The translations under genes were made by a program, and so were the position numbers. Shown one piece after another: positions 1 through 64,000 of a stretch of DNA of 64,000 nucleotides; position 1 is the stretch's first letter, and each line of letters opens with the position of its first letter. Below the pieces are notes generated by a model. It was not told the origin of the DNA. It saw only the letters and a list, made by a program, of their open reading frames with translations, and searched no databases. Source of the stretch: Verrucomicrobiaceae bacterium E54 (GTDB lineage: Bacteria > Verrucomicrobiota > Verrucomicrobiia > Verrucomicrobiales > Akkermansiaceae); assembly GCA_022548915.1 (NCBI GenBank), contig JAKZES010000013.1, positions 1 through 64,000 of the forward strand, given 5' to 3'.

Positions 1-1
1 A

Positions 2-18
2 CGGGCCTGGAAGGCCCG
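2..18. other. GC-rich hairpin at window edge
   Basis: A perfect 7-bp stem (CGGGCCT / AGGCCCG) with a 3-nt loop lies just past the stop codon of the minus-strand sulfatase. No T-tract follows it on either strand, so it may be a transcript-end hairpin rather than a classical rho-independent terminator. Nothing else is seen in bases 1-76. Confidence 0.3.
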
Positions 19-76
19 GCCACGTCCGCTTGCTCACCCCTTTCAACGGCACCCACCGACCTCCCGACTCACAGCG

Positions 77-1693
77 TCAGGGCAGCGGCGGCGGCCCGGC
101 AGATTCCCCGTCGCTCTTGCGGATCGGATACTTCGGCTGCCAGGTCGGGTGGTCCTCGCGCAACCAGCCATCGAGCCTGCCTGCCAATGACTTCACCATC
201 TCGGGTTCCGTGGCCCCGAGATCCTTCGCCTCCCCCGGATCGTCGGTCAGGCAGAACAGCGACCACGCATCCGTCTCATAGTCATAGCAGGCCTTGAAAC
301 GTTTGCCGCCGATCTCATCGACCACCCAGGCGCCCGGCTGGGCACGGCGGTCGAGGTAGCCGGGAAACAGGAAGAACACCGGACCGCGGTCGGCATCCGT
401 GCCCGGCTCGAGCATCTCCTTGGCGAAAGACTCCCCATCCAGCGGATGATCGGCAACCGGCGGCGTCCACCCGCCCCCGGCGAGTTCGAGCAAGGTCGGG
501 TAGTAGTCGACCGCGTGCACCATGCGGTCGCTGGTCCTGCCGGCGGGCAGCCTGCCCTTCCAATACGCGATCAGCGGCACCCGCGTTCCGCCTTCGGTGA
601 ACATGCCCTTCACGCCCTTCAGCGGGGCGTTGCTGGCGTGCGTGCCCCCGTTGTCGGAGGTGAAAAGAACGACGGTGTTACCGGCGATCGAGTCGGCGGG
701 ATCCCCGTCGCCATCCGGATCCTCGAGCAGGTCGAGCAGTCGGCCGACGTTCTCGTCGACGCCGGCGATGAAGCCGAGATACTCGGCCTGGCGGTTGTCG
801 GACGCCCGCTTCGCCGCCGCCTCGCGCAGGTCGGGCCGCGCCCGCACGGGTCCGTGCACGGCATAGGTGTGGAACTGCAGGTAGAAGGGCTTGCCGCCGG
901 CGGCGAGGGTGCCGACGGTTTCCCCGAGGGCATCGCCAAGGGCGTCGCTGATGTGTTTGGGGGTGCCGGCCAAGGACTCCGGCAGCCCGCGCTTCTTCAG
1001 GTAGGCCGCGTCATACGGCGCCGCCCAGCGGTCGAAGTGGCCGAGCCCGACGCCCTTGAAGCCCCATCCGTCCTTCTGCTTCGTGGCGAAACAGGTCGGC
1101 TGGTGACCCTGCTGATGACCACCGAGATTGATGTCGAAGCCCTGCTTCTGCGGCAACGTCTCCGGGCCGGAGTGACCGCCGACGTGATACTTCCCGATGT
1201 GAGCCGTGGTGTAGCCGTTCTTCTTGAGCGCCTCGGCGAGGGTCACCGCCTCCGCGGCGACGTCCTCGGTCTGCTCCGCGCCGAGAAACTTCGCATCCTG
1301 CTTGGAGATGCCGCCGCGACCATAGCGGTTGAGGCTGCCGACCACATAGACGTCGTTGTGGATGCGCGCCGGATACTGGCCGGTGAGCATCGCGGCGCGG
1401 GTCGGCGCGCAGTTCGGCTGGGCGTAGGCGTGGGTGAAACTCACTCCGCCCGCCGCCAGCTTCTCGAGGCTGGGGGTCTGATAGACCGCCGGCGCCGTCC
1501 CCAGCGTCGGCTGTTCGGCGCTGATGTGGTTCCAGCCGAGGTCATCGACCATGAAGACGATGACATTGGGCCTGCCGTCCGAAGCCGTGGCGAAGGAGGG
1601 CTTGTCCGCCGAAGCCGTGGCGAAGGAGGAAGGTTCCGCAGCGACGGCTAGGCCGATCGCAGCGAAACTCGTGGGAAGCAGACGGGAGAGCAT
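77..1693 (-). CDS. Exported sulfatase (formylglycine-dependent)
   Basis: Arylsulfatase-family hydrolase of about 538 residues that should cleave sulfate esters from glycans outside the cytoplasm. The start at 1693 is chosen because it gives a signal peptide (MLSRLLPTSFAAIGLAVAA). The longer frame begins with TTG and runs into the MFS gene stop. Visible motifs are the metal-binding N-terminus PNVIVFMVDDLGWNH (about residues 42-56), the maturation motif C95-A-P-T-R99 followed by AAMLTGQYPAR, HIGKYHVGG, and a later SDNGG. An imperfect 10-residue repeat (FATAS twice) sits between signal peptide and domain. It lies directly downstream of the MFS transporter on the same strand, so the two are probably cotranscribed. 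Substrate is unknown. Confidence 0.9.
   Translation of the reverse strand: MLSRLLPTSFAAIGLAVAAEPSSFATASADKPSFATASDGRPNVIVFMVDDLGWNHISAEQPTLGTAPAVYQTPSLEKLAAGGVSFTHAYAQPNCAPTRAAMLTGQYPARIHNDVYVVGSLNRYGRGGISKQDAKFLGAEQTEDVAAEAVTLAEALKKNGYTTAHIGKYHVGGHSGPETLPQKQGFDINLGGHQQGHQPTCFATKQKDGWGFKGVGLGHFDRWAAPYDAAYLKKRGLPESLAGTPKHISDALGDALGETVGTLAAGGKPFYLQFHTYAVHGPVRARPDLREAAAKRASDNRQAEYLGFIAGVDENVGRLLDLLEDPDGDGDPADSIAGNTVVLFTSDNGGTHASNAPLKGVKGMFTEGGTRVPLIAYWKGRLPAGRTSDRMVHAVDYYPTLLELAGGGWTPPVADHPLDGESFAKEMLEPGTDADRGPVFFLFPGYLDRRAQPGAWVVDEIGGKRFKACYDYETDAWSLFCLTDDPGEAKDLGATEPEMVKSLAGRLDGWLREDHPTWQPKYPIRKSDGESAGPPPLP
1579..1628. repeat. In-frame 30-bp direct repeat inside sulfatase
   Basis: The 20-mer ccgaagccgtggcgaaggag occurs at 1579-1598 and again at 1609-1628, giving a 30-bp period. 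On the coding strand it encodes the duplicated S-F-A-T-A-S segment between the signal peptide and the sulfatase domain. The period is a multiple of three, so the frame stays open. Confidence 0.75.
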
Positions 1694-1729
1694 CTTTCCA
1701 TTAAGGACTCCCGGCCGCCGATATTTCAA

Positions 1730-2980
1730 TCAAGCCGCCTTGGGCCTCTTCAGCGGCAGCACGATCAGTCCGGCGATCACGCAAAGAACGCCGCAGATCG
1801 TGAAGGCGAGCGGGAAGTTGCCCAGGTCGCCGAGCTTGCCGGCCAGCACGGGGCCGATCAGGCCGCCGATCGCATAGGCAAGGAACACCCAGCCGTAGTT
1901 CTGCCCGATGTGCTTTGCCCCGAAGGTCTCCGCCGTGATGGTCGGGAACAAGGCGAAGATGCCCCCGTAGTTGAAACCGATCAGCGCCGCTCCGATGAAC
2001 AGCAGGAAGGGCGTTCCGGCCATGAACTGGAAGCAGTAGACGATCAGCCCCTGCAGGATGGACATCAGGATGATCGAGCGCTTGCAGCCGAGCTTGTCGC
2101 CGATCATCCCCCAGATGATGCGGCCGAGGCCGTTGGCCAGCGCGTAGTACACCGCCGCCGCCGTGCCTGCCAGGGCGAGGGCCTTCTCGAGGTCATACCC
2201 GGACTCGACCAACGCCTCCTTCGGAAACTGCTTCATGATCCCGATGCTCATCAGGCCCGCCGCCGCACCGAAGGCAAAGGACAGCAGGATGGTGAAGTAC
2301 TGCGGAGTTCGTAGCATCGCGCCGCTTTCCAGCCCGGGGCCGTCGTCGACCGGTGCCGCCTTGGCCTTTGTCGCAACCGGCGGCGCCCAGCCCTCGGGCG
2401 GATAGAACATCCACAGGCTTCCGATGCCGATCACCAGGATGAAGGTGATGCCGTAGGCGATGAAGGTTCCTCCGATACCGATGGTGTCCAGCAGGTGCCC
2501 CCACTCGCCGGCAAGCTTGATCCACAGCATCGCGCCGAAGCCGAAGCCGGCCACCGCGAGGCCGGAGATGAGCCCCTTGCGGTGGGGATACCAGCGGACC
2601 CCGACGGCGATCGGCACGACATAGGAGAGACCGATGCCGGCACCGCCCATGATGCCGATGAAGATGAACAGGAGCGGGTAGCTCGTGCCTCCGAACAGTC
2701 CCGCCAGAATGTAGCCGAGCCCGAGCAGGGCCCCGCCCGCCATGCAGACGTTGCGCGGGCCGAACTTCGGCAGCAACCGACCGGCCAGCACCATCACGAT
2801 GGCAAAGGTGACCAGGCCCGCCGAGAACACGTTCTGGGTCTGGCTGACCGTCCATCCCACATCCTGAAGCGTCGGGGTAAAGGTCGACCAGGCGTAGATC
2901 GCGCCGAGGCAGTACTGGATCGCGATGGCCGCGATGACGATGTCGATGCGGGCGGCGGTGGGTGTTTCTTCGGTAGGCAT
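1730..2980 (-). CDS. MFS transporter, OFA (oxalate/formate antiporter-like) family
   Basis: Twelve-helix major facilitator permease of about 416 residues in the inner membrane. The N-terminus (AIQYCLGAIYAWSTFTPTLQ) and the loop segment VRWYPHRKGLISGLAVAGFG are typical of the OFA subfamily, which includes oxalate:formate and other small monocarboxylate transporters. The ATG at 2980 (MPTEETPTAARID) is preferred over the GTG at 3106 because it puts the first helix near the N-terminus and has a GGGGGTG purine run just upstream. The next gene, a sulfatase, begins 37 bp downstream, so the pair looks like one transcript. The substrate cannot be read from sequence. Confidence 0.87.
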   Translation of the reverse strand: MPTEETPTAARIDIVIAAIAIQYCLGAIYAWSTFTPTLQDVGWTVSQTQNVFSAGLVTFAIVMVLAGRLLPKFGPRNVCMAGGALLGLGYILAGLFGGTSYPLLFIFIGIMGGAGIGLSYVVPIAVGVRWYPHRKGLISGLAVAGFGFGAMLWIKLAGEWGHLLDTIGIGGTFIAYGITFILVIGIGSLWMFYPPEGWAPPVATKAKAAPVDDGPGLESGAMLRTPQYFTILLSFAFGAAAGLMSIGIMKQFPKEALVESGYDLEKALALAGTAAAVYYALANGLGRIIWGMIGDKLGCKRSIILMSILQGLIVYCFQFMAGTPFLLFIGAALIGFNYGGIFALFPTITAETFGAKHIGQNYGWVFLAYAIGGLIGPVLAGKLGDLGNFPLAFTICGVLCVIAGLIVLPLKRPKAA

Positions 2981-3127
2981 GGCTTTACACCCCCGTTGGC
3001 CCCAGGGGGCGCCGCGTTCATGCCGCCTGACCCGGTTCGTTAGAAGCCACGCAAAATCCGTGCGCAGGGAATCAGAAACCCGGCGGACTTCCGATCGGAC
3101 AATCACGTTCCGTTTGCCGGAAAGCCA

Positions 3128-3700
3128 CTAATCCCTACGTTTTCCCCCCTCGCGCAGGGTGGCGATGTCATCGGGATGGATGGCCCCATCCGGCAGCGGC
3201 CCGGTGTTCAGCAGCAGTTTGCAGTTCATCGAGCGGGCCTTCTTCAGCATGCCCATGACCTGATCCGGCGTCTTGTGCCGAGCCTCGTCGGCCTTCATGT
3301 AGCCCCGGCCCTGCGGCTGTTGGGTGTCGCAGATCTCGTTGTGCTTGTCCTTGTTGGCGGCCCATGCCCGGGCGACGAGGTCGGTGATGAAGTCGGTGTC
3401 GAATTTCTCCGGATCGAAGCGCCCGGTGAGCTTCTCGTAGTCTTTCACCGGGATCTTCTCACGGAACATCACCCACTCGTGGCGCCCGAGGATGGAGTAG
3501 AGCCCGTGGTGCATGAAGAGCCCGAACTCCGCCTGCCCGAACCAGGCCAATGCGGCGTCGATGGGCCTGCGATGCAAGGCGGTGGCAAAGTGGGCGAGAT
3601 GGGGTGGCACCTCCGCGCGACCGTTCCCAGCAAACAGGGGACCGGCAAGGGCGGTCGATGCCGCCGCCGTGGTCGTGGTGAGAAACTGGCGTCGTTGCAT
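3128..3700 (-). pseudogene. Internally deleted GH29 alpha-L-fucosidase
   Basis: About 190 residues where intact GH29 enzymes have roughly 450 or more. It starts with a Tat-like signal (MQRRQFLTTTTAAAS). It continues with a normal GH29 N-terminus (WFGQAEFGLFMHHGLYSILG, then a KFDTDFITDLV segment). It then jumps straight to a segment normally found near the domain end (AWAANKDKHNEICDT, then LLLNTGPLPDGAIHPDDIAT). The centre of the barrel is missing, including the H-H-D-G/S-F strand and the nucleophile Asp strand (W-F-D). The C-terminus also stops soon after TLREGGKR. The frame remains open across the junction near residue 107, so a short protein could still be made, but it cannot be a working fucosidase. 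Sixty-six bases separate it from the hsdR stop. Confidence 0.8.
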
Positions 3701-3766
3701 GGCGGCGATACGGCTGTCTTCCACCACCTCCTGTTAATCGACCGCCTCCTCCGACATCCACCCACC

Positions 3767-6706
3767 TCACGCCACCTCATCCCCCATCGTCAGGCGGAAG
3801 AGGGCGTCGGCGAGGGCTCGCTTGAAGTCCTTGTTGTTGGCGTAGAGCTTGTAGAGCTGGGTGTGGTCCTTCATCAGGCCGAGCATGGCCGTCTTGAGGG
3901 CGTCGTCGTGGGCGATGCGGATGGTCTGCTCGTTCTGCTTGCTGGACTTGGCGTTCTGGAAGCTCTCGTTGCCCCGGATCTTCTGCTGCAGCTCGTTCAT
4001 GGTCTTCCGCAGGCGGTCCTCGTCCTCCCAGGCGATGTTGCCGAACTGGTCGTTGAAGCTCCTGATGATGTTCGAGAGCAGGTCGAAATCGGGCTCCTGC
4101 CTCCCGCCGCCACCGCCGACAGGGACCGGCTCCAGCGTCTCATCGCCTTCGAGGATGATGTCGTTGGTGGCCTGCTTCTCGACCCGGTAGGAATCCATGT
4201 CGATTGCCTCCATGATGCCGGCGGCAAGGTCGGGATCCTCTGGTGAAGGGAGTTTGTGGACCAGGAAGCGGAGGAAGGTCGCCAGCTTCTCCCATTCCAG
4301 GTTCTTGAAGGGCAGGATGCCGCCGAGGAAATTGTAGGTCCGCACGAAGGCCTTGGCGTTGCCCTTGAACTTGATCTGTCCGTCTTCGTCGAGCTCCTCC
4401 TTGTAGCAGGCGGCACAGGCGTCGAGGATCACATCGAGGTCGTAGCGGGACGCGTCCTGGAGAAACTTCGAGACGAAGGTGTCCACCTCTTCCTGTCCGT
4501 AGACTTGGGCGGCATCGAGTTCGGCCTTGAGGTCGTGGAGCTTGTTGGGGTCGGTCTCTTCGCTGAGGATCGTCGTCTTGTAGTAGGGCTCGAAGGACTT
4601 GCGGATTGGTTCGGCGTCGTTGTGGAAGTCGAGAACGAAGGTGTCGCGTTTCACACCCGGGATGGTGCGATTGAGCCGTGACAGTGTCTGAACCGCCTGC
4701 ACGCCGGCCAGCTCCTTGTCCACATACATGGTGTGGAGCAGCGGCTGGTCGAAGCCGGTCTGGAACTTCTCGGCGACGATCAGGAAGCGGTATTCTTCCT
4801 TCTCAAACTCGTCGGGGATCTTGGCCCCGGCGAAGCCGTTCATGCTGTCCTCGGTGTATTTCTCGTCCTGGTATTTCTTCTCTCCAGTAAAGGCGACCAG
4901 GGCCTTGTAGGGGCTCCGTCGTTCGGCGAGGTAGGCGACGATGGCGAGCTTGTATTGGATCGCCCGCTCGATCCCGGAAGTCACGACCATCGCCTTGGCC
5001 TTGCCGTTGATCTTCCGCTTGGCGATCACCTCGTCGTGGAAGTGGTCGACCATGATCTCGGCCTTCATGCGGATGGCGTGCTCGTGGCTTTCCACGAACT
5101 TCTTCAGCTTCTTTCGGGCCTTGCGGGCATCAACCTCGGGGTCGTCCTCGACCTTCTTGAGCAGCTTGTAGTAGCTCGACCAGGTCGTGTAGTTCTGCAG
5201 CACGTCGAGGATGAAGCCCTCGTCGATGGCCTGCCGCATGGTGTAGGGGTGGAAGGGACCGAAGGTCCCGTCCGGCTGCTTCACGCCGAAGAGCTCGAGG
5301 GTCTTGTTCTTGGGCGTGGCGGTGAAGGCGAAGTAGCTGGCGTTATCGAGAAACTTGCGGCTTTCGATGATCTTGTTCAGTCGGTCTTCGTCGGTCTCGT
5401 AGAACTCTTCGTCGTCGTCCCGGAGGGTCTCGTTGAGCTTGGCGGCGGTCTGCCCGCCCTGGCTGGAGTGGGCCTCGTCGATGATGATCGCGAAGTTGTT
5501 GCCGGGCAGTGAGCGGATGTCATCGCAAACGAAGGGGAACTTCTGGATCGTGGTGATGATGATCTTCTTCCCGTTCTGGAGGGCCAACTTGAGCTGCTTG
5601 GAGCCCTGGGTGATGGCTTCCACGACGCCGGCGACGCGGGCGAACTGGGCGATGTTGTCGCGGAGCTGCTTGTCGAGGACCCGGCGGTCGGTGACGACGA
5701 TGATGGAGTCGAAGACCGGATCGGTGGCTACCTGGCCGCGTAGCTCGGTGAGCTGGTGGGCGAGCCAGGTGATCGAGTTCGACTTTCCGGAGCCGGCGGA
5801 GTGCTGGACGAGGTAGCGTTTCCCCGGGCCGTTGGTCGCGGCATCGGAAAGGAGCTTGGTCACCACGTCGAGCTGGTGGTAGCGGGGGAAGATCTGCTTC
5901 CGCTTCTTCCGCTTCGTCTTGGGGTCCTCCTCGGTGATGATCTGGGCGAACTTCTCGATGATGCGGCCGAAGACCTCCTTGGTGAGAATCTCCTTCCACA
6001 GGTAGTCGGTCTTGAGTCCGTCGGGATTCGGCGGGTTGCCGGCTCCGTCCTTCCAGCCCTTGTTGAAGGGGAGGAAGACCGACCGCTCGTCGGCGAGGGC
6101 GGTGCAGAAAGCCACCGTCTGGTCATCAACGGCGAAATGCACCAGGCAGACCCCGAACTTGAAGAGCGGCTCGGTGGTCGGGCGGTCCCGTTGATACTGG
6201 CGGATCGCGTCCTTGGTGGACTGCTTGGTGAGCGAGTTCTTCAGCTCGAAGGTGGCGATCGGGAGTCCGTTGAGGAAGACCACCATGTCGAGCGAGCGGG
6301 CCTGCTCGTCCTGGGAGTAGCGGAGCTGACGGGTGACCACCCACCGGTTGGCGGCGTGATTCTTCCCGGCCTGCTCGTTGTGGGCACTGGGGGTCGGGTA
6401 GTAGAGGCGGATCTTGGCCACGGCCTGATGCCCGAAGCCGCTGCGAAGCACGTCCACCACACCCCGCTTCCGGATCTCGGCAGAAAGGCGGGACAGGAAC
6501 TTGGTGCGTGATGCTTCCTCCTGCCCGATCCCGAGCTTCTTCACGATCTCGGGCTGGGTGGCCTCGAGAAATCCCATCAAGTGCGGCACGTCGAGGCACA
6601 GCGTGCGGTCGTAGTCGGCCGGGTCGCCCTTCGCGTAGCCGTTGGCGTCGAGCAGGTGAGACTCGATCAGGGCTTCGAGGGAGGCTTCGTTGAGGGAGGA
6701 GGGCAT
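3767..6706 (-). CDS. hsdR: Type I restriction endonuclease subunit R (HsdR)
   Basis: Motor/nuclease subunit of a type I restriction-modification complex, about 979 residues, which translocates and cleaves DNA lacking host methylation. The N-terminal PD-(D/E)xK nuclease is visible as SLDMVVFLNGLPIATFELKN (D about 140, E154, K156). The SF2 helicase follows with Walker A SAGSGKS (about 303-309), DEAH box IIIDEAHSSQGG (about 410-413) and motif VI-like QTLSRLNRT. The start at 6706 (MPSSLNEASLEALI) is preferred; the longer frame overlaps the upstream PIN-like gene. It is the last gene of the operon hsdM-hsdS-OLD-like-XRE/ImmA-PIN-hsdR, separated from hsdS by about 3.7 kb of other genes. No frameshift is seen. 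Confidence 0.96.
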   Translation of the reverse strand: MPSSLNEASLEALIESHLLDANGYAKGDPADYDRTLCLDVPHLMGFLEATQPEIVKKLGIGQEEASRTKFLSRLSAEIRKRGVVDVLRSGFGHQAVAKIRLYYPTPSAHNEQAGKNHAANRWVVTRQLRYSQDEQARSLDMVVFLNGLPIATFELKNSLTKQSTKDAIRQYQRDRPTTEPLFKFGVCLVHFAVDDQTVAFCTALADERSVFLPFNKGWKDGAGNPPNPDGLKTDYLWKEILTKEVFGRIIEKFAQIITEEDPKTKRKKRKQIFPRYHQLDVVTKLLSDAATNGPGKRYLVQHSAGSGKSNSITWLAHQLTELRGQVATDPVFDSIIVVTDRRVLDKQLRDNIAQFARVAGVVEAITQGSKQLKLALQNGKKIIITTIQKFPFVCDDIRSLPGNNFAIIIDEAHSSQGGQTAAKLNETLRDDDEEFYETDEDRLNKIIESRKFLDNASYFAFTATPKNKTLELFGVKQPDGTFGPFHPYTMRQAIDEGFILDVLQNYTTWSSYYKLLKKVEDDPEVDARKARKKLKKFVESHEHAIRMKAEIMVDHFHDEVIAKRKINGKAKAMVVTSGIERAIQYKLAIVAYLAERRSPYKALVAFTGEKKYQDEKYTEDSMNGFAGAKIPDEFEKEEYRFLIVAEKFQTGFDQPLLHTMYVDKELAGVQAVQTLSRLNRTIPGVKRDTFVLDFHNDAEPIRKSFEPYYKTTILSEETDPNKLHDLKAELDAAQVYGQEEVDTFVSKFLQDASRYDLDVILDACAACYKEELDEDGQIKFKGNAKAFVRTYNFLGGILPFKNLEWEKLATFLRFLVHKLPSPEDPDLAAGIMEAIDMDSYRVEKQATNDIILEGDETLEPVPVGGGGGRQEPDFDLLSNIIRSFNDQFGNIAWEDEDRLRKTMNELQQKIRGNESFQNAKSSKQNEQTIRIAHDDALKTAMLGLMKDHTQLYKLYANNKDFKRALADALFRLTMGDEVA

Positions 6707-6722
6707 GGGGCCGAGAATCGGA

Positions 6723-7217
6723 TTAGTCAGTCGCCAGCACGAACCGGGCACGCTCAGCCCGGAGCATCGAATACAGGTTCGTCCACTCGACGTCCATGGC
6801 TTGGCACACGTTCGGGATCTTCACCTTGCGGCTATTCTCCGGGACCGGAACTTCGTGGGTGACGACCTTGTGATCGTGGGCTTTTGCACAGGCAATCAAG
6901 AGCGGATCCGCCTTTGCGAAGAAGTTGGCCCGGTGTTCCTCCTTGTAGTCCTGGGCCATCACCCAAGCCGTAACCTCCCTCATCGCTACGGCGGTCGCGG
7001 CATCGGGTGCGAGAAACATCCCGGAGGCGTCCCTTACCGCCCACTCCGAAAGTTCATCCGTTTGACGACGCAGTTCGGTCGACACCGCCTCGATACTCAG
7101 GACGGAACCTTCTCCGATCTTGAGCACCAACCAGTCCCAAAAACCGGGGCACACCTCAAAAGAGTAGTGAGCGTTCTTGGCTTCGATCAGCGTGTTGGAA
7201 TCGAGAAGGTACGCCAT
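6723..7217 (-). CDS. DUF4411 family PIN-like protein
   Basis: A 164-residue protein resembling the DUF4411 group of PIN-like nucleases, often annotated as toxins of toxin-antitoxin pairs. The acidic start LLDSNTLIEAKN and the later FFAKADPLLIACAKAH carry the Asp residues expected of a PIN-fold metal site, and KVVTHE follows. The ATG at 7217 overlaps the upstream stop in a TGATG arrangement, which implies translational coupling; the GTG at 7220 is less likely. It directly follows an XRE-ImmA/IrrE gene, the usual partner for this family, and precedes hsdR by 16 bp. RNase activity is inferred from family only. Confidence 0.78.
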   Translation of the reverse strand: MAYLLDSNTLIEAKNAHYSFEVCPGFWDWLVLKIGEGSVLSIEAVSTELRRQTDELSEWAVRDASGMFLAPDAATAVAMREVTAWVMAQDYKEEHRANFFAKADPLLIACAKAHDHKVVTHEVPVPENSRKVKIPNVCQAMDVEWTNLYSMLRAERARFVLATD

Positions 7218-8371
7218 CACACCGAGAACTTGAGTTCGCTGGCAAACTTCCGAAACGTCTCTACCTTGCTGAAGCCCAACAGAGAAAGAGCGTCACGAAT
7301 CAACGTTCGCCCCTCGAGCGTGCTGGCCACAAGAGCCCGGGAAAACCGGGGACCTATTCGGCCCGGCTGGTTCCTGTAAAAGTCGCCACCGGAAGCCCTC
7401 GGAGAATCGGCATGCTGATCGAGCCGCTCCTCATACCAAGCCTTGAACTGGTTGCGATTGATCTGCCCGATGTCGTGGAGACGGCGGATAATCACAAGGT
7501 CGCTGACCCGATACCGTCTGCGGAGCCTTTCGACGAGTTGACCGGGCTCGGACTCGTCTTGCTGAACCAGTTCCCGGAGCTCTTGGATCGGGACCAAATA
7601 CTCGGCAGCAACCGCGTTGCAGTACGCCTCCACACGCTGATCGCGGGGGCTGTACGTGTTCTCCAAGTTGAAAATGGCGGACTGCCCCACCCACAGATGT
7701 ACGACTTCGTGGATCAAGGTGAAGATCTGGGCGGCCTTGAAGTCCGCAGCATTCACAAAGATCAGCGGAGCGTATTCATCGACCAAGGCAAACCCGCGGA
7801 ACTCCTCGGGGTCCAGTTTTCGCCGTGTCGCATTTCCGACAATACCGGCCCGCACGACCAGAATCCCGATGGCCTCGATCGCAGCACAAAGGTCGTTCAA
7901 GACGCCCTCGAGCGTTCGCTCGGTGCTTTCGGACGGGTGAAAACCGAGTTCGCGGCGAATCGCGGTGGCAACCCTCTCAGGGGACTGGCCGACATCCACG
8001 CTGTTAACAAAACCCAGCGGCTCCTCTTCCTCGGCGACAAGATAATCCCGGAACCAGTCCTGTCGCCTCAAGCTCTGATGGAGGACGTCAATCAAGTCGG
8101 GGCTCGGCCGTCCGACTGCTCTGCCACGGTGGGTCCGGAAGTCCGGAATCGGCAGCCGTTCTTCCGGCGGAGACTCCAGGAACAAATACCCGAAAGGCGT
8201 TCGGGTCGCCGCGGCGACCTTCTCGGCCTGCTTCCAGGTCAGCTCACCTTCCTCCTCCCAGCCAGCGACCTTCTCGACGCTCGTGCCAACCTTCTTCGCC
8301 AAGTCCTCGCGGCTGAGCTGGCCGCGGTCGCGGGCCCAGGCGAGCACTTCAGGTTGGAGAGTGATCTTCAT
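7217..8371 (-). CDS. XRE-type HTH plus ImmA/IrrE metallopeptidase
   Basis: A 384-residue two-domain regulator. Residues about 8-62 form a Cro/C1-type helix-turn-helix (LSREDLAKKVGTSVEKVAGW). The C-terminal half is an ImmA/IrrE (COG2856) zinc peptidase with H221-E-V-V-H225 in TLIHEVVHLWVG and a probable third ligand E248 in EAYCNAVAAEYLVP. Proteins of this build commonly act as antitoxin or repressor and can cleave a repressor partner. Here the gene is translationally coupled to the DUF4411 gene, which makes a toxin-antitoxin-like module likely. It lies inside a type I restriction operon between a DUF262 remnant and the PIN-like gene. Confidence 0.88.
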   Translation of the reverse strand: MKITLQPEVLAWARDRGQLSREDLAKKVGTSVEKVAGWEEEGELTWKQAEKVAAATRTPFGYLFLESPPEERLPIPDFRTHRGRAVGRPSPDLIDVLHQSLRRQDWFRDYLVAEEEEPLGFVNSVDVGQSPERVATAIRRELGFHPSESTERTLEGVLNDLCAAIEAIGILVVRAGIVGNATRRKLDPEEFRGFALVDEYAPLIFVNAADFKAAQIFTLIHEVVHLWVGQSAIFNLENTYSPRDQRVEAYCNAVAAEYLVPIQELRELVQQDESEPGQLVERLRRRYRVSDLVIIRRLHDIGQINRNQFKAWYEERLDQHADSPRASGGDFYRNQPGRIGPRFSRALVASTLEGRTLIRDALSLLGFSKVETFRKFASELKFSV

Positions 8372-8400
8372 TGGCGTCGAGGCAGATTATCGCAGGGGCT

Positions 8401-8505
8401 CTAGGATGTCGAACCGGACGGCATCTGGGTCAGGTCGCCGGCCTCGATCCAGCTCAGGAGCGTCTGGATCGGGTGCTGATTGACGGAGTAACGGGGCTGG
8501 GACAT
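8401..8505 (-). pseudogene. N-terminal remnant of a DUF262 (GmrSD-type) gene
   Basis: A 34-codon frame from ATG at 8505 to TAG at 8401. Its first 24 residues (MSQPRYSVNQHPIQTLLSWI and EAGD) match the very characteristic N-terminus of DUF262 proteins, where the family continues with an I-P-E-I-Q-R-P-F motif. Here homology stops at E-A-G-D and continues L-T-Q-M-P-S-G-S-T-S-stop. The divergence begins exactly at a TGGGTCAGGTC motif (8426-8436) seen at two other non-coding sites in this window. It lies in the 246-bp gap between the OLD-like and XRE-ImmA genes. The conserved DUF262 core is absent, so it is a relic. The match is from memory of the family, not from a search. Confidence 0.65.
8426..8436. 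repeat. TGGGTCAGGTC motif, copy 1
   Basis: An 11-mer present identically at three sites outside intact genes here (8426, 14053, 62268). This copy marks the point where the DUF262 remnant loses homology. It may be part of a REP-type element. Confidence 0.4.
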
Positions 8506-8550
8506 TGGGATCTTGATATGAGAAATGGCGAGCTTATGCTCACGACAAAT

Positions 8551-8574
8551 CTGAATGCTGGCCTGAATGCTGGC
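8551..8574. repeat. 12-bp tandem duplication
   Basis: Two exact adjacent copies of ctgaatgctggc in the gap upstream of the DUF262 remnant and just past the end of the OLD-like gene. No further copies follow. Confidence 0.7.
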
Positions 8575-8617
8575 TTGACCGGGTAGTAGGATTCCACCGG
8601 GGGCCGCAAGGCCCCCT

Positions 8618-10417
8618 TCATGCCTTCGCGGGGGAAAGTAGTTGGGCTATCAAATCCAGCACTTCCCGAATCTCCCCGTTGAAGTGCTCTCCCGAGCATT
8701 CGTCGATAAGAAGATGGAGTTCCCCTTTGCGGAGCAGCATCCGGGTGCCGCTCTTCGCGGCGAGGCGGCGGAAAAACTCTTCGGCGAAATCGCTCAGTTT
8801 GACGCCCGATGTCTGGGCCCGCCAGATCAGGCTCTTCTGGTTCGGTTCCGCTTCGAGGTAGGCGGAGAGATCCTCCTCGGCTCCGCCAAAGACCCGCTCC
8901 AGCAGCAGCTCCCGCTGAATCTCGTCGATCACCGGCCGGAAGCCCTCGAACAGTTCCTGATCGTCGAGGTGCCGCATCGCGTAGGCTGACAGCAATTCGG
9001 GGGTCACGAAGTAGTTCTCCGGCTCGTATCGCTTCCAGACGTGCTCGCGGAAGCCGCCTTCCTCGCCTTCGGTCGATCCGCGACGGGCGTCGCCATCCCT
9101 CAGCGCGAGGCCCCGCAGGTTCGGGACCATGTCGCGGAGCGCAAAGAAGTGCTTCCGGGCCGAAATCCCGTAGCCGCCTTCCACCCGTTCCAACTCCTGT
9201 TCGACCTCACGTTCAGCTTGCGGATAGTTGTCCTGGAGGTAGTAGGTGTTCAGCCGACTGCCTTGTTCCAGAACCTCTGCAACCGGATGATCGAGCTTGC
9301 GGGCGAAGCCCCGGAGCATGTCGATATCCGTGCTCCCTTCGACGTAGAGCACCGTCCCTGTCTGGCGAGCCCTGACGTAATGCTCGGCCCCGAAGTGCTT
9401 CAAGGAATTCCGGATCATCTCCGAGCCGCCGACCTGATCGGTCTGGCCGTCCAGAATCAGCGTCAGGTTGGTATCGATCGCCTCATTGAGCACCACCTCG
9501 GAATGGGTGACCATGACCACCTGCGACTCGTTTCGGTGCGCCACATCGCGTAGCAGCACATAGACTTGCCGCTGCCGAAGGATCTCCAGATGAGCATCCG
9601 GTTCATCAATCAGCAGGATGCTGCGCTTGTGGGAAAACAAGTAGGAGAGAATAAGCAGCATCTGCTGGAAGCCACGGCCTGCCATGCTGATATCCAGCGC
9701 CTCCTTGACCTCGGGCTGGCGGTAGAAAAGCTCGACCACGCCGCGCACTTCATCCTCCACCGGATTCATCAGCTCGGCCCCGAAAAGCCGCTTCATCAGG
9801 CCCGTGATCCTCCTCCAGTCGTCGGGAGTGTCGCGGGCGACGATCAAGCACAGGTTCCGCAGCACCTGGGCGGTCTGGCCCTGGCCGAGCAGGACGTTGA
9901 TCCGCCCGGGCTTGATCACCGGTTCCTCGGTCTCGATGCCGGACATGGAATAGAGGAGCTCGACGTTCAGCCGAGCCGAATACTGGATCAGGTCGAGATC
10001 TTCGGAACAATCCTCGCCCGGCTCGCAGTAGGCGAGCTCGTCCGACTGAGACTTGAACTTCATGGTCACCGGCCGGACCTTCCCTTTGTACTCCACGCCG
10101 ACGGTGATCGACATGATGATCGGCTGATTGCCCGTGCGGACGCGGGCGTCCTTCCAGAAGAACCGCGTCCGCGTGACCGGCACCGAGACGATGCTGAGCC
10201 GGTTCAGGGCGGTGGCGACCCGCTCGCTGGCCTTCGAGTCGCGGCGGCCGGAGTACCAGGTCTTGATCCCGAAGGACCAGAGGGCCAGTGCCTGGATCGC
10301 ACTGGTCTTGCCGCAGTTGTTCGGGCCGATGAGCACCGCCGGGTGCTCCAGCTCGATGCGCTGGCGTTCCCCGAAACGCTTGAAGTTCTCGATCTCAAGG
10401 TAGTGGAGCAGGCGCAT
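8618..10417 (-). CDS. OLD/PARIS-like ATPase with C-terminal TOPRIM-like domain
   Basis: A 599-residue putative defence nuclease. The N-terminal ABC/SMC-type ATPase (AAA_15/AAA_21) starts IENFKRFGE and has Walker A GPNNCGKTS (residues 31-39), a signature-like SMAGRGFQQM (about 244-253), Walker B SILLIDEPDAHLE (about 266-278) and switch histidine VMVTHSE (about 301-307). The C-terminal part has TOPRIM-type acidic motifs: YVEGSTDIDML (E360), LRDGDAR (DxD, 441-443) and RYEPENYFVTPELL. OLD nucleases and fused PARIS (AriA-AriB) proteins share this order, so both remain possible. It starts 14 bp after hsdS on the same strand and is almost certainly cotranscribed with it. Its targets and trigger are unknown. 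Confidence 0.82.
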   Translation of the reverse strand: MRLLHYLEIENFKRFGERQRIELEHPAVLIGPNNCGKTSAIQALALWSFGIKTWYSGRRDSKASERVATALNRLSIVSVPVTRTRFFWKDARVRTGNQPIIMSITVGVEYKGKVRPVTMKFKSQSDELAYCEPGEDCSEDLDLIQYSARLNVELLYSMSGIETEEPVIKPGRINVLLGQGQTAQVLRNLCLIVARDTPDDWRRITGLMKRLFGAELMNPVEDEVRGVVELFYRQPEVKEALDISMAGRGFQQMLLILSYLFSHKRSILLIDEPDAHLEILRQRQVYVLLRDVAHRNESQVVMVTHSEVVLNEAIDTNLTLILDGQTDQVGGSEMIRNSLKHFGAEHYVRARQTGTVLYVEGSTDIDMLRGFARKLDHPVAEVLEQGSRLNTYYLQDNYPQAEREVEQELERVEGGYGISARKHFFALRDMVPNLRGLALRDGDARRGSTEGEEGGFREHVWKRYEPENYFVTPELLSAYAMRHLDDQELFEGFRPVIDEIQRELLLERVFGGAEEDLSAYLEAEPNQKSLIWRAQTSGVKLSDFAEEFFRRLAAKSGTRMLLRKGELHLLIDECSGEHFNGEIREVLDLIAQLLSPAKA

Positions 10418-10431
10418 GGCGGCAGTCTGGT

Positions 10432-11703
10432 TCAGGTCGGGCGGTCCGTCACGTCGATCTTCCCCGTCACCGCCTCGGCGATGAGGGCGGTGCGGTATTC
10501 CTGCATCCGCTTGATCTGACGGCGGGCTCGGGTGATGGTGGTGTCGATTTTCTCCACCTCCTCATTGCATTCCCCAACGATCATCAATTGCAGCTTCTTC
10601 GGTGGCATCGGGATCTTCAGGTGCTTCAGGTCGTGGCAGGTAAGGGCCCCCTTGGTGCTCCCTGAATCATCGCTCATTGCCCTGAGTTGGGCATACAAAC
10701 CACGAAGTGCGAGGTGGAGATACCTCGGCACGAGTCGTGGATTGGTGATTGTGATGAAGGCGAGATGCTGATTAATCGTTGCCTCGAAGTCGAGAAGGGC
10801 TGCTGTGCCACGGGTCTTACCTTGTCCGGTGATCGCAACAAGCACACTATGCCGGGGCACGATCGGAAGATGGCATTCTCGTAAGGCTGTCGGCGTTACA
10901 AATTGGTCAGACTCAGTAATCGTTCCTTGATTGACTGATGCACTGTTAAGCCACGGGTAGGCTCCCTCCGTCCAATAGCTCGGCTGTGACCTTGCAGGGG
11001 TCGACCCATTGCCGACTCTGGCGAGGTGACCTATTCTCCATGCTTCCCACCCCACCGGAATCTCTGGCAGCCAGGGGATGCCGGAGGGTTGGAGTTTGGG
11101 GTTGGGGTCGAGGCCGCGGGTGACGGCCCGGTGGATGAGGGCCCGCTTGCGTTCTTCCAAGAGAGCAATCTCCCGCTCCTTCACCCGCAGGTAGCGGTCG
11201 ATCGCTTCGAGCTTCCCATCCAAATACGCCACGATGGCGTCTTGTTCGGGGCGAGGTGGCACGGGTAGCGGAATCCGGAGAAATTCCTCCGGATACAACC
11301 GTAGTCGGGATTGTCGGATGCCGGTTGAGCGACGCATGTATTCCGCGGCATATTCAGGTGTTCGGAGAAGGAGGTCCAGGAATCGTGGGTTGTAGGTCTG
11401 CGGATCGTGGAGGCGGTAGACACCATAGGAGGGACTGACTATTCCATGGTAGTTGGAGACGCCGAGGGCTGACATCCACGCCCACATCGTGTTGATCACC
11501 AAATCCCCCGGCCAGCAGAGCTTTGAACCCTCATACGACTCGGCTTCAAACATGGTGATATTCTTCTCCGACCGCGGTGTGACGCCAGTTACGTGAGAGA
11601 CGGAAAGCAGCTCTTCTTCACCAGTAGCCGATCGAACGTCGATCTCGCGAAGGAGAAACTTCGCTCGCTTCGTTGGCCATCCATTCTGTGTAGTTGCCGC
11701 CAT
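10432..11703 (-). CDS. hsdS: Type I restriction-modification specificity subunit (HsdS)
   Basis: DNA-recognition subunit of about 423 residues with two target-recognition domains that each read half of a bipartite site. TRD1 spans roughly residues 15-150 (RAKFLLREIDVRS to IPLPVPPRPEQ). The central conserved helix is QDAIVAYLDGKLEAIDRYL with KREIALLEERK-type continuation. TRD2 begins near VGWEAWRIGHLARVGNGSTP, and the distal conserved helix is near the C-terminus (EEVEKIDTTITRARRQIKRM). The ATG at 11703 is used because it follows the hsdM stop by one base (TAA-G-ATG); the upstream part of the open frame lies inside hsdM. The target sequence cannot be predicted. Confidence 0.94.
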   Translation of the reverse strand: MAATTQNGWPTKRAKFLLREIDVRSATGEEELLSVSHVTGVTPRSEKNITMFEAESYEGSKLCWPGDLVINTMWAWMSALGVSNYHGIVSPSYGVYRLHDPQTYNPRFLDLLLRTPEYAAEYMRRSTGIRQSRLRLYPEEFLRIPLPVPPRPEQDAIVAYLDGKLEAIDRYLRVKEREIALLEERKRALIHRAVTRGLDPNPKLQPSGIPWLPEIPVGWEAWRIGHLARVGNGSTPARSQPSYWTEGAYPWLNSASVNQGTITESDQFVTPTALRECHLPIVPRHSVLVAITGQGKTRGTAALLDFEATINQHLAFITITNPRLVPRYLHLALRGLYAQLRAMSDDSGSTKGALTCHDLKHLKIPMPPKKLQLMIVGECNEEVEKIDTTITRARRQIKRMQEYRTALIAEAVTGKIDVTDRPT

Positions 11704-11704
11704 C

Positions 11705-14002
11705 TTACGCCAGCACCTCCTCAAGCAGTTGTTCGGCCTCGGCTTCGAGGGCCCGGAGGTCCTCGGCAATCTCCTCCAGCGGGCGGAGCGGCTGGTATTC
11801 GTAGAAGTGGCGGGTGAAGGGGATCTCGTAGCCGATCTGGGTCTTCTCGCCATCGATCCAGGCGTCCCCGACGTGGGGCTTCACCTCCCGCTGGAAGTAA
11901 GCCTCGATGCCGCCGGGCTCGGTGAGTGGCACCTGCTCCGTGTCCCGCAGCTCGGAGTCGGACTCATACTGGAGGAAGCCGCCCTTGTCCTTGTAGGTGC
12001 CATAGAGGGCCTCGCGTTCGAGGCTTTCCTCGGTGTGATACTTGGCGAGGCGCTTCTTGATGACCGGAGCGGCATCCGGGTTGCGGAAGGTGACGGCGGC
12101 GAGGAGGGCCTTCTTCTCGACGGTGGCGAGCTTCCGGTCGAGGTCCTTGAGGGCGGCCTTCAGGTCCTTCTCGAAGGCGGCGAAGTCATCCCACTGCCGG
12201 TCGGCCCCGAGGAACTCCTGCAGCTCCTGGGCGAGGGCGTGGAGGTCGGCATCGGCCTGCCAGGTCTTGGGGTCGAGGAACTGCTTGCGGGCCTTGGTCT
12301 TGAGCTTGGGCTCGTGGGCGTCGGCCATCTTCTCGAGGCGGGGCTTCAGCTCCTTGAACCGGGCGGGGTCGAGGAGGGCGTTGCCGTGCTTGTCCCAGGC
12401 CCGCCGGCGGAGGTCGTCGGGGCCGGTGCGGAAGCGCAGTGGATCGATGGCCTCGTCGCTGAAGCGGACGGAGAGCCGGAGTGGGCGTTCCACGACGATC
12501 TTCCAGTAGCCGAAGTCGGCGTTGTCGAAGATCTTCGACTTCACCGGGTTCTCCTCAGTGGCTTCCCGCTCCTCGAAGGCCATGAAGGCGTCCATGACCT
12601 GCTCGAGGTGCTCGTCCCGCAGCTCGCAGTTCTTCTTGCCGAGATTTTTGCGGAGCTTGGAGAAGGCCGCGGTGGCGTCGATGAGCTGGACCTTGCCCCG
12701 GCGGTGGGCCGGCTTGCGGTTCGAGACGACCCAGAGGTAGGTGGCGATGCCGGTGTTGTAGAAGAGGTTGAGCGGGAGGGCGACGATGGCCTCAAGGTAG
12801 TCGCTTTCGATCAGGTGGCGGCGGAAGTTCGACTCGCCCTGGCCGGCGTCGCCGGTGAAGAGGGCGGAGCCGTTGTGGACCGAGACAATGCGGGAGCCGA
12901 GCGGCGTGTCGTGCTTCATCTTGTCCACCATGGTGGCCAGGAACATGAGCTGGCCGTCGGAGGAGCGGGTGGTGAAGTTGAGATCGTCGCCGTCCTCGGT
13001 GGTGACGCGGAAGCGTGGGTCGACCATGTCGTCCTTCGAGCCGCCGCAGAGCTTGTCGAGGTCGTTCTTCCAGGACTTTCCGTAGGGCGGATTGGAAAGC
13101 ATGAAGTCGAAGCGGGTCCGCGGGAAGCGGTCGGCACTGAGGGTGGAGCCGTAGCCGATGTTGTCGGTGGGGCGGCTCTTGATGAGCATGTCCGACTGGC
13201 AGATGGCGTAGGTCTCGGGGTTGATCTCCTGGCCGTAGAGGTGGATCTGGACCTTCTTCTGCTGCTCGTCGGCGAGGTGGAGCAGCCATTCCTCGCTCTC
13301 GGTGAGCATGCCGCCGGTGCCGCAGGCAGGGTCGTAGACGAGGTAGGGGGCCGACTCGATCTGGTCGGCAATGGGGCGGAAGATCAGCCGCGACATGAGG
13401 CGGATGATTTCCCGCGGGGTGAAGTGCTCGCCGGCCTCCTCGTTGTTCTCCTCGTTGAACTTGCGGATCAGCTCCTCGAAGACGTAGCCCATGCCGAGAT
13501 TGCTGAGACCCGGCAGCTCGGTGCCGTCGGGCCGGGTGAAGGGCTCCGGGGAGAGGTTGATGTCCCGGGAGAGGAATTTCTCGACCAGGATGTAGAGGAC
13601 GTCGGCTTCCTCGAGTGTGTCAAGCTGGTTGTAGAGTTTGAACTTGGAGATGATCTCCTGGACGTTCTTCGAGAAGCCGTTGAGGTAGGCCTCGAAGTCG
13701 TCGCGGAGGTTGGTGGGCGACTTGAGCAGGCCGCGGAGGGTGAACTTGGAGGTGTTGTAGAAGGGGTAGCCGGAGGCGTCCTGCAGCGGGGCGTCCTGCT
13801 CCTCGATGCCCTCCTTGTCACAGAAGGCCTTCATTTCGAGGACGGCGTCCTTGGTGGGCTCCAGGAGGGCGTCAAGCCGCCGGAGGACGGTCATGGGGAG
13901 GATGACGTCACGGTATTTGCCGCGGGCGTAGACGTCGCGGAGGACGTCGTCGGCGATGCCCCAGATGAAGGAGACGATCTGGTTGTGGGTGGAGTGGTCC
14001 AT
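11705..14002 (-). CDS. hsdM: Type I restriction-modification methyltransferase (HsdM)
   Basis: N6-adenine methyltransferase of 765 residues, the modification subunit of the complex. It has the HsdM N-terminal helical domain (FIWGIADDVLRDVYARGKYR), SAM-binding motif I DPACGTGG (about residues 224-231) and catalytic motif IV SNPPYGKSW (NPPY about 304-307). The protein is longer than classical HsdM of about 500-550 residues because of a C-terminal extension rich in charged helices, a form common in many bacteria. It is the first gene of the defence operon; the 123 bp upstream are the likely promoter region and contain a TGGGTCAGGTC motif. The start MDHSTHNQIVSF is well supported. Confidence 0.96.
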   Translation of the reverse strand: MDHSTHNQIVSFIWGIADDVLRDVYARGKYRDVILPMTVLRRLDALLEPTKDAVLEMKAFCDKEGIEEQDAPLQDASGYPFYNTSKFTLRGLLKSPTNLRDDFEAYLNGFSKNVQEIISKFKLYNQLDTLEEADVLYILVEKFLSRDINLSPEPFTRPDGTELPGLSNLGMGYVFEELIRKFNEENNEEAGEHFTPREIIRLMSRLIFRPIADQIESAPYLVYDPACGTGGMLTESEEWLLHLADEQQKKVQIHLYGQEINPETYAICQSDMLIKSRPTDNIGYGSTLSADRFPRTRFDFMLSNPPYGKSWKNDLDKLCGGSKDDMVDPRFRVTTEDGDDLNFTTRSSDGQLMFLATMVDKMKHDTPLGSRIVSVHNGSALFTGDAGQGESNFRRHLIESDYLEAIVALPLNLFYNTGIATYLWVVSNRKPAHRRGKVQLIDATAAFSKLRKNLGKKNCELRDEHLEQVMDAFMAFEEREATEENPVKSKIFDNADFGYWKIVVERPLRLSVRFSDEAIDPLRFRTGPDDLRRRAWDKHGNALLDPARFKELKPRLEKMADAHEPKLKTKARKQFLDPKTWQADADLHALAQELQEFLGADRQWDDFAAFEKDLKAALKDLDRKLATVEKKALLAAVTFRNPDAAPVIKKRLAKYHTEESLEREALYGTYKDKGGFLQYESDSELRDTEQVPLTEPGGIEAYFQREVKPHVGDAWIDGEKTQIGYEIPFTRHFYEYQPLRPLEEIAEDLRALEAEAEQLLEEVLA

Positions 14003-14052
14003 GGTGGGAGAATCGGGCCAGGAAAGGCGGCGAGCCGACCTTTCCCGGAGGC

Positions 14053-14063
14053 TGGGTCAGGTC
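14053..14063. repeat. TGGGTCAGGTC motif, copy 2
   Basis: Second identical copy of the 11-mer, about 50 bp upstream of the hsdM start and therefore within the presumed promoter region of the defence operon. Confidence 0.4.
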
Positions 14064-14125
14064 TAACGGTGTGGCCGTCCGGGGACAAGGCTGGATGGCG
14101 GGGTGGGACAAAGGCGGGGCGGACC

Positions 14126-14938
14126 TCACTCCCCCGCCGCGCGGCGTGCAAGCCGGGCACGCTCGTCGAAGGCCGATGCCGTTCCAGCCTGCCCCATCGC
14201 CCGCGCGGCGTCGGCCAACCCCTCGAGGTCGTCCGCCACCTTGCCCGGCCGCGCGAGGTCGCGGTCGATCGCCAGGGCGCTTTCGAAAGCCGCTTGCGCC
14301 GCGACGGCATCGCCGGTGGCCAATGCCGCCCGGCCGCCCAGCCGGTGGGAATCCGCTGTCTCGGCGCGTTCGCCGGCGCGGCGGTTGATGCCCGCCGCCC
14401 GCCGGGCCACGGACAAGGCCCCGGCGGCATCGCCTTCCTCGAGACGGAGGCGTGCCTCCAGGTTGTCGAAGCGCCCCCGCATGCCGCGTGGCGGGCCGAG
14501 CGCGCGACCACGCTCCAACTCACGCCACGCGCTGCCACGACGTCCGGCATCCAGTTCGAGATAGGCCCGCATCCATGCCGCCTCGGCCCTCAACTCGTTG
14601 AGTTCCCCATCGATCTCTCCGGGGGAAAGTGTCGCCACGTAGCGGTCGACCGCATCGAGACAGTCCGACGCGTCGGACCTCGCCCCGGAGGCATTGCGGA
14701 CGACGGCGATGTTGACCAGGGAGCGCACGATCCCGACCGGATCGTCGATCGAACGGTAGCGCGAGAGGGCCTCGCCATACGCCAGGGTCGCTTCCTCGAT
14801 CCGGCCTTCGGCGAAGGCATCGTGGCCGTCGTCGGCCCGCTCGCGCGCCTCGCGCACCACCGGCGGAACGGCATTTCCCGGACCTGCGCAACCGGCAGCC
14901 AGCAGCACCAGCATCATCGTCATCCAGCGCTCAATCAT
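14126..14938 (-). CDS. TPR-like lipoprotein of the MCE operon
   Basis: A 270-residue predicted lipoprotein. The N-terminus MIERWMTMMLVLLAAGCAG is a lipoprotein signal with lipobox LAAGC, so the mature protein would be anchored through that Cys. The rest is Ala/Glu/Arg-rich and reads as tetratricopeptide-like helical pairs, for example AFAEGRIEEATLAYGEALSR and AQAAFESALAIDRDLARPGK. It is the last gene of the MCE transport operon and overlaps the preceding gene by 8 bp. Its position is where classical mla operons carry the lipid shuttle MlaC or a lipoprotein, but it does not resemble MlaC. A scaffolding or docking role is inference. Confidence 0.75.
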   Translation of the reverse strand: MIERWMTMMLVLLAAGCAGPGNAVPPVVREARERADDGHDAFAEGRIEEATLAYGEALSRYRSIDDPVGIVRSLVNIAVVRNASGARSDASDCLDAVDRYVATLSPGEIDGELNELRAEAAWMRAYLELDAGRRGSAWRELERGRALGPPRGMRGRFDNLEARLRLEEGDAAGALSVARRAAGINRRAGERAETADSHRLGGRAALATGDAVAAQAAFESALAIDRDLARPGKVADDLEGLADAARAMGQAGTASAFDERARLARRAAGE

Positions 14939-15941
14939 CGCTCGAGGTCCTCAGGGTTTTGCCATCGTCCTTCGACACGCCGCCCCGGATCGGCCACATG
15001 TCGCGCACCGCACTCATCACATCGTCCGCCTTGTCGACCGTCCGCGAGCTCTTGCGGACCATCTCGGGCACTTCGGGACCGGCCACGTCGACCGCCTCGC
15101 GAAGACCCCCGACCACGCCGTCGGCCTCATCGATCAGCCCGCCGGCCTTGGCCAGGGTTTCATCCAGCCGGCCCGAGGCCGAGTCGAGCTTGGTCAGAAT
15201 GGAGTCGAGGTGCTCGCTCATCGCCCGCGTGGCATCCTCGAACTGGTCGATGCCCTTCATCATGTCGTTGTCGGGTGCCCGCAGTTCCGCCACCAGCGAT
15301 TCGATCTCCGCCAGGGCCGCGCTGAGCCGGGCGAAGCCCTGCTGAAGGTCGCCGTCCTCGCGACGCAGGTCCACGACCAACGCATGCGACTCGTCGATGA
15401 CGCGATCCACCCGGTCCACCGTCAGCGGCAGCTTCTCCGCCACGCCTCCGAGTCCCACCAGGATCGGCTCGAACTCCTCCTTCAATTCCTCGACCATCGC
15501 CCCGATCGTCGGCTCGGCCTCGATCTGGATCTCCGCGCCTTCCGCTGCGGGCGGAGCTCCGGCACTGCCGGCCGTCAGCTCGATGAAACGGTCGCCAATC
15601 AGGTTCTCCCCGCGAACCTCTGCCCGCGAGTCGGTTTTCACGTAGTGAACGTACTCGTCGAAAACCTTCACACTCACGGTCACCTCGCCCGGACCGACCA
15701 GCTCGATCCCGTCCACCTTGCCGATCCGGAATCCACTCAGCCGCACGGCCATTCCCGTCTGCAAGCCCTCGCTGGTCTCCGCGGTCATCCGGTAGTGCTT
15801 CGCCCCGCGGAACCACTCCTGCCTCCAGATTCCGAAGCCGACCGCTCCTAACAGAACGAGCAGGATGACGCCGAGAAAGAATCCGGAGCGCAGTTCGACA
15901 AGGTGGAACCTCGGATCGGTGTTTTTCAGGAAGCGAGCCAT
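14931..15941 (-). CDS. MlaD-family MCE domain protein
   Basis: A 336-residue lipid-transport subunit. A single transmembrane segment (about 20-38, FFLGVILLVLLGAVGFGIW) is followed by one MCE domain (about 48-125, with GLQTGMAVRLSGFRIGKVDG and GENLIGDRFIEL). A long helical C-terminal tail follows, of the sort that builds periplasmic tunnels or needles. The family carries phospholipid between membranes with MlaE/MlaF-type partners. The start at 15941 has a strong GGAGGAG ribosome site and places the helix near the N-terminus; the open frame extends further upstream only because it overlaps the ATPase-like gene. It overlaps the upstream gene by 16 bp. Confidence 0.9.
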   Translation of the reverse strand: MARFLKNTDPRFHLVELRSGFFLGVILLVLLGAVGFGIWRQEWFRGAKHYRMTAETSEGLQTGMAVRLSGFRIGKVDGIELVGPGEVTVSVKVFDEYVHYVKTDSRAEVRGENLIGDRFIELTAGSAGAPPAAEGAEIQIEAEPTIGAMVEELKEEFEPILVGLGGVAEKLPLTVDRVDRVIDESHALVVDLRREDGDLQQGFARLSAALAEIESLVAELRAPDNDMMKGIDQFEDATRAMSEHLDSILTKLDSASGRLDETLAKAGGLIDEADGVVGGLREAVDVAGPEVPEMVRKSSRTVDKADDVMSAVRDMWPIRGGVSKDDGKTLRTSSDD

Positions 15942-16630
15942 GATTTCTCCTCCAGTTGGATGCAGTTGACGGGCGACCACGCCCTGAGTCCGAATGAATT
16001 CTCCACCGGACGCGTTGAATGCCTGAGGACGAGCATCGCGCTGCCCTCGTGCTGGCGGCCGAGCCAGTCGACCAGGGCCGCCACCCGGCGCGTCCGACCC
16101 TCGTCGAGGCGGTCGAAGATCCGGTCGCAGACCAGCAACCGGAATCCCGCGAGGTGGCAGCGAACCAGCGCGCAAACGATCCGCTCGAGGGCACTCAGCC
16201 GGTCCGGCACCTGGGGCATCAGGCCCACGGTCCGCTGCTCTTCGATGCCTGCTTGGGCGAATGCCTCGATGATGCGTTTCTCCACCTCCGCAGTGGACTC
16301 CGGCACCGGACCGAGCCGGGCCCGGCGGGGCAGCAGCAGGTTCTCCCAAACCCTCAGGTTGGCGATCAGCCCCCCTTCCGCCGAGGCGTAGCCCAATGCC
16401 TCGAGTCGTCCCAACAAGACCCTTTCCCTGCAACGCACGAGACTCCCGCCCGCCAGCAGCACGTCGTCTTCAGCAAGCCCCTCCAGCCCGGAAATCCGCT
16501 CCAGCAGTTCATCCAGGACCGGATTGGATCCCGACGAGAGGATCGCGGCGGCCCCGGCTTCGATCCCGAAGTCCAGTGCAACGGAGGACTCTCCTTCCGC
16601 AAGTTTCACCTCAAGGACCGGCTGATTCAT
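15926..16630 (-). CDS. Degenerate MlaF-like ABC ATPase subunit
   Basis: A 234-residue protein in the operon position of the MlaF ATPase, between the MlaE permease and the MCE subunit. The overall ABC layout is recognisable. The Q-loop neighbourhood LGYASAEGGLIANLRVWENL resembles that of MlaF, LSALERIVCALVR stands where the LSGGxxQR signature should be, FRLLVCDRIFDRLD replaces Walker B, and a switch His lies in LVLRHS. The P-loop region reads AAAILSSGSNPVLDELL with no GxxGxGKS lysine, and the Walker B catalytic Glu is Arg (D169-R170). It is therefore likely unable to hydrolyse ATP unless it pairs with another ATPase. The ATG at 16630 overlaps the MlaE stop (ATGA). Confidence 0.72.
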   Translation of the reverse strand: MNQPVLEVKLAEGESSVALDFGIEAGAAAILSSGSNPVLDELLERISGLEGLAEDDVLLAGGSLVRCRERVLLGRLEALGYASAEGGLIANLRVWENLLLPRRARLGPVPESTAEVEKRIIEAFAQAGIEEQRTVGLMPQVPDRLSALERIVCALVRCHLAGFRLLVCDRIFDRLDEGRTRRVAALVDWLGRQHEGSAMLVLRHSTRPVENSFGLRAWSPVNCIQLEEKSWLAS

Positions 16631-17406
16631 GAAAGCAGGATGTGGATGATGGCGAAGACGAGATCGACGCCGAGGATCAGGATGAAGCCCCTCAGGACCG
16701 AAAGCTCCGCCGCCTGCGGAATCCAGGTCGGCTCCGGCGGGACGAAGCACCCGGTGGCACACGCCACCCCGGCGATCGACAGGCCCAGCATGGTCGTCTT
16801 CATCAGGGACAGGACCACGTCGAGGAGCCGGATCCCGGTGAAAAGCTCCATGTAGAAGGGTGTGAGCTCGACCTTCACGAAAACGGAAGCCACCAGCGGG
16901 CCCACGACCGCCGCCACGAACTGGAACACCACCGTCAGCGCCGGGACGGCGAGCGCACAGCCGATCACGCGGGGCATGAGCAGATACTCGCCGGGGCTGA
17001 TGCCGAGCAGGTAGAGCGTGCGCAACTCGCCCCGGACCTTCATCCCGGAAATCTCGGCCGCCATCGCCGACCCACTGCGCCCAAGTACGATAAACGCCGT
17101 AAGAAGCGGGGCGAACTCGCGCAGGACCACGACCCGGAGCATCTTCACGTTCAGGTCCACCCCGCTGCCCAGCAGCAGGCGCATCTGGGTCATCAGCGCG
17201 ATTCCGACGACCAGTCCCGCCACCGCCACCGGCAGCAGGGCCTGGATTCCGGTGAACAGGACCTGCTTGTGGAACACCAGCCGCACCGCCGGCCGGCGGA
17301 GCGCGGAGACATGAGTGCCGGCGTGGCCGATCACCTCAATCAGCTGCGCCGCAAACGTGCCCACCGACCGAACCACCTGCGTTCCGGTAAGCGAACTCGA
17401 ACTCAT
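16627..17406 (-). CDS. mlaE: MlaE-family ABC transporter permease
   Basis: A 259-residue inner-membrane permease of MCE-type lipid transport systems. It has the family signature ATFIVLGRSGSAMAAEIS-like segment (read here as LLTAFIVLGRSGSAMAAEIS) followed by GMKVRGELRTLYLLGISPGE and LMPRVIGCALAVP, and about five hydrophobic helices. The start at 17406 (MSSSSLTGTQVVRSVG) gives the usual family length; the open frame continues upstream without family similarity. It is the first gene of the operon permease, ATPase-like, MCE protein, lipoprotein, each overlapping the next. The 265 bp upstream are shared with the divergent cassette protein A gene and should hold both promoters. Confidence 0.92.
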   Translation of the reverse strand: MSSSSLTGTQVVRSVGTFAAQLIEVIGHAGTHVSALRRPAVRLVFHKQVLFTGIQALLPVAVAGLVVGIALMTQMRLLLGSGVDLNVKMLRVVVLREFAPLLTAFIVLGRSGSAMAAEISGMKVRGELRTLYLLGISPGEYLLMPRVIGCALAVPALTVVFQFVAAVVGPLVASVFVKVELTPFYMELFTGIRLLDVVLSLMKTTMLGLSIAGVACATGCFVPPEPTWIPQAAELSVLRGFILILGVDLVFAIIHILLS

Positions 17407-17671
17407 TGCATGGATCAGCCTGCCACCCGGAAACCCCGAAAACGAGCCGCACCTTGCCGGACGCGGGGATATGCCCCGATTTTCGCAGGATGCGCGGCGC
17501 GATCCACCTTCGACGCGGGCCAGCGGTCCCGGCATCACCCCATGACCGATCTGGAGATCGAGAGAGTGGCCACTACGCGGCCGATCACATCACCGACCGT
17601 CCACCCCGCGCCGTCCCACGAACGTGCGATGGCGTTGCTTGCTCCTTGACGTGATCGGCAATCTCGCGGAC

Positions 17672-20600
17672 ATGGTATCTACAATGCAATGCCATTGGAG
17701 CATCCCCCCGCAGCGGGCAAGCGCCCTTGCCCGAACGCGCCCCGCTCGTCCGGCCAGGGGCTTTGCGCTGGTGATCACCATTTCCCTGATGGTGCTGCTG
17801 GCCCTGCTCGCCGTCGGACTGCTCAGCCTCTCGACCATCAGCCTGCGGAGCAGCAATCAAAGCATGGCCATGGCCGAGGCCCGGGCCAATGCCCGGCTGG
17901 CCCTGAGTGTCGCACTTGGAGAACTCCAAAAGGAGATGGGGCCGGACATGCGGATCAGCGCCGAGTCGGCCATCTTCGACGCCGATGAAACGTCGGCCCG
18001 CATCGAGGGAATCGCGCAGTCCCGCTGGCTCGCCAGCTACGACTCCTGGGGTTCCTGGCTCAATGCCTCCTACGAGCGCCCCGACGGTGGTGGCAGCCTG
18101 CAAATTGCCGACACCTACACTCCACGCCGCGAGGCGATGTTCCGTCGCTGGCTGCTGTCACTGCCGCCGGATGCGGAGATCAATCCCGACGCCCCGGACT
18201 CGCTCAGCGGATGGAACGAGGAAAACTCCGTGGTCCTCGTCGGCGAGGGCAGCCTGGGAGACAGCGCCGAAACCCAACCGGATCAGGTGACCCGGGCCGC
18301 TCTTGTCGAGGTCGACGGAGCCGGACGATACGCGTGGTGGATCGGGCCCGAAAACCACCGGGCCAAGATCGATCTCGCAAGCCGGCCGAGGGACCTCGCG
18401 GCGGACCAATGGGAAACCGCCCACGGCAGCACCAACGAAGTCGGCGTCGGCGCCCTCACCGGCTTCCGCTCCCTCGATGACGACGGGAAAGTCTCCGCCA
18501 AACTGATTTCCCATCTCACGCTCGGAAACACGGAGGTCGATCCGGCATTGGTGGCGCGCCACTTCTTCGACCTGACCGCGACCAGCAAGGCCCCGCTGGT
18601 GAGTGTCCGGACCGGTCACCTGAAGAAGGATCTCAGCCTGCTGCTGGAAAAAGAGAGTCGCGATCTTCCCGACCGCTACCGCTACGACAATGGCGACAAT
18701 CAGGAGCCCTCGATCCGCCCGATGAGCCCGGACCTTCTCGCCAAGGGCCCGAAGATCACGGAACGGCACTTCGCCTCGTGGACCAACCTTCGCCACTACT
18801 ACCGGATGTATCGGAACTCCAGCGATGCCAACACCGGAAGCATCGGCTCCTCGGGGGCCCTCCGGTGGGACGGGGCGGAACCCTGGACCGAGGCACAGGT
18901 GCCGCTTCTCTACCGCGACCGGTCCAACCGCAACCAATGGTGGGGCGACAATTCCTACCACCGGGTGCCGGTCCTGGCGAAGCTGACCTTCATCTACAGC
19001 CTCATGACCGAGATCGCCGGTGGCAGCGGCTCGGGCTCCGATCCCTACCGCTACCGGCTGTTCCTCGTCTACACGCCGGTCTTCACCTACTGGAATCCCT
19101 ACAACGTGGAGCTGCGCATTCCCGACAACACGATGGGATCCCTCAGCTCGACCTATCAGGTGCTGCCGATGGGCAAGCAGTTCTTCCTGCGCGACACCCC
19201 CCAGCAGGAACCCGACGGCCTCTTCACCAGCAACGCCCACTCCTTCCTCCGCTCGGGCGGCGGCGGTGAGATCGTCTTCCGGCCGGGCGAGATCCGGCTG
19301 TTCTCCCACCCGTCGATCAGCCAGCAGGGCAACCAGTTCGCCCCCGAAAGCCTCATTCCCGGCTTCGATCCCGCTGCCTACGGCGGCGACCTGATGCGCA
19401 TCGGCCGGAACAGCGGATACACCGAGGACGAGAGACCCGGCATCCGGATCCAGTTCCACCACTCCATCTGGGGCGGCAACGTGAGCTACGGAAACACGCC
19501 CGGATCGCTGTGCCACACGCCCTTCTGGCTGGCGGACTCGGATCGCGACCGCGCCTTCAACTGGAACATCCCGGTGATGTATCAGAACGACTGGTTCGAC
19601 CTGAGCCAGACCTACACGCAGATGACCCCGCCGGGTGATGCCCACATCGCGCGCTGGGTCTTCACCGACAGGGACCCCGTGCCGGTCGCGTACGCGCAAT
19701 TGGTGCTCAAGGGTCTTTCCGAGTTCGACTACGAAAGCATCAACTGGGCCCGCGACTGGCGGTGCCGCAACTGGATCCAGGCACCCCCGTTCTACTTCGG
19801 CAACGGCATGTATATCTCCGAGAACAACACGATCGCCCACACCCAGCGGCTCGACAATCCCTACGTGATGAATTTCGGACCGATGTCGAATGCCGAACTG
19901 CCGAAGGTGGTGGCCCACATCGGGGAACGTGCCTTCCTCGGATCGGGCTCCAATCCCTTCGAGCAGGTCACCGCCGTGCCCGCCCTCGAATTGCCCACCG
20001 CGCCCGTCGGCAGCCTCGCCGGCTTCGCCGGCATGCGGATCAATCCCGGCTACGCCGACCCCCTGAAAATGAATCCCGACTACTCGGTCGAGAGCCGGGG
20101 CGGCAGCAACACGGGAGATGCTTCCTACTACTATGCCGTCAACAAGACCCTCGCCTACCAGAGCGGCGTGACCGGTCCGGGTATCGGCAACTCCTTCATC
20201 CACCCGATGCTTCCGCGGGAGGACGTTTACAAGTTCTTCAACAACTCGGTCAGCGCCGACCCCGCCAACCGGGGAGCTCCGCTCGACAACATCAGCTTCA
20301 ACGACACCAAGGCCTACTGCGACTACTGGGACCACGTCCTGCTGCTCAACGACGCGCTGTGGGACGACTACTTCCTCTCCTCGCTCGCCGACCAGACCCG
20401 GCCGGGTGCCTCGTCGGCCGACAGCCTCGACCAGAACCTGGATCGCCTGGTCGACGGGGAATCGCTGGTGGGCGGACGCTACATCCATTACCCCGCCGGG
20501 GAGACTCCGGAAGAGGTGAAAGCCCGGTTGAAGGACGAGGACGGATACCTCAAGGCCGCGGCGCACCTGATGGTTGACGGCATGTTCAACGTCAACAGCA

Positions 20601-21427
20601 CCTCGGTGGACGCGTGGCATGCCCTCTTTGCCGGGATCCGCGAACGCCAACTCGTCTATCGCGATCAGAATGGGCGGCTCCGGCCCGTCGAGGTTCCTTC
20701 GGGAAAACGGATCGCCGTTTCGCGCTTCAACACGCCCACGACCGACCAGGAGATGACGGATCCGGCGACGGGCGTGAACCGCGACGATGGAACCAGGGCC
20801 TGGTCGGGCGTGCGCTTCCTCGATGACGACCAGCTCCGGACACTCGCCGAGAAGTGTGTCGAGCAGGTCAAGCGTCGCGGTCCTTTCCTGAACTTTTCGG
20901 AGTTCATCAACCGGCGGCTTTCCAACGATGAACTCGGCCTGATGGGTGCCCTCCAAAGCGCGATCGACTACGACGACGACAGTCCGGATCCCGACTCGAT
21001 CAATTACCCCTTCAAGGCCGGCGGGGACTTCATGATGAGCGCCCGCGACCTGGGCCGTCACGGCTTCTCCACTCCGGAGGCGGTGGAAGGCTCGCGCTTC
21101 GCGGGAATCCCCGGCTACGTCATCCAGTCCGACATCCTCAAGCCCATTGCCAACCACCTTTCCGTGAGGGACGACACCTTCCGGATCCGCACCTACGGCG
21201 AGGCCCTCGACGGCAACGGCAACGTGGTCGCCCGCGCCTGGTGCGAGGCCATCGTCCAGCGGGTTCCGGAGTATCAGGATCCCGTGAATCCACCGGAAGA
21301 ACCGGCCAGGACGATCGACGACAACGGCCGCTTCGTGGAGAACACCAACCTGGCCGCCACCAACCGCCGCTTCGGACGTCGGTTCGTCATCGAGAGCTTC
21401 CGCTGGCTCCATCCGGATGAGGTCTGA
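17672..21427 (+). CDS. Verru_Chthon cassette protein A-like giant pseudopilin-like protein (copy 1)
   Basis: A protein of about 1,251 residues. After a basic leader ending P-A-R-G comes F-A-L-V-I-T-I-S-L-M-V-L-L-A-L-L and GLLSLSTISLR, a prepilin-type N-terminus (cleavage after Gly, Phe at +1). The very large body is expected outside the cytoplasmic membrane. Conserved blocks shared with the second copy at 47245-50760 are MAEARANARLALSVALGELQ, DGMFNVNSTSVDAWHALF, GPFLNFSEFINRRL and the extreme C-terminus FGRRF...SFRWLHPDEV. These match the verrucomicrobial 'cassette protein A' family, normally followed by B, C and D pseudopilins; none is present here. The start could be the ATG at 17672 or 17684; neither has a clear ribosome site. 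Function is unknown, and pilus or secretion surface assembly is inference. Confidence 0.8.
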   Translation: MVSTMQCHWSIPPQRASALARTRPARPARGFALVITISLMVLLALLAVGLLSLSTISLRSSNQSMAMAEARANARLALSVALGELQKEMGPDMRISAESAIFDADETSARIEGIAQSRWLASYDSWGSWLNASYERPDGGGSLQIADTYTPRREAMFRRWLLSLPPDAEINPDAPDSLSGWNEENSVVLVGEGSLGDSAETQPDQVTRAALVEVDGAGRYAWWIGPENHRAKIDLASRPRDLAADQWETAHGSTNEVGVGALTGFRSLDDDGKVSAKLISHLTLGNTEVDPALVARHFFDLTATSKAPLVSVRTGHLKKDLSLLLEKESRDLPDRYRYDNGDNQEPSIRPMSPDLLAKGPKITERHFASWTNLRHYYRMYRNSSDANTGSIGSSGALRWDGAEPWTEAQVPLLYRDRSNRNQWWGDNSYHRVPVLAKLTFIYSLMTEIAGGSGSGSDPYRYRLFLVYTPVFTYWNPYNVELRIPDNTMGSLSSTYQVLPMGKQFFLRDTPQQEPDGLFTSNAHSFLRSGGGGEIVFRPGEIRLFSHPSISQQGNQFAPESLIPGFDPAAYGGDLMRIGRNSGYTEDERPGIRIQFHHSIWGGNVSYGNTPGSLCHTPFWLADSDRDRAFNWNIPVMYQNDWFDLSQTYTQMTPPGDAHIARWVFTDRDPVPVAYAQLVLKGLSEFDYESINWARDWRCRNWIQAPPFYFGNGMYISENNTIAHTQRLDNPYVMNFGPMSNAELPKVVAHIGERAFLGSGSNPFEQVTAVPALELPTAPVGSLAGFAGMRINPGYADPLKMNPDYSVESRGGSNTGDASYYYAVNKTLAYQSGVTGPGIGNSFIHPMLPREDVYKFFNNSVSADPANRGAPLDNISFNDTKAYCDYWDHVLLLNDALWDDYFLSSLADQTRPGASSADSLDQNLDRLVDGESLVGGRYIHYPAGETPEEVKARLKDEDGYLKAAAHLMVDGMFNVNSTSVDAWHALFAGIRERQLVYRDQNGRLRPVEVPSGKRIAVSRFNTPTTDQEMTDPATGVNRDDGTRAWSGVRFLDDDQLRTLAEKCVEQVKRRGPFLNFSEFINRRLSNDELGLMGALQSAIDYDDDSPDPDSINYPFKAGGDFMMSARDLGRHGFSTPEAVEGSRFAGIPGYVIQSDILKPIANHLSVRDDTFRIRTYGEALDGNGNVVARAWCEAIVQRVPEYQDPVNPPEEPARTIDDNGRFVENTNLAATNRRFGRRFVIESFRWLHPDEV

Positions 21428-21445
21428 TCCTGGCGATCTAGCCAT

Positions 21446-21474
21446 TTGACCTTCCGGCCCCGGATCCCTATATC
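21446..21474 (+). promoter_or_regulatory. Putative sigma-70 promoter of the OmpA-domain gene
   Basis: TTGACC (21446-21451) and TATATC (21469-21474) are separated by exactly 17 bp. Transcription would start about 21480-21482, one to three bases before the ATG at 21483, so the message would be nearly leaderless if that ATG is used. Confidence 0.45.
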
Positions 21475-21482
21475 GTGGGTCC

Positions 21483-22766
21483 ATGCACGCTATTTCCCGT
21501 TCCCTCGGGCTGCTCCACGCCGGACTTTTCGTCGCCACCTCCTCCCTCGCCGCCGCCGGGGATACTCCGACCGACCCGCCAAGAACCGACCTGCTCAACT
21601 GGGCCGAGGGTGCCTTCGTCGTTCGCACGCCCGAGCCACCCCGCTCGGAAGCCCATGTGATCGCGCTCGACGGCGATCCCGCGACCCGCCCGATCGGCGT
21701 CCCCCGTCATGCGCCGCTGCCCCATCAGTTCATCGTCGAGCTTCCCGCGACGACCACCTTCGACACCTTCGAGGTGCCGGTCCTCGGCGAGTTCGGCCCG
21801 GCCAAGGGCAAGCACGTGAAGACCGTCGAGATCGAGGGGTCGAGCGAAAGCGCCGAGGCTGGATTCGCCCCCCTGGCAAAGCTCATCATCGAGATTGAAA
21901 AAGAGGAACCCCAGACCTTTCCCGTTTCGGAACCCCGCCCGGTCCGGTGGCTCAGGGTCCGCTTCGTCGATCGCTACACGCCCCAGGCCAATGATGCCGA
22001 CTCCGTCCTTTTCTCCGAACTGCGCGGCTACGGAACCCAGGAGGCGCGGACCGTTGAGGAAAACGCCTTCACCGGCGTGTGGAACCTCCGCCGCGGCCAC
22101 GACGTGTCGCAAAACCTCATCGAGTTGCGGCAGAAGGGCGACCAGATCGAAGGCTGCCAGGTCGTCGGCGGACAGGACGGGACGATCCGGGGCACCGTGG
22201 TCGATGGCGTGGCGCGCCTGGTCACCACGACCACCCAGGGCGCACGCAAGGTCAGCACGCCATCGATCGCGCTGATCACCATCGAAGGAGAGATTCACGG
22301 CGTCCAGTCCCTCCACGCCGGCCTCCGTCCTTTCTCGGGCGTGCCCTCCGAGGACAGCATCACCACCCCCTGTTCCAAAACGCCGGAACCGATGAACCCC
22401 GTGACCGAGGCGCTCGAAGCCGGACTGCCCGCCATCCTCTACGGCATCCGCTTCGACGTGGACTCCGACGTCCTCCGCCCCGACGCCACTCCGGCTCTCG
22501 AGCAGATCCTCGAGGCGCTGGAAACGACCCCCTATCTGGCCATCGTGATCGAGGGCCACACCGACTCGGATGGCGGAGACGATCACAATCTCGACCTGTC
22601 CCAGCGGCGGGCTCAAGCGGTGGTGAACTGGCTCACGGAAAAAGGAATCGCCGGCGAGCGGCTGACCCCGAAGGGCAAGGGCGAGGCCGAACCCATCGCC
22701 TCGAATGACTCCGCGACCGGAAAGGCGATGAACCGCCGCGTCGAGGTCGAGAAGCACTCCGGGTGA
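21483..22766 (+). CDS. Exported OmpA-domain protein with discoidin-like N-terminal region
   Basis: A 427-residue protein with an N-terminal signal peptide (GLLHAGLFVATSSLAAAG). The middle (about 60-195) reads like an F5/8-type C or discoidin-like beta-sandwich (VELPATTTFDTFEVPVLGEF, PVRWLRVRFVDRYTP). The C-terminal OmpA domain is clear: YGIRFDVDSDVLRPDATPAL (about 330-350), IEGHTDSDGGDDHNLDLSQR, RAQAVVNWLTEKGI and NRRVEV. OmpA domains bind peptidoglycan, so the protein probably sits in the periplasm tethered to the wall. It follows cassette protein A by 56 bp but has its own candidate promoter. Confidence 0.86.
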   Translation: MHAISRSLGLLHAGLFVATSSLAAAGDTPTDPPRTDLLNWAEGAFVVRTPEPPRSEAHVIALDGDPATRPIGVPRHAPLPHQFIVELPATTTFDTFEVPVLGEFGPAKGKHVKTVEIEGSSESAEAGFAPLAKLIIEIEKEEPQTFPVSEPRPVRWLRVRFVDRYTPQANDADSVLFSELRGYGTQEARTVEENAFTGVWNLRRGHDVSQNLIELRQKGDQIEGCQVVGGQDGTIRGTVVDGVARLVTTTTQGARKVSTPSIALITIEGEIHGVQSLHAGLRPFSGVPSEDSITTPCSKTPEPMNPVTEALEAGLPAILYGIRFDVDSDVLRPDATPALEQILEALETTPYLAIVIEGHTDSDGGDDHNLDLSQRRAQAVVNWLTEKGIAGERLTPKGKGEAEPIASNDSATGKAMNRRVEVEKHSG

Positions 22767-22860
22767 TCCAGGGTGCGCCCACTCCGGAAACCCGGCGAAA
22801 GGATGCCCGGGCAGCCGCGTTTGAATGACGATGCCGCGCTTCACCCGGCAGTCTCCCGTC

Positions 22861-23970
22861 ATGAAACACCATCCGAGCCGACGAGTCGGCGCGATCACCC
22901 TGCTGGCCGGTCTCTCCATCGCCGCCGCCGAGTCCGGCGGTTCCTCACTCAGTGATGCCCTGAAGGGTGTGCTCGCGCAGTGCCCCGAGGACTACCCGGA
23001 GGAAGTCGTCGCCGTGCTGGAGAATGACAAGCTCTCCACGGTCGAGACCGAACAGCTCCTCGGCATGCTGGAGAGCTGGAATCCATCGGTCCGCCTCAAC
23101 GCCGCCGGCGAACTCGGCAAGCGGGGCGATGACATCGAGGAAGTGCTCCGAAAAGGCACCCGGTCGGAGAACTGGATGGTCCGCGCCGGCGTCACCGCCG
23201 CCCTGGTCGCCGTGCTCAAGGACCGGCTTGATCGCTGGCAGGAATTCGCGCCCGGCGTCACCAATGCAAGGGAAGCCCAGGAGAAAATCCGGACGGATGC
23301 CGATCTCGACGAGACCTTCGTGCGACTCGCCAGAGATCCACGCCTCGAGGTCCGCGTGGAGGCCCTCAAGGGCATCTCCCTGCTCGGACCACGGTCGGCC
23401 GACATGATGCTCGCGGTTTTCGAGCTCAGCCGGGATGACGACCCCTTCCTGTCTCAGGATGCGGTCGTCACTCTGGACAAGCAGTTCGGCCCGATGGCCC
23501 TCGAGCAGGAGGGCGTGGTCGCCGCGCTCAAGGAAGCCATGAAGGCTCCCCTTCCGCGCGCCCGCGGCCATGCCGTGAATTTGATCACCAGGATGGACGA
23601 GGAGACCCAGCGCCAGTTCATCCCCGAGCTGCTCGCCCACCTCGACTGGCAGCCGAACCGCGACACGATGTTCGGTGCGGGCGGTCAGGCCGAGTCCATC
23701 CAGATTCTCACCAAACTCGGCGTCAAGGAACTGGTGCCGCGACTCCCCGCCCTGATGGCCAAGACCATGCGCGGTCCCGGGCTCTTCGACCCGTGCCTCG
23801 ACTCCGCCAGAACCTTCGGAGCCGACGCCAGGGTGATCCTGCCGGAGCTGCGTAAAATGATGGAGGAAACCAAGCCCACCGAGCAGGAGCTCAAGGGCCG
23901 CAACGGTCCCGATCTTCAGCGGAAATACGACAAGCTCAGCGAGACCGTGGCCGCCATCGAGAAATCCTGA
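22861..23970 (+). CDS. Exported HEAT-repeat-like protein
   Basis: About 369 residues. The ATG at 22861 (MKHHPSRRVGAITLLAGLSIAAAE) is chosen over 22825 because it gives a standard signal peptide. The mature part is built of helical HEAT-like repeats, for example NPSVRLNAAGELGKRGDDIE, NWMVRAGVTAALVAVLKDR and RLEVRVEALKGISLLGPRSA. No catalytic motif is seen. It follows the OmpA-domain gene in the same direction with a 94-bp gap and precedes the DUF6288 gene by 26 bp, so it is likely cotranscribed with the latter. A protein-binding role in the periplasm is inferred from the fold only. Confidence 0.72.
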   Translation: MKHHPSRRVGAITLLAGLSIAAAESGGSSLSDALKGVLAQCPEDYPEEVVAVLENDKLSTVETEQLLGMLESWNPSVRLNAAGELGKRGDDIEEVLRKGTRSENWMVRAGVTAALVAVLKDRLDRWQEFAPGVTNAREAQEKIRTDADLDETFVRLARDPRLEVRVEALKGISLLGPRSADMMLAVFELSRDDDPFLSQDAVVTLDKQFGPMALEQEGVVAALKEAMKAPLPRARGHAVNLITRMDEETQRQFIPELLAHLDWQPNRDTMFGAGGQAESIQILTKLGVKELVPRLPALMAKTMRGPGLFDPCLDSARTFGADARVILPELRKMMEETKPTEQELKGRNGPDLQRKYDKLSETVAAIEKS

Positions 23971-23996
23971 TCGAAACGCTTTTCCCCAGCACGGAC

Positions 23997-26420
23997 ATGA
24001 ACCGCTTTCCCCAATTCCTCCTGACGAGCACCGCCGCACTCATGGCGTTTGCCTCCGCCGAAGTGCCATCGTTGAAAAACGTTCCGAAGTATCAGACGCC
24101 GGTTCCCATTCCGGAATCTCGAATCTGGCACATCACCTACAACCTTGGACCAACCGGTGCGCGGGGTTGGCTCTACGGCCCCGACGGCCACTCACGGGAC
24201 AGCCGCGAGATTCTCATCAAGAGCATCGAGCCGGGTTCCCCGGCCGACGGCGTCCTCGAGCTCCACGACCTCATCATCGGTGCCGCCGTCCCACCGGAAA
24301 CGCCATCGACCGAGTGGCGATCCGCACCGGCGGTGAAGCCTTTCGACTCGGATGCCCGCATGTCCCTGGCCCGCGCCGTGACCTGGGCGGAAAGCGACCA
24401 GGGAAAGGGCCAGTTGCGCCTGCTCCGCCTCCGCAATGGCGAGCAGAAGCAAGTCGTGGTGCCGATCCAGGTGATGGGCAGCTACAGCGCGACCGCGCCC
24501 TTTGATTGCCCCAAGAGTTCGAAAATCGTCGAGCAGGCGGGTCGGTTCCTCGCCGACAGCATGCCGGCCGACGGCTACTCCAGTGGCATCGGTCGCCCAC
24601 TCAATGCAATGTTTCTGCTCGCGACCGAGAACGCCGACTATCTCGACCACGTCCGCCGCAGCGCCTGCCGGATGAGCATCAACCACACCATCTCCGATGC
24701 CGGCCACGAAACCTGGCGCTGGGGCAACACCAACCTGTTCCTCTGCGAGTACTACCTCGCCACCGGCGATGCGCGCGTGCTGCCCTCGATCCAGGAATAC
24801 TGCACCCGCCTCGCGGAAGGTCAGTGCAACCCCGGCACCTGGGGCCACCGGGTCGTTCCCGACTTCATCCCGCCCGGCTATGGCTCGCTGAACTCGACCG
24901 GACTCGTCTGCTTCCTTTCGATGATCCTTGGCGAAAGCTGCGGCGTGAAGGTCGACCACCAGGCTCTTGCCAACAGCATCCGCTTCTACGGCTCCTATGC
25001 CGGCCGTGGCGGCATCCCCTACGGCGACCACCCGCCGACCTACGATGCTTCCAGTAACGGCAAGAACGGCATGGCAGCCGTCGCCTTCCACATGCTCGAC
25101 GCCGATCCCGCCGCGCAGTGGTTCGCGCGGATGGCCGGCAGTTCGAACCTGCTCGCCTTCGAGGGCGGACACACCGGCAACTTCTTCAACCAGACCTGGA
25201 CGCCGCTCGGCGCCAGCCTGGCGGGGCGCGACAACTACGCCGCCTTCTGGGCACGCTTCAACAGCTACCGCGACCTCTGCCGTCGTCCCGACGGTTCCTT
25301 CATCGCCCAGCCCTTTCCGCAGAAGCGGGAAGGCGATCTCGGCACCGGCAACTACGTCTCGAAAGGTCCGATCTGGAACACCGGAGGCTTCGCCCTCAGC
25401 TATCTCGCCGACACCCGCCGGCTCGCCGTCCTCGGCCGCACCGACAGTGTCTTCTCGGCCTACGCGCCGGATGCACTTCGGCCCGCGCTGGATCTCTACG
25501 AGGCGAAGAAGTTCGACGCGGCCGCAAGTGCCGCCGCCGAGCTGGCCTCGTCATCCGACGCCCGCGTCAGGAGGCTCGCGCAACAACTCAAGGGCATCTC
25601 CGAACGCAACCAGTCGAGCATCGCCTCCACCTTGGCCGACATGGCCCGGTCGCTCGAAACCGGCGACCTCTACAAGATCAAGGTCCAGCTTCAGGCCATC
25701 GAGTCGGTCGTCGATGCCGACGACCCCCGCCTCGCGAAGTTCCGCCGCGCCGTCGATGACCCCGCCAACGCCGTGGCGCTGGAGGAAGGCCAGCGCTTCC
25801 ATGCCTCGAACAAGCAGATCAGTTACACCGGCCCGAAAGGTTTCCAGTGGGTCACCGCTCCGGGCTCGCTGAGCGACCGGCGGACCCGCGACACGATGAG
25901 ATTCCTCGCGGAGCGCGGCAAAAGCGCCTACCGCGACATGGCCGCGGCACACGTCGCCGCAGCGCCATCCGAACCGGCTATCGCCGACACGCCCCTCGTG
26001 CCCGGCAAAGACAAGGGAAGCCCCGTCTGGCGCATGATGCCGGCGACCTCGGAGGCGAAACCCAACTGGCGGGAGGTCACTTTCGACGACAGCCAATGGA
26101 AGCCTCTAACACTCCCCTCGAGGGAGGTCGCCGACAAGCGACTGCTCCGCGCCAGCTTCGAGATCGACGACCCGGCGGCGGTGGAATCGCTCCTCCTCGA
26201 CTACCTCACTGGTGGAGAGATGCTCGTCCACCTGAACGGCACCTTGATCCTGCATCTCGCTCCCGAGGGAGGGCCATCAAAATACGACCGGGCCTCCATC
26301 CCGCTCAAGTCATCGACCCTCGAACTGCTTCGGGCAGGAAGAAATACCCTCGCCGTCGCCACCAATCACCCGAAGGCCGGCGACCCCTTCAACCTGACCC
26401 TCAAGGCGGCAATCAAGTAG
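23997..26420 (+). CDS. Exported DUF6288-family protein with PDZ-like region
   Basis: An 807-residue protein with a signal peptide (LTSTAALMAFASA). Residues about 40-160 include a PDZ-like segment (ILIKSIEPGSPADGVLELHD, then DLIIGA). From about 165 an all-helical alpha/alpha-toroid-like domain follows (RFLADSMPADGYSSGIGRPL, HETWRWGNTNLFLCEYYLAT, GGIPYGDHPPTYDASSNGKN). The C-terminal 130 residues resemble a beta-sandwich carbohydrate-binding module (LLDYLTGGEMLVHLNGTLIL). It is placed in DUF6288, common in Verrucomicrobiota and Planctomycetota with no proven activity. The toroid resembles terpene-cyclase or polysaccharide-lyase folds, so an action on glycans is possible but unproven. Confidence 0.75.
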   Translation: MNRFPQFLLTSTAALMAFASAEVPSLKNVPKYQTPVPIPESRIWHITYNLGPTGARGWLYGPDGHSRDSREILIKSIEPGSPADGVLELHDLIIGAAVPPETPSTEWRSAPAVKPFDSDARMSLARAVTWAESDQGKGQLRLLRLRNGEQKQVVVPIQVMGSYSATAPFDCPKSSKIVEQAGRFLADSMPADGYSSGIGRPLNAMFLLATENADYLDHVRRSACRMSINHTISDAGHETWRWGNTNLFLCEYYLATGDARVLPSIQEYCTRLAEGQCNPGTWGHRVVPDFIPPGYGSLNSTGLVCFLSMILGESCGVKVDHQALANSIRFYGSYAGRGGIPYGDHPPTYDASSNGKNGMAAVAFHMLDADPAAQWFARMAGSSNLLAFEGGHTGNFFNQTWTPLGASLAGRDNYAAFWARFNSYRDLCRRPDGSFIAQPFPQKREGDLGTGNYVSKGPIWNTGGFALSYLADTRRLAVLGRTDSVFSAYAPDALRPALDLYEAKKFDAAASAAAELASSSDARVRRLAQQLKGISERNQSSIASTLADMARSLETGDLYKIKVQLQAIESVVDADDPRLAKFRRAVDDPANAVALEEGQRFHASNKQISYTGPKGFQWVTAPGSLSDRRTRDTMRFLAERGKSAYRDMAAAHVAAAPSEPAIADTPLVPGKDKGSPVWRMMPATSEAKPNWREVTFDDSQWKPLTLPSREVADKRLLRASFEIDDPAAVESLLLDYLTGGEMLVHLNGTLILHLAPEGGPSKYDRASIPLKSSTLELLRAGRNTLAVATNHPKAGDPFNLTLKAAIK

Positions 26421-26425
26421 TCCTC

Positions 26426-26570
26426 AAGGATCGCGCGACGCTGTCGCGCATCGAATCACTCAGCAAGATCGCGGAACGGAGAACGGTCGAATCTTCATAT
26501 CGGCTGTCATCTGCCAGATTTGCGCCAGCTGCGCTCACCGTTCGATGCGCGACAGCGTCGCGCGGTCCTT
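26426..26570. repeat. REP/BIME-like inverted repeat pair
   Basis: Two 30-bp arms, 26426-26455 and 26541-26570, are inverted copies differing at one base. Each arm also contains its own hairpin, GCGCGAC-gct-GTCGCGC. The left arm starts 6 bp after the DUF6288 stop and the right arm ends 55 bp before the M6 peptidase start. The 85-bp spacer holds no gene. Confidence 0.85.
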
Positions 26571-26624
26571 CCCCACCTCCCGCGGAAGATCCGGCAAACG
26601 CGGGTCGTAATGAGGACCACCCAC

Positions 26625-27722
26625 ATGCTCAAGCACCTCACCCTCCTGGCCCTGCTCACAGCCGCGGTCACCGCCGACACGACGAACCCGATTCCGCCGC
26701 TGGACCCCAAGGGTGACGTTTACAAGACCGAAGGTCCCAACGACCCGCTCATCTACGGGCCCACCGTCGGCAAGCAGAAAGCCGTCCTGCTCTTCGTCGA
26801 CTACCCCAACATCCCGCAGGAGGGCGACACCCGGGAGCGCGGCGAGAAACTCCTCGCCGGCGGCAAGTTCCAGCAACTCTTTCACGACCAGTCCTACGGC
26901 AAGTTCTCGATCGAGGTCGAACCCATCCACGGCTGGCGGCGCATGCCCAGGGAGAACAAGGCCTACGACCCCGGAACCACCGAGGGTCACCGCGAGCTGT
27001 TCGTCGATGCCTTCGCCCTCTATCCGAAGATCAACTTCCTCGACTACGACTACGTCATGATCAGCATGCCCGGTCGGGGGAACTTCGCCTTCGGCGAACG
27101 TGACGACAAGGCCATCCCCTACCGCGGCGAAAAGATCAACGTCGCCCTCAACCAGGGCAGCATGAGCTACTTTGTCCTCGCCCACGAGTTCGCCCACTGC
27201 ATGGGCCTTCCCGACCTCTACACCTACACCGACCAGGTTCCGGAAGACGCCCCGAAGAACCCACTCGGACCCTGGGATGTCATGTCGTCCACCGGCACGG
27301 CCCCCGGGTTCATCGGCTGGCACAGGCACAAGTTCGGCTGGCTCGATACCGACCGGAAGACCTACCTGACCCAAGGCACCCACAAGCTCACGCTCACCCC
27401 GCTGGATGGGGAGCGAGGACTCTCCATGGTCGTGGTGCCGGCCGACAACCCCGCCAAGCCCAGCAAAGTGTTCGTGGTCGAATGCGCCCCGCCGTTGCGG
27501 ATGGAAAAGGACGCCCCCAAGCCCGGCGGCGTGCTCATCTACAGCGTCGATGCGACCCTCCCCAGCGGCCAGAACGCCGTCGTCGTCCATCCCCGGGAAG
27601 ACAAGGTGAACGCCTCCTTCCACCCGGGACAGGAGTTCGACGACCCGTCCGCTCCCCTCGGAGTGAAGGTCCGCGAAAAGACCGACGGCGGCGGCTACGC
27701 CATCGAAGTGGTGGTGAAGTGA
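26625..27722 (+). CDS. Exported M6-family metallopeptidase
   Basis: A zinc metallopeptidase of about 365 residues related to the immune inhibitor A (M6) group. The signal peptide is MLKHLTLLALLTAAVTADT. The active site is H187-E-F-A-H191-C-M-G-L-P-D197, the HExxHxxGxxD form, followed by a Met-turn candidate in GPWDVMSSTG. The ATG at 26625 is used because TGAGG sits nine bases upstream and the preceding ATG (26610) overlaps that sequence. It lacks the large propeptide and extra domains of classic InhA. The gene stands between the REP-like pair and the convergent abiE genes. Substrate is unknown. Confidence 0.85.
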   Translation: MLKHLTLLALLTAAVTADTTNPIPPLDPKGDVYKTEGPNDPLIYGPTVGKQKAVLLFVDYPNIPQEGDTRERGEKLLAGGKFQQLFHDQSYGKFSIEVEPIHGWRRMPRENKAYDPGTTEGHRELFVDAFALYPKINFLDYDYVMISMPGRGNFAFGERDDKAIPYRGEKINVALNQGSMSYFVLAHEFAHCMGLPDLYTYTDQVPEDAPKNPLGPWDVMSSTGTAPGFIGWHRHKFGWLDTDRKTYLTQGTHKLTLTPLDGERGLSMVVVPADNPAKPSKVFVVECAPPLRMEKDAPKPGGVLIYSVDATLPSGQNAVVVHPREDKVNASFHPGQEFDDPSAPLGVKVREKTDGGGYAIEVVVK

Positions 27723-27787
27723 TCGAAAGTCGAAGGACGAGGCTCACTTGGTCATCCAACTTCGTCTACTAGCCCTGCTCTCCTCCT

Positions 27788-28633
27788 TCATCCCGTCCAG
27801 AGCCACGCGGTCTTCTCCCGCACATTTTCCACGACCTCGCCAAAGTCACGTGGTTCCAATCCGTTCTTCCGCAAAAAGGCATCCCACATCACCGACTTTT
27901 CGGCCACGAAGTCATCAGACAACCCCGCAGGCTGATCGGCCGGCAACGCCGTCTCACGACGACCAAACGTTGCCTTGATGGCGGCTTCGAGTTCCGAACG
28001 ATCTGGAGGCGAACCTCCCAGCAGGAAGTCGAGATCGAAGAAGTCCTTCATTCGTGAGTTCTGCATGTCGAGCCGCACCAGTGCCTCGAACTTTTCGGCG
28101 ATCACCGTGGCGACCGGGTAGGAGCGCAACCGGATGTCCGACAGGTCCGGCAGGAGGCTCGGAAGATCAAGCAGTTCGGGTCCGGGCGTGACCGCATCGC
28201 CAAACCCCACATCGACCTGCACCGAAATGCGGATCTTGCCGAGCAGGGCGCGGAACTTCGCCCGCAGCCCACCGTAATCCATGTCACTGCGGATCGGCTC
28301 GACCGAGAGACTCCCTTCATCGAAGACAAGCCCGTCCTCCGCGCACACGACCCGCATCACGTCCAGCACCGTGCGCCGCAGTTTCTCCGGATCATCCGGG
28401 CCGGAGCCGAGCAAATCGAGATCTCGGGTCGGCCGGTGAAGCTCGGGGTTCCAGACCTGGAACAGCGTCGCCCCTTTGAGGATGAAATGCCCCGCATGTC
28501 CGGACTGCGCGAGTCGGTGAAGGAAACGCTCAACTCCATAGCGCGCGAGCACGAAATCAAAACTCTCTCCGCGGCTCCGCGAAAGGTTGAGCAGGCGAGT
28601 TCGGATCGATTCGATGCGACCTTCAAACTTCAT
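27788..28633 (-). CDS. abiEii: AbiEii/AbiGii-family nucleotidyltransferase toxin
   Basis: A 281-residue toxin of a type IV toxin-antitoxin system, originally known as a phage abortive-infection gene. The nucleotidyltransferase motif block is FILKGATLFQVWNPELHRPT followed by RDLDLLG (K-G at 53-54, R70-D-L-D73), and later motifs include VIAEKFEALV and RMKDFFDLDFL. Family members are thought to transfer nucleotides (GTP for AbiEii) to a target and arrest growth. It overlaps the upstream antitoxin gene by four bases (ATGA), the usual coupled arrangement. The gene looks intact. Confidence 0.92.
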   Translation of the reverse strand: MKFEGRIESIRTRLLNLSRSRGESFDFVLARYGVERFLHRLAQSGHAGHFILKGATLFQVWNPELHRPTRDLDLLGSGPDDPEKLRRTVLDVMRVVCAEDGLVFDEGSLSVEPIRSDMDYGGLRAKFRALLGKIRISVQVDVGFGDAVTPGPELLDLPSLLPDLSDIRLRSYPVATVIAEKFEALVRLDMQNSRMKDFFDLDFLLGGSPPDRSELEAAIKATFGRRETALPADQPAGLSDDFVAEKSVMWDAFLRKNGLEPRDFGEVVENVREKTAWLWTG

Positions 28634-29262
28634 GCTGTCAGAGCCTCCAGGTAGGGTTTCATCACCCGACCCATTCTGCAGACGCGGGCGATCCGGTTGA
28701 GCTCCGCCAGCGTGAATCGCCGATCCCGCCAGCCCTCGCGCAGCGCCTCCAGCGCAACATCGATGCCCACTTTGTTGCGATAGCGAAACAGGTCCACCAC
28801 CGTCCGCGCCACCGAATAGATCCGGAGCGTCGCGCCCTCCACCTCGTGCTCTTCCACTCCGAGCGCCGCATGCGCAAGACCGTAGCGGAGGACGCGCAGC
28901 GGTGGATGCTCGAACTCCGGTTTCCGGTCCTTCGGGCCGATCGCGATCCAGACCTCATGAGAAACCTGGGTGGTCAGTTCGTGAAACTCGAGCGCACTGA
29001 GCAGGCAGATCACAGCTTGGGGCACCCGCCTCGCCACAACCACCAGCGAATGGTGCGCCCCGATGTCCGCCCCAGGCAGGGCATAGAGTCCACGACCCAC
29101 TCTATCCATCCTGCCTGCGGCGACGGCCTCACGAATCGCCGTCCGCGAAAATCCGCGTTCCTCCAGGTCCTTCGACCGGAGCACGGAGGCCCCGGCAAAA
29201 AGCGCTTCAATGGATTCCGAGTCACTCACAAAGCGTCGGCAGTTAAGAACAACATCCGACAT
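28630..29262 (-). CDS. abiEi: AbiEi-family antitoxin/transcriptional regulator
   Basis: A 210-residue antitoxin with an N-terminal winged helix-turn-helix (VLRSKDLEERGFSRTAIREA, then GRMDRVGRGLYALPG) and the AbiEi C-terminal domain (VPQAVICLLSALEFHELTTQ, IYSVARTVVDLFRYRNKVGI). AbiEi proteins neutralise AbiEii without binding it and repress their own promoter. Two related sequences, TAAGAACAACATC (29244-29256) and TAAAGAACATCATC (29267-29280), straddle the start and may be part of an operator; this is tentative. The start at 29262 has no strong ribosome site. Confidence 0.92.
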   Translation of the reverse strand: MSDVVLNCRRFVSDSESIEALFAGASVLRSKDLEERGFSRTAIREAVAAGRMDRVGRGLYALPGADIGAHHSLVVVARRVPQAVICLLSALEFHELTTQVSHEVWIAIGPKDRKPEFEHPPLRVLRYGLAHAALGVEEHEVEGATLRIYSVARTVVDLFRYRNKVGIDVALEALREGWRDRRFTLAELNRIARVCRMGRVMKPYLEALTA

Positions 29263-29320
29263 TTTGTAAAGAACATCATCAACGTCGCGGTGCCTGCTAC
29301 CACAACAAGACCGCAGCCCC

Positions 29321-29803
29321 TCATCGCACCGGCTTGGGACTTCCCTTCAGCGGAAAGTCCCGTGTGCCCGCCGACTTGAGGTCGAGGATGGGCGTGCCAT
29401 CGAAGGCATCGATCCCGTCGATCGTCACGACGCCCTTCTCGACCGAGAGCACCTTGCACACGGTCACGGCGATCAGATTCGGCCGTCGCGGTGAGCGGGT
29501 GGCGAACACCCCGGTCAGGGGATTCCGCTCGTCGCCGCAGGGGTGAACCTTCAGCGTCCGCCGTTTCTCCGGCGTGTCGTTCTTGTCGAACCACCACAGG
29601 ACCATCACGTGGGAGCAATGCTCAAGCCCTTCGAGGCCCTCGACATACTCGTCCGCAATCTTCAGTGCGACCGGCTTGCCTTCGACGTTCTGCACCTCAC
29701 CGATCGGGCGCATCGTGAAAACGGGCTCTTCCCCGTCGGCATTTCCACCGACCCACAGGGCCAGCATCAGGGGCACGAGGCCCGGCAGTCTCATTGTTTT
29801 CAT
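29321..29803 (-). CDS. TrmO (TsaA/YaeB)-like protein with an export signal
   Basis: A 160-residue protein whose domain matches the TrmO family, which normally methylates t6A37 in tRNA-Thr with SAM. Recognisable blocks are PIGEVQNVEGKPVAL, GLEHCSHVMVLWWFDKND, and HPCGDERNPLTGVFATRSPR with RPNLIAVTVCKVL. Unusually, the only start that suits the operon spacing (29803) gives a convincing signal peptide, MKTMRLPGLVPLMLALWVGG then NADGEEP. Cytosolic TrmO has no such leader. It follows the HzsA-like gene by 16 bp on the same strand. Either the protein is exported and has another role, or the true start is internal; no good internal ATG precedes the domain. Confidence 0.78.
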   Translation of the reverse strand: MKTMRLPGLVPLMLALWVGGNADGEEPVFTMRPIGEVQNVEGKPVALKIADEYVEGLEGLEHCSHVMVLWWFDKNDTPEKRRTLKVHPCGDERNPLTGVFATRSPRRPNLIAVTVCKVLSVEKGVVTIDGIDAFDGTPILDLKSAGTRDFPLKGSPKPVR

Positions 29804-29819
29804 GGCATTCAAGCAGAGC

Positions 29820-32800
29820 CTAGTCGGGATCACGCTCCGGAGGAAGCCGCGACCCGACCGCCTCGCAGGCAATCAACAGGGCATGGCGCACCGAGACCTC
29901 GGGGACTTCGTCCGCCAGCTCGCGCATCGCGGGCAGATCCGCCGCCGTGGCGGTCCGGGCCAGCGCCACGGCAGCGGCATGACGCGTGTCCGGCGCATTC
30001 TCCGCATCTCCGAGGACGCCGAGGAGCGATGGCGTGGCACCCGGGTCGCCGATCCGGCCGAGTGCCCAGGCCGCCGCGGCTCGCCAGCACGGCGTGAGGT
30101 CGTTGTGGAGGAAATGCACGCCGGGGCCGAGCGGATCCGGCCGACCGGAGGCCGCCTCGGCGGGGCAATCATCAAGCGCGGAACGCAGGCTCGCCACCGA
30201 GGACGGGTCGCCGATCTGGCCAAGCGTCCGGGCCAGGTAGAACGAGGTCCAGTGACGGCTCGGCAGCTCGCTCACCACCGGGATGCCGATGTCGTAAACG
30301 CGCGGAATGTCATTGGGCAGCGACCGACAGCGCTCGAAGGCGGCGCGGACGCGGGCTTCGAGGGCCGGATCGCGGGTGACGAGCGAAAGAATCTGGGCGG
30401 CGCGGATGTCGGGACCCGGGGTGCCGGCCCATGCACCGTGGACCTCATTGAGAGCGGCGAGCACGTCGGGGTTCAGTGGCGCATCCGGATCACCAAGCAC
30501 GTGGAGACAGGTTTCAACGACGGCGGCTTCGCGGCCCGAGCGACGGATCACCCGACCGACCAGGGTTTCAAAGTCGTCGCTTCCCGGGAACAGGGCGCGG
30601 TCGGGATCGGTCGGCACCATGCGGATCAAGGCGGGCACGTGAGGCCCGGCGGCCGTGCTGCCGAGAACATCGAGCGCCTCGACGATCCGCGCGTGGACCG
30701 GCGCAGCGTGGCAGGCGATCAGCGCGGGGTGGTCGCCATACCAGTAGCAGTGCTCGTGGTAGGGCGGCAGTTGGGGAATCAAATCGAGCAGGACCTGCTC
30801 GGCGGCGGTGGTTCCGATCTCACCGAGTGCCTCGACGCAGGCCTCGGCAAGAAACAGGTTGCCGGTCTTGGGGTCGAGGTTCCGGGCGGCGGTTTCCGCG
30901 AGCGCGGGCACCTCACCATCGCCGCCGAGGCTTCCGACGGCCCGGGTGACTTCCTGCAGGCTGCGTGGGTTGACCTCGGAACGCGAGTTGAAGCGCGTGC
31001 CGTCGCCCTGGTGCTTCCGTTTCCATTCGGGGAGCGGGTTGTGGGAGCGCTCGCTCAGGAGGTAGTCGACAAGCGCACCGACACTGGCCTGGTCGCCACA
31101 GTGGCTCAGCGAAACGGCGGCACGCCGGGCACGATCGCGGTCGGAGGCGTCGAGGGTCCTGGCGAGTTGCTGCTGCCATGCCGCATCCCCGACCCCGGCG
31201 AAGCGACGGGCGAACGCCGGAAGTTGCTTCCCGCGGTCGCGACGCGGGGCGAAGGGATCGAAGTCATCCAGCGGGATGCCTGTTAGATTCTCCAGTGCGA
31301 CGACGGCAGCCTGGGCGACCAGCGGATCGCGATCGGCGAGCGCCCGGGTCAGGGGCTCCACGGATTCCCGCAGGCCGCAGGTCGCAAGCGCCATCGCCGC
31401 GGCGACCCGCAGCTCGCGATCGTCCGAGTCGAGGCAGGCCGCCAGCGCCGGGGCGCAGGCCGGATCGCGAAACACCCCGGCACGCTGGGCCGCACCATGC
31501 TGACGGTCCGGATCCCCCGATTCGAGGTCATCGATCAGCGCCGCGACCTCCTCCTTTCCGCTGCGATCGGCGGAGCGGTGCCGGTTGAGACCGGCGATCT
31601 CGCGGAAGCGATCAAATTGAAGCTCCATCAGTCCGGTGACGGCGGCATTGTTGCCACGGAACCGCAGTGGATCGCCGCGGCCGGTGAGCTTGAGCGGGCG
31701 GGTCCGCATCGCCTGCAGTGTCGTCGATCCGACGAGAGGCGGGGCGTTGGCGCGCGGCTGGTGGCAGCCCACGCAGCCTCGTGATTCGCCGGGCTTCACG
31801 TAAATCCAGGACATCTGGTTGAGCTCGGAGCGGCCCTCGGCATCGACTGCCTGGAAGGCGATCGCGGTGTTTGCCGGCACCTCCACCGCGAAGGAACCAT
31901 CGGGCGCCAGCGGCACGGTTCCCAGGTCGACCGTTTCGTTGCCGGCATGGACCAGGTAGGAATGGGACGAGCGATAGTTGAGTCCTTTCCCGGCGAGCAC
32001 CCGGACCGCGCGCACGTGCTCCCAGCCGGCGGTGCTGTTGTGGGTCAGCCGGACGTCCTGGCAGTAGAACACGCCGGTCTGGCCGGGGCGGTCGGTCGCC
32101 GCGGGATCCACCCGCTTGACCAGCCGGTGGGGCTTCGGCGTCGGACCGACGAAGATCGGAGAATGGACCGGCCCGCCGGAGGATTCATGCACGGTGACCG
32201 CCCCGCTTTCGTCCCCGTCCGGATCGATAATGGCGATCCGGTTGAAGGGCCACGCCGAGCCGGATTCCGTGCCGACGACCGTACCGACGAGTCGCGCATC
32301 GGGTAGCGCTGCGAGGTCCGCCGCATTGACCGGGATCCGGCGCCACATTTGCCGGGGTTCCCCGGGCCGGGCGACAAGGACCTGCTTGCCATCGACCCAG
32401 GCAACGCGCCCGTCGGCCAGCGGAGCGGCACTGCCGGCGTTGAACGCCCGCAGCCGCCCACCATATTCTGGCCCGTTCTCGAGTCCGAACTCGGTCTGGC
32501 CGGTGGTGCCATCGGGGTAGATTGCATGCAGTCGGGTCTCCACCTTGCCCCGGTCGAAAAAATTGTCCGAACGCAGGAAAAGAATGCGCCCGTCGGCGAG
32601 CATCCGCGGTTCGTTGTCGAAGACGATCGTGTGGGTCAGCGGGTGAATCGACCCGTTCAACTCGCGGACGAACAAGGCCCGCGCCGGCGGGTTGTGATAC
32701 TCCTCGAAGACGCCGATGCGGGTGGAGGAGAAAACCAGCCGCCCGTCCGGAAGTTCGCAGGGATCGATGTCATGGAAGGGCCCGTCGGTGAGTTGCTCCG

Positions 32801-33896
32801 GGTTTCCCCCATCCGCCGCGATCCGATAAAGGTGGAAGAAGGCATCTCCCTCCGCCGCCATCGCGAAGTAGATCCAGCGGCCGTCGTACGAAGCCGCCGG
32901 TGAGCCAATCGCACCGCCACCGGCATCCCACAAGGTTGTCGGCTCGACCCCCGGGCGGGCGGGCCGGAGCGACATCAGGCGTCGGCCCATCTTCACGGGC
33001 GCAGGCAGATCGTGCTCGGGATAGGCCCGGGTGTGGTTGGGATTGAAGATGGTCACCCGCAGGCTGTCCTGGGCGGTGCCGGTGCCCTTGGCGGGTCGAT
33101 ACAGGCTGCAGTCGTCCGCGAGGAAAGCGATGGCGTCCGGCCAAGGATAGTCGGCAGGCGGGATGATCTCCGGCGGCGGTGCGGGTCCGGAACGGTTGCC
33201 GCGCCGGGTGCGAACCTTGGCGGCATGGAACTGCTTGAGTCGTGCCTCGGCAGGGGCTCCGGGTTGGGACAAGTTCGAGGTCACCGGCACCCTTCCCCAT
33301 GGCGGCATGCCAAACTCCCCCACCACGTGGGCCGCGGGCCACCTCCGGTCGTCGAACTCCGGGTCCTGCCACCCCCCCTGCAGGCGATCGCTGCACTTCC
33401 ACGACTCACCGCTGAGATGCCGGACCACATGGCCTCCGGTGATCCCAAGCTCGAGCGAGACGATCAAGCCCGCCGGCCCATGCACGGTATTCACCGCCTC
33501 GACCGCCACCGCGTTGCGGCCAGGCCGCAGCAGGCCGCGGATATCGATGCTCCGGGGCTGGTTCCAGTGGTTCGGGTCCATGTCGCAGGCTCCGACCGGC
33601 CGGCCATTGACGTGGAGCACCCACAGGTTGTCGGCGGTGATGGCAAGCCGGGCCGCTTCGACCTGCGCGGGGTCGGCGACATCGAAGCAACCCCGGAAGA
33701 ACGCGCTGCCGGCGGGAAACTCGATCGAGTCGGGCATCGGCTCGGCCGAAAACCAGATCCACCGGGCGTCATCGAAGGCATGGGCCGCTGCGGCCCGAAC
33801 CGGGAACAGAACCGCCACCACGGCAACCCATACCGCGAGCAACCACGGGGACCTGTGAAAGCGCTCAGGTCGCGTTTTCCTGCAATTCAAAGTCAT
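29820..33896 (-). CDS. HzsA-like/HEAT multidomain secreted protein with one CxxCH motif
   Basis: A 1,358-residue exported protein. The start at 33896 gives a signal peptide (PWLLAVWVAVVAVLFPVRAA). In order: a galactose-binding-like N-terminal region (about 40-190, LRPGRNAVAVEAVNTVHGPA); a beta-propeller-like region (AASYDGRWIYFAMAAEGDAF, PDGRLVFSSTRIGVFEEYHN); a single heme-type C708-V-G-C-H712; then many HEAT-like repeats to the end (LRVAAAMALATCGLRESVEP, TPCWRAAAAWALGRIGDPGA). This order is typical of HzsA-related proteins of Planctomycetota and Verrucomicrobiota. One CxxCH suggests a mono-heme site, but ligands and partners cannot be proven. The TrmO-like gene follows it at 16 bp. Confidence 0.78.
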   Translation of the reverse strand: MTLNCRKTRPERFHRSPWLLAVWVAVVAVLFPVRAAAAHAFDDARWIWFSAEPMPDSIEFPAGSAFFRGCFDVADPAQVEAARLAITADNLWVLHVNGRPVGACDMDPNHWNQPRSIDIRGLLRPGRNAVAVEAVNTVHGPAGLIVSLELGITGGHVVRHLSGESWKCSDRLQGGWQDPEFDDRRWPAAHVVGEFGMPPWGRVPVTSNLSQPGAPAEARLKQFHAAKVRTRRGNRSGPAPPPEIIPPADYPWPDAIAFLADDCSLYRPAKGTGTAQDSLRVTIFNPNHTRAYPEHDLPAPVKMGRRLMSLRPARPGVEPTTLWDAGGGAIGSPAASYDGRWIYFAMAAEGDAFFHLYRIAADGGNPEQLTDGPFHDIDPCELPDGRLVFSSTRIGVFEEYHNPPARALFVRELNGSIHPLTHTIVFDNEPRMLADGRILFLRSDNFFDRGKVETRLHAIYPDGTTGQTEFGLENGPEYGGRLRAFNAGSAAPLADGRVAWVDGKQVLVARPGEPRQMWRRIPVNAADLAALPDARLVGTVVGTESGSAWPFNRIAIIDPDGDESGAVTVHESSGGPVHSPIFVGPTPKPHRLVKRVDPAATDRPGQTGVFYCQDVRLTHNSTAGWEHVRAVRVLAGKGLNYRSSHSYLVHAGNETVDLGTVPLAPDGSFAVEVPANTAIAFQAVDAEGRSELNQMSWIYVKPGESRGCVGCHQPRANAPPLVGSTTLQAMRTRPLKLTGRGDPLRFRGNNAAVTGLMELQFDRFREIAGLNRHRSADRSGKEEVAALIDDLESGDPDRQHGAAQRAGVFRDPACAPALAACLDSDDRELRVAAAMALATCGLRESVEPLTRALADRDPLVAQAAVVALENLTGIPLDDFDPFAPRRDRGKQLPAFARRFAGVGDAAWQQQLARTLDASDRDRARRAAVSLSHCGDQASVGALVDYLLSERSHNPLPEWKRKHQGDGTRFNSRSEVNPRSLQEVTRAVGSLGGDGEVPALAETAARNLDPKTGNLFLAEACVEALGEIGTTAAEQVLLDLIPQLPPYHEHCYWYGDHPALIACHAAPVHARIVEALDVLGSTAAGPHVPALIRMVPTDPDRALFPGSDDFETLVGRVIRRSGREAAVVETCLHVLGDPDAPLNPDVLAALNEVHGAWAGTPGPDIRAAQILSLVTRDPALEARVRAAFERCRSLPNDIPRVYDIGIPVVSELPSRHWTSFYLARTLGQIGDPSSVASLRSALDDCPAEAASGRPDPLGPGVHFLHNDLTPCWRAAAAWALGRIGDPGATPSLLGVLGDAENAPDTRHAAAVALARTATAADLPAMRELADEVPEVSVRHALLIACEAVGSRLPPERDPD

Positions 33897-34306
33897 GGAG
33901 CTGTGAGAAGGTGCGGGTCTGTGGACCGAAGCCGCCGCAGAACGGGGTCGGATGCGTTCCCGGATAGCGAAATACAGCGGTTCAGCTACCGGATAAGCGT
34001 CCAACCCGGGCAGGCTGTCGCCGGAGCGATTGACGCGCAGGCTTTGCAAGGATCTGCCGCCTCCGCCCCGGCAGCGTGGATGCCGGATTGCCAGGACGAT
34101 TCCACGCCCCCACACTCCGCCCATGGACGACACCCGCAACCGCGGCAACCAACCGGTCGGAGCACTGTTGGAGCGTTGGGGGCTGAGCAACCACGACATG
34201 GTGGATTGGGAGCGACGTAGCCTCCGACCCTATTGTTTCCTCTCCTCTCGCCGGGCCACGTAGTTGATGGCGAGTCAAGGTCCGCACACGGCATCCCAGT
34301 GGTAGA
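33897..34306. other. Intergenic region with a possible gene remnant
   Basis: A 410-bp divergent gap between the HzsA-like gene and the DUF932 gene. It must hold both promoters, but no convincing -35/-10 pair was found. It contains the short frame described at 34123-34263. Confidence 0.5.
34123..34263 (+). pseudogene. Possible remnant of a small HTH-like protein
   Basis: A 46-codon frame. Residues about 11-24 (PVGALLERWGLSNHDMV) resemble the N-terminus of a small verrucomicrobial/planctomycete protein family that I recall as continuing with a T-E-Q-L-T-H-K-M-V helix-turn-helix segment. Here the sequence continues D-W-E-R-R-S-L-R-P and ends without that segment, and no other frame restores it. 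It lies 44 bp upstream of the DUF932 gene in the same direction. The match is from memory and could be chance. Confidence 0.3.
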
Positions 34307-35065
34307 ATGGATGAGAACCAGCTCCTTTCGCGGACGCCCTCGGCGGCGTTCGCCGGTGGGTCTCTCGAAACGGGCACCAAACTGTGTGAGATACGAACAC
34401 CGGATGCCACGCGAAGTTGGTACCCCCTGCCCCACCACAACCTGCTAAGTGAGGTGCTTGACCAACTCGGTAGTGCAGGCTTCCGACTCACCGGAGAATC
34501 TCACGCCCTCAGCCACGAGGGAGCCCGATACTTCGGAGTTCTCGAGATTACTCTTCCCGATCGACAGGTCGGCTCCGACTACGGTTGGATCGTCGGACTG
34601 CGCAACAGCCACGACAAGGTCTTCCCGGCCGGACTGGTGGCGGGCACCCGAACCTTCGTTTGTGATAATATGGCGTTTTCCGGCGAAGTCCGGATCTCTC
34701 GCAAGCACACGAGGAACGCCTGGCGCGACCTTCGGCATCTCACCGCCCGGGCAGTCGGTCAACTCGGAGACCGATTTCAGTCCCTCGACCGACGGATCGA
34801 ACTCTACCGATCCGAACCGATGGCTGACTGGTCGGCCCTCGACCTGGTGATCCGGGCGATGGATTGCCAAGCGATCACCCCGAGCCAATTACCCCGCGTC
34901 CTGAACGAGTGGCGCAAGCCCCGACACGACGCGTTCTGTCCCCGAAACCTCTGGAGCCTTTTCAACAGCTTCACCGAGGTTTTCAAAGGCCAGAATCCAG
35001 TCACTACCATGCGTCGCTCCCAAGCCCTTCACGGTTTGTGCGATACAATTGTCGGAATCAACTGA
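34307..35065 (+). CDS. DUF932-family protein
   Basis: A 252-residue cytoplasmic protein of the DUF932 (phage/plasmid-related) family. Visible family blocks are SWYPLPHHNLLSEVLDQLG, IVGLRNSHDKVFPAGLVAGT, and FVCDNMAFSGEVRISRKHT. Members are frequent on phages, plasmids and integrated elements, and their biochemical role is not settled. The gene is flanked upstream by a 410-bp gap and downstream by a strong terminator, so it is a single-gene transcript. The start at 34307 lacks an obvious ribosome site. Confidence 0.8.
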   Translation: MDENQLLSRTPSAAFAGGSLETGTKLCEIRTPDATRSWYPLPHHNLLSEVLDQLGSAGFRLTGESHALSHEGARYFGVLEITLPDRQVGSDYGWIVGLRNSHDKVFPAGLVAGTRTFVCDNMAFSGEVRISRKHTRNAWRDLRHLTARAVGQLGDRFQSLDRRIELYRSEPMADWSALDLVIRAMDCQAITPSQLPRVLNEWRKPRHDAFCPRNLWSLFNSFTEVFKGQNPVTTMRRSQALHGLCDTIVGIN

Positions 35066-35085
35066 TGACTAAAATCAAACAGCAA

Positions 35086-35113
35086 GACCCGTCCACTTCG
35101 GACGGGTCTTTTT
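35086..35113 (+). terminator. Rho-independent terminator after DUF932 gene
   Basis: A perfect 9-bp stem GACCCGTCC / GGACGGGTC with loop ACTTC is followed by five T residues. It starts 20 bp after the DUF932 stop. The remaining bases to 35291 show no gene. Confidence 0.92.
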
Positions 35114-35291
35114 CATGCTCAGCTCGACCGGCACTTGTCTTCGGACTCGCACTCGCCGACTTCAGTCCGTCACCTGATATGCCCTGCCGAGGCAGATGCC
35201 CGCGAGAACATCGGTCAACCCTAAGACTCATGGGAAATCACCACCGCCCAAGTTCACGCCACCATGCGGGTCGACGGGGCGTCAACTGGAG

Positions 35292-38201
35292 CTAACGCCA
35301 CGTCACAACCTCCCACTTCAGCACGGTGGGGCCACCGATCCTGGCAGGCGTATCCTGGTTCAACGGACTGACCACAATCTCGACCCGGTTTTCGCCAGGT
35401 CTCAGGAATTCCCCAACCTCCCAGGCAAAAGGTGGCATCCAACGGGTTTCAAGCTCCCTCCCGTTGAGGCTTCCCCCGGCCATGATCTGGACATCACCGA
35501 GATCGAGCCGGATGGGGTTCGCGGGGCGAATGCCGGAGGGAAGCACGAAGCGGCTCGTGTAGGTTTGGAGGCCCTTGGCATCGGGTTCTCCGTGAGGCTG
35601 AAGCTCGATGGCGGACTGATGGGCCTCGATCTGGACTTGCTTCGTGCTTCCATCGCTGGAGGTCACCGCATGGATGCCGCTTTGATCGCCTTCGGCGACA
35701 AGCCCTCCCGCATCGTCGAGCCAGAGATGAATGGGGCCATCTACGGCGGTCACGGAGGGCTCCACGGCGGGTTCGCGGAAAACCACGAAGCAGCTGTCCG
35801 CAAGGTCGTCGATCTGAAAACGGACACGCGTGCCTCCCTTCACCTCCCGCCACGTGGCCAGTTTGCGGATTTGGCCGGTGACTGGATCGAAAAACTCGGG
35901 CTGCAGACCCTCGACTTTCAGGTTGGCCTCGAAGGGGCCGGTTCGCTCGAAGTTGCAGAGAAGGAAGATGCGGCCGCTCCCGGTCTCGCGGACCTTCCAC
36001 TTGAAGTCCTGATTGGCGTCCCAGACCACGGGGTTCAGGCCGGTGCTGGCGAGGTCATCACCGGTAATGGGAAGGGAGTCGAAGACCGGTCCCCCCGCCT
36101 TCTTCAGTTCGGCGATGCGGCGGGCGACGGCCGGGCGGACGTGACCGGTGTCGGGAATGACGAGCGCTCCGTAGCTTGAGGCGCCGGGCAGGTCGATCAC
36201 CCAGCGGCTGTCTTCGAACTCGAGGTGGTTCAGCAGGACGTCGGAGTTGATGTAGTCGAAGTCGTAGCCATGGGGAACGGGGTTCTCCGGGCCGACGGTG
36301 ATCGGACTGAAGTCGCCGTAGTAGACGGCGATGTCGGCAGAGGGTTTGCCTTCCTGCAGCATGGTGTGCATCCGCTGGTGGTACTTCACCCACGAGCGGC
36401 TCGACATGAACCAGGGCGTGTTGCGGTGGAACTGGATGCCGAACCAGGGATTGCGTCCGGGAACGCCTTCCTGAGGCTGATGAACGACGACGTGCAGCAC
36501 GGCGTGGTTCACCCCATGGGTGAACAATTCCTCGGCCCGCCGTTTCATCACATAGGGATGATGGAAGGGCTTGATGAAGGAGGTGTAGGACTCGGCGAAG
36601 ACCCGGGGTTTGCCGTAGATGTGTGCGGTGGAGCTGGCGATCCGGCACATCTGCACTCCCATGGGCCGGCCCATCCAGAACTCGCCGCTGACCATGTCGG
36701 CATGCTTGCCGTAGTAGAGGGCGTCGCCGGGAAAGCCCCAGCTGCCGTAGTTCTCCATCCAGACGTCGAGCCCGACCTCGTCGCCGTATTCGTTGATGGT
36801 CGCCAGATAGTTCTCCGAGATGAGGTCGGCGACGGTGCGGCGCAGGTCCGACAGGAAGGTATCGGACGCCTCGGCGCTGTTGACGGTGCGGCCGGTGAAG
36901 GTCGGAAGGAAGCGGATCGGGTCGTAGCCGATCCGCTGTTCCAGGATCTGGTCGAAGTCGTCGGTCCAGTTCTGTGTGCCGGCCTCGTAGCTGTCGGCAA
37001 CGATGGTCTTGATCACGCTTCGCTCCTCGGCACTGAGTTTGGCGAAGATCGGCGTGAACATGCTCTCGAGATGATGGCGTGTGTGTTCCTTGCTGAGCTT
37101 GTCGCACTCGAGTCCGGTGGCTTCCGGCGGCGCCGGGATATTGGTCTTGCCGGTGCTGGTCATGCCGAAGCAGAGGACCGTCCATGATCCCTCGGGCAGG
37201 GTGCAGGTCAGGCGGCCTTCGGCGTCTGGCCGTTCGTCGATGAGGTGAACCTCGTTGGCCTGCAGCACCAGGCCCCGCCCGGCCGGCTCGACGGTGTCCG
37301 GATAGACGTGCTGCTTCCACTCCGGGAACTGCCGGGCGTGAAGGCGGGCGAGTTGCTTCTCATAGGGCTGACTGACCTTGGGCTCGGCGCTGATCGTGGC
37401 GCTGAGGAGCTTCCTGGTCGCGCCCTCGAGCTCGAGGATGAACTCCTTCGCGGTGACCTCGGCAAAGCTGTAGATCTCGGGCGCCGTCGGCTGGCTGTCG
37501 CAGGTGTCACGGGAGTTGTCCGGGCGATCGAGCCGGAGCAATTGCCTGCTGCTGCCGTCGGCCAGCTTGGCGTGAAGGGTGCCGGCGAAGGTGTATTTCG
37601 GTCCGACCTCGAGGCTCATCGAACGGGCGGTGATCGGCTCCTCGCTCTGGAACCGGATCACGTTTCCATCCGGGCGGGAGCTGATGCTGGCGAACGGCCG
37701 CCGCGGCACGGCCATCACTGCGATGTCCTGTACGGGGAACTTCGAGACCGGACGCACCACCTCGGAGAACCCGCCGCCTTCGGCCGGGGTTTCCGTCCAG
37801 ATGACGTGCCTCATCGACTGTTCAGGCTTGTTCCACGGTCCGCCGGACATGCTGTAGCCCGGGCTGTTGAACATCCCGATCTCGATATCGAGTCGATGGG
37901 CTTCCCGGAGGGCGTGGCGGAAGAGTTCCATCCAATCGTCGGTGAGGATCTCGACGTGAGGACGGCCCTCTCTCGGGCGTCCGCTGATGCTGGCGGTGAA
38001 GGCCTTCTTGATGCCGACCTCGGCCATCGACTCGAGATCCCGGGTGAGTCCCTCGGCGGTGATGTCGCCACCGAGCCAATACCAGTAGCACCACGGTTTG
38101 GTCTCCTCGACCGGGTCAGTGAAACGCGAGTCGAGGTCGCCGGCGGCGGTCAGGGGGATCAGGAAGGCGAGGAGGGCGGAAAGGCTGCCATGGAGTTTCA
38201 T
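35292..38201 (-). CDS. GH106-like alpha-L-rhamnosidase family hydrolase
   Basis: An exported glycosidase of 969 residues. The start at 38201 gives a signal peptide (MKLHGSLSALLAFLIPLTAA). The first domain begins KPWCYWYWLGGDITAEGLTR and continues DLESMAEVGIKKAFTA and EIGMFNSPGYSMSGGPWN, which is characteristic of the large GH106/rhamnosidase-related family. A central barrel has ETIVADSYEAG-type text (here KTIVADSYEAGTQNWTDDFD) with candidate acidic residues. C-terminal beta-sandwich modules include LDLGDVQIMAGGSLNGRELE. GH106 enzymes release L-rhamnose, but the superfamily includes uncharacterised subgroups. It is the last gene of a minus-strand sulfatase/fucosidase cluster, 43 bp after the GH29 gene. 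Confidence 0.8.
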   Translation of the reverse strand: MKLHGSLSALLAFLIPLTAAGDLDSRFTDPVEETKPWCYWYWLGGDITAEGLTRDLESMAEVGIKKAFTASISGRPREGRPHVEILTDDWMELFRHALREAHRLDIEIGMFNSPGYSMSGGPWNKPEQSMRHVIWTETPAEGGGFSEVVRPVSKFPVQDIAVMAVPRRPFASISSRPDGNVIRFQSEEPITARSMSLEVGPKYTFAGTLHAKLADGSSRQLLRLDRPDNSRDTCDSQPTAPEIYSFAEVTAKEFILELEGATRKLLSATISAEPKVSQPYEKQLARLHARQFPEWKQHVYPDTVEPAGRGLVLQANEVHLIDERPDAEGRLTCTLPEGSWTVLCFGMTSTGKTNIPAPPEATGLECDKLSKEHTRHHLESMFTPIFAKLSAEERSVIKTIVADSYEAGTQNWTDDFDQILEQRIGYDPIRFLPTFTGRTVNSAEASDTFLSDLRRTVADLISENYLATINEYGDEVGLDVWMENYGSWGFPGDALYYGKHADMVSGEFWMGRPMGVQMCRIASSTAHIYGKPRVFAESYTSFIKPFHHPYVMKRRAEELFTHGVNHAVLHVVVHQPQEGVPGRNPWFGIQFHRNTPWFMSSRSWVKYHQRMHTMLQEGKPSADIAVYYGDFSPITVGPENPVPHGYDFDYINSDVLLNHLEFEDSRWVIDLPGASSYGALVIPDTGHVRPAVARRIAELKKAGGPVFDSLPITGDDLASTGLNPVVWDANQDFKWKVRETGSGRIFLLCNFERTGPFEANLKVEGLQPEFFDPVTGQIRKLATWREVKGGTRVRFQIDDLADSCFVVFREPAVEPSVTAVDGPIHLWLDDAGGLVAEGDQSGIHAVTSSDGSTKQVQIEAHQSAIELQPHGEPDAKGLQTYTSRFVLPSGIRPANPIRLDLGDVQIMAGGSLNGRELETRWMPPFAWEVGEFLRPGENRVEIVVSPLNQDTPARIGGPTVLKWEVVTWR

Positions 38202-38244
38202 GCGAGTATGCTTGGACAAGGCGGATGAATCAAACTCGCGGACG

Positions 38245-39222
38245 TCACTCGCCTTGCAGCTTGCCGATCGCTTCAAGGACCTTGACCGCGGCATCGTCGA
38301 TCCTGCCCTTCTTGTTGGGCGGGACGTTGAGAAGATAGTTCGAGTTGCGGGCATTGACCGCCTCGAGGCGCTGGACGTGGCCTTCGGGGCCGCCGTATCC
38401 ACGGAGGCCCTCATTCCAGAACCACTTCCGTCCTGCCAACGACCAGCACGTCTCGCCTGGACCCTTGTGATCCTCGGGAAACATCCGCAGTTCCTTGACG
38501 CCGATGTCGAGGTAGGGCTGACCTTTCTTGCCCCAGCTCCACCAGTTCGAGCTGGTGAGCAGGCCCGGGTTGATGCCTCGCCCGAACTCCAGCAGTTCTT
38601 CGGCGGTCCCGACGCCCGGATCGAAGGCGTCGTTCCAGAAATAGAAGCATTCGGGGTACTTCTCCAGCAGTTCTCCGATCTGCTTGAGTTGGAATTCCTT
38701 CTGCGCCTCCAGGTCATGGCTGGCCGGGTCGCATTCCGGGGCCAGGACCTTGTGTTTCTCCGGGTCACCAAAGCCGGGGTGACGCCAGCAATAGTAAAGG
38801 CCGACCTTGAGTCCGCGGCTTGTGAAAGACTCGATGAACTTGGCCACGATGTCCTCTTGAACCGGGCAGTCCGGGTGCATGATGTCGTAGGTTGTGTGCT
38901 TGCTGTCCCACAAGCAGAAGCCGGAAACGTGCTTGGCGGTAAGCACGGCGTATTTCATCCCTGCCGCCTTGGCGGCGTCTGCCCACTGGTTGGTATCGAC
39001 CGGGCCGCCGGGGTCGAAAGTGGAAGGATCCGGGTAGCCCTTGACCCACTCTTCATTGGTGTAGGTCGCCATGTTGTAGTGGAGGAACATCCCAAACTTG
39101 AGATCAAGGAACTCTTCCTGGAGTTGGGCGACGGATTTCCGAGGGGTGGTTTCATCAGCCCTCGTCGCTTGGATGGAGGCCAGGAGGAGTGTCAGGGTAG
39201 CGATGATGGTGCTGGTGCTCAT
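38245..39222 (-). CDS. GH29-like alpha-L-fucosidase
   Basis: An exported 325-residue enzyme (signal peptide MSTSTIIATLTLLLASIQAT). The GH29 barrel is complete but lacks a C-terminal beta-sandwich, making it short for the family. Visible elements are LKFGMFLHYNMATYTNEEW, GMKYAVLTAKHVSGFCLWDS (HV instead of the common HHDG), GLKVGLYYCWRHPGFGDP, and YFWNDAF, with D198 the probable nucleophile. The end reads NYLLNVPPNKKGRID. It sits between a sulfatase and the GH106-like gene in the same direction. Fucose release from sulfated glycans is the likely role, inferred from context; sequence divergence leaves other sugars possible. Confidence 0.86.
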   Translation of the reverse strand: MSTSTIIATLTLLLASIQATRADETTPRKSVAQLQEEFLDLKFGMFLHYNMATYTNEEWVKGYPDPSTFDPGGPVDTNQWADAAKAAGMKYAVLTAKHVSGFCLWDSKHTTYDIMHPDCPVQEDIVAKFIESFTSRGLKVGLYYCWRHPGFGDPEKHKVLAPECDPASHDLEAQKEFQLKQIGELLEKYPECFYFWNDAFDPGVGTAEELLEFGRGINPGLLTSSNWWSWGKKGQPYLDIGVKELRMFPEDHKGPGETCWSLAGRKWFWNEGLRGYGGPEGHVQRLEAVNARNSNYLLNVPPNKKGRIDDAAVKVLEAIGKLQGE

Positions 39223-39326
39223 TGATTCGAATGGATGTTTCTTCTGCTTGTTGGAATGCGCCCTCGGAAATGTTCCAGCCTTGCGGTTCTCAAGGCGAGG
39301 ACGTCGAGATGGAGGTGGCCACCCTT

Positions 39327-40880
39327 TCACCGTTCATCGTCATCCAAAGGGCGTTCTCCCTTGAAAGGTCCCCAGCGGAGCAGCTTGGCGTGGTCTTTCG
39401 AGGCCTTGTAGAGTTCGGGGTCGTAGTCGGGGTTGGCCTTCGGCAGGCGCGCTTCGACATTCCTGAAATAGCTCATCATCTCGCCATGGAGCTCGGCGTG
39501 CCGGTCCGGATCCTCCCTGGCGATGTTCTCCACCTCCCCGGGATCCCGGGAGAGATCGAACAGCATCGGGATCTCGGGGTGATCGTAGAAATGCATCACC
39601 TTGTACTGTCCCGCGATGAGGGCGGAGTGCGGCCGCGACGACCGATAATGGGGATAGTGAAAGTAAAGGGGCCGCCCGAGGAACTCAGGCGCCGGTGTCG
39701 CTCCCTTCATGTAACCCGCGAGCGAGCGGCCATCGATCTCCTCCAACGCCTCCGGGTCACCTCCCGCCCAGTCCACGAAGGTGGGCAGGAAATCGTAATT
39801 GATGACGTTGCCGTCGAAGACGGATCCCGGCCTGATGCCCGGGCCCCGGACGATCATGGGCACCCGGATTCCCCCGTCCCAGACCCACCACTTCGCGCCG
39901 TGCAAGGGCTGGGTGAGACCGGGTAGAAACGAATGACGGTATCCGTTGTCGGACACGAGGACCACGTAGGTTTCGTCCTCGATCCCGAGTTTGGCGACTT
40001 CATCGAGCACCGCCCCGATGCGCCCGTCGAGGTCCTCGCCCATGCCCAGCCAGACGGCGGGATCGGACTTGCGGTTCACCGTCTCCGCGGTGGTGCCCGT
40101 CTTCCGGTAGTATTCCTGCACCGCGGGATGATCGACATACTTGGCCCGTGTGGCGGGCAGGCATTCCCTCCCCTCGTGCATCGCGTAGTGGGAGATCTGC
40201 AGGTAGAACGGCGTACCCGCCTCGACCTGCTCGTTCATGAAGGCGATCGCCTTCCGGGTGAGGCTGAACATCAGCTTCGGGTCGCTCAGGTCGGCAGGCA
40301 GCCGCCTCTTCCCCTCCCCGGTCAAGGTGTTGCCGGGCGTGTTGCTGGTATCCCCGTCGTGAACCGAGTAGCCCGCCGCACCCGGGTCGCTGCGCAGGTG
40401 CCACTTGCCGAGGTGGGCGCAGGTGTAACCCAGAGGCTTCAGTGCCTTCGGGATGGTCAGCGCGTCCGCGTCGAGCGACATGTCGGAGATGCAGGGGACG
40501 AGCGGGTAGCCGGGAAACGACTTTTTGTCGTAGTAGTCCTGACCCTTGCTGTTCATGAAGACGCTGAAGCCGTTGCGTGGGGTCGACTGCCCGGTCTGCA
40601 CACATGCCCGGCCGGGCGAACACTGCGGAGACCCGTAGGCATTGCGGAACTTCATTCCCTGGCCCGCGAGCTTTGCGACGTTCGGCATCCGCAAAACGGG
40701 CATGCGCGAATTCGGCATGCCATCATCCATCGCCACAGGCGTGCCGTTCCAGGCCCAGTCATCGATGTAAAGAAGGATGATGTTGGGTCTCTGCGGCGGG
40801 GCTTCGCACCGAGCGGTAGCCGCCCCTGCCGCAAGCGAAGCGAGGCACACCATCCACGCATGCACGCGGATCCGCCCCAT
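39327..40880 (-). CDS. Exported sulfatase with C-S-P-G-R motif
   Basis: A 517-residue type I sulfatase. The ATG at 40880 is chosen because AGGAAG lies about seven bases upstream and it gives a signal peptide ([20 protein letters not shown]). Metal-site start [20 protein letters not shown]; maturation motif C87-S-P-G-R91 followed by ACVQTGQ; then [15 protein letters not shown] and [13 protein letters not shown]. Position four of the C-x-P-x-R motif is Gly rather than the usual Ser or Ala/Thr. It lies between another sulfatase and the GH29 gene, so it likely desulfates the same glycan. Confidence 0.9.
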
Positions 40881-41005
40881 TCGGATCTTCCTGCGGGCTC
40901 CTGCGGCGGTTCCGCCGTCCCGAGGACGGATCTCATCAGGCAATCCCGAGCTTCCGACCATGTTCAAGTTCATTGTCATCGTGTTTCATCCAAACCATTT
41001 CCACT

Positions 41006-42634
41006 TCAAGAACCGCGCAGCTTGCCGGGGCGCCGGGGGGAGTCACGCTTTTCGTCCGGGGGCGTTGCGGATGGTTCCCAGCGAAAGCTTGTTCCCTCGA
41101 TGATCAGTTCCTTCCGTCGATTCAGCTTCCGCTCGTGGGGGGCGAAGGTTTCGGGGGCGGCGCGCTTCAACTTGCGGATCAATTCCTGATGTGCTCCGGG
41201 CTCCTGGAATAACAGGTTGTTCCATTCGTTGGGGTCCTTCCGGAGATCGTAGAGTTCCTCACCGCCATTCGGGTAGTGGATGTATCGCCAGTCGCGATTG
41301 ATCACCGCGTAGCCGCCGGGCTCCATGTAGGGCAGGAACACATCGCGATCCTTCGCCGACGCCGGGTTCTTCAAGGTGTCGGCGAGCGATTCCCCCTCCA
41401 ACTTCTGTGGAGTTGCCGGCAGGCCACAGAGGTCCACGAGGGTGGGATACATGTCGATGAGGCTCACGGTCACGTCACTGACCGCGCCCTTCGCGACCCC
41501 CGGACCAGCCCAGATGAAGGGGACGTTCGAGGTCCGCTCCCAGAGGGTGTGCTTGCCCCAGTCGCCCTTCTCACCGTGGTGGTAACCGTGATCGCTCCAG
41601 AAAACCACAATGGTGTTGTCGGCATAAGGGCTTTTCTCCAACGCATCGAGAATCCTCCCGACCAGCGCGTCGGCATAACTCATGCAGGCGAGGTAGCCGA
41701 GGATGGCGTCGTCGACCGCATCGATGGCCACCAGCCGGTCGTGGTGGGCCTTCCTGCGGTTGGTCTTCTGGCGCCGGATGGGCTCGGGAAGGTCGTCGAG
41801 ATCGTCATCCTTCATCGGAGGCAACGGGATCTCCTTGCCCTCGTAGAGTTTGAAATACTTTTCCGGGCAGTAGTTCGGAAAGTGCGGTGTGTAGAGGCCG
41901 ACGGCCAGGAAGAAGGGCTGGTCGTGCTTCTCGCCGAGCTTGGACACCGCCCAGTTCGCCCGGATGGTGTCGGCGAGATCCTCTTCCCGCTCGTCCGGCA
42001 CCGCCCCCCACTCGAGGAACAATCCCCCGCCCAGGTCCTTTCCCTTGTTGTAGGTCCGGTTGTAGATGCTCGCAGGAAAGGGATCGGGGAAGGGTACCTC
42101 CTCGCTCCAGTTGTCGAGGCTCCACGCGCGGCGATACTGGTCGGGCTTCCGCAGGAAGAATCCGGTCCAGCCTCGGACGTCGATGTGGCCCTCGGGGTGA
42201 TGGAACAGCTTGCCGCCTCCGAAGGTCGCATAGCCTCCCTCCTGCAGGCTGACCTGGAGCGGCCTCAGCTCGGGGCGGTTCACGAAGTAGTGGGCGGTCC
42301 GGTAGCAGCCGGTGGAAGATGCATACTGCCCGGAGAAGATCGCCGCGCGCGAAGGAGCACAGAATATCCCGGCGGTGTGCGCGTTGGTGAAATTGAACCC
42401 CCGCTCCGCCAATCGGTCGATGTTCGGGGTGATGGCCGCGGGAGTCGCCCCAAGACACCCGATCCAATCATTCATGTCGTCGACGGCGATCATGAGGACG
42501 TTCGGCCGCGAGTCCGCCGCGACCCCGGAGCATGGGCAAAGGGCCAGCAGCAGCGCCCCGAAACGCAGAATCCGTGCTCCGATTCGCGGCAACTTGGCGG
42601 AGCGATGCTCGGTTCGTGAGTGGTTCGGATTCAT
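41006..42634 (-). CDS. Exported iduronate-2-sulfatase-like sulfatase
   Basis: A 542-residue sulfatase with a signal region ([18 protein letters not shown]). The N-terminus [20 protein letters not shown] and the motif C92-A-P-S-R96 ([15 protein letters not shown]) are typical of iduronate-2-sulfatase-like family S1 enzymes. Later blocks are [40 protein letters not shown] and [16 protein letters not shown]. The start at 42634 follows the GH71/99-like stop by 17 bp; the longer frame overlaps that gene. It is probably cotranscribed with the other cluster enzymes. Actual substrate is not determinable from sequence. Confidence 0.93.
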
Positions 42635-42651
42635 GGTTGGAATGACGACGT

Positions 42652-43962
42652 TTACTCGCTCCTCTTCGGGACATCCTCGCGGTCCCTCGTCTTCGGATCG
42701 GTGCGGCGGTAGAGTTCCGGGTCGGCGGGGATTTCGCCGCGCAGCAGGCGCCCGCCCTGTCCGGCGAGCCAAAGATAGTGGTCGCTTGGAACGTCCCCAA
42801 TGTCCACGAAGCGGGCGGGCGGATTCCCGGCCGGCGCATCGTGAGAGAGCTTGAAGATCGCGGTTCCCTCGTCGACCTCGTCGAACATGGCCACGTAAAG
42901 CATCTTCGCGCCGGCCTCCACGGACCCGTGGATCATTTGCCAGAAGAACTTTCCTCCCCGACGCGGGATCTTGTCCAACTCTTCCTCCCCGCCCTTCAGG
43001 TTGTGCCAACTGAAGCCGGGATAGACGCAGGGCGCGTAGTCGAGTCCCCGAGTCCGGCACCATGCCAAGTCGTCCCGAACCTGCGACCGGAACTTCTCCC
43101 GCTCCCGGCCCTCAAGCGTCCTGAACCGCCCGACCATCCACGGCAGAACCACGTCCGCCTTCTCCATCAACTCATGGAGGTAGGGATCAGCGCGGGTGTC
43201 GGCCCGCAGGGTCCGGAAATGGGTGGGCACCCCGAGCAAAATACTGCATCCGCCGTACTCCGGATCGTCGCGGAGAAAGTCGATCAGCTTGTCGACCCCG
43301 ATCCGGCGGATGTCGTAGTCGCGCCCGGTGAAACCCAGCCCCCAGATTGCCACCAGTGGCTTTCCCCGGTGGTAGAGATAGCTCTGTTCCCGGCCTTGCG
43401 AGGTTGCCTTCAGCTCATCGACGATCTCCTTCCAGTCCTGGATCACCGACTCGCAGTCCTGGCCGTTCGTTGCGATACCGGAAAGGTCGTACATCACCGC
43501 CACCGCCCGTTGGTGCCGCTCGGCGGCGGTCAGCGCGTGCCCGAGGATCACCCGACCTTCCCGGCGCCGTTCCCCGGTGGTGGTGACGCGGAAGAAGCGC
43601 TGCATGAAGGCGCCGTCGATGCCGTGCTCCTTCATCCAGCGGAAGTGGGTATCGACCGTGCTGGCGTCCCACGAGCTGAACACCCGGGCCGGTTCGCCAT
43701 TCGCCAGCGTGAAGGGCGTTTCGTAGGTTTTCGGGTACTCCGAAACCTCGGGCCAGAGGTCGATGCTGACATGCTGGGGGTCGAACCGCCCCCGCTTGCC
43801 CCAGTGCACCCAGCGACTCCCCGAGCCGTCGTCGGGTGTCCGGAACCAGCCCTGATATCCGGCCATGACACGTCCCTCGTAGGACATGAACCGCGAGGAA
43901 GGTGAGTGCTTCGTGCCCGCGGTTGCCGTCAACGAGGCGAGAAGAAAGACGCACCCGGCCAT
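42652..43962 (-). CDS. GH71/GH99-like exported glycoside hydrolase
   Basis: A protein of about 436 residues. It opens its domain with [20 protein letters not shown] and [20 protein letters not shown], hallmarks of the GH71/99-like hydrolase group. It continues with [48 protein letters not shown] and a terminal [20 protein letters not shown]. The ATG at 43962 gives a signal peptide ([17 protein letters not shown]); the alternative upstream start is TTG. It is the first gene of the minus-strand glycan cluster and lies 200 bp from the divergent sensor kinase gene. It is perhaps an endo-acting enzyme; linkage is unknown. Confidence 0.78.
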
Positions 43963-44081
43963 GAGAGACCGTCCGGCGCAGCCGTTGATGGCGATCGACC
44001 CTCGCCGAGGGAGCAATGCAAACCTGATTCTCTGGGAGCTGGTCAAGGAGCCGATTAAGAATTCCGGGAGCTTCGACTTCT

Positions 44082-44100
44082 AGTCCCCATTTCGGGGACT
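44082..44100. repeat. Dispersed palindrome, copy 1
   Basis: Perfect hairpin AGTCCCC-attt c-GGGGACT (7-bp stem, 5-nt loop) in the divergent gap between the GH71/99-like gene and the sensor kinase gene. Related copies occur at 50923, 50971, 53144 and 53241. Confidence 0.8.
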
Positions 44101-44164
44101 CCGATGAAATCGCTTCGATAAATCGCAGCGGGACGCCTATCGTTCGCAGACCTCGATCCTCCAC

Positions 44165-45826
44165 GTGTCACGAACCGCAACCACCACCGGCTCCTCCTTC
44201 TTCGCTGCCCTTTTGCGCACGATGGGGATCGTCGTGCTCGCCGGTGCGGCGACGGGAGAAACTCCATCGACCACCATCGAGGCATTCGCCGACGAAACCC
44301 GTTTGGTCCCGCAGGACGAAATCGCGCTCGCTCCCCTGAACGCGTCCTCCCTCCAGTTTCAGGTTGTCCCGGCCAGCCTGCGAGTGCGCTACCGCCTCGA
44401 GGGGGCGGACAAGGTGTGGCAGGAGCGAAGCGGAACCATGATGTTCGTCGTCCGCTTCATCGACAAGGAAGGGAACCGGATTCTTCATCATGACTTCCCC
44501 GCCAAGCACGCAACTCCAGGCTGGAGCGGATCGGAAGCCCCCTTCGCCTTCGTTTCTCGCAAGGAAACCCTTCGAGTCCCCGAAAGCGCCGAATACCTCT
44601 CGGTGGCGGTTTCCTCCTCCGGTCCTTTGAGCGCGGTCGGCGTCATCGCGATCCGTGGTATCACGATCCGTTCCCTCCCCACCACCGACCGACCGGAGCG
44701 ATGGCTGATGCGCGAGGCGCTCGGGCCGGACTCCCGCCCGATCCGCTGGAACAAGGCCGGAAGTCGGCCCACCATGGGTTCCATCATTCATCCGGACGGC
44801 CAGCGCGACTCGCCGCCGACCCTGGTCATCGTGGACGACGACCTCGAGGCGCACGCCGACATCGCGAGCGGGCACTACGAACTCCCGGCGCTTCGGCCTG
44901 GTGAGCAAATCGAGGTCGAATGGCAGGAAGCCTATTCGGTGGGACTCGGAGGCCCCTTCGAGCTCGACTACGAGCGGCTTCCGGCCGCCGACTACCGCTT
45001 CCTCGTTGAGGAGCTCTCGATCGACGGCATCCCCACCGGACGAACCTCGGTCCTCGTGGTGGATGTCCCCGGCGTGTTCTGGAAGAAATGGTGGTTCTGG
45101 CTCGGGTGCCTCGCGGGAGTCGGGAGCCTCGTCGGGCTCTGGGCCCGGGCTCTCGTCCGGCGAAGAATCAGACGCCAACTCCGGCACGCCCAGCTGCTCT
45201 CCGACGAGCGGCTCCGCATCGCCCGGGACCTCCACGACGACCTTGGCACCCGTCTTTCCCACATTTCCCTGGTCGGGGCCAACGCGGAGGCCGTCACCGC
45301 CGATCCCGAGTCGCAGGCGGCCTTCCGCCAGATCCGCGAACTCACCGGCGAACTGGTCGGTGCCCTTTCGGAATCGGTCTGGATGCTCAACCCGAGAAAC
45401 AGCGACCTCGAATCGTTGATCAATTACCTGTGCCGCCTCGTCAGCGAACTCTGCCGGCTCGCCGGCATCCGCTGCCGGATCGACGATGCCGGTCTCGAGC
45501 ACAACCACCCCATCAGCCACGAGTTCCGCCACAACTTCTCCCTCGCGGTCAAGGAAACGGTGAACAACGCGCTGCGCCACGCGGAAGCATCCGAAATTCT
45601 CATCAGGATCCGGATCGACCGGGGCAGCTTCAGTGTGTCGATCAGCGACGACGGCGTGGGAATCCGGGAAGATGCGGAAAGCCCCCCGGGAGACCCCGGA
45701 GGGAGCGGCCTCGAGAGCGTGCGCCAGCGCATGCAGTCGATCGGGGGCCGATGTGGCATCTCGAATCTCGATCCCCGCGGCCTGCGAGTCGTGTTGACAG
45801 CGCCGGTCCTCATGCGAGAACGATAG
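44165..45826 (+). CDS. NarL-type sensor histidine kinase
   Basis: A 553-residue membrane kinase. A possible signal segment (SFFAALLRTMGIVVLAGAA) precedes an extracytoplasmic region of about 270 residues. One helix follows at about 308-330 (WFWLGCLAGVGSLVGLWARA). The HisKA_3 dimerisation domain has RIARDLHDDLGTRLSHISL (phosphoacceptor H357), and the ATPase has KETVNNALRHA and ISDDGVGIRE. It resembles verrucomicrobial Y_Y_Y/two-component-regulator kinases that lack the beta-propeller domains. The start is uncertain: GTG at 44165 versus ATG at 44222. The response regulator starts 6 bp downstream. It is transcribed away from the glycan cluster and probably senses its substrate. Confidence 0.9.
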   Translation: MSRTATTTGSSFFAALLRTMGIVVLAGAATGETPSTTIEAFADETRLVPQDEIALAPLNASSLQFQVVPASLRVRYRLEGADKVWQERSGTMMFVVRFIDKEGNRILHHDFPAKHATPGWSGSEAPFAFVSRKETLRVPESAEYLSVAVSSSGPLSAVGVIAIRGITIRSLPTTDRPERWLMREALGPDSRPIRWNKAGSRPTMGSIIHPDGQRDSPPTLVIVDDDLEAHADIASGHYELPALRPGEQIEVEWQEAYSVGLGGPFELDYERLPAADYRFLVEELSIDGIPTGRTSVLVVDVPGVFWKKWWFWLGCLAGVGSLVGLWARALVRRRIRRQLRHAQLLSDERLRIARDLHDDLGTRLSHISLVGANAEAVTADPESQAAFRQIRELTGELVGALSESVWMLNPRNSDLESLINYLCRLVSELCRLAGIRCRIDDAGLEHNHPISHEFRHNFSLAVKETVNNALRHAEASEILIRIRIDRGSFSVSISDDGVGIREDAESPPGDPGGSGLESVRQRMQSIGGRCGISNLDPRGLRVVLTAPVLMRER

Positions 45827-45832
45827 CACCTC

Positions 45833-46465
45833 ATGGCTTTCCATCGAAAAACCGTGGTCGTTGTGGAGGACGACCTCCGCCTGCAGGAGCAACTCGTGAA
45901 GATCCTCGAGCGTCCAGACGACATCGAATGCCTGTACGCGGTCTCGTCCGGGGAGGAGGCCCTTTCCCGCATCCCCTGCGATCCGCCCGACGTGGTCCTC
46001 ATGGACATCAAACTGCCGGGCCGATCCGGGATCGACTGCATCCGGGAATTGAAAAAGGGCCATCCCGAAATGGAAGTGGTGATGTTGACCGCCTACGACG
46101 AGGAGGACAACATCTTCCGGGCCTTGAAGGAGGGTGCGAGCGGCTATCTTCTCAAGACCAGCAGCCCGGACGACATCTTCAACGCCATCCGCGACGTGTT
46201 CTCGGGCGGCGCTCCCTTCTCAAGCCACATCGCGCGCAAGGTCGCCCAGCATTTTCGGAAGGACCGCGAGATCGAGGACGAGAATCAGAAGCTATCGGCT
46301 CGGGAGCACGAGGTTCTCGGCCTGCTCGCCTCCGGCTACATCTACAAGGAGGTGGCGGACGAACTGGACATCACGATCGAAACGGTCCGCACCTACGTGA
46401 AGCGAATCTGCCAGAAGCTCCATGTCCGGAGCAAGGTCGAAGCGATCATCAAGTACCGCGCCTGA
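45833..46465 (+). CDS. LuxR/NarL-family response regulator
   Basis: A 210-residue DNA-binding response regulator. The receiver domain has VVVVEDDLRLQEQ, phosphoacceptor D58 in VVLMDIKLPGRSG, the Thr/Ala site VVMLTAYDEE and the Lys in GYLLKTSSPDD. The C-terminal LuxR helix-turn-helix is LSAREHEVLGLLASGYIYKE followed by VADELDITIETVRTYVKRIC. It is the cognate partner of the kinase 6 bp upstream. The divergent sulfatase/fucosidase/rhamnosidase cluster is its most likely regulon, an inference from position. Confidence 0.95.
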   Translation: MAFHRKTVVVVEDDLRLQEQLVKILERPDDIECLYAVSSGEEALSRIPCDPPDVVLMDIKLPGRSGIDCIRELKKGHPEMEVVMLTAYDEEDNIFRALKEGASGYLLKTSSPDDIFNAIRDVFSGGAPFSSHIARKVAQHFRKDREIEDENQKLSAREHEVLGLLASGYIYKEVADELDITIETVRTYVKRICQKLHVRSKVEAIIKYRA

Positions 46466-46520
46466 CCATGCCCGGTCCGGGTCAGCGGAACCCACGCTTG
46501 GGAGCGAGCTTCTCCCCCGA

Positions 46521-47201
46521 TCAGGGTTGCTCGTCATCACGAAAGTCCGGAAAGACCAGTACGCGGGGCGTCCGGATGCCGGCCTTCGGGATGATGAAGG
46601 CGACGCTCCGGCTTCGTGGGTCGTGCATCCATTTCGTTTCGCAAAGCGGGTAGAGGTGATCCTCGTCGGGAATACGGAACCCGAGATCGACCTGGTAGCG
46701 TTCGTTGCCGCGGGCCGGAGGGTCGATGACGGTGCGGGCTCCGGGTTGAACGACGAGCCTCTCCGATCCGACGGTGCCGCCGATCGTGTTCCTCGTCAGA
46801 TTGAACCAGAGCATCTGTCCCCGCTTGAGCCGATCGCTGCCGGCATGGATCGCCTGCATGCGCACGGGGGCGACCTTGTTCTCCGGGTCGCTGGTGAGCA
46901 GAAGGTAGAAATCGGTGACGCCGGCCGAAACCTTGGCACACGGAGCTCCGTCCGGAAGCTGCTCGGGGTCGTCCAGAGCGGTTGAAAGCAGGTGCAACCT
47001 GAGCGCACCCGCAGGCAACGAGTACACTTTTGAGAAGTTCATCCGCGGCAAGTCGACCTCGCGGGATTCGCTGCCATCGAAAAGAAACAACGAGGTCGGT
47101 GCCGAGGCGGGCGCTTCGAGGAATAGGATACGACAGGTGCGCACCGATGGTTCCACCGCAGTGAGGGGAAGAATTAAGGCCAACAGGATGCTGTGCTTCA
47201 T
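46521..47201 (-). CDS. Small exported protein linked to cassette protein A
   Basis: A 226-residue protein not recognised as a named family. It has a signal peptide (MKHSILLALILPLTAVEP). Beta-rich text follows, for example RILFLEAPASAPTSLFLFDG, ADFYLLLT-like strands (here VTDFYLLLTSDPENKVAPVR) and MLWFNLTRNTIGGTVGSERL. It starts 43 bp after the stop of the second cassette protein A gene in the same direction, so the two are probably one operon. It converges with the response regulator gene, 55 bp away. An accessory role to the giant pseudopilin-like protein is inference. Confidence 0.68.
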   Translation of the reverse strand: MKHSILLALILPLTAVEPSVRTCRILFLEAPASAPTSLFLFDGSESREVDLPRMNFSKVYSLPAGALRLHLLSTALDDPEQLPDGAPCAKVSAGVTDFYLLLTSDPENKVAPVRMQAIHAGSDRLKRGQMLWFNLTRNTIGGTVGSERLVVQPGARTVIDPPARGNERYQVDLGFRIPDEDHLYPLCETKWMHDPRSRSVAFIIPKAGIRTPRVLVFPDFRDDEQP

Positions 47202-47244
47202 GGATGTCGGAAGATTCTGTCAGGCCCCATGGATCCGGCGGAAA

Positions 47245-50200
47245 TCACACCTCCTTGGGGGACAACCAGCGGAACGAGACCATTTCAAAGCGTCGCCCGA
47301 ACCGGCGGTTGATCTCCCGTTCGGGAGCCTCGAAGCGGTCGGCTTCATCGGACGGATCGACATAGTCCCGCATCCGCCGGACCGTAGCCTCACACCATGC
47401 CTGCGCGATCACGCTTCCGGCGGCGTCCCGGGCATCACCGTAGGCCCGGATGGTGAAAGTGTCGTCCCGGACGGAGAGGATCGGGGCGAGCGGTCGTAGG
47501 ATGTCAGCCTGACGGGTCCACCCAGGCATGCCGTAGGCGCTGTGCCCTTCCACAGCCTTGCGAAACTGATAGCCCTCGTCGTGTCCTGCCACATTCGGTG
47601 GGTCGCCGATGGAAACCGTGGAGAGAGCTTTGAGATGGGCGAAGGGGTCGAGAGCCGGTTGCTTCGAAAGCGCATTCAAGGCGCCTTGAATGGTGCCGGC
47701 GAGTGCGAGGTCACCAGAGGAAAGCTGGCGATTGACGAACTCGGAAAGCGAGAGGAAAGGGCCCCGAAGACGAATCTGGCTGACCACTTCCTCCGCCATG
47801 GCATCGATGAACTCCGGATCCACCGTGCGATAACCGGCGAATTGGGTCGCTTCGGGAAACGCACCCGAGTCGCCGATGGTTCCGGCCTCGGAGTCCGCCG
47901 CCACACTGAAACGGTTGAAAATGTGATCTGATTCTGCCGACAGTCCGATATCCCAATCGGGAGCGGCCCCACGAATGTGCGGCACTTTCTGGTCTCTCGC
48001 GTGTCCCAACAGGGCGCGCCATGCGATGACCGAGGTGGAGTTCACGTTGAACATTCCCTCCACCTCAAGCCTCGCCGCGATGGTTTTCCATGCATCCGCA
48101 GGCTCGACGTGCTCGCTGTATATCTCCGCGGCCTCCTCGGCGGAAGACACCATGTCAGCCAGGATCGGGCGGTAGGCGCGGTTCACCAGTGGCCGGGTGC
48201 CGGTGAGGAAGTCGGCATGGACTGCCTCCAAACCGCGTCCTGCGCTGCCCGGTAGCCGCGAATCGGGCGCGATTGACGAGACGAACCAGTCGTCAAAGAG
48301 CAGATGATTCATGCAATATGAATCGTCGTTCTGCCGGTTGATGGCTTCCCCAGCATCCTTGCTGTTGAGAACGGCGTCGGACTGAATGAGTGGAGATGCG
48401 TCGGAATTGGCGACCTGGTTGAGCGAATAGGGTGGGGCCGGATTGTCAAAGCGGGCGTCCCAATGGGTCAGCTCGGCCAGCGACGCGAGAGGCAGTAGCG
48501 GAAGCTCGGCGATGACGCAGCGCGCAAGACCATCAGCTTTGCTGAAGCCGGTGACGATGTAGCTGCGGTTGGTCGTGTCGCCGACGTTCGGCAGCAGGCT
48601 GTCGCCACCCGGAGCATGCTTCACGAAGCTGAAGTCAGAGGGCGAATTCACCGGGTGCGTTTGGCCATAGTAGAAATCCCCTGTTCTGCGCATTCTCGCG
48701 TGATTGACCATGGGGTTAGACTGAATGAAGCCCTTCGTGGCCATGTGTGTGCTGCTGGCAGTGCGCGCGCCAAAGACGGCCGAGAGGAAAGGAAGCGGAT
48801 TGCCTGAACAGGCCTCCAGCGACGTTTCGGCCATATCTGAGAGTGGGGAATAAACAGCGTTCGCCGTGTCTTCGGTGAAGAACATCCGGTAAGCGAGATG
48901 GCTCTTCTTGTCTTCCCTCTGAAGATCCAGGTAGACCCCCACATGGGACACTTCCCTGTATCGGTCCTTGGTGTCGAAACGGGCATCAGCCTTGATGCGT
49001 GTCGATCCCGGAAGCTTCAACGGTGATTCGCCCCGGGCACCTCTTACCTGGAAGTAGTAGCCGCCCCCGGGCCGATAGCCTGGCCCGAGATTGAGCTGGG
49101 CTCGGCTGTGTTTGACCGGGTTGGTCGATTTCGGGCTGAATAACCGCGTTTCGCCAGGAATGAGATTGAAGGGCGCAGCGATCCGGAGTAGAAAATCAAC
49201 CCTTTCACGTCCGACAGTCTCCTCTCCGAACCAAGACAGCGGAGGTTGGTTGTTCAACGCTGTGGTCAGCGCGTTGTAGTCGGGATTTTTCTGACCATCG
49301 AAGGAATACCGGAAGGCGGTCGGCAAGGTGACCGGCATCTGTAGTCGAAAGTTTGGAGGGCAGCTTATCGCGACATTGTAGGGGTTCCATAGGGTAACGA
49401 CCGGAGTGAGGTGAAGACGTGGCTCATACAGCGGTTCGGCGCCCTCCTCGGCGGGTGGCAACTCCTGGGCTCCGTGGGAAAACACCCATTGAATTCGCGC
49501 GATTACGGGAAGGATCCGAATCTTGTGATGATAATCGTGGGTATTTGCTCCGTCGTAGACAGACACCGAATGCAGAGAAGTGCTGGCCCGACCTGTGGAG
49601 CCGATCGATACCCGTTTGTAGTGCGTCACATGGTCGATCAGATGCGCCCAGCTTGACGAGGCTCCTGTTCGAAAGATCGGGTGTTCGCCCGGCGAGCCCC
49701 GATAGGCAGCCCAGGGATAGACCATTGCTCCGTCGGGCACCGGATCCATCCGGGTTGGGATGACCGCCTGCGAGTCGCGGTCCGGGGAGATCCTGAAAAG
49801 CGGCAAGCCGGTTCTCGGTTGGCGGCCCCAGTTCTCGCTCAGTAGCGAAAGGTCCTTGCGCCATCCGCCGGTGGCGGTGTTGGTCAGCAGTCCGACGGAT
49901 GAAGTTGATAAGTCGTGGAAAAATTCGTCCGGCTCGGCATCGCCCTCCGTCCTGAGCAGGCCGACCGTGTTGAGGCTGATCGCCTTCTCCGCCGGGTCCG
50001 GATCAACCAGCAACGGATCCAATCCGAACGGGCTCGGGTCGGCAACCGCATGGCTGTTGGCGATGCCAACCCACCCAGAGATCGTGTCGCCATGCGGTTC
50101 GTACGGTTTCGGCAACCGTGCCTTCTGGTTCTCGCCACTGGCCCACCAAGCCATCGCGCCACGGCTTGAGACAGGCACCGGGGTGACGTGCACTTCACGC

Positions 50201-50760
50201 TCGCTGCCCGCCGAAAGAGTTCCTGTAGACAGCAATGGAACGGAAGTCTCGGAAGCCGTTGCACTTGTCAATTTGGCGGCGTCTTCGATGGAAGTTGTGG
50301 ACCGGGCCGCTGAAACCAACCACGAAAGGAACCGTCCACCATCGCTTTCCGTCCGCTCTTTGGCGCCATAGTCTGGAGTGACCGGACGTCCGGCGAATCT
50401 TCCGTCTGTCTCATGATCCTTGCCTTCCCAACTGCGCCAGACCCCGGTCAGTGTTGAAGAGCCCCCGTCAATGATGTCGCCAGGTGCCGTAACCCGCGTG
50501 TCCGGCCCAGCCCGCATTTGCAGTTCGCCAAGGGCGACGATCAGAGCCACTCGGGCATTGGCCCGGGCCTCGGCCATCGCCATGGCATTTGAGGACTTCC
50601 GCAGGGCCACCGACGAGAGCGACAGGAGTCCGATCACCAGCAGCACCAGGAGCACCATGAGCGACACGGTGACCACCAGGGCGAACCCTGAACGACGCAG
50701 ACGATCAGCGCCTTTTCGAGGAAACCCAACCGCAGCGCAGCAAGACCCGAAAGAGCCCAT
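47245..50760 (-). CDS. Verru_Chthon cassette protein A-like giant pseudopilin-like protein (copy 2)
   Basis: A 1,171-residue paralog of the protein at 17672-21427. The leader ends R-R-S-G and is followed by FALVVTVSLMVLLVLLVIGL and LSLSSVALRKSSN, a prepilin-type N-terminus with predicted cleavage before Phe. Shared blocks are MAEARANARVALIVALGELQ, EGMFNVNSTSVIAWRALLGH, GPFLSLSEFVNRQLSSGDLA and the C-terminal FGRRFEMVSFRWLSPKEV. The middle differs strongly between the copies. Cassette proteins B-D are absent here too. A small exported protein is encoded directly downstream. The start at 50760 has no strong ribosome site, and the upstream 283 bp contain dispersed palindromes. Confidence 0.82.
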   Translation of the reverse strand: MGSFGSCCAAVGFPRKGADRLRRSGFALVVTVSLMVLLVLLVIGLLSLSSVALRKSSNAMAMAEARANARVALIVALGELQMRAGPDTRVTAPGDIIDGGSSTLTGVWRSWEGKDHETDGRFAGRPVTPDYGAKERTESDGGRFLSWLVSAARSTTSIEDAAKLTSATASETSVPLLSTGTLSAGSEREVHVTPVPVSSRGAMAWWASGENQKARLPKPYEPHGDTISGWVGIANSHAVADPSPFGLDPLLVDPDPAEKAISLNTVGLLRTEGDAEPDEFFHDLSTSSVGLLTNTATGGWRKDLSLLSENWGRQPRTGLPLFRISPDRDSQAVIPTRMDPVPDGAMVYPWAAYRGSPGEHPIFRTGASSSWAHLIDHVTHYKRVSIGSTGRASTSLHSVSVYDGANTHDYHHKIRILPVIARIQWVFSHGAQELPPAEEGAEPLYEPRLHLTPVVTLWNPYNVAISCPPNFRLQMPVTLPTAFRYSFDGQKNPDYNALTTALNNQPPLSWFGEETVGRERVDFLLRIAAPFNLIPGETRLFSPKSTNPVKHSRAQLNLGPGYRPGGGYYFQVRGARGESPLKLPGSTRIKADARFDTKDRYREVSHVGVYLDLQREDKKSHLAYRMFFTEDTANAVYSPLSDMAETSLEACSGNPLPFLSAVFGARTASSTHMATKGFIQSNPMVNHARMRRTGDFYYGQTHPVNSPSDFSFVKHAPGGDSLLPNVGDTTNRSYIVTGFSKADGLARCVIAELPLLPLASLAELTHWDARFDNPAPPYSLNQVANSDASPLIQSDAVLNSKDAGEAINRQNDDSYCMNHLLFDDWFVSSIAPDSRLPGSAGRGLEAVHADFLTGTRPLVNRAYRPILADMVSSAEEAAEIYSEHVEPADAWKTIAARLEVEGMFNVNSTSVIAWRALLGHARDQKVPHIRGAAPDWDIGLSAESDHIFNRFSVAADSEAGTIGDSGAFPEATQFAGYRTVDPEFIDAMAEEVVSQIRLRGPFLSLSEFVNRQLSSGDLALAGTIQGALNALSKQPALDPFAHLKALSTVSIGDPPNVAGHDEGYQFRKAVEGHSAYGMPGWTRQADILRPLAPILSVRDDTFTIRAYGDARDAAGSVIAQAWCEATVRRMRDYVDPSDEADRFEAPEREINRRFGRRFEMVSFRWLSPKEV

Positions 50761-50922
50761 GCCGGATGCGGATTGGACTACCGTCTTGTCTTTGGCATTG
50801 ATGAAGATGGGTTTGTCGAATGGAGGGTTTGAACGGGATCGGAGTATTCGCCGGAAGATTACAAGCTCGGCGCTTGAGCCAGAGGTTTAAGTATTTGAAA
50901 TCAACAATTCCCTCTGCCCTCC

Positions 50923-50989
50923 ACAAGTCCCCAAATGGGGGACAGCGCGCCTCGCGCCGGTCGCGCCCGATCTGGGGACTTGTGACCGA
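50923..50989. repeat. Dispersed palindrome, copies 2 and 3 (inverted pair)
   Basis: The left unit (50923-50943) has hairpin GTCCCC-aaatg-GGGGAC preceded by ACAA. The right unit (50971-50989, TCTGGGGACTTGTGACCGA) carries ACAAGTCCCCA in the opposite orientation. They lie between the convergent-side end of the GH29 gene (51044) and cassette protein A copy 2. Confidence 0.75.
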
Positions 50990-51043
50990 CCCGGTGCCCT
51001 GTTTTCCCCAAGGAGGCCGGGGCCAAAGTTCAAACTGTCGGGA

Positions 51044-53032
51044 TCAGCCCTCTTTCTCCTGTTTCGTGAGGGTGAGTCCCTTGAGCTGCATGATCCAGAC
51101 GCTATCGACATCCGAACGCTGTGGATCGAGCGCGAGGTCGTGCCGACCCTTTTCGAACCGGACCGTGCCGACCGCCGCCTTCTCGTATTTGTCCCAGCCC
51201 TTCTGGTGGGTCACGTCGAAGCTAAGGCTGCGCTCGCCATCGACCAGCAGGTCGATCGGGATGCCGGATGCACGCTTGATCGAGCCATACTCAATCTGTA
51301 CCCGATACTCCCCCGATTCCGGCACCTCGAAGGTCCACGCCACCGTTGCTCCGCTCCCCTTGTTGTAGCGCCAGTTGACGATCGCGTCCGCTTCGGGGTC
51401 ATACGAAAGGTTGAGCGATTTGATGTTGCTCGCAAAGGCCTGGAAGTTCGCCGGAGCAAGTGAGATCCGTTTGGACTCGGGATCGTAGGCGTGCCTGAAG
51501 GGGTCCAGGCGGATTTCGTCCCCGTCCGTCTCCAGCCTGATCACCGTCGCGACCGGATGAGCTGTCACCCCGGAAACATCGATGATGATCGTGGCGTTGC
51601 CGCTCGCATCACGATTTCGCCGATGGGGGAGCTGCTTGCGGACCTCGCCCTCGAGAACCGTCACCGCCTCGATCTCGTTGCGGAGGAGGGGCAGGGACAC
51701 CTCGCCGCTTGAGGGCCAATTCGTCACGATAAGAAAAAGGTCGCCGCCTTTCCGGGTACAGGTGCCCCAGGGATGCTGCACCGAGCTTTCGCCGGTATAC
51801 GGCGTCTGGCGGGTCCCGAAAACAGCCTCGCGGTTCGCCGACGTCCACTTGCCAACCTCGGTCAAGGTCTCCATGTCCTCCCGGGCGATCGTGCCATCCG
51901 CCTTGGGCCCGATGTTCAGCAGGTAGTTGCCGCCGTGAGCTGCGGTGCGGATGAGCTTGCGGATGATCCACGCCGGCTCCTTGTGCTCATGGTCTCCCGA
52001 GTGGTATCCGAAGCTGTGATTGATCGAGCTCCCGGTTTCCCAGGGATACTCGACCGGAATCCCGATGTCGCCGTTGTCCCCGCAATTCAGGTAGTTGCCG
52101 AGTCCCCTGCCCAGCCGGCCATTGATGATGGTGTTCGGGCTCAGGCGGTTGACATGCTCCGCGAGTTCCCGGGCCTGGGTCGGGGTGATGATCCGGGGGA
52201 CATCAAACCATATCATCCCGATATCGCCGTAGCCCGTGAGCAACTCGGTCAATTGAGGCTTCACCTTGCGGTCCAGGTAGCTCTGGAAGACCTCGGGTGT
52301 CGGATCGGGATGGGGCTCGTAACCGAAGCTGGCTGCGTCCCTTTCCCACCAGTCGGCACAATGCGAATAGTAGAAGCAGAGCCTGACCTCAAAAGGCCCG
52401 TCGGTCTTCGTCCTGGCGCAGGCATCAGCAAGTTCCTTCAGGGGGTCGCGCCCCGACGAACGACCGTAGGGGGTGGCATCGCGGATGTTCCATGCACTGG
52501 CCTGCGACGGCCAGATCGCGAAGCCGTCATGGTGCTTGGTCGTGATCACGATGTAGCGCTGACCGGACGCGTGGCAGAGATCGACGATCTTCTGCGCATC
52601 AAAGCCTGACCAGTCGAAGAGCTGCGCAATCTTCTCGTACTCGCCCAGGGGCATGTCGGTCGCGTGGAGGAGGCGCTCGCTGTAGGCATGTGGGCTATGC
52701 AGGTCCTTGCCACTCTTCCAGCCCTCGAAGGTGTTGTCCTTGGACCAGAATCCCGCAGGAACCGCATAGACCCCCCAATGGATGAACAACCCGAACTTCG
52801 CGTCGCGAAACCACCGCATCTTGTCGGCGCTGGCTTCGGTGTAGGCAGGGGCCTCGTAGTCTGTGCGGAGGTGGGGCTTGTCGCTGCCATCAAGGCTCGA
52901 CGCAAAGCCGGCGGCGCAGAGAACCAGCGCCACAAGCCTCGTGGTGAAGCTTCTCGTCCGTGAAACGATGAAGCCCACGGGGTGGTTCGGCTGGGCGCTA
53001 GCGGTTGCCGGTTCGACCCTACTCGCGTTCAT
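51044..53032 (-). CDS. GH29 alpha-L-fucosidase with C-terminal extension
   Basis: An exported enzyme of about 662 residues. The start at 53032 has TTGGAG upstream and gives a signal-like segment (RLVALVLCAAGFASSLDGSD); the TTG at 53056 is less likely. The GH29 barrel shows DAKFGLFIHWGVYAVPAGFW, YIVITTKHHDGFAIWPSQAS, LCFYYSHCADWW and IGMIWFDVPR, with D277 the expected nucleophile, and NYLLNIGPKADGTI at the end. The C-terminal 130 residues form an added beta-sandwich-like module (TFEVPESGEYRVQIEYGSIK) that may bind sugar. The gene stands alone, and copies of the dispersed palindrome lie on both sides of it. Confidence 0.93.
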   Translation of the reverse strand: MNASRVEPATASAQPNHPVGFIVSRTRSFTTRLVALVLCAAGFASSLDGSDKPHLRTDYEAPAYTEASADKMRWFRDAKFGLFIHWGVYAVPAGFWSKDNTFEGWKSGKDLHSPHAYSERLLHATDMPLGEYEKIAQLFDWSGFDAQKIVDLCHASGQRYIVITTKHHDGFAIWPSQASAWNIRDATPYGRSSGRDPLKELADACARTKTDGPFEVRLCFYYSHCADWWERDAASFGYEPHPDPTPEVFQSYLDRKVKPQLTELLTGYGDIGMIWFDVPRIITPTQARELAEHVNRLSPNTIINGRLGRGLGNYLNCGDNGDIGIPVEYPWETGSSINHSFGYHSGDHEHKEPAWIIRKLIRTAAHGGNYLLNIGPKADGTIAREDMETLTEVGKWTSANREAVFGTRQTPYTGESSVQHPWGTCTRKGGDLFLIVTNWPSSGEVSLPLLRNEIEAVTVLEGEVRKQLPHRRNRDASGNATIIIDVSGVTAHPVATVIRLETDGDEIRLDPFRHAYDPESKRISLAPANFQAFASNIKSLNLSYDPEADAIVNWRYNKGSGATVAWTFEVPESGEYRVQIEYGSIKRASGIPIDLLVDGERSLSFDVTHQKGWDKYEKAAVGTVRFEKGRHDLALDPQRSDVDSVWIMQLKGLTLTKQEKEG

Positions 53033-53143
53033 TGCTCCAACTCTGAAATCTCTCAAGTTGCCTTCCCCCGCCCCGAAAGAAACCGGACCGGGATCAACTC
53101 TTCAAGCTGCCGCTCATTCACGCGAATGCGGGGTTCATCCACC

Positions 53144-53161
53144 AGTCCCCAAAGCGGGGAC
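53144..53161. repeat. Dispersed palindrome, copy 4
   Basis: AGTCCCC-aaagc-GGGGAC hairpin, differing from copy 2 mainly in the loop, upstream of the GH29 gene. Confidence 0.75.
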
Positions 53162-53240
53162 AAGCCGTGAATCTTCTTGAAGAGCTGGAATCCTTCAGAC
53201 GGCGAAGAAGCGCTGAGACCCGATGCCCGGGGCCGACCGT

Positions 53241-53267
53241 GTCCCCACTCTGGGGACTTGTGACCGA
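53241..53267. repeat. Dispersed palindrome, copy 5
   Basis: Hairpin GTCCCCA-ctc-TGGGGAC. Bases 53249-53267 are identical over 19 nt to 50971-50989, and similarity continues into GCCCTGTT on both sides, so these are clearly copies of one element. Confidence 0.8.
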
Positions 53268-53426
53268 ACCGCCGCCCTGTTGTCCTCGACGTGTCGATGG
53301 CTGGCGACAATCCCGGACCTTTCGGGAGCCGGGGCCAGGATTCCAGAGATTCCCAACAGCCAGTCATCCACACCATCCTTCACCAGCCATCGAATCGACC
53401 ACCCGTTCCCTGCGCTCGCGCCCACC

Positions 53427-54791
53427 ATGATCGAATCCATCCCACGCCGTAACTTCCTCCGCACCGGCCTGCTGGCCGGAGGCGGCACCCTCATCAGCAA
53501 TCACCGGGCATGGGCCCAGCGCTCCTCGAACCGCAAGCTCAAGGTCGCCCTGATCGGGGCCGGCGGGATCGCAAAGACCGCCTACAACGACTGCGCGCGC
53601 GAGCAGGTGATTGCCATCGCCGATGTGGACGCGAAGCAGGGCGAACCGGGCTTCAAGAAGTTCCCCGACGCCAAGCGCTACACCGACTTCCGCAAGCTGC
53701 TCGACGCCCACGGGAAGGAGCTCGACGCCGTCATCGTCAGCACCCCCGACCACACTCATTTCGCGGCCACTTACGACGCGATGCAGCGTGGCATCGCGGT
53801 CCACACGCAAAAGCCGCTGACGCATGACCTCTGGCAGGCGCGGACCCTGCGAAAAGCATACCACGAGTTCAAGGTGCCGACCGTCATGGGCAACCAGGGC
53901 CACACGATGGAGGGCATGCGATACATCCGCGAATGGTACGAGGCCGGCCTCGCCGGCGAGATCGTGGAGGTCCACGCCTGGACCAACCGGACCACCAAGA
54001 ACAACACCAACGCAGAACGCTTCAAGGACCTGCCCGGCATTCCCGTGCCGGGCCACCTCGACTGGGATCTCTGGCAGGGGCCGGTTCCGGAGAAACGCCT
54101 GCTCGAGGGTCTCGTCCCTTCCGGCTGGAGGTGGTGGTGGGACTACGGACTCGGTGGGCTCGGCGACATCGGTTGTCACACGCTCGACATTCCGGTCTAT
54201 GCCCTCGGGCTCGGCATGCCGGTCTCGGTGCGCACCGACAAGAGCATTGATTTCAGCAAGGAATCCGGAGGGAAGACGCCCAGACCCGAGGCGATGACCT
54301 ACATCTACGAGTTCGCGCGCGGCGGCGGAAAACCGAACCTGAAGGTCTTCTGGTATGAGGGCGGCCACCTGCCGCGGCTTCCGGATTCACTGAAGGGCGG
54401 CAAGATGGACGGATCGGGAGGCTGTCTCCTGGTCGGCGAGAAGAACACCATCGTGTCTCCCGGGATGCGCCCGACCAGCCCCCGGATGCTCGAGAACTGG
54501 GACGAGATCCGCAGGAATCTTCCTGCCAAGACTCTGCCACGGGCCGTCGGCGGACCCATCAAGGAACTCTTCGCCGCAATTCGCGGCGAGATCGAGAAGC
54601 CCGGTTCGGACTTCGACTATGCCGCACCACTGACCGAGATCGTGATCCTCGGCACCATTGCCATGCGGAGCGGCAAGGAGGTTCGCTACCAACCCGAAAC
54701 CCTGACCTTCGAAGACACCTCACTCGACCCCTACGTCAAGGCACCCGTGCGGCCAGGCTGGGACTACGGTGTCGATCTTTGGAAAGACTGA
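53427..54791 (+). CDS. Tat-exported Gfo/Idh/MocA-family oxidoreductase
   Basis: A 454-residue NAD(P)-dependent oxidoreductase. The twin-arginine signal is IPRRNFLRTGLLAGGGTLIS. The Rossmann fold starts KVALIGAGGIAKTAYNDCAR with GxGGxA, and the EKP-type motif appears as H-T-Q-K-P-L (IAVHTQKPLTHDLWQARTLR). It continues with a WWWDYGLGGLGDIGCHTLDI sugar-site segment. These large Tat-exported members are abundant in Verrucomicrobiota and Planctomycetota and are thought to oxidise or epimerise sugars, some forming 3-keto-glycosides. It precedes a DUF1080 gene by 39 bp, a recurring pairing. Confidence 0.92.
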   Translation: MIESIPRRNFLRTGLLAGGGTLISNHRAWAQRSSNRKLKVALIGAGGIAKTAYNDCAREQVIAIADVDAKQGEPGFKKFPDAKRYTDFRKLLDAHGKELDAVIVSTPDHTHFAATYDAMQRGIAVHTQKPLTHDLWQARTLRKAYHEFKVPTVMGNQGHTMEGMRYIREWYEAGLAGEIVEVHAWTNRTTKNNTNAERFKDLPGIPVPGHLDWDLWQGPVPEKRLLEGLVPSGWRWWWDYGLGGLGDIGCHTLDIPVYALGLGMPVSVRTDKSIDFSKESGGKTPRPEAMTYIYEFARGGGKPNLKVFWYEGGHLPRLPDSLKGGKMDGSGGCLLVGEKNTIVSPGMRPTSPRMLENWDEIRRNLPAKTLPRAVGGPIKELFAAIRGEIEKPGSDFDYAAPLTEIVILGTIAMRSGKEVRYQPETLTFEDTSLDPYVKAPVRPGWDYGVDLWKD

Positions 54792-54830
54792 AGCCCCCGG
54801 ACATCCCTCCGCCACCATTGCGTCATCTCT

Positions 54831-55478
54831 ATGAAGGCAAGCCTAACAAACATCCTTCCCTGCCTCCTGTTTCTCGTCGGTCCGCTCCAAGGCGAAGAAC
54901 CAGAATGGATCGACCTGTTCGACGGCAAGACCCTCGAGGGATGGTCCAAAACCGGTGGCGACGCCGTCTTCGAAGCCGCGGACGGCACGATCACCGGAAG
55001 CGGCGCAAAGAAGACGACCTTCCTCGTCACCAAGGAGGACTACGGCGACTTCGAACTGGTCTTCGAATACAAGCTCCACGACCTCGATCTCAATTCCGGC
55101 GTGCAGTTCCGCTCCGAACGCACTCCGAGCCGCGAGCGGGTCAACACCCTTAAGGGCCCCCAGATCGAACTCACCAAGTCACCCGGCCGGTCCGGCCTGA
55201 TCTTCCGACAGGGCGGCGGCGCGTGGATCACCCCCGAAGACAAACTGGTTAGAAACAATGCCGCGAAGAACGGCGAGTGGAACACCGTGAAACTCCGGGT
55301 TGAAGGTCCCCGGATCCAGACGTGGATCAATGGAATCCTCATAAACGACTCGGTGAGCGAGGAGGATCACAAACGGTATCCGAGCGGTGCCATCGGACTC
55401 CAGGTCCACGGCATCCGGGACTACGACGGCACCCCGCGTCGGGTCTCGTGGCGCGGAATCCGGCTCAAGAAGCTTTAG
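54831..55478 (+). CDS. DUF1080-family exported protein (3-keto-disaccharide hydrolase-like)
   Basis: A 215-residue protein with a signal peptide (NILPCLLFLVGPLQGEE) and one concanavalin/LamG-like beta-sandwich. DUF1080 landmarks are WIDLFDGKTLEGWSKTGGDA, FELVFEYKLHDLDLNSGVQF, GPQIELTK and GEWNTVKLRVEGPRIQTWIN with GAIGLQVHG. Some DUF1080 proteins cleave 3-keto-disaccharides produced by Gfo/Idh/MocA dehydrogenases. The immediate upstream gene is such an oxidoreductase, so a two-step 3-keto-glycoside route in the periplasm is plausible. Activity has not been shown for this subgroup. Confidence 0.9.
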   Translation: MKASLTNILPCLLFLVGPLQGEEPEWIDLFDGKTLEGWSKTGGDAVFEAADGTITGSGAKKTTFLVTKEDYGDFELVFEYKLHDLDLNSGVQFRSERTPSRERVNTLKGPQIELTKSPGRSGLIFRQGGGAWITPEDKLVRNNAAKNGEWNTVKLRVEGPRIQTWINGILINDSVSEEDHKRYPSGAIGLQVHGIRDYDGTPRRVSWRGIRLKKL

Positions 55479-55531
55479 CAGCCGACTCAACCCGGGCTTG
55501 CCCGATCCATCTCAACTTTCGTCCGACCGTC

Positions 55532-58168
55532 TCAGGGATGGACGATCTCGACCTTGAGTTCCTGGTCCGTCTCAAGGACCACCGGCTCTTGAAGGCGGAG
55601 GGTCAACGACTCGCCATCGCTGTCAGACACGGTGCCAAGCTTTCGTCCGCCGAGATTCACCTCCGCGCGGTGGGGCCCGGGTTTTCCCGTGACGAACGAG
55701 AGGGTTACGAGGCGGAGTTTGCCGGATTTCAGCTCCAGAGTGGCCTCCTGTGAGCCATCGACCCGCCGCTGGGTGAAAGTCCCCCAGCCTTCCGCAGTGA
55801 TGAAGGGGGCGCGGAAATCTTCTGGAGTGATCTTGGGCGCGAAGCCGAGATGGCCTTTCGGCCCATGGTGCTCGAATCCGCAAAGGCTCACGAACACCCC
55901 GTGGCTGGCCATCGAGCGGGCGTAGTGGTCGCTGCACTCGATCTCGTTGTAGGGGTTGCGCCTGGAGGGATGGTAGCGGTCGTGGACCGCGCGTGTCACT
56001 GCCAGGCCTTCCTGCACGAGCCCCTCGGCGATCATGTGCCAGGCGGCCTGGTATTCGAAGCCGTTCATGCACTCATTGAAGTAGCCGGCGAAGCCGTGCC
56101 TCGGATTGCCGCCGCGGGCCTCACGCTCACCACCCTTGGGAAAAGTACACATGATCAGGCCGGCTTCGCCCGGCATCGCGTACCAACGTCCGCCCTTGTA
56201 CTGCCTGCGGTAGGGTCCGACATCGGGCGTGAAATTGTAGCGCCAGAGTGATTTCAGTGCGGTTTGCGTCTTGTCGGCGGGCAGGACGCGGTCCAACCCG
56301 AGTTGGTGCGCCCAGCCCTGGCCCATCACCTGGTCGATGTGACAACCAATGCCGGCGCCGATCGCCTTCGGATGCTCGGGATCGCGCCTGTGGTAAAAAT
56401 ACTCCCCGTCAAAAAGGTTCTCGCTGATCCACTGCATCCCACTCTCCACGAGTCGATCACACCTCTGCGCAAAGTCCTCGTCGTCCATCTCCCGGGCCAT
56501 GACCGCTGCCGCCCGCAGCGCGGCCAGGTAGAGCGAGCTCAACCAGGAAACCGGGCCATACCAAACGGCATCGAGCGTGTTGTGCTGGGCTCCTTCGAGG
56601 ACGCCGTTGCCATCGCTGTCTTCACGAATGAGAAACTCCACCGACTGTTTCACGCGAGGCCAGAGCCTCTTCAGAAAAGCGCTGTCTGCGGACATGCAGT
56701 GTTCCCGGTAGACGCGCAGGATGGTGCCGCACTGACCATCGGTGGCGGCCTGGTCCCACTTCGGTTTTCCTCCCTCGGCCCTGAAGAAGATCGCACCGTC
56801 CCGCTGGAAGGCGCGATCAGGGTTGTAGTCCACGTGCTCGCGGGTGATGCGTTCCAGTTCAGGAAAGACCCGTCCAACGGACTGGGCGTAGTGCCAGACG
56901 TGCGTGCAGGTTCCGGGGCAACAGTTGACACCTTCCCAGCCCCAAAAGCGTCCGTTGGCGAACCTCAGGCAGGTGCTGGTCGCAAGTGTCGAGGTGTTGA
57001 CGAAAACCCGGTCGAGCAGCCAGTGCGGCAGCGTCGAGTCATACCAGGTGTCGTGCCAGAGACGTGTCCGCGCGTAAGCCTGCTGGAACCCGGCGGCGTG
57101 GTGGTCCATGACCGACAGGCTGGATTCGAATCGCTCCGCGTAGTAGTGACCGCTGTCACCCACGCGCGCAAACGGGGAAGGCGCGTTCGGAAATCGCCAG
57201 GCGACCCCAAAGCTCACCGTGGCCTCCGCCCCGGGCTCCAGTGTCAGGGTTCTCCCGACGATGCCCTTGGGGCGATCATCGGCCGGGCCACGCGCCGTTT
57301 CAGGCCCCGCGTCGAAGCGTGCCTCCTTAGAGATCCGCGCCGATGAAAAGCGATTCCCCTCGATGCCCAGCACGGCGAGGGTCATGTCTCCAAAGTCGGC
57401 GGCTTTCCGCTTCGACTTTTCCGCCGTGCAATGCAGACAGAGGGAATTCCCGCGTTTGGCAACGCGATTGACGAAATCCGCCCCGCTGCCCTTGCCGGAA
57501 TTCATCAGGACCGGGTTGGTCAGGGCTCCCGCGATCGATACCTCCAGTGAATCTTTTGAACTATTGCGCACCGTGTAGCGCATCACCGTGAGCGGCAGCG
57601 ACGAGGCGTCGACATCCAGCGGCACGAAGGGCGAGAAGGCCTCCAGCGACACCTTCACCGGAAGTTCCTCGTCGCGAAACTCCACAAAGCCGATCGGGTA
57701 GGCGCCACGGAAGCGCACCTTCGGGAAGCCCGTCCCATCGAGAGTCCGCACCGTCTCCTTTCCTCCGGCCTTGATCCGCATGCTGAACCCGAGGTCCACC
57801 GCCGAGGTGACCGGCATCGGCTTGGCGTAATGGGGACCCTGGGTCCGGTTTTTCGGGGCAACATCGCGATTGAAGATATCCCAGTGCCAGAGGCGCCCAT
57901 CCCCGGAAAGATAGACCTGACCGCAGCAGATCCCGCCCACCGGCATCCCGATGTGCTTCAATTCCTCGCCGCTGAACCACTCAGGCTCGCCCCGCTCGGT
58001 CAACGAGCGAATCCACTCCGCGCTCAGCTTCTTGTCCTCGGGGACGAGCTTGATGAAATCGCCCCCCGTAAACGGGCCCGCCATCGCAGGCTGGAAGCGT
58101 CCGAGAAGGCTCCCGGTGGCGGAGAGGGTCCCGAGGCGAAGGATGCTGCGGCGAGTGATTTGGTTCAT
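55532..58168 (-). CDS. Tat-exported GH116/DUF608-like glycosidase
   Basis: An 878-residue protein. The start at 58168 gives a Tat signal (ITRRSILRLGTLSATGSLLG). The N-terminal beta-sandwich (GMPVGGICCGQVYLSGDGRL, WHWDIF) and the C-terminal alpha/alpha barrel (FWGWEGVNCCPGTCTHVWHY, then GVLEGAQHNTLDAVWYGPVS and WLSSLYLAALRAA) are those of GH116, the group including GBA2 beta-glucosidases. An extra C-terminal segment of beta strands follows. The gene converges with the DUF1080 gene, 53 bp away. It acts on beta-linked glucose or xylose by family; the actual substrate is unknown. Confidence 0.88.
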   Translation of the reverse strand: MNQITRRSILRLGTLSATGSLLGRFQPAMAGPFTGGDFIKLVPEDKKLSAEWIRSLTERGEPEWFSGEELKHIGMPVGGICCGQVYLSGDGRLWHWDIFNRDVAPKNRTQGPHYAKPMPVTSAVDLGFSMRIKAGGKETVRTLDGTGFPKVRFRGAYPIGFVEFRDEELPVKVSLEAFSPFVPLDVDASSLPLTVMRYTVRNSSKDSLEVSIAGALTNPVLMNSGKGSGADFVNRVAKRGNSLCLHCTAEKSKRKAADFGDMTLAVLGIEGNRFSSARISKEARFDAGPETARGPADDRPKGIVGRTLTLEPGAEATVSFGVAWRFPNAPSPFARVGDSGHYYAERFESSLSVMDHHAAGFQQAYARTRLWHDTWYDSTLPHWLLDRVFVNTSTLATSTCLRFANGRFWGWEGVNCCPGTCTHVWHYAQSVGRVFPELERITREHVDYNPDRAFQRDGAIFFRAEGGKPKWDQAATDGQCGTILRVYREHCMSADSAFLKRLWPRVKQSVEFLIREDSDGNGVLEGAQHNTLDAVWYGPVSWLSSLYLAALRAAAVMAREMDDEDFAQRCDRLVESGMQWISENLFDGEYFYHRRDPEHPKAIGAGIGCHIDQVMGQGWAHQLGLDRVLPADKTQTALKSLWRYNFTPDVGPYRRQYKGGRWYAMPGEAGLIMCTFPKGGEREARGGNPRHGFAGYFNECMNGFEYQAAWHMIAEGLVQEGLAVTRAVHDRYHPSRRNPYNEIECSDHYARSMASHGVFVSLCGFEHHGPKGHLGFAPKITPEDFRAPFITAEGWGTFTQRRVDGSQEATLELKSGKLRLVTLSFVTGKPGPHRAEVNLGGRKLGTVSDSDGESLTLRLQEPVVLETDQELKVEIVHP

Positions 58169-58328
58169 GAATGGAGCTTGGTCTCCGCTGTTCGCGGAGT
58201 CATTTTCGGGATGATTCGATTCTCGTGGAGTGAGGGTGGCTTGGGCCTGCTTGATTACCAATCGCACACAGACCTTTCGCCACGGGTAACTGACAAACCT
58301 GCGCTTGGCACGCTCTGACGAGAATGAC

Positions 58329-61300
58329 TCAGGGGCTGGGATTCTCGACGCCCTGTAGGCGACCGAAGAGCTTTCCGTCGGAGGCCTCGTTCGAGCTGAT
58401 GGTCGCCGTGACCTTGTTGAGCGGCGCAGCGGACACTGTGTCTACCACGAAGGTCACGCCGTTGTCGGAGGCGGGATCGTCGGTATCCGGCACCTGGTCC
58501 ATTGTCGCCAACCATGGGTCCGAGATTCCGAGGTCGCTGCTGTGCTCGACCCTGAGTTGCGCGCCACCGCGATCGGAAACGGGCAGGCAGTTGAAGGTGA
58601 TCGCCAAACCGCTGCCACTCGCGGTAGCGGTGGGCAGCAGACCGGTGGCGTCAGTATCCGGAGTCGCTGCGCCGAGCAGGAAGGCGATGCCGTCGGCCAC
58701 GCCATCACCGTTGGCGTCCCCTGCGAAGGTCTGGCCTTCGGTCGCCCATGCTTCGAAGGCCGAGGCGGTAGCGGTCGACGTGGCGGTGATATGGATCGCA
58801 TTGAGCGCCATGGCTTGAGCGTCGCTCAGGGTGATGGTCAGGTTGCCGCTTCCATCCGTGTTGAGGTTCTCGAATACGGAGGGAACCAGGATGGGCCTGG
58901 AATAGAACGGGCTGACCAATACAGCATCGCTGTTGGTGTAGGGCGGCGGATCGTTGTTGATGTAGGGCCGGAAGGACGCGTAGGTGCGCAGTTCGGAGAG
59001 CCCGCCCGCCGCGATGGTGAGATCCGTCAAGCCGGTGCCCACCGACGGCATGGCGATGACCTGCACGTCGTAGTCGTAGGCGTCGTTCAGACCGGACACC
59101 ACGACTTGAATCGTGCCGGGGTTGCCCCAGACGCCGTCATTGGCTGAGAGATCGGAAAACGGGGTCTTCAGGTAGTTCCCGTAATCCGCCTCACCAAACC
59201 CGAGATCCGCATCCGTCATTTCACCCCCCGAAGCTCCGGTGGTCTGAATCGACACCCCCGGAAGCACGCTGCCGTTCCGGCTGTCGTAGACTGTGGCGGT
59301 GGTGCCATCGCCGTTAATGATCGTCCAATTCGTTTCCATGCCACTTCCAGCGGTGCTGCCTCCGTCGCTGAAATCGATACCGATCTCATGAATGGTCGCC
59401 CTGAGCTGCCCCGGGTCGATCATCGCGGGGATCGACCAGAAGGTTCCACCGGCATCGGTGAAGATGAAGCGGAAGACATACTCCTCGAAGGGATCGAGGC
59501 CCGTGATCCCGTGTTCGATGGGATCGCCGGAGGTCTTGGCACCCAGATTGGCGCTCCCGCCTCCCGCGGCGGCGGCCCAGACTCCGGCCGCTTGATGGCC
59601 CTGGTCCTCATAGGCCCAGACCACTTCGACCAAAGTGTAGTCGCCGGGTTCATCGTAGCTCACCATCGCAGAGTCGATTCCGGTCCGAACGTGGCCGGGC
59701 AGCCCGGTGAGCGGCTCATCCACGTAGGGCTGGGTGGTGGTGCTGTTGTTGTAGGCCGCAATGTCGGGGCGTGGACTGTTGCCATCAAAGAAACGGGCGC
59801 CGGAGCCGATCCTGTCCTTGTCTCCCAGTTCCGCACGGGCCACCTCGACCTGTTCCAGAAGCCGCTTCACGACCTCGGGGTGCCGGGGAGCCACGTTGGT
59901 GGTCTCCTCGGGGTCATCGTCGAGATCGTAGAGCTCCAGCTCATCCACCCGATCCTGCCACCTGTTCCAGAAGGACATCCAGTTGCTGTCAGGATTGTCC
60001 CTCCGCGGTAGGACCAGCTTCCAGCGGGTGTCGCGGATGGCCGCCAACTGGGTGTAGCAGTAATAGTAGTAGTATTCGTGCGGACTGACCGTGTCGGTGC
60101 CCTCGATCAGCGGGCGGATATTCCGACCGTCAATTTCAAGACCGGCAGGAATCTCCACGCCCGCATAGTCCATGAAGGTGGGGAACAAATCCATCAGCGT
60201 GACGATCTCATCGGAGACGACTCCGGAGGTGATCGTGCCGGGCCAGCGGACGATGTAAGGCACGCGGGGCCCTCCCTCCAGCGAGCGCATCTTGGAACCC
60301 CGGAGCGGGAAGGCGCTCCCGTAGTAGCCTTCGAGGTCATTGCCTGCAGTCGGTGGACTCTGTGTCCATGGCCCGTTGTCCGAGCTGAAGATGACAAAGG
60401 TGTTGTCGGCGATTCCCAGCTCATCGAGCTTGTCGAGCACCTCGCCCATGCTCCAGTCGAGCTCTTCGATCACTGCGGTATAGACGTCCAGGCCGCGGGC
60501 CGCGGCGCTGTCGCGGAAGCTTTGGCGGGCACCGAGCGACACATGCGGCATGTTGTGAGCCAGGGTGAGGAAGAAGGGCTGTCCCGCATTGTGCGCATCG
60601 GTGATGAAATCATTCGCCTCCTCGGTGTAGTTGAGAATCATCTGGTCCGCCTCGGCCTGATCCAGATCGTTATCGACGACGGTGGTTCCCGAGCTGTCGG
60701 CTCGAAGGAGTGAGGTGTTGACGTTGCCGGTATCCACAGCTCTCAGGCCGTTGTGTGAGGGCGTGCCATAAAAGTAGTCAAATCCCTGGTCGATCGGCCC
60801 CCTTCCCGCCCTGAAACTGGTCGCGGCGGTGCCCTCTCCCGAATTGTGCCATTTGCCGATCAGCGCCGAGGTATACCCCGCGGTCTTGAGGAGTTCGGGG
60901 ATGAAGATTTCATTCGGATGCGGTTCAGTATGGTAATTCTTTCGGTTCGATGGCTCGGCAATCCGGATCGGATACGAACCGGTATACAAGCCCGCGCGGC
61001 AGGGTCCGCAGACCGGCGAGGGAACGTAGCCGCTGGTGAAGCGGATGCCCTCGGCCGCGAGTTGGTCGATCTCCGGCGTCAGGATGTGCGGCGAGCCATA
61101 GCAGCCCAGGTCGTTGTAGCCCTGGTCATCGGTCAGGAAGAGGATGAAATTCGGACCGATGTCCGCAACCTCGATCGAGACGGTGGCCGGATCACTCGTC
61201 GACTGGCCGTCGCTGACGGTGAAGGTGAAGCTGTCGGGACCGATGTAGCCGCCCGACGGGGTGTAGGTCAGGTCGGGAGCCGTGCCGCTCAGGCTGCCGT

Positions 61301-62102
61301 GGGATGGCTGCGATGCCACGTTGTAGGTCAGATTGCTGCCAATCCCCGTCAGCGTGATATCTACGGGGGTATCCGGCCGGGTGTTGACGGTTTGCGCGAG
61401 GGCAACAGGCGCAGACGGCGAGAGCGGATCGAAGGTCAAGGCTCCAAGGGTGGTGCTACGTACCCCGCCAGACGTGCCCCACACCTGCACCTCATCGCCG
61501 CCGCTCAGGCCGCTGATCTGAAAGGAGTGCCAATCCGGTTGGTTGTTGCTGCTCAATGAACTGACCGAGGCGAGGACGGACGTGCCATCCGATGCCCGGA
61601 GTTCGTAGCCGGCGACGGTAAAATCACCGTTCAGGTTGTCGTGCATCAGGGTCATGATCAAATCGGATGGCACGGTGGCACCGAAGGTGACCGTGGCAAT
61701 CCTCGTTGGTCCCGCACCTTGCCCCGCCGTCGTCCCGCTGAGGATCGTCGTGGGAGTTCCATCCACCGGATTGTCGATGAAGGCATAGGCGTACTGGACC
61801 TCGGATGGGGCATTCCGTGTCACGGTGATGTAGCCCGGCAGCAAGGCCAGGGCGCCGTTGGCAGCGTCCGGCGGGGTGGTGTTTTCTCCGGCTGCGCCGA
61901 AGAGGTGATAGCCCACCGTGCCGAAAACATCATCACCACCGGGATCGAAGAGCTTGTCGACAGTCGAGGTCCGCCATCCGGTCATGTCGGCTTGCGTGCC
62001 GAGGTAGGTGGCGGTGGTTTGGGCGAAGCCGAGTGATGGCAGGAGTGCGAATGCGCAGAGCCCCAACAGGGTTCCGACCGCTTTTTGACTTGGGTTGTTC
62101 AT
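58329..62102 (-). CDS. Giant multidomain sulfatase with C-G-P-C-R motif
   Basis: A 1,257-residue exported protein (signal LLGLCAFALLPSLGFAQ). In order: a beta-rich N-terminal region (about 30-230, including LRASDGTSVLASVSSLSSNN); a cadherin/Big-like module (about 235-312, YTPSGGYIGPDSFTFTVSDG); a sulfatase domain from FILFLTDDQGYNDLGCYGSP with maturation motif C365-G-P-C-R369 then AGLYTGSYPIR and FVIFSSDNGPW. Then come a 220-residue module from HEIGIDFSDGGSTAGSGMET resembling the neighbouring surface proteins, and a terminal 'NGDGVADGIAFLLGA' module shared with the gene at 63210. The fourth motif residue, Cys, is unusual. The 160-bp gap to the GH116 gene holds no recognised site. Confidence 0.87.
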   Translation of the reverse strand: MNNPSQKAVGTLLGLCAFALLPSLGFAQTTATYLGTQADMTGWRTSTVDKLFDPGGDDVFGTVGYHLFGAAGENTTPPDAANGALALLPGYITVTRNAPSEVQYAYAFIDNPVDGTPTTILSGTTAGQGAGPTRIATVTFGATVPSDLIMTLMHDNLNGDFTVAGYELRASDGTSVLASVSSLSSNNQPDWHSFQISGLSGGDEVQVWGTSGGVRSTTLGALTFDPLSPSAPVALAQTVNTRPDTPVDITLTGIGSNLTYNVASQPSHGSLSGTAPDLTYTPSGGYIGPDSFTFTVSDGQSTSDPATVSIEVADIGPNFILFLTDDQGYNDLGCYGSPHILTPEIDQLAAEGIRFTSGYVPSPVCGPCRAGLYTGSYPIRIAEPSNRKNYHTEPHPNEIFIPELLKTAGYTSALIGKWHNSGEGTAATSFRAGRGPIDQGFDYFYGTPSHNGLRAVDTGNVNTSLLRADSSGTTVVDNDLDQAEADQMILNYTEEANDFITDAHNAGQPFFLTLAHNMPHVSLGARQSFRDSAAARGLDVYTAVIEELDWSMGEVLDKLDELGIADNTFVIFSSDNGPWTQSPPTAGNDLEGYYGSAFPLRGSKMRSLEGGPRVPYIVRWPGTITSGVVSDEIVTLMDLFPTFMDYAGVEIPAGLEIDGRNIRPLIEGTDTVSPHEYYYYYCYTQLAAIRDTRWKLVLPRRDNPDSNWMSFWNRWQDRVDELELYDLDDDPEETTNVAPRHPEVVKRLLEQVEVARAELGDKDRIGSGARFFDGNSPRPDIAAYNNSTTTQPYVDEPLTGLPGHVRTGIDSAMVSYDEPGDYTLVEVVWAYEDQGHQAAGVWAAAAGGGSANLGAKTSGDPIEHGITGLDPFEEYVFRFIFTDAGGTFWSIPAMIDPGQLRATIHEIGIDFSDGGSTAGSGMETNWTIINGDGTTATVYDSRNGSVLPGVSIQTTGASGGEMTDADLGFGEADYGNYLKTPFSDLSANDGVWGNPGTIQVVVSGLNDAYDYDVQVIAMPSVGTGLTDLTIAAGGLSELRTYASFRPYINNDPPPYTNSDAVLVSPFYSRPILVPSVFENLNTDGSGNLTITLSDAQAMALNAIHITATSTATASAFEAWATEGQTFAGDANGDGVADGIAFLLGAATPDTDATGLLPTATASGSGLAITFNCLPVSDRGGAQLRVEHSSDLGISDPWLATMDQVPDTDDPASDNGVTFVVDTVSAAPLNKVTATISSNEASDGKLFGRLQGVENPSP

Positions 62103-62433
62103 TCGAGTTAGAGGGTGATGGCGAAGTGTGTTGATGATGGTTCCCGATGTTGTTCTGGGATGAAGAAAGGCCCCAAAGACGCCCGCCTCGGCTTGCGGGC
62201 TGTCGACGGGCATGGAATCGGGCTCAGTAACGTCAGCATTACGGCGCCGGCATTACTGTGGAGCCCTTGGGTCAGGTCCACAGGCAATGGAGAAACAAGA
62301 GTCATCGAAAAGGGGGGACGTTTCGCCAGACGCAAGGGAGGGACCAGACGAAGCAATGGCAAGGCCTGTTAAATGGGAGGGTCGCCCAGACAAGCTGAGC
62401 AACCCTCGCCAAGAGAAGTGCTGTTTGTGCGGA
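62103..62433. other. Intergenic region upstream of the giant sulfatase gene
   Basis: A 331-bp gap containing a TGGGTCAGGTC motif (62268-62278) and an imperfect CAGTAA...TTACTG palindrome (62225-62258). No protein family was recognised in any frame; it should contain the sulfatase promoter and the end of the PEP-CTERM transcript. Confidence 0.45.
62268..62278. repeat. TGGGTCAGGTC motif, copy 3
   Basis: Third identical copy of the 11-mer, in non-coding sequence about 165 bp upstream of the giant sulfatase start. Confidence 0.4.
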
Positions 62434-63144
62434 TTAGCTGCGACGACGACGGAGGAGAGCCAGCACCCCAAACGCACCAAGTAGAGCCGCGGAAGGCTCG
62501 GGCACGGCGGTCAGTTGGAGGGCGGAGACGACTGCGAGGTCGGGTGTGTTGTTTGAAGGGCCGCCGTTGCCGTCGAGTGTGATCACCAGATTTCCTGATC
62601 CATCCGTGGACAGGCCGGTAAATGAGACATACGCGCCACTCCCGGAGTCGTGGGTGTTCGTCAAGGATTGGCCGTCGACTGTGTAAGTCGTGTCGGTGAA
62701 GGTGGTGGTATTGACAAAGCCATGACCGATAATCAAGTCATAGGTAAACGCATCATTCAGCCCGGTGAAGGTCAGCGCAAATACGTCAGTATTGTTCCTT
62801 CCGATCCAGTCAGTTAGGTTCGAGTCATTAAAGGCACTGTTCTGACCCGGCAGGTCGGTTAGATCCGCAGAGTCGGTATTTGACCAAGCAGCGTTCTCCC
62901 AAGTGAACCCGACAACGTCTATTGTGGTTCCCGAGGTGTCGATTAGAGTCCCTGCGGTAATGCTGCCATCGGTGCCAGGAGCGCCACCGAAGGCAGTAGT
63001 GGCCGTGCCATTAAAGTTGTTGGTCGGAGCCGTCGGCCCGAAGTCGATACCGATCTCGGTACCGACCGCCAGCGTGGCGGCCTGCGCGGGGACGGCGAGC
63101 GCACCGAGCGCCAGCAGCGTTTGTGTCAGTCTGTTCATTTTCAT
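62434..63144 (-). CDS. PEP-CTERM surface/exported protein
   Basis: A 236-residue protein with a signal peptide (LTQTLLALGALAVPAQAAT) and a beta-sandwich-like body (VGTEIGIDFGPTAPTNNFNG, ALTFTGLNDAFTYDLIIGHG, GLSTDGSGNLVITLDGNGG). It ends in a PEP-CTERM tail V-P-E-P-S followed by AALLGAFGVLALLRRRRS: motif, hydrophobic helix and basic end. Such tails are processed by exosortase, which is not in this window. PEP-CTERM proteins are usually associated with exopolysaccharide. The start is ATG 63144 or 63138. The neighbouring gene encodes a paralog of the body with another C-terminus. Confidence 0.9.
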   Translation of the reverse strand: MKMNRLTQTLLALGALAVPAQAATLAVGTEIGIDFGPTAPTNNFNGTATTAFGGAPGTDGSITAGTLIDTSGTTIDVVGFTWENAAWSNTDSADLTDLPGQNSAFNDSNLTDWIGRNNTDVFALTFTGLNDAFTYDLIIGHGFVNTTTFTDTTYTVDGQSLTNTHDSGSGAYVSFTGLSTDGSGNLVITLDGNGGPSNNTPDLAVVSALQLTAVPEPSAALLGAFGVLALLRRRRS

Positions 63145-63209
63145 TTTGGTTGTTGGGTTCGTTGTGATGGATTGGGTGAGTCGTTTTGATTCCGTGGATG
63201 AGCCGTGGG

Positions 63210-64000
63210 TCACTCGGTGCCGTTGAGGCGCCCGAAGACCTTGCCTGCCGCAGACTCGGTGGCGTCAGTGATGGTCGCCACGATGTCGACCAGGGCGTCG
63301 CCTTCGCCATTCGTGCCTCCATCGGTCGCCACGAAACTGACGCTGCCGGAGACGGTGTTTTCTAGAATCGGGTTCGGATCCCCGGCTGCGCCGGGTACCG
63401 GCACACTGAGCCATGGGGCGGCCAGGTCGCCGTCATACTCCAAGTTGAGCACCGAGGCCCCGCGGGCGGCCGAGGCCAGACAGGAGAAGGCCATGACCAA
63501 GTCTCCGCCAGTCTCATCGGCCGTCGGAAGCAGGCCGGTCGCGTCGGTCGCCGGGGTGTCCGCACCGAGGAGGAAGGCCATCCCGTCCAACACCCCGTCG
63601 TCATTCGCGTCGTCATCAAACGTCACGCCGCTTGCGCCGCCCCTCGTCGCCCACTCCTCGAAAGCGGTCTGGCCGCCGCCGACCGTGGCGGTCAGTTGGA
63701 GAGCGGCGACGGCCGTGAGGTTGGAAAGGTCGGGAGCTGTCGTACTGGTGCCATTGCCGGTGGTTGTGATCACCAGAGTTCCAAACTCATCCGGGGACAG
63801 GCCGTTCAGCGTCACATACGCCGCACTTCCGGTGCCGTGGTCGTTCGTCGCGGACTGGCTGCCGACGGTGAAAGTCGTGTCGGTTTCGTTTTCTGTTAAG
63901 ACAAAGCCATGACCGATCAGCAGGTCATACGTCAACCCGGTATTCAGCCCGGAGAATGTCAGAATCAGTTGGGTATTATTATTTTCCCCGATCCAGTCCG
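63210..64000 (-). CDS. Surface protein paralog with FLLGA-type C-terminus (5' end beyond window)
   Basis: At least 262 codons; the frame is still open at 64000 (DWIGENNNTQLILTFSGLNT), so the N-terminus lies outside. The body matches the PEP-CTERM neighbour: YDLLIGHGFVLTENETDTTF against YDLIIGHGFV..., GSAAYVTLNGLSPDEFGTLV, and VAALQLTA. After that it diverges into AFEEWATRGGASGVTFDDDA and DDGVLDGMAFLLGADTP...ATGLLPT, then VFGRLNGTE, a tail shared with the giant sulfatase. This tail may be a verrucomicrobial secretion or sorting module; that is inference. It is transcribed toward the PEP-CTERM gene with a 65-bp gap. Confidence 0.85.
   Translation of the reverse strand, partial: DWIGENNNTQLILTFSGLNTGLTYDLLIGHGFVLTENETDTTFTVGSQSATNDHGTGSAAYVTLNGLSPDEFGTLVITTTGNGTSTTAPDLSNLTAVAALQLTATVGGGQTAFEEWATRGGASGVTFDDDANDDGVLDGMAFLLGADTPATDATGLLPTADETGGDLVMAFSCLASAARGASVLNLEYDGDLAAPWLSVPVPGAAGDPNPILENTVSGSVSFVATDGGTNGEGDALVDIVATITDATESAAGKVFGRLNGTE

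Follow-up and report, generated by a model that had tools for sequence, protein, structure and literature searches.

The hsdS-hsdR junction of a verrucomicrobial type I restriction operon probably serves as a cargo slot for separately acquired defense-like genes

Published precedents (PrrC, DarTG2, TgvAB, and Rlo) place additional genes inside type I restriction-modification operons, and the locus described here looks like a new example of this known habit, not a new six-gene machine. The RRDM island of EPEC consists of RptR, HsdM, HsdS, DarTG2, HsdR, and an M48 peptidase, and its authors regard the DarTG2 site as a potential recombination hotspot (PMC12255303). For TgvAB, encoded in the V. 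cholerae VPI-2 type I cluster, protection is reported to persist when HsdR is inactivated (PMC11411939). PrrC is described in a review as an anticodon nuclease that is activated when the type IC enzyme EcoprrI is inhibited (PMC12707154).

The window analyzed here, by which we mean the whole stretch of 64,000 nucleotides from Verrucomicrobiaceae bacterium E54, carries six genes between positions 3767 and 14002, all on the minus strand: hsdM, hsdS, a gene for an ATPase-TOPRIM protein, and, beyond a gap, genes for an XRE-ImmA protein and a DUF4411 PIN-like protein followed by hsdR. The features are listed below.

11705..14002, minus strand: hsdM, type I DNA methyltransferase subunit (765 aa; Pfam HsdM_N and N6_Mtase)
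10432..11703 (10432 approximate), minus strand: hsdS, specificity subunit (Methylase_S, PADLOC Specificity_I, and junction)
8618..10417, minus strand: OLD-like ABC ATPase with a TOPRIM-like part (599 aa; AAA_21/AAA_15, fold match, and residues)
8372..8617, no strand: gap separating two cargo modules (246 bp)
8401..8520, minus strand: probable relic of a DUF262 (GmrSD-type) N terminus (tblastn)
7217..8371, minus strand: XRE-ImmA (HTH and Peptidase_M78), likely antitoxin/regulator (384 aa; Pfam, PADLOC RmrA, and conserved residues)
6723..7217, minus strand: DUF4411 PIN-like protein, likely RNase toxin (164 aa; PF14367, predicted structure, and conserved residues)
3767..6706, minus strand: hsdR, type I restriction motor/nuclease subunit (HSDR_N, SWI2_SNF2, and ResIII)
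3092..14113, no strand: block missing as one piece from congener G397 (collinear flanks)

The six genes, their shared strand, and their place are as the original prediction had them, and the junction coordinates bear out the packing that it described, with spacings of 1 to 16 bp or overlaps and a single exception of 246 bp. The likely hsdS start at 11703, just past the hsdM stop, leaves a junction of 1 bp; 14 bp separate hsdS from the OLD-like gene and 246 bp separate the latter from the XRE-ImmA gene, which overlaps the DUF4411 gene; and 16 bp lie between the DUF4411 gene and the hsdR ATG at 6706. No RNA families were detected in positions 1 to 20000 at gathering scores.

The restriction genes comprise an HsdM with an N6-adenine methylase domain, an HsdS, and an HsdR with a nuclease and an SNF2-type motor, as in a type I system. 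HsdM matched the PADLOC MTase_I model with an E value of 4e-264 and contains an NPPY stretch, which we take to be the motif of that name. Pfam Methylase_S covered the second half of HsdS only, and PADLOC Specificity_I covered nearly its full length. In HsdR, the HSDR_N nuclease N-terminal domain, the SWI2_SNF2 motor, and ResIII were matched; NCBIfam TIGR00348 was matched at an E value of 1e-65, yet under its curated cutoff; and a FELK stretch is present, presumably a motif as it reads. The restriction enzyme would cut unmodified phage DNA.

The RRDM island and the window are alike in having a toxin-antitoxin pair, putative in our case, embedded between hsdS and hsdR. They differ in the toxin-antitoxin family, in the OLD-like gene and probable DUF262-like scar that the window adds, and in the upstream neighbor, which is RptR in the island and, in the window, a TPR gene identified by domain match. 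TgvAB likewise places GmrSD-type defense genes in a type I operon, and the window's probable relic is DUF262-like, but TgvAB is intact and has two genes, whereas the window keeps just a short N-terminal stretch (PMC11411939). EcoprrI, with PrrC, and the window both have a type I operon that encloses a toxin gene, a putative one in the window. Instead of PrrC, the window encodes an OLD-like protein together with a PIN-type pair, whose link to HsdR is putative at most.

The ATPase-TOPRIM protein is OLD-like by its residues and best fold match, and assignment to PARIS is not supported. Pfam matched AAA_21/AAA_15 in this protein and no named TOPRIM domain. The Walker A, signature, and Walker B motifs of an OLD N-terminal ABC ATPase are present, with G31, G36, K37, T38, G247, G249, D271, E272, and H305 found in 32/32 chosen sequences (the window's included). 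So are the metal-site acidic residues of a C-terminal TOPRIM part: E360, D364, D441, E465, and E467 occur in all 32 chosen sequences, D443 occurs in 24/32, and K564 occurs in 31/32. By motif order, these would be the equivalents of the Ts OLD residues. Ts OLD (6p74) was also the top PDB fold match of the model (E value of 7e-14), but with a TM score of 0.38 to 0.43. A second structural comparison, which covered residues 1 to 349 and left the TOPRIM half outside, returned a list full of SMC, Rad50, and PtuA heads from which OLD was absent. Of the label "OLD/PARIS-like" in the original prediction, the first half agrees with the best fold match and the residues, and the second is not supported: no DUF4276/AriB partner is found among the operon genes, and the best fold match is an OLD nuclease. 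PADLOC AriAB, the fused PARIS form, gave a weak partial match (E value of 5e-14; best stretch, residues 263 to 476) and was outscored by the ATPase models NsnB (4e-22) and AriA (4e-21). Gabija, a class 2 OLD system, was rejected because no UvrD-like helicase GajB adjoins the gene, whose neighbors in the operon are hsdS and XRE-ImmA.

Like the class 1 OLD proteins, such as Thermus scotoductus OLD and P2 Old, the window's protein joins an ABC ATPase and a TOPRIM part in one chain with residues of the metal-site type, and no UvrD-like helicase is among the operon's domain matches. In contrast to class 1 OLD nucleases, which have been described as single isolated genes (PMC7049728 and PMC10568477), the window's gene lies within an hsd operon. 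No hsd genes were found at 35/42 close OLD loci by the profiles used here (L051, which scored as hsdM-like with the first profiles and not with the second, was tallied as not hsd-linked), and some OLD relatives are positioned between hsdS and hsdR. DUF4411 was nearby in none of the 94 OLD-type (ATPase-TOPRIM) loci within the DNA covered, and a plasmid search for the OLD-like gene found nothing at 1e-30. The OLD-like protein would attack DNA upon an infection cue.

The XRE-ImmA protein is likely an antitoxin or regulator. Pfam matched Peptidase_M78 (E value of 3e-12), with HTH_3 below the cutoff, and PADLOC matched RmrA, the XRE/ImmA protease antitoxin of RosmerTA (E value of 1.8e-15). The zinc-protease motif, composed of HExxH (H221, E222, and H225) and E248, is invariant in 18 sequences. 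The DUF4411 protein matched PF14367 (E value of 9e-49) and no PADLOC model; RmrT, the partner toxin in RosmerTA, is described as varying between systems (PMC10440598). Its predicted structure has a pLDDT of 95.4, with VapC and FitB as the top fold matches (E values of 3e-4 to 6e-4), and aligned to 6ifc_A with a Z score of 12.8 and an rmsd of 2.9 (122 aligned). The model predicts a VapC-like PIN fold, the acidic residues D6, E48, D104, and E122 are invariant in 23 chosen sequences, and the protein is probably an RNase toxin. XRE-ImmA would restrain this putative toxin and repress the pair's operon; infection or loss of XRE-ImmA would free the toxin, and translation would stop. That the inserted genes are defense-like or toxin-antitoxin-like, as had been claimed, is supported. 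The RosmerTA/ImmA-zone toxin-antitoxin systems (PMC10440598) and operons of COG2856-Xre and PIN genes (PMC2701414) resemble the pair in having an XRE-ImmA protein beside a PIN-domain toxin and in being plasmid or phage borne; they differ from it in that DUF4411 is a putative toxin and lacks a PADLOC model match.

The two genes are adjacent in all 60 loci collected besides the window: 20/20 in the phylum (where a 46-aa DUF4411 fragment in G383 and a match under the cutoff in G320 were left uncounted), 10/10 among the plasmid records opened of 48 found, and 30/30 in viral loci. The pair lies within restriction loci in 9 of the 20 phylum loci and occurs on plasmids and viral contigs, often without hsd genes. 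No hsd genes were annotated in the 9-kb flanks at 9/10 plasmid records, for which the gene tables are incomplete, and 26/30 viral loci had none around the pair by our profiles. Because these profiles derive from the type I subclass of the window, they can overlook restriction systems of other classes, and the number of "free" copies may be too high. A lone DNA methyltransferase gene adjoins the pair in a Leptospira plasmid record, one of these nine, and relaxase or other toxin-antitoxin genes are near it in several plasmid records. The pair is directly upstream of an R gene in the window and in L136, L138, L139, L146, L154, L155, and L240; the hsdR genes that it precedes belong to at least two type I subclasses, and it also adjoins a type III-like res gene and in L140 lies between hsdM and hsdS. 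PtuA/PtuB (Septu) adjoin it in L138, and DarT/DarG adjoin it in L240.

Such insertion at the hsdS-hsdR junction is frequent and not due to chance. The 66 related hsdR loci surveyed were picked for their resemblance to HsdR of the window and are not a random type I sample. An upstream hsdS lies on the same contig in 55 of them, and in 44 of the 55 at least 669 bp precede hsdR; in the other 11/66, no upstream hsdS or hsdM was detected. Kept apart from the 66 were the hsdR loci L019, L136, L138, L139, L140, and L146, which were obtained otherwise, and G076:C61 and G311:C41 (contig starting at hsdR). The named-genome scan took in the best 80 of at least 414 relatives. The tenants of the junction include DarTG, GmrSD-type, and AbiL-like genes, with DarT and a macro protein in L190 and GmrSD_N in 4/102 cargo ORFs, and many others match defense models. 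This usually occupied junction is a practical place to seek unknown defense genes.

In the gap, the frame at 8401 to 8520 is probably an N-terminal relic of a DUF262 (GmrSD-type) gene and would be the scar of an earlier DUF262/GmrSD tenant. A tblastn search with this frame found four plasmid records at E values up to 10, all annotated as DUF262; the best match had an E value of 1e-3 and 54% over 28 residues, and two of the four had E values of 1 or 9. The gene relic that had been proposed here is plausible in light of these records; Pfam gave no match to the frame. The gap contains no promoter-like site on the coding strand (sigma-70 consensus only) and one weak terminator-like site on that strand (8543-8528). 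Terminator-like sites in the region numbered 3, versus 8.3 in shuffles, and the GC hairpin at the OLD stop was no more stable than shuffles (z of -0.31).

The entire 11-kb block is absent from G397. The flanks are collinear, with L291 883-4277 corresponding to window 17502-14114 and L291 4264-7224 corresponding to window 3091-79, and a search for a target site duplication at the block borders gave nothing convincing.

The likely explanation of this type I operon, in our view, is a cargo slot at the junction of hsdS and hsdR that holds two separately acquired, largely autonomous modules and the probable scar of a third. One module would be the single OLD-like gene and the other would be the two-gene, toxin-antitoxin-like XRE-ImmA/DUF4411 pair; read-through transcription and horizontal transfer may be common to both, and neither would need the other to act. 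What was observed directly is which genes are present and in what order, that residues of catalytic type are conserved, that the parts recur separately, that tenants change between genomes, and that the whole block is either present or absent. The original prediction instead treated the six genes as one regulated, layered defense unit, in keeping with their tight packing on one strand and with the gain or loss of the block as one piece relative to G397. However, the exact set was not found in 94 OLD-type, 66 hsdR, 20 DUF4411, or 30 viral loci, neighbors swap between genomes (Septu and DarTG), and the modules are separated by the probable relic, the gap, and the weak terminator-like site. In the loci examined, the proposed check for recurrence recovered the pair inside type I loci and, independently of it, OLD-like genes flanked by hsdS and hsdR, and not the six-gene order. 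Because the modules are mostly found apart, the pair's neighbors swap, and the exact order was not seen elsewhere, independent cargo is favored over a single unit, which we regard as the least probable of the readings.

Against the cargo slot, the short junctions and the lack of a coding-strand promoter-like site in the gap fit one transcript, which would allow coupling, and repeated placement right upstream of R genes could reflect selection for coupling. The pair might then monitor the restriction enzyme in a PrrC-like manner, such that when a phage anti-restriction function blocks or removes HsdR or HsdS, restraint would fail and the PIN toxin would kill or stall the cell. The positions before hsdR of several subclasses and beside res are consistent with this idea, PrrC is known to act as a restriction guard in EcoprrI (PMC12707154), and an ImmA-type protease could act as a sensor (PMC2701414). 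The hsd-free plasmid and viral loci, which indicate that type I restriction is unnecessary for the pair's upkeep, and the copy between hsdM and hsdS make such monitoring rather unlikely. A portable form of it, in which the pair has been repeatedly recruited beside R genes of several type I subclasses and of a type III-like system, would sense a blocked or missing complex, and would release the toxin behind an exchangeable OLD, Septu, or DarTG layer, strikes us as equally doubtful. Carriage of the pair on plasmids, in several cases near relaxase or other toxin-antitoxin genes, together with tenant turnover and the scar, would also suit a reading of the pair and other tenants as addiction modules that stabilize the operon and contribute nothing to phage defense; the many other tenants that match defense models suggest defense selection at the slot, and we consider this account very improbable, if marginally ahead of the single unit.

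The placement of the pair also bears on the cargo slot. On the XRE-ImmA tree (48 rows, 4 unlabeled), part of which rests on long branches, this uncharacterized pair changed at least eight times between restriction-linked and other locations, which speaks for the cargo slot. The restriction (RM) label is clustered on the tree, with 8 changes against a shuffle mean of 13.8 and 0/500 shuffles as low, so the moves are not free, which counts against the cargo slot. By our own choice and with no preset rule, L137 and L142 (truncated or broken) and 13/30 viral loci were omitted, and L149 and L231 were labeled free despite a DNA methylase gene near each. Free and embedded copies form a natural set for asking whether embedding in a restriction operon alters toxin-antitoxin function. 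In the phage collection, DUF4411 occurs in two records, unannotated and at about 30% identity.

The six genes that the original prediction read as one layered defense unit are all present on the minus strand at 3767 to 14002. Domain searches found HsdM_N and N6_Mtase in HsdM, Methylase_S in HsdS, and HSDR_N and SWI2_SNF2 in HsdR, and, between hsdS and hsdR, an ATPase gene (AAA_21/AAA_15), an XRE-ImmA gene (Peptidase_M78, with HTH scores under the Pfam cutoff), and a DUF4411 gene (E value, 9e-49). From hsdM onward, neighboring genes are 1, 14, and 246 bp apart; XRE-ImmA and DUF4411 then overlap, and 16 bp precede hsdR. The 246-bp gap holds a probable relic:

8401-8520, minus strand, frame resembling DUF262 proteins

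Pfam detected nothing in this frame. It matched four plasmid records (best E value, 1e-3, with 54% over 28 residues; weakest, 9); the match is short, yet all of the records found are annotated as a single family, DUF262. DUF262/GmrSD genes occupy the same slot in other loci (GmrSD_N in 4 of 102 inserted ORFs).

The ATPase gene is OLD-like. All 32 sequences chosen, one of them the window's, keep the Walker A, Walker B, and signature residues, along with H305 and, of TOPRIM type, E360, D364, D441, E465, and E467; D443 is kept in 24 and K564 in 31. An AlphaFold2 model (mean pLDDT, 86; pTM, 0.71) had the Thermus scotoductus OLD nuclease 6p74 as its top structural match (E value, 7e-14; TM, 0.38 to 0.43), followed by PtuA and GajA. 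By motif order, not superposition, the TOPRIM-type residues would correspond to the metal site described for Ts OLD in an excerpt of PMC7049728. The original prediction also called the gene PARIS-like; domain searches matched neither DUF4276 nor UvrD-type domains in any operon gene, so PARIS and Gabija, respectively, are unsupported. A fused AriAB model matched the OLD-like protein weakly and in part.

The remaining two genes form a putative toxin-antitoxin pair with DUF4411 as the predicted PIN toxin. In XRE-ImmA, H221, E222, H225, and E248 are invariant across 18 chosen sequences, as expected for a zinc metalloprotease, and the protein matches PADLOC RmrA (E value, 1.8e-15). In DUF4411, D6, E48, D104, and E122 are invariant across 23 chosen sequences; its model (mean pLDDT, 95) matches VapC and FitB PIN toxins (E values, 3e-4 to 6e-4), including 6ifc_A (Z, 12.8; rmsd, 2.9; 122 aligned). 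A table in PMC8790059 and a figure legend in PMC13273310 list DUF4411 as a VapC-type or PIN domain, and passages of PMC2701414 and PMC10440598 present XRE-ImmA with PIN toxins as a predicted class.

Of 387 phylum genomes, 22 carry DUF4411, the window's among them. Besides the window, an XRE-ImmA match lay directly upstream in all 20 fetched phylum loci, some copies being broken or ended by a contig edge. Eight of these loci are type I (L136, L138, L139, L140, L146, L151, L154, and L155), with L136, L154, and L155 so counted from the R gene alone visible next to the pair. At L145 (7281-12105), the pair lies between a methylase-like ORF (under the Pfam cutoff) and a type III-like res gene, so its restriction-locus habit may extend beyond type I. 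Restriction-locus pairs thus number 10 of 21 (eight type I, L145, and the window), a count that leaves out L149, with a C5 methylase nearby, and in which several remaining loci lie too close to contig ends to be judged. DUF4411 also occurred in 48 plasmid records, with the partner adjacent in all 10 opened; by their incomplete gene tables, one carries hsd genes (Acetobacter vaccinii), and in Leptospira, among the other nine, a lone DNA methyltransferase gene adjoins the pair. The partner was adjacent in 30 of 30 viral-collection loci, four of which (L232, L233, L234, and L240) have hsd genes by the profiles we built.

Gene orders in three loci that carry the pair with hsd genes
Acetobacter vaccinii plasmid: hsdM, hsdS, ImmA, DUF4411, Abi, hsdR
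L138, phylum locus: hsdM, hsdS, PtuA, PtuB, XRE-ImmA, DUF4411, hsdR
L240, viral-collection contig: hsdM, x, hsdS, DarT, DarG, XRE-ImmA, DUF4411, hsdR

The gene orders of the window, L138, and L240 therefore share a layout, hsdS-module-XRE-ImmA-DUF4411-hsdR, with an exchangeable module: OLD, Septu, and DarTG, respectively. L139 and L146 have no module between hsdS and the pair. DarT-DarG and the pair stand in tandem at L240 5043-8495. Just upstream of hsdR in L177 (4592-6277), an XRE-ImmA-like protein has another partner, whose PIN resemblance is weak (Pfam E value, 0.03 to 0.1), possibly through toxin swapping.

The window's HsdR had matches in 63 of the 387 genomes, its own counted. An upstream hsdS was found in 55 of 66 further hsdR loci; hsdR follows within 150 bp in 11 of these, and at least 669 bp intervene in 44. 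The cargo set numbers 102 inserted ORFs, each 140 aa or longer, and draws also on the window, L019, and further DUF4411 loci; because ORF calling used a simple length criterion, individual ORFs may be wrong. Families in the set include Peptidase_M78 (11), SLFN_AlbA_2 (7), AAA_21 (5), GmrSD_N (4), DUF4411 (4), YhcG (3), reverse transcriptase (3), RhuM (2), and RloB (2), among others. DarT with a macro-domain protein (L190) and AbiL-like genes (L217 and L220) are further tenants. In L213 (9210-10973), the sole tenant is a 587-aa SMC_N-type ATPase, unclassified since PADLOC gave no match at 1e-8. The long inserts of L157 (4543-8912, five ORFs) and L170 (2184-11093, up to ten ORFs of at least 100 aa) mostly contain no families that recur in the cargo set.

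The OLD-like gene was matched in 11 of 387 phylum genomes at an E value of ≤1e-20, the window's own counted. We examined 94 OLD-like loci, 80 from named genomes (the top 80 among 414 or more relatives) and 14 from outside that set, and DUF4411 was found in none within the DNA examined around the gene. The gene separates hsdS from hsdR in L041, L045, and L046; in L019 the hsd locus that holds it is rearranged; L058 has it next to hsdR, and L067 and L030 have it next to hsdS. The 42 close loci are 39 named ones at ~50% identity or above, plus L019, L020, and the window. Seven of them, the window counted, are hsd linked; in the other 35, some on short contigs, hsd genes were not found by the profiles we built. 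Between the OLD-like gene and hsdR, L045 carries at 11814-13135 an XRE-ImmA-like fragment (first profile only) and an ORF that we take to be Fic-like from a motif spotted by eye. In L019 (11677-12045), an XRE-ImmA-like N terminus continues in frame into an hsdS C terminus, and a second, near-identical XRE-ImmA start lies at 13990; together they mark a recombination scar in the slot of another genome.

On a maximum-likelihood phylogeny built from 48 XRE-ImmA proteins, 44 of them labeled restriction-linked or free, well-supported branches force at least eight label changes; some rows, L177 above all, have long branches and unsure placement. Shuffled labels needed a mean of 13.8 changes, and 0 of 500 shuffles were as low for the restriction label. 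Because shuffled labels need more changes than the tree, the pair's location is inherited to some degree, yet it is far from having a single origin.

Judging from the families, the restriction complex would most likely attack unmodified phage DNA, the OLD-like protein would most likely add DNA attack under some cue, and XRE-ImmA would most likely restrain the PIN toxin, with translation arrest once restraint is lost. We favor independent action of the modules because each occurs elsewhere without the others and because TgvAB embedded in a type I operon still protects when HsdR is inactivated, according to a section of PMC11411939. The pair might instead be a guard of the restriction enzyme, for which PrrC offers a precedent in an excerpt of PMC12707154; we consider a guard role improbable.

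Embedding of genes in the hsdS-hsdR junction is an already known habit, to which the window adds another example. Published instances are DarTG2 in EPEC, where PMC12255303 calls the site a potential recombination hotspot; TgvAB, with RloF mentioned (PMC11411939); rloA/rloB in Campylobacter jejuni M1 (PMC2928727); and PrrC (PMC12707154). The open-access literature searched yielded no account of restriction operons that contain the XRE-ImmA/DUF4411 pair; the pair's repeated placement in type I loci and one type III-like locus seems to be the undescribed part.

A single presence/absence block (3092-14113) spans the whole cargo-bearing operon together with a fucosidase-like ORF that is shortened. 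In the congener genome G397, the only one of 18 genus genomes searched, besides the window's own, with both flanking genes as close matches, these genes are adjacent (aligning to window 17502-14114 at 75% and 3091-79 at 80%), and the 11 kb between them is missing. Comparison of this locus (L291, G397:C93:45000-54000) with window 1-18000 shows the flanks joined in an empty-site-like arrangement. The G397 comparison fits gain and loss alike; the mobility of such operons favors gain here. At 3128-3727, a 199-aa ORF has two stretches matching alpha-L-fucosidase, whose model, at 345 positions, is far longer; this ORF, next to hsdR and within the block absent from G397, is probably what remains of a gene after internal deletion.
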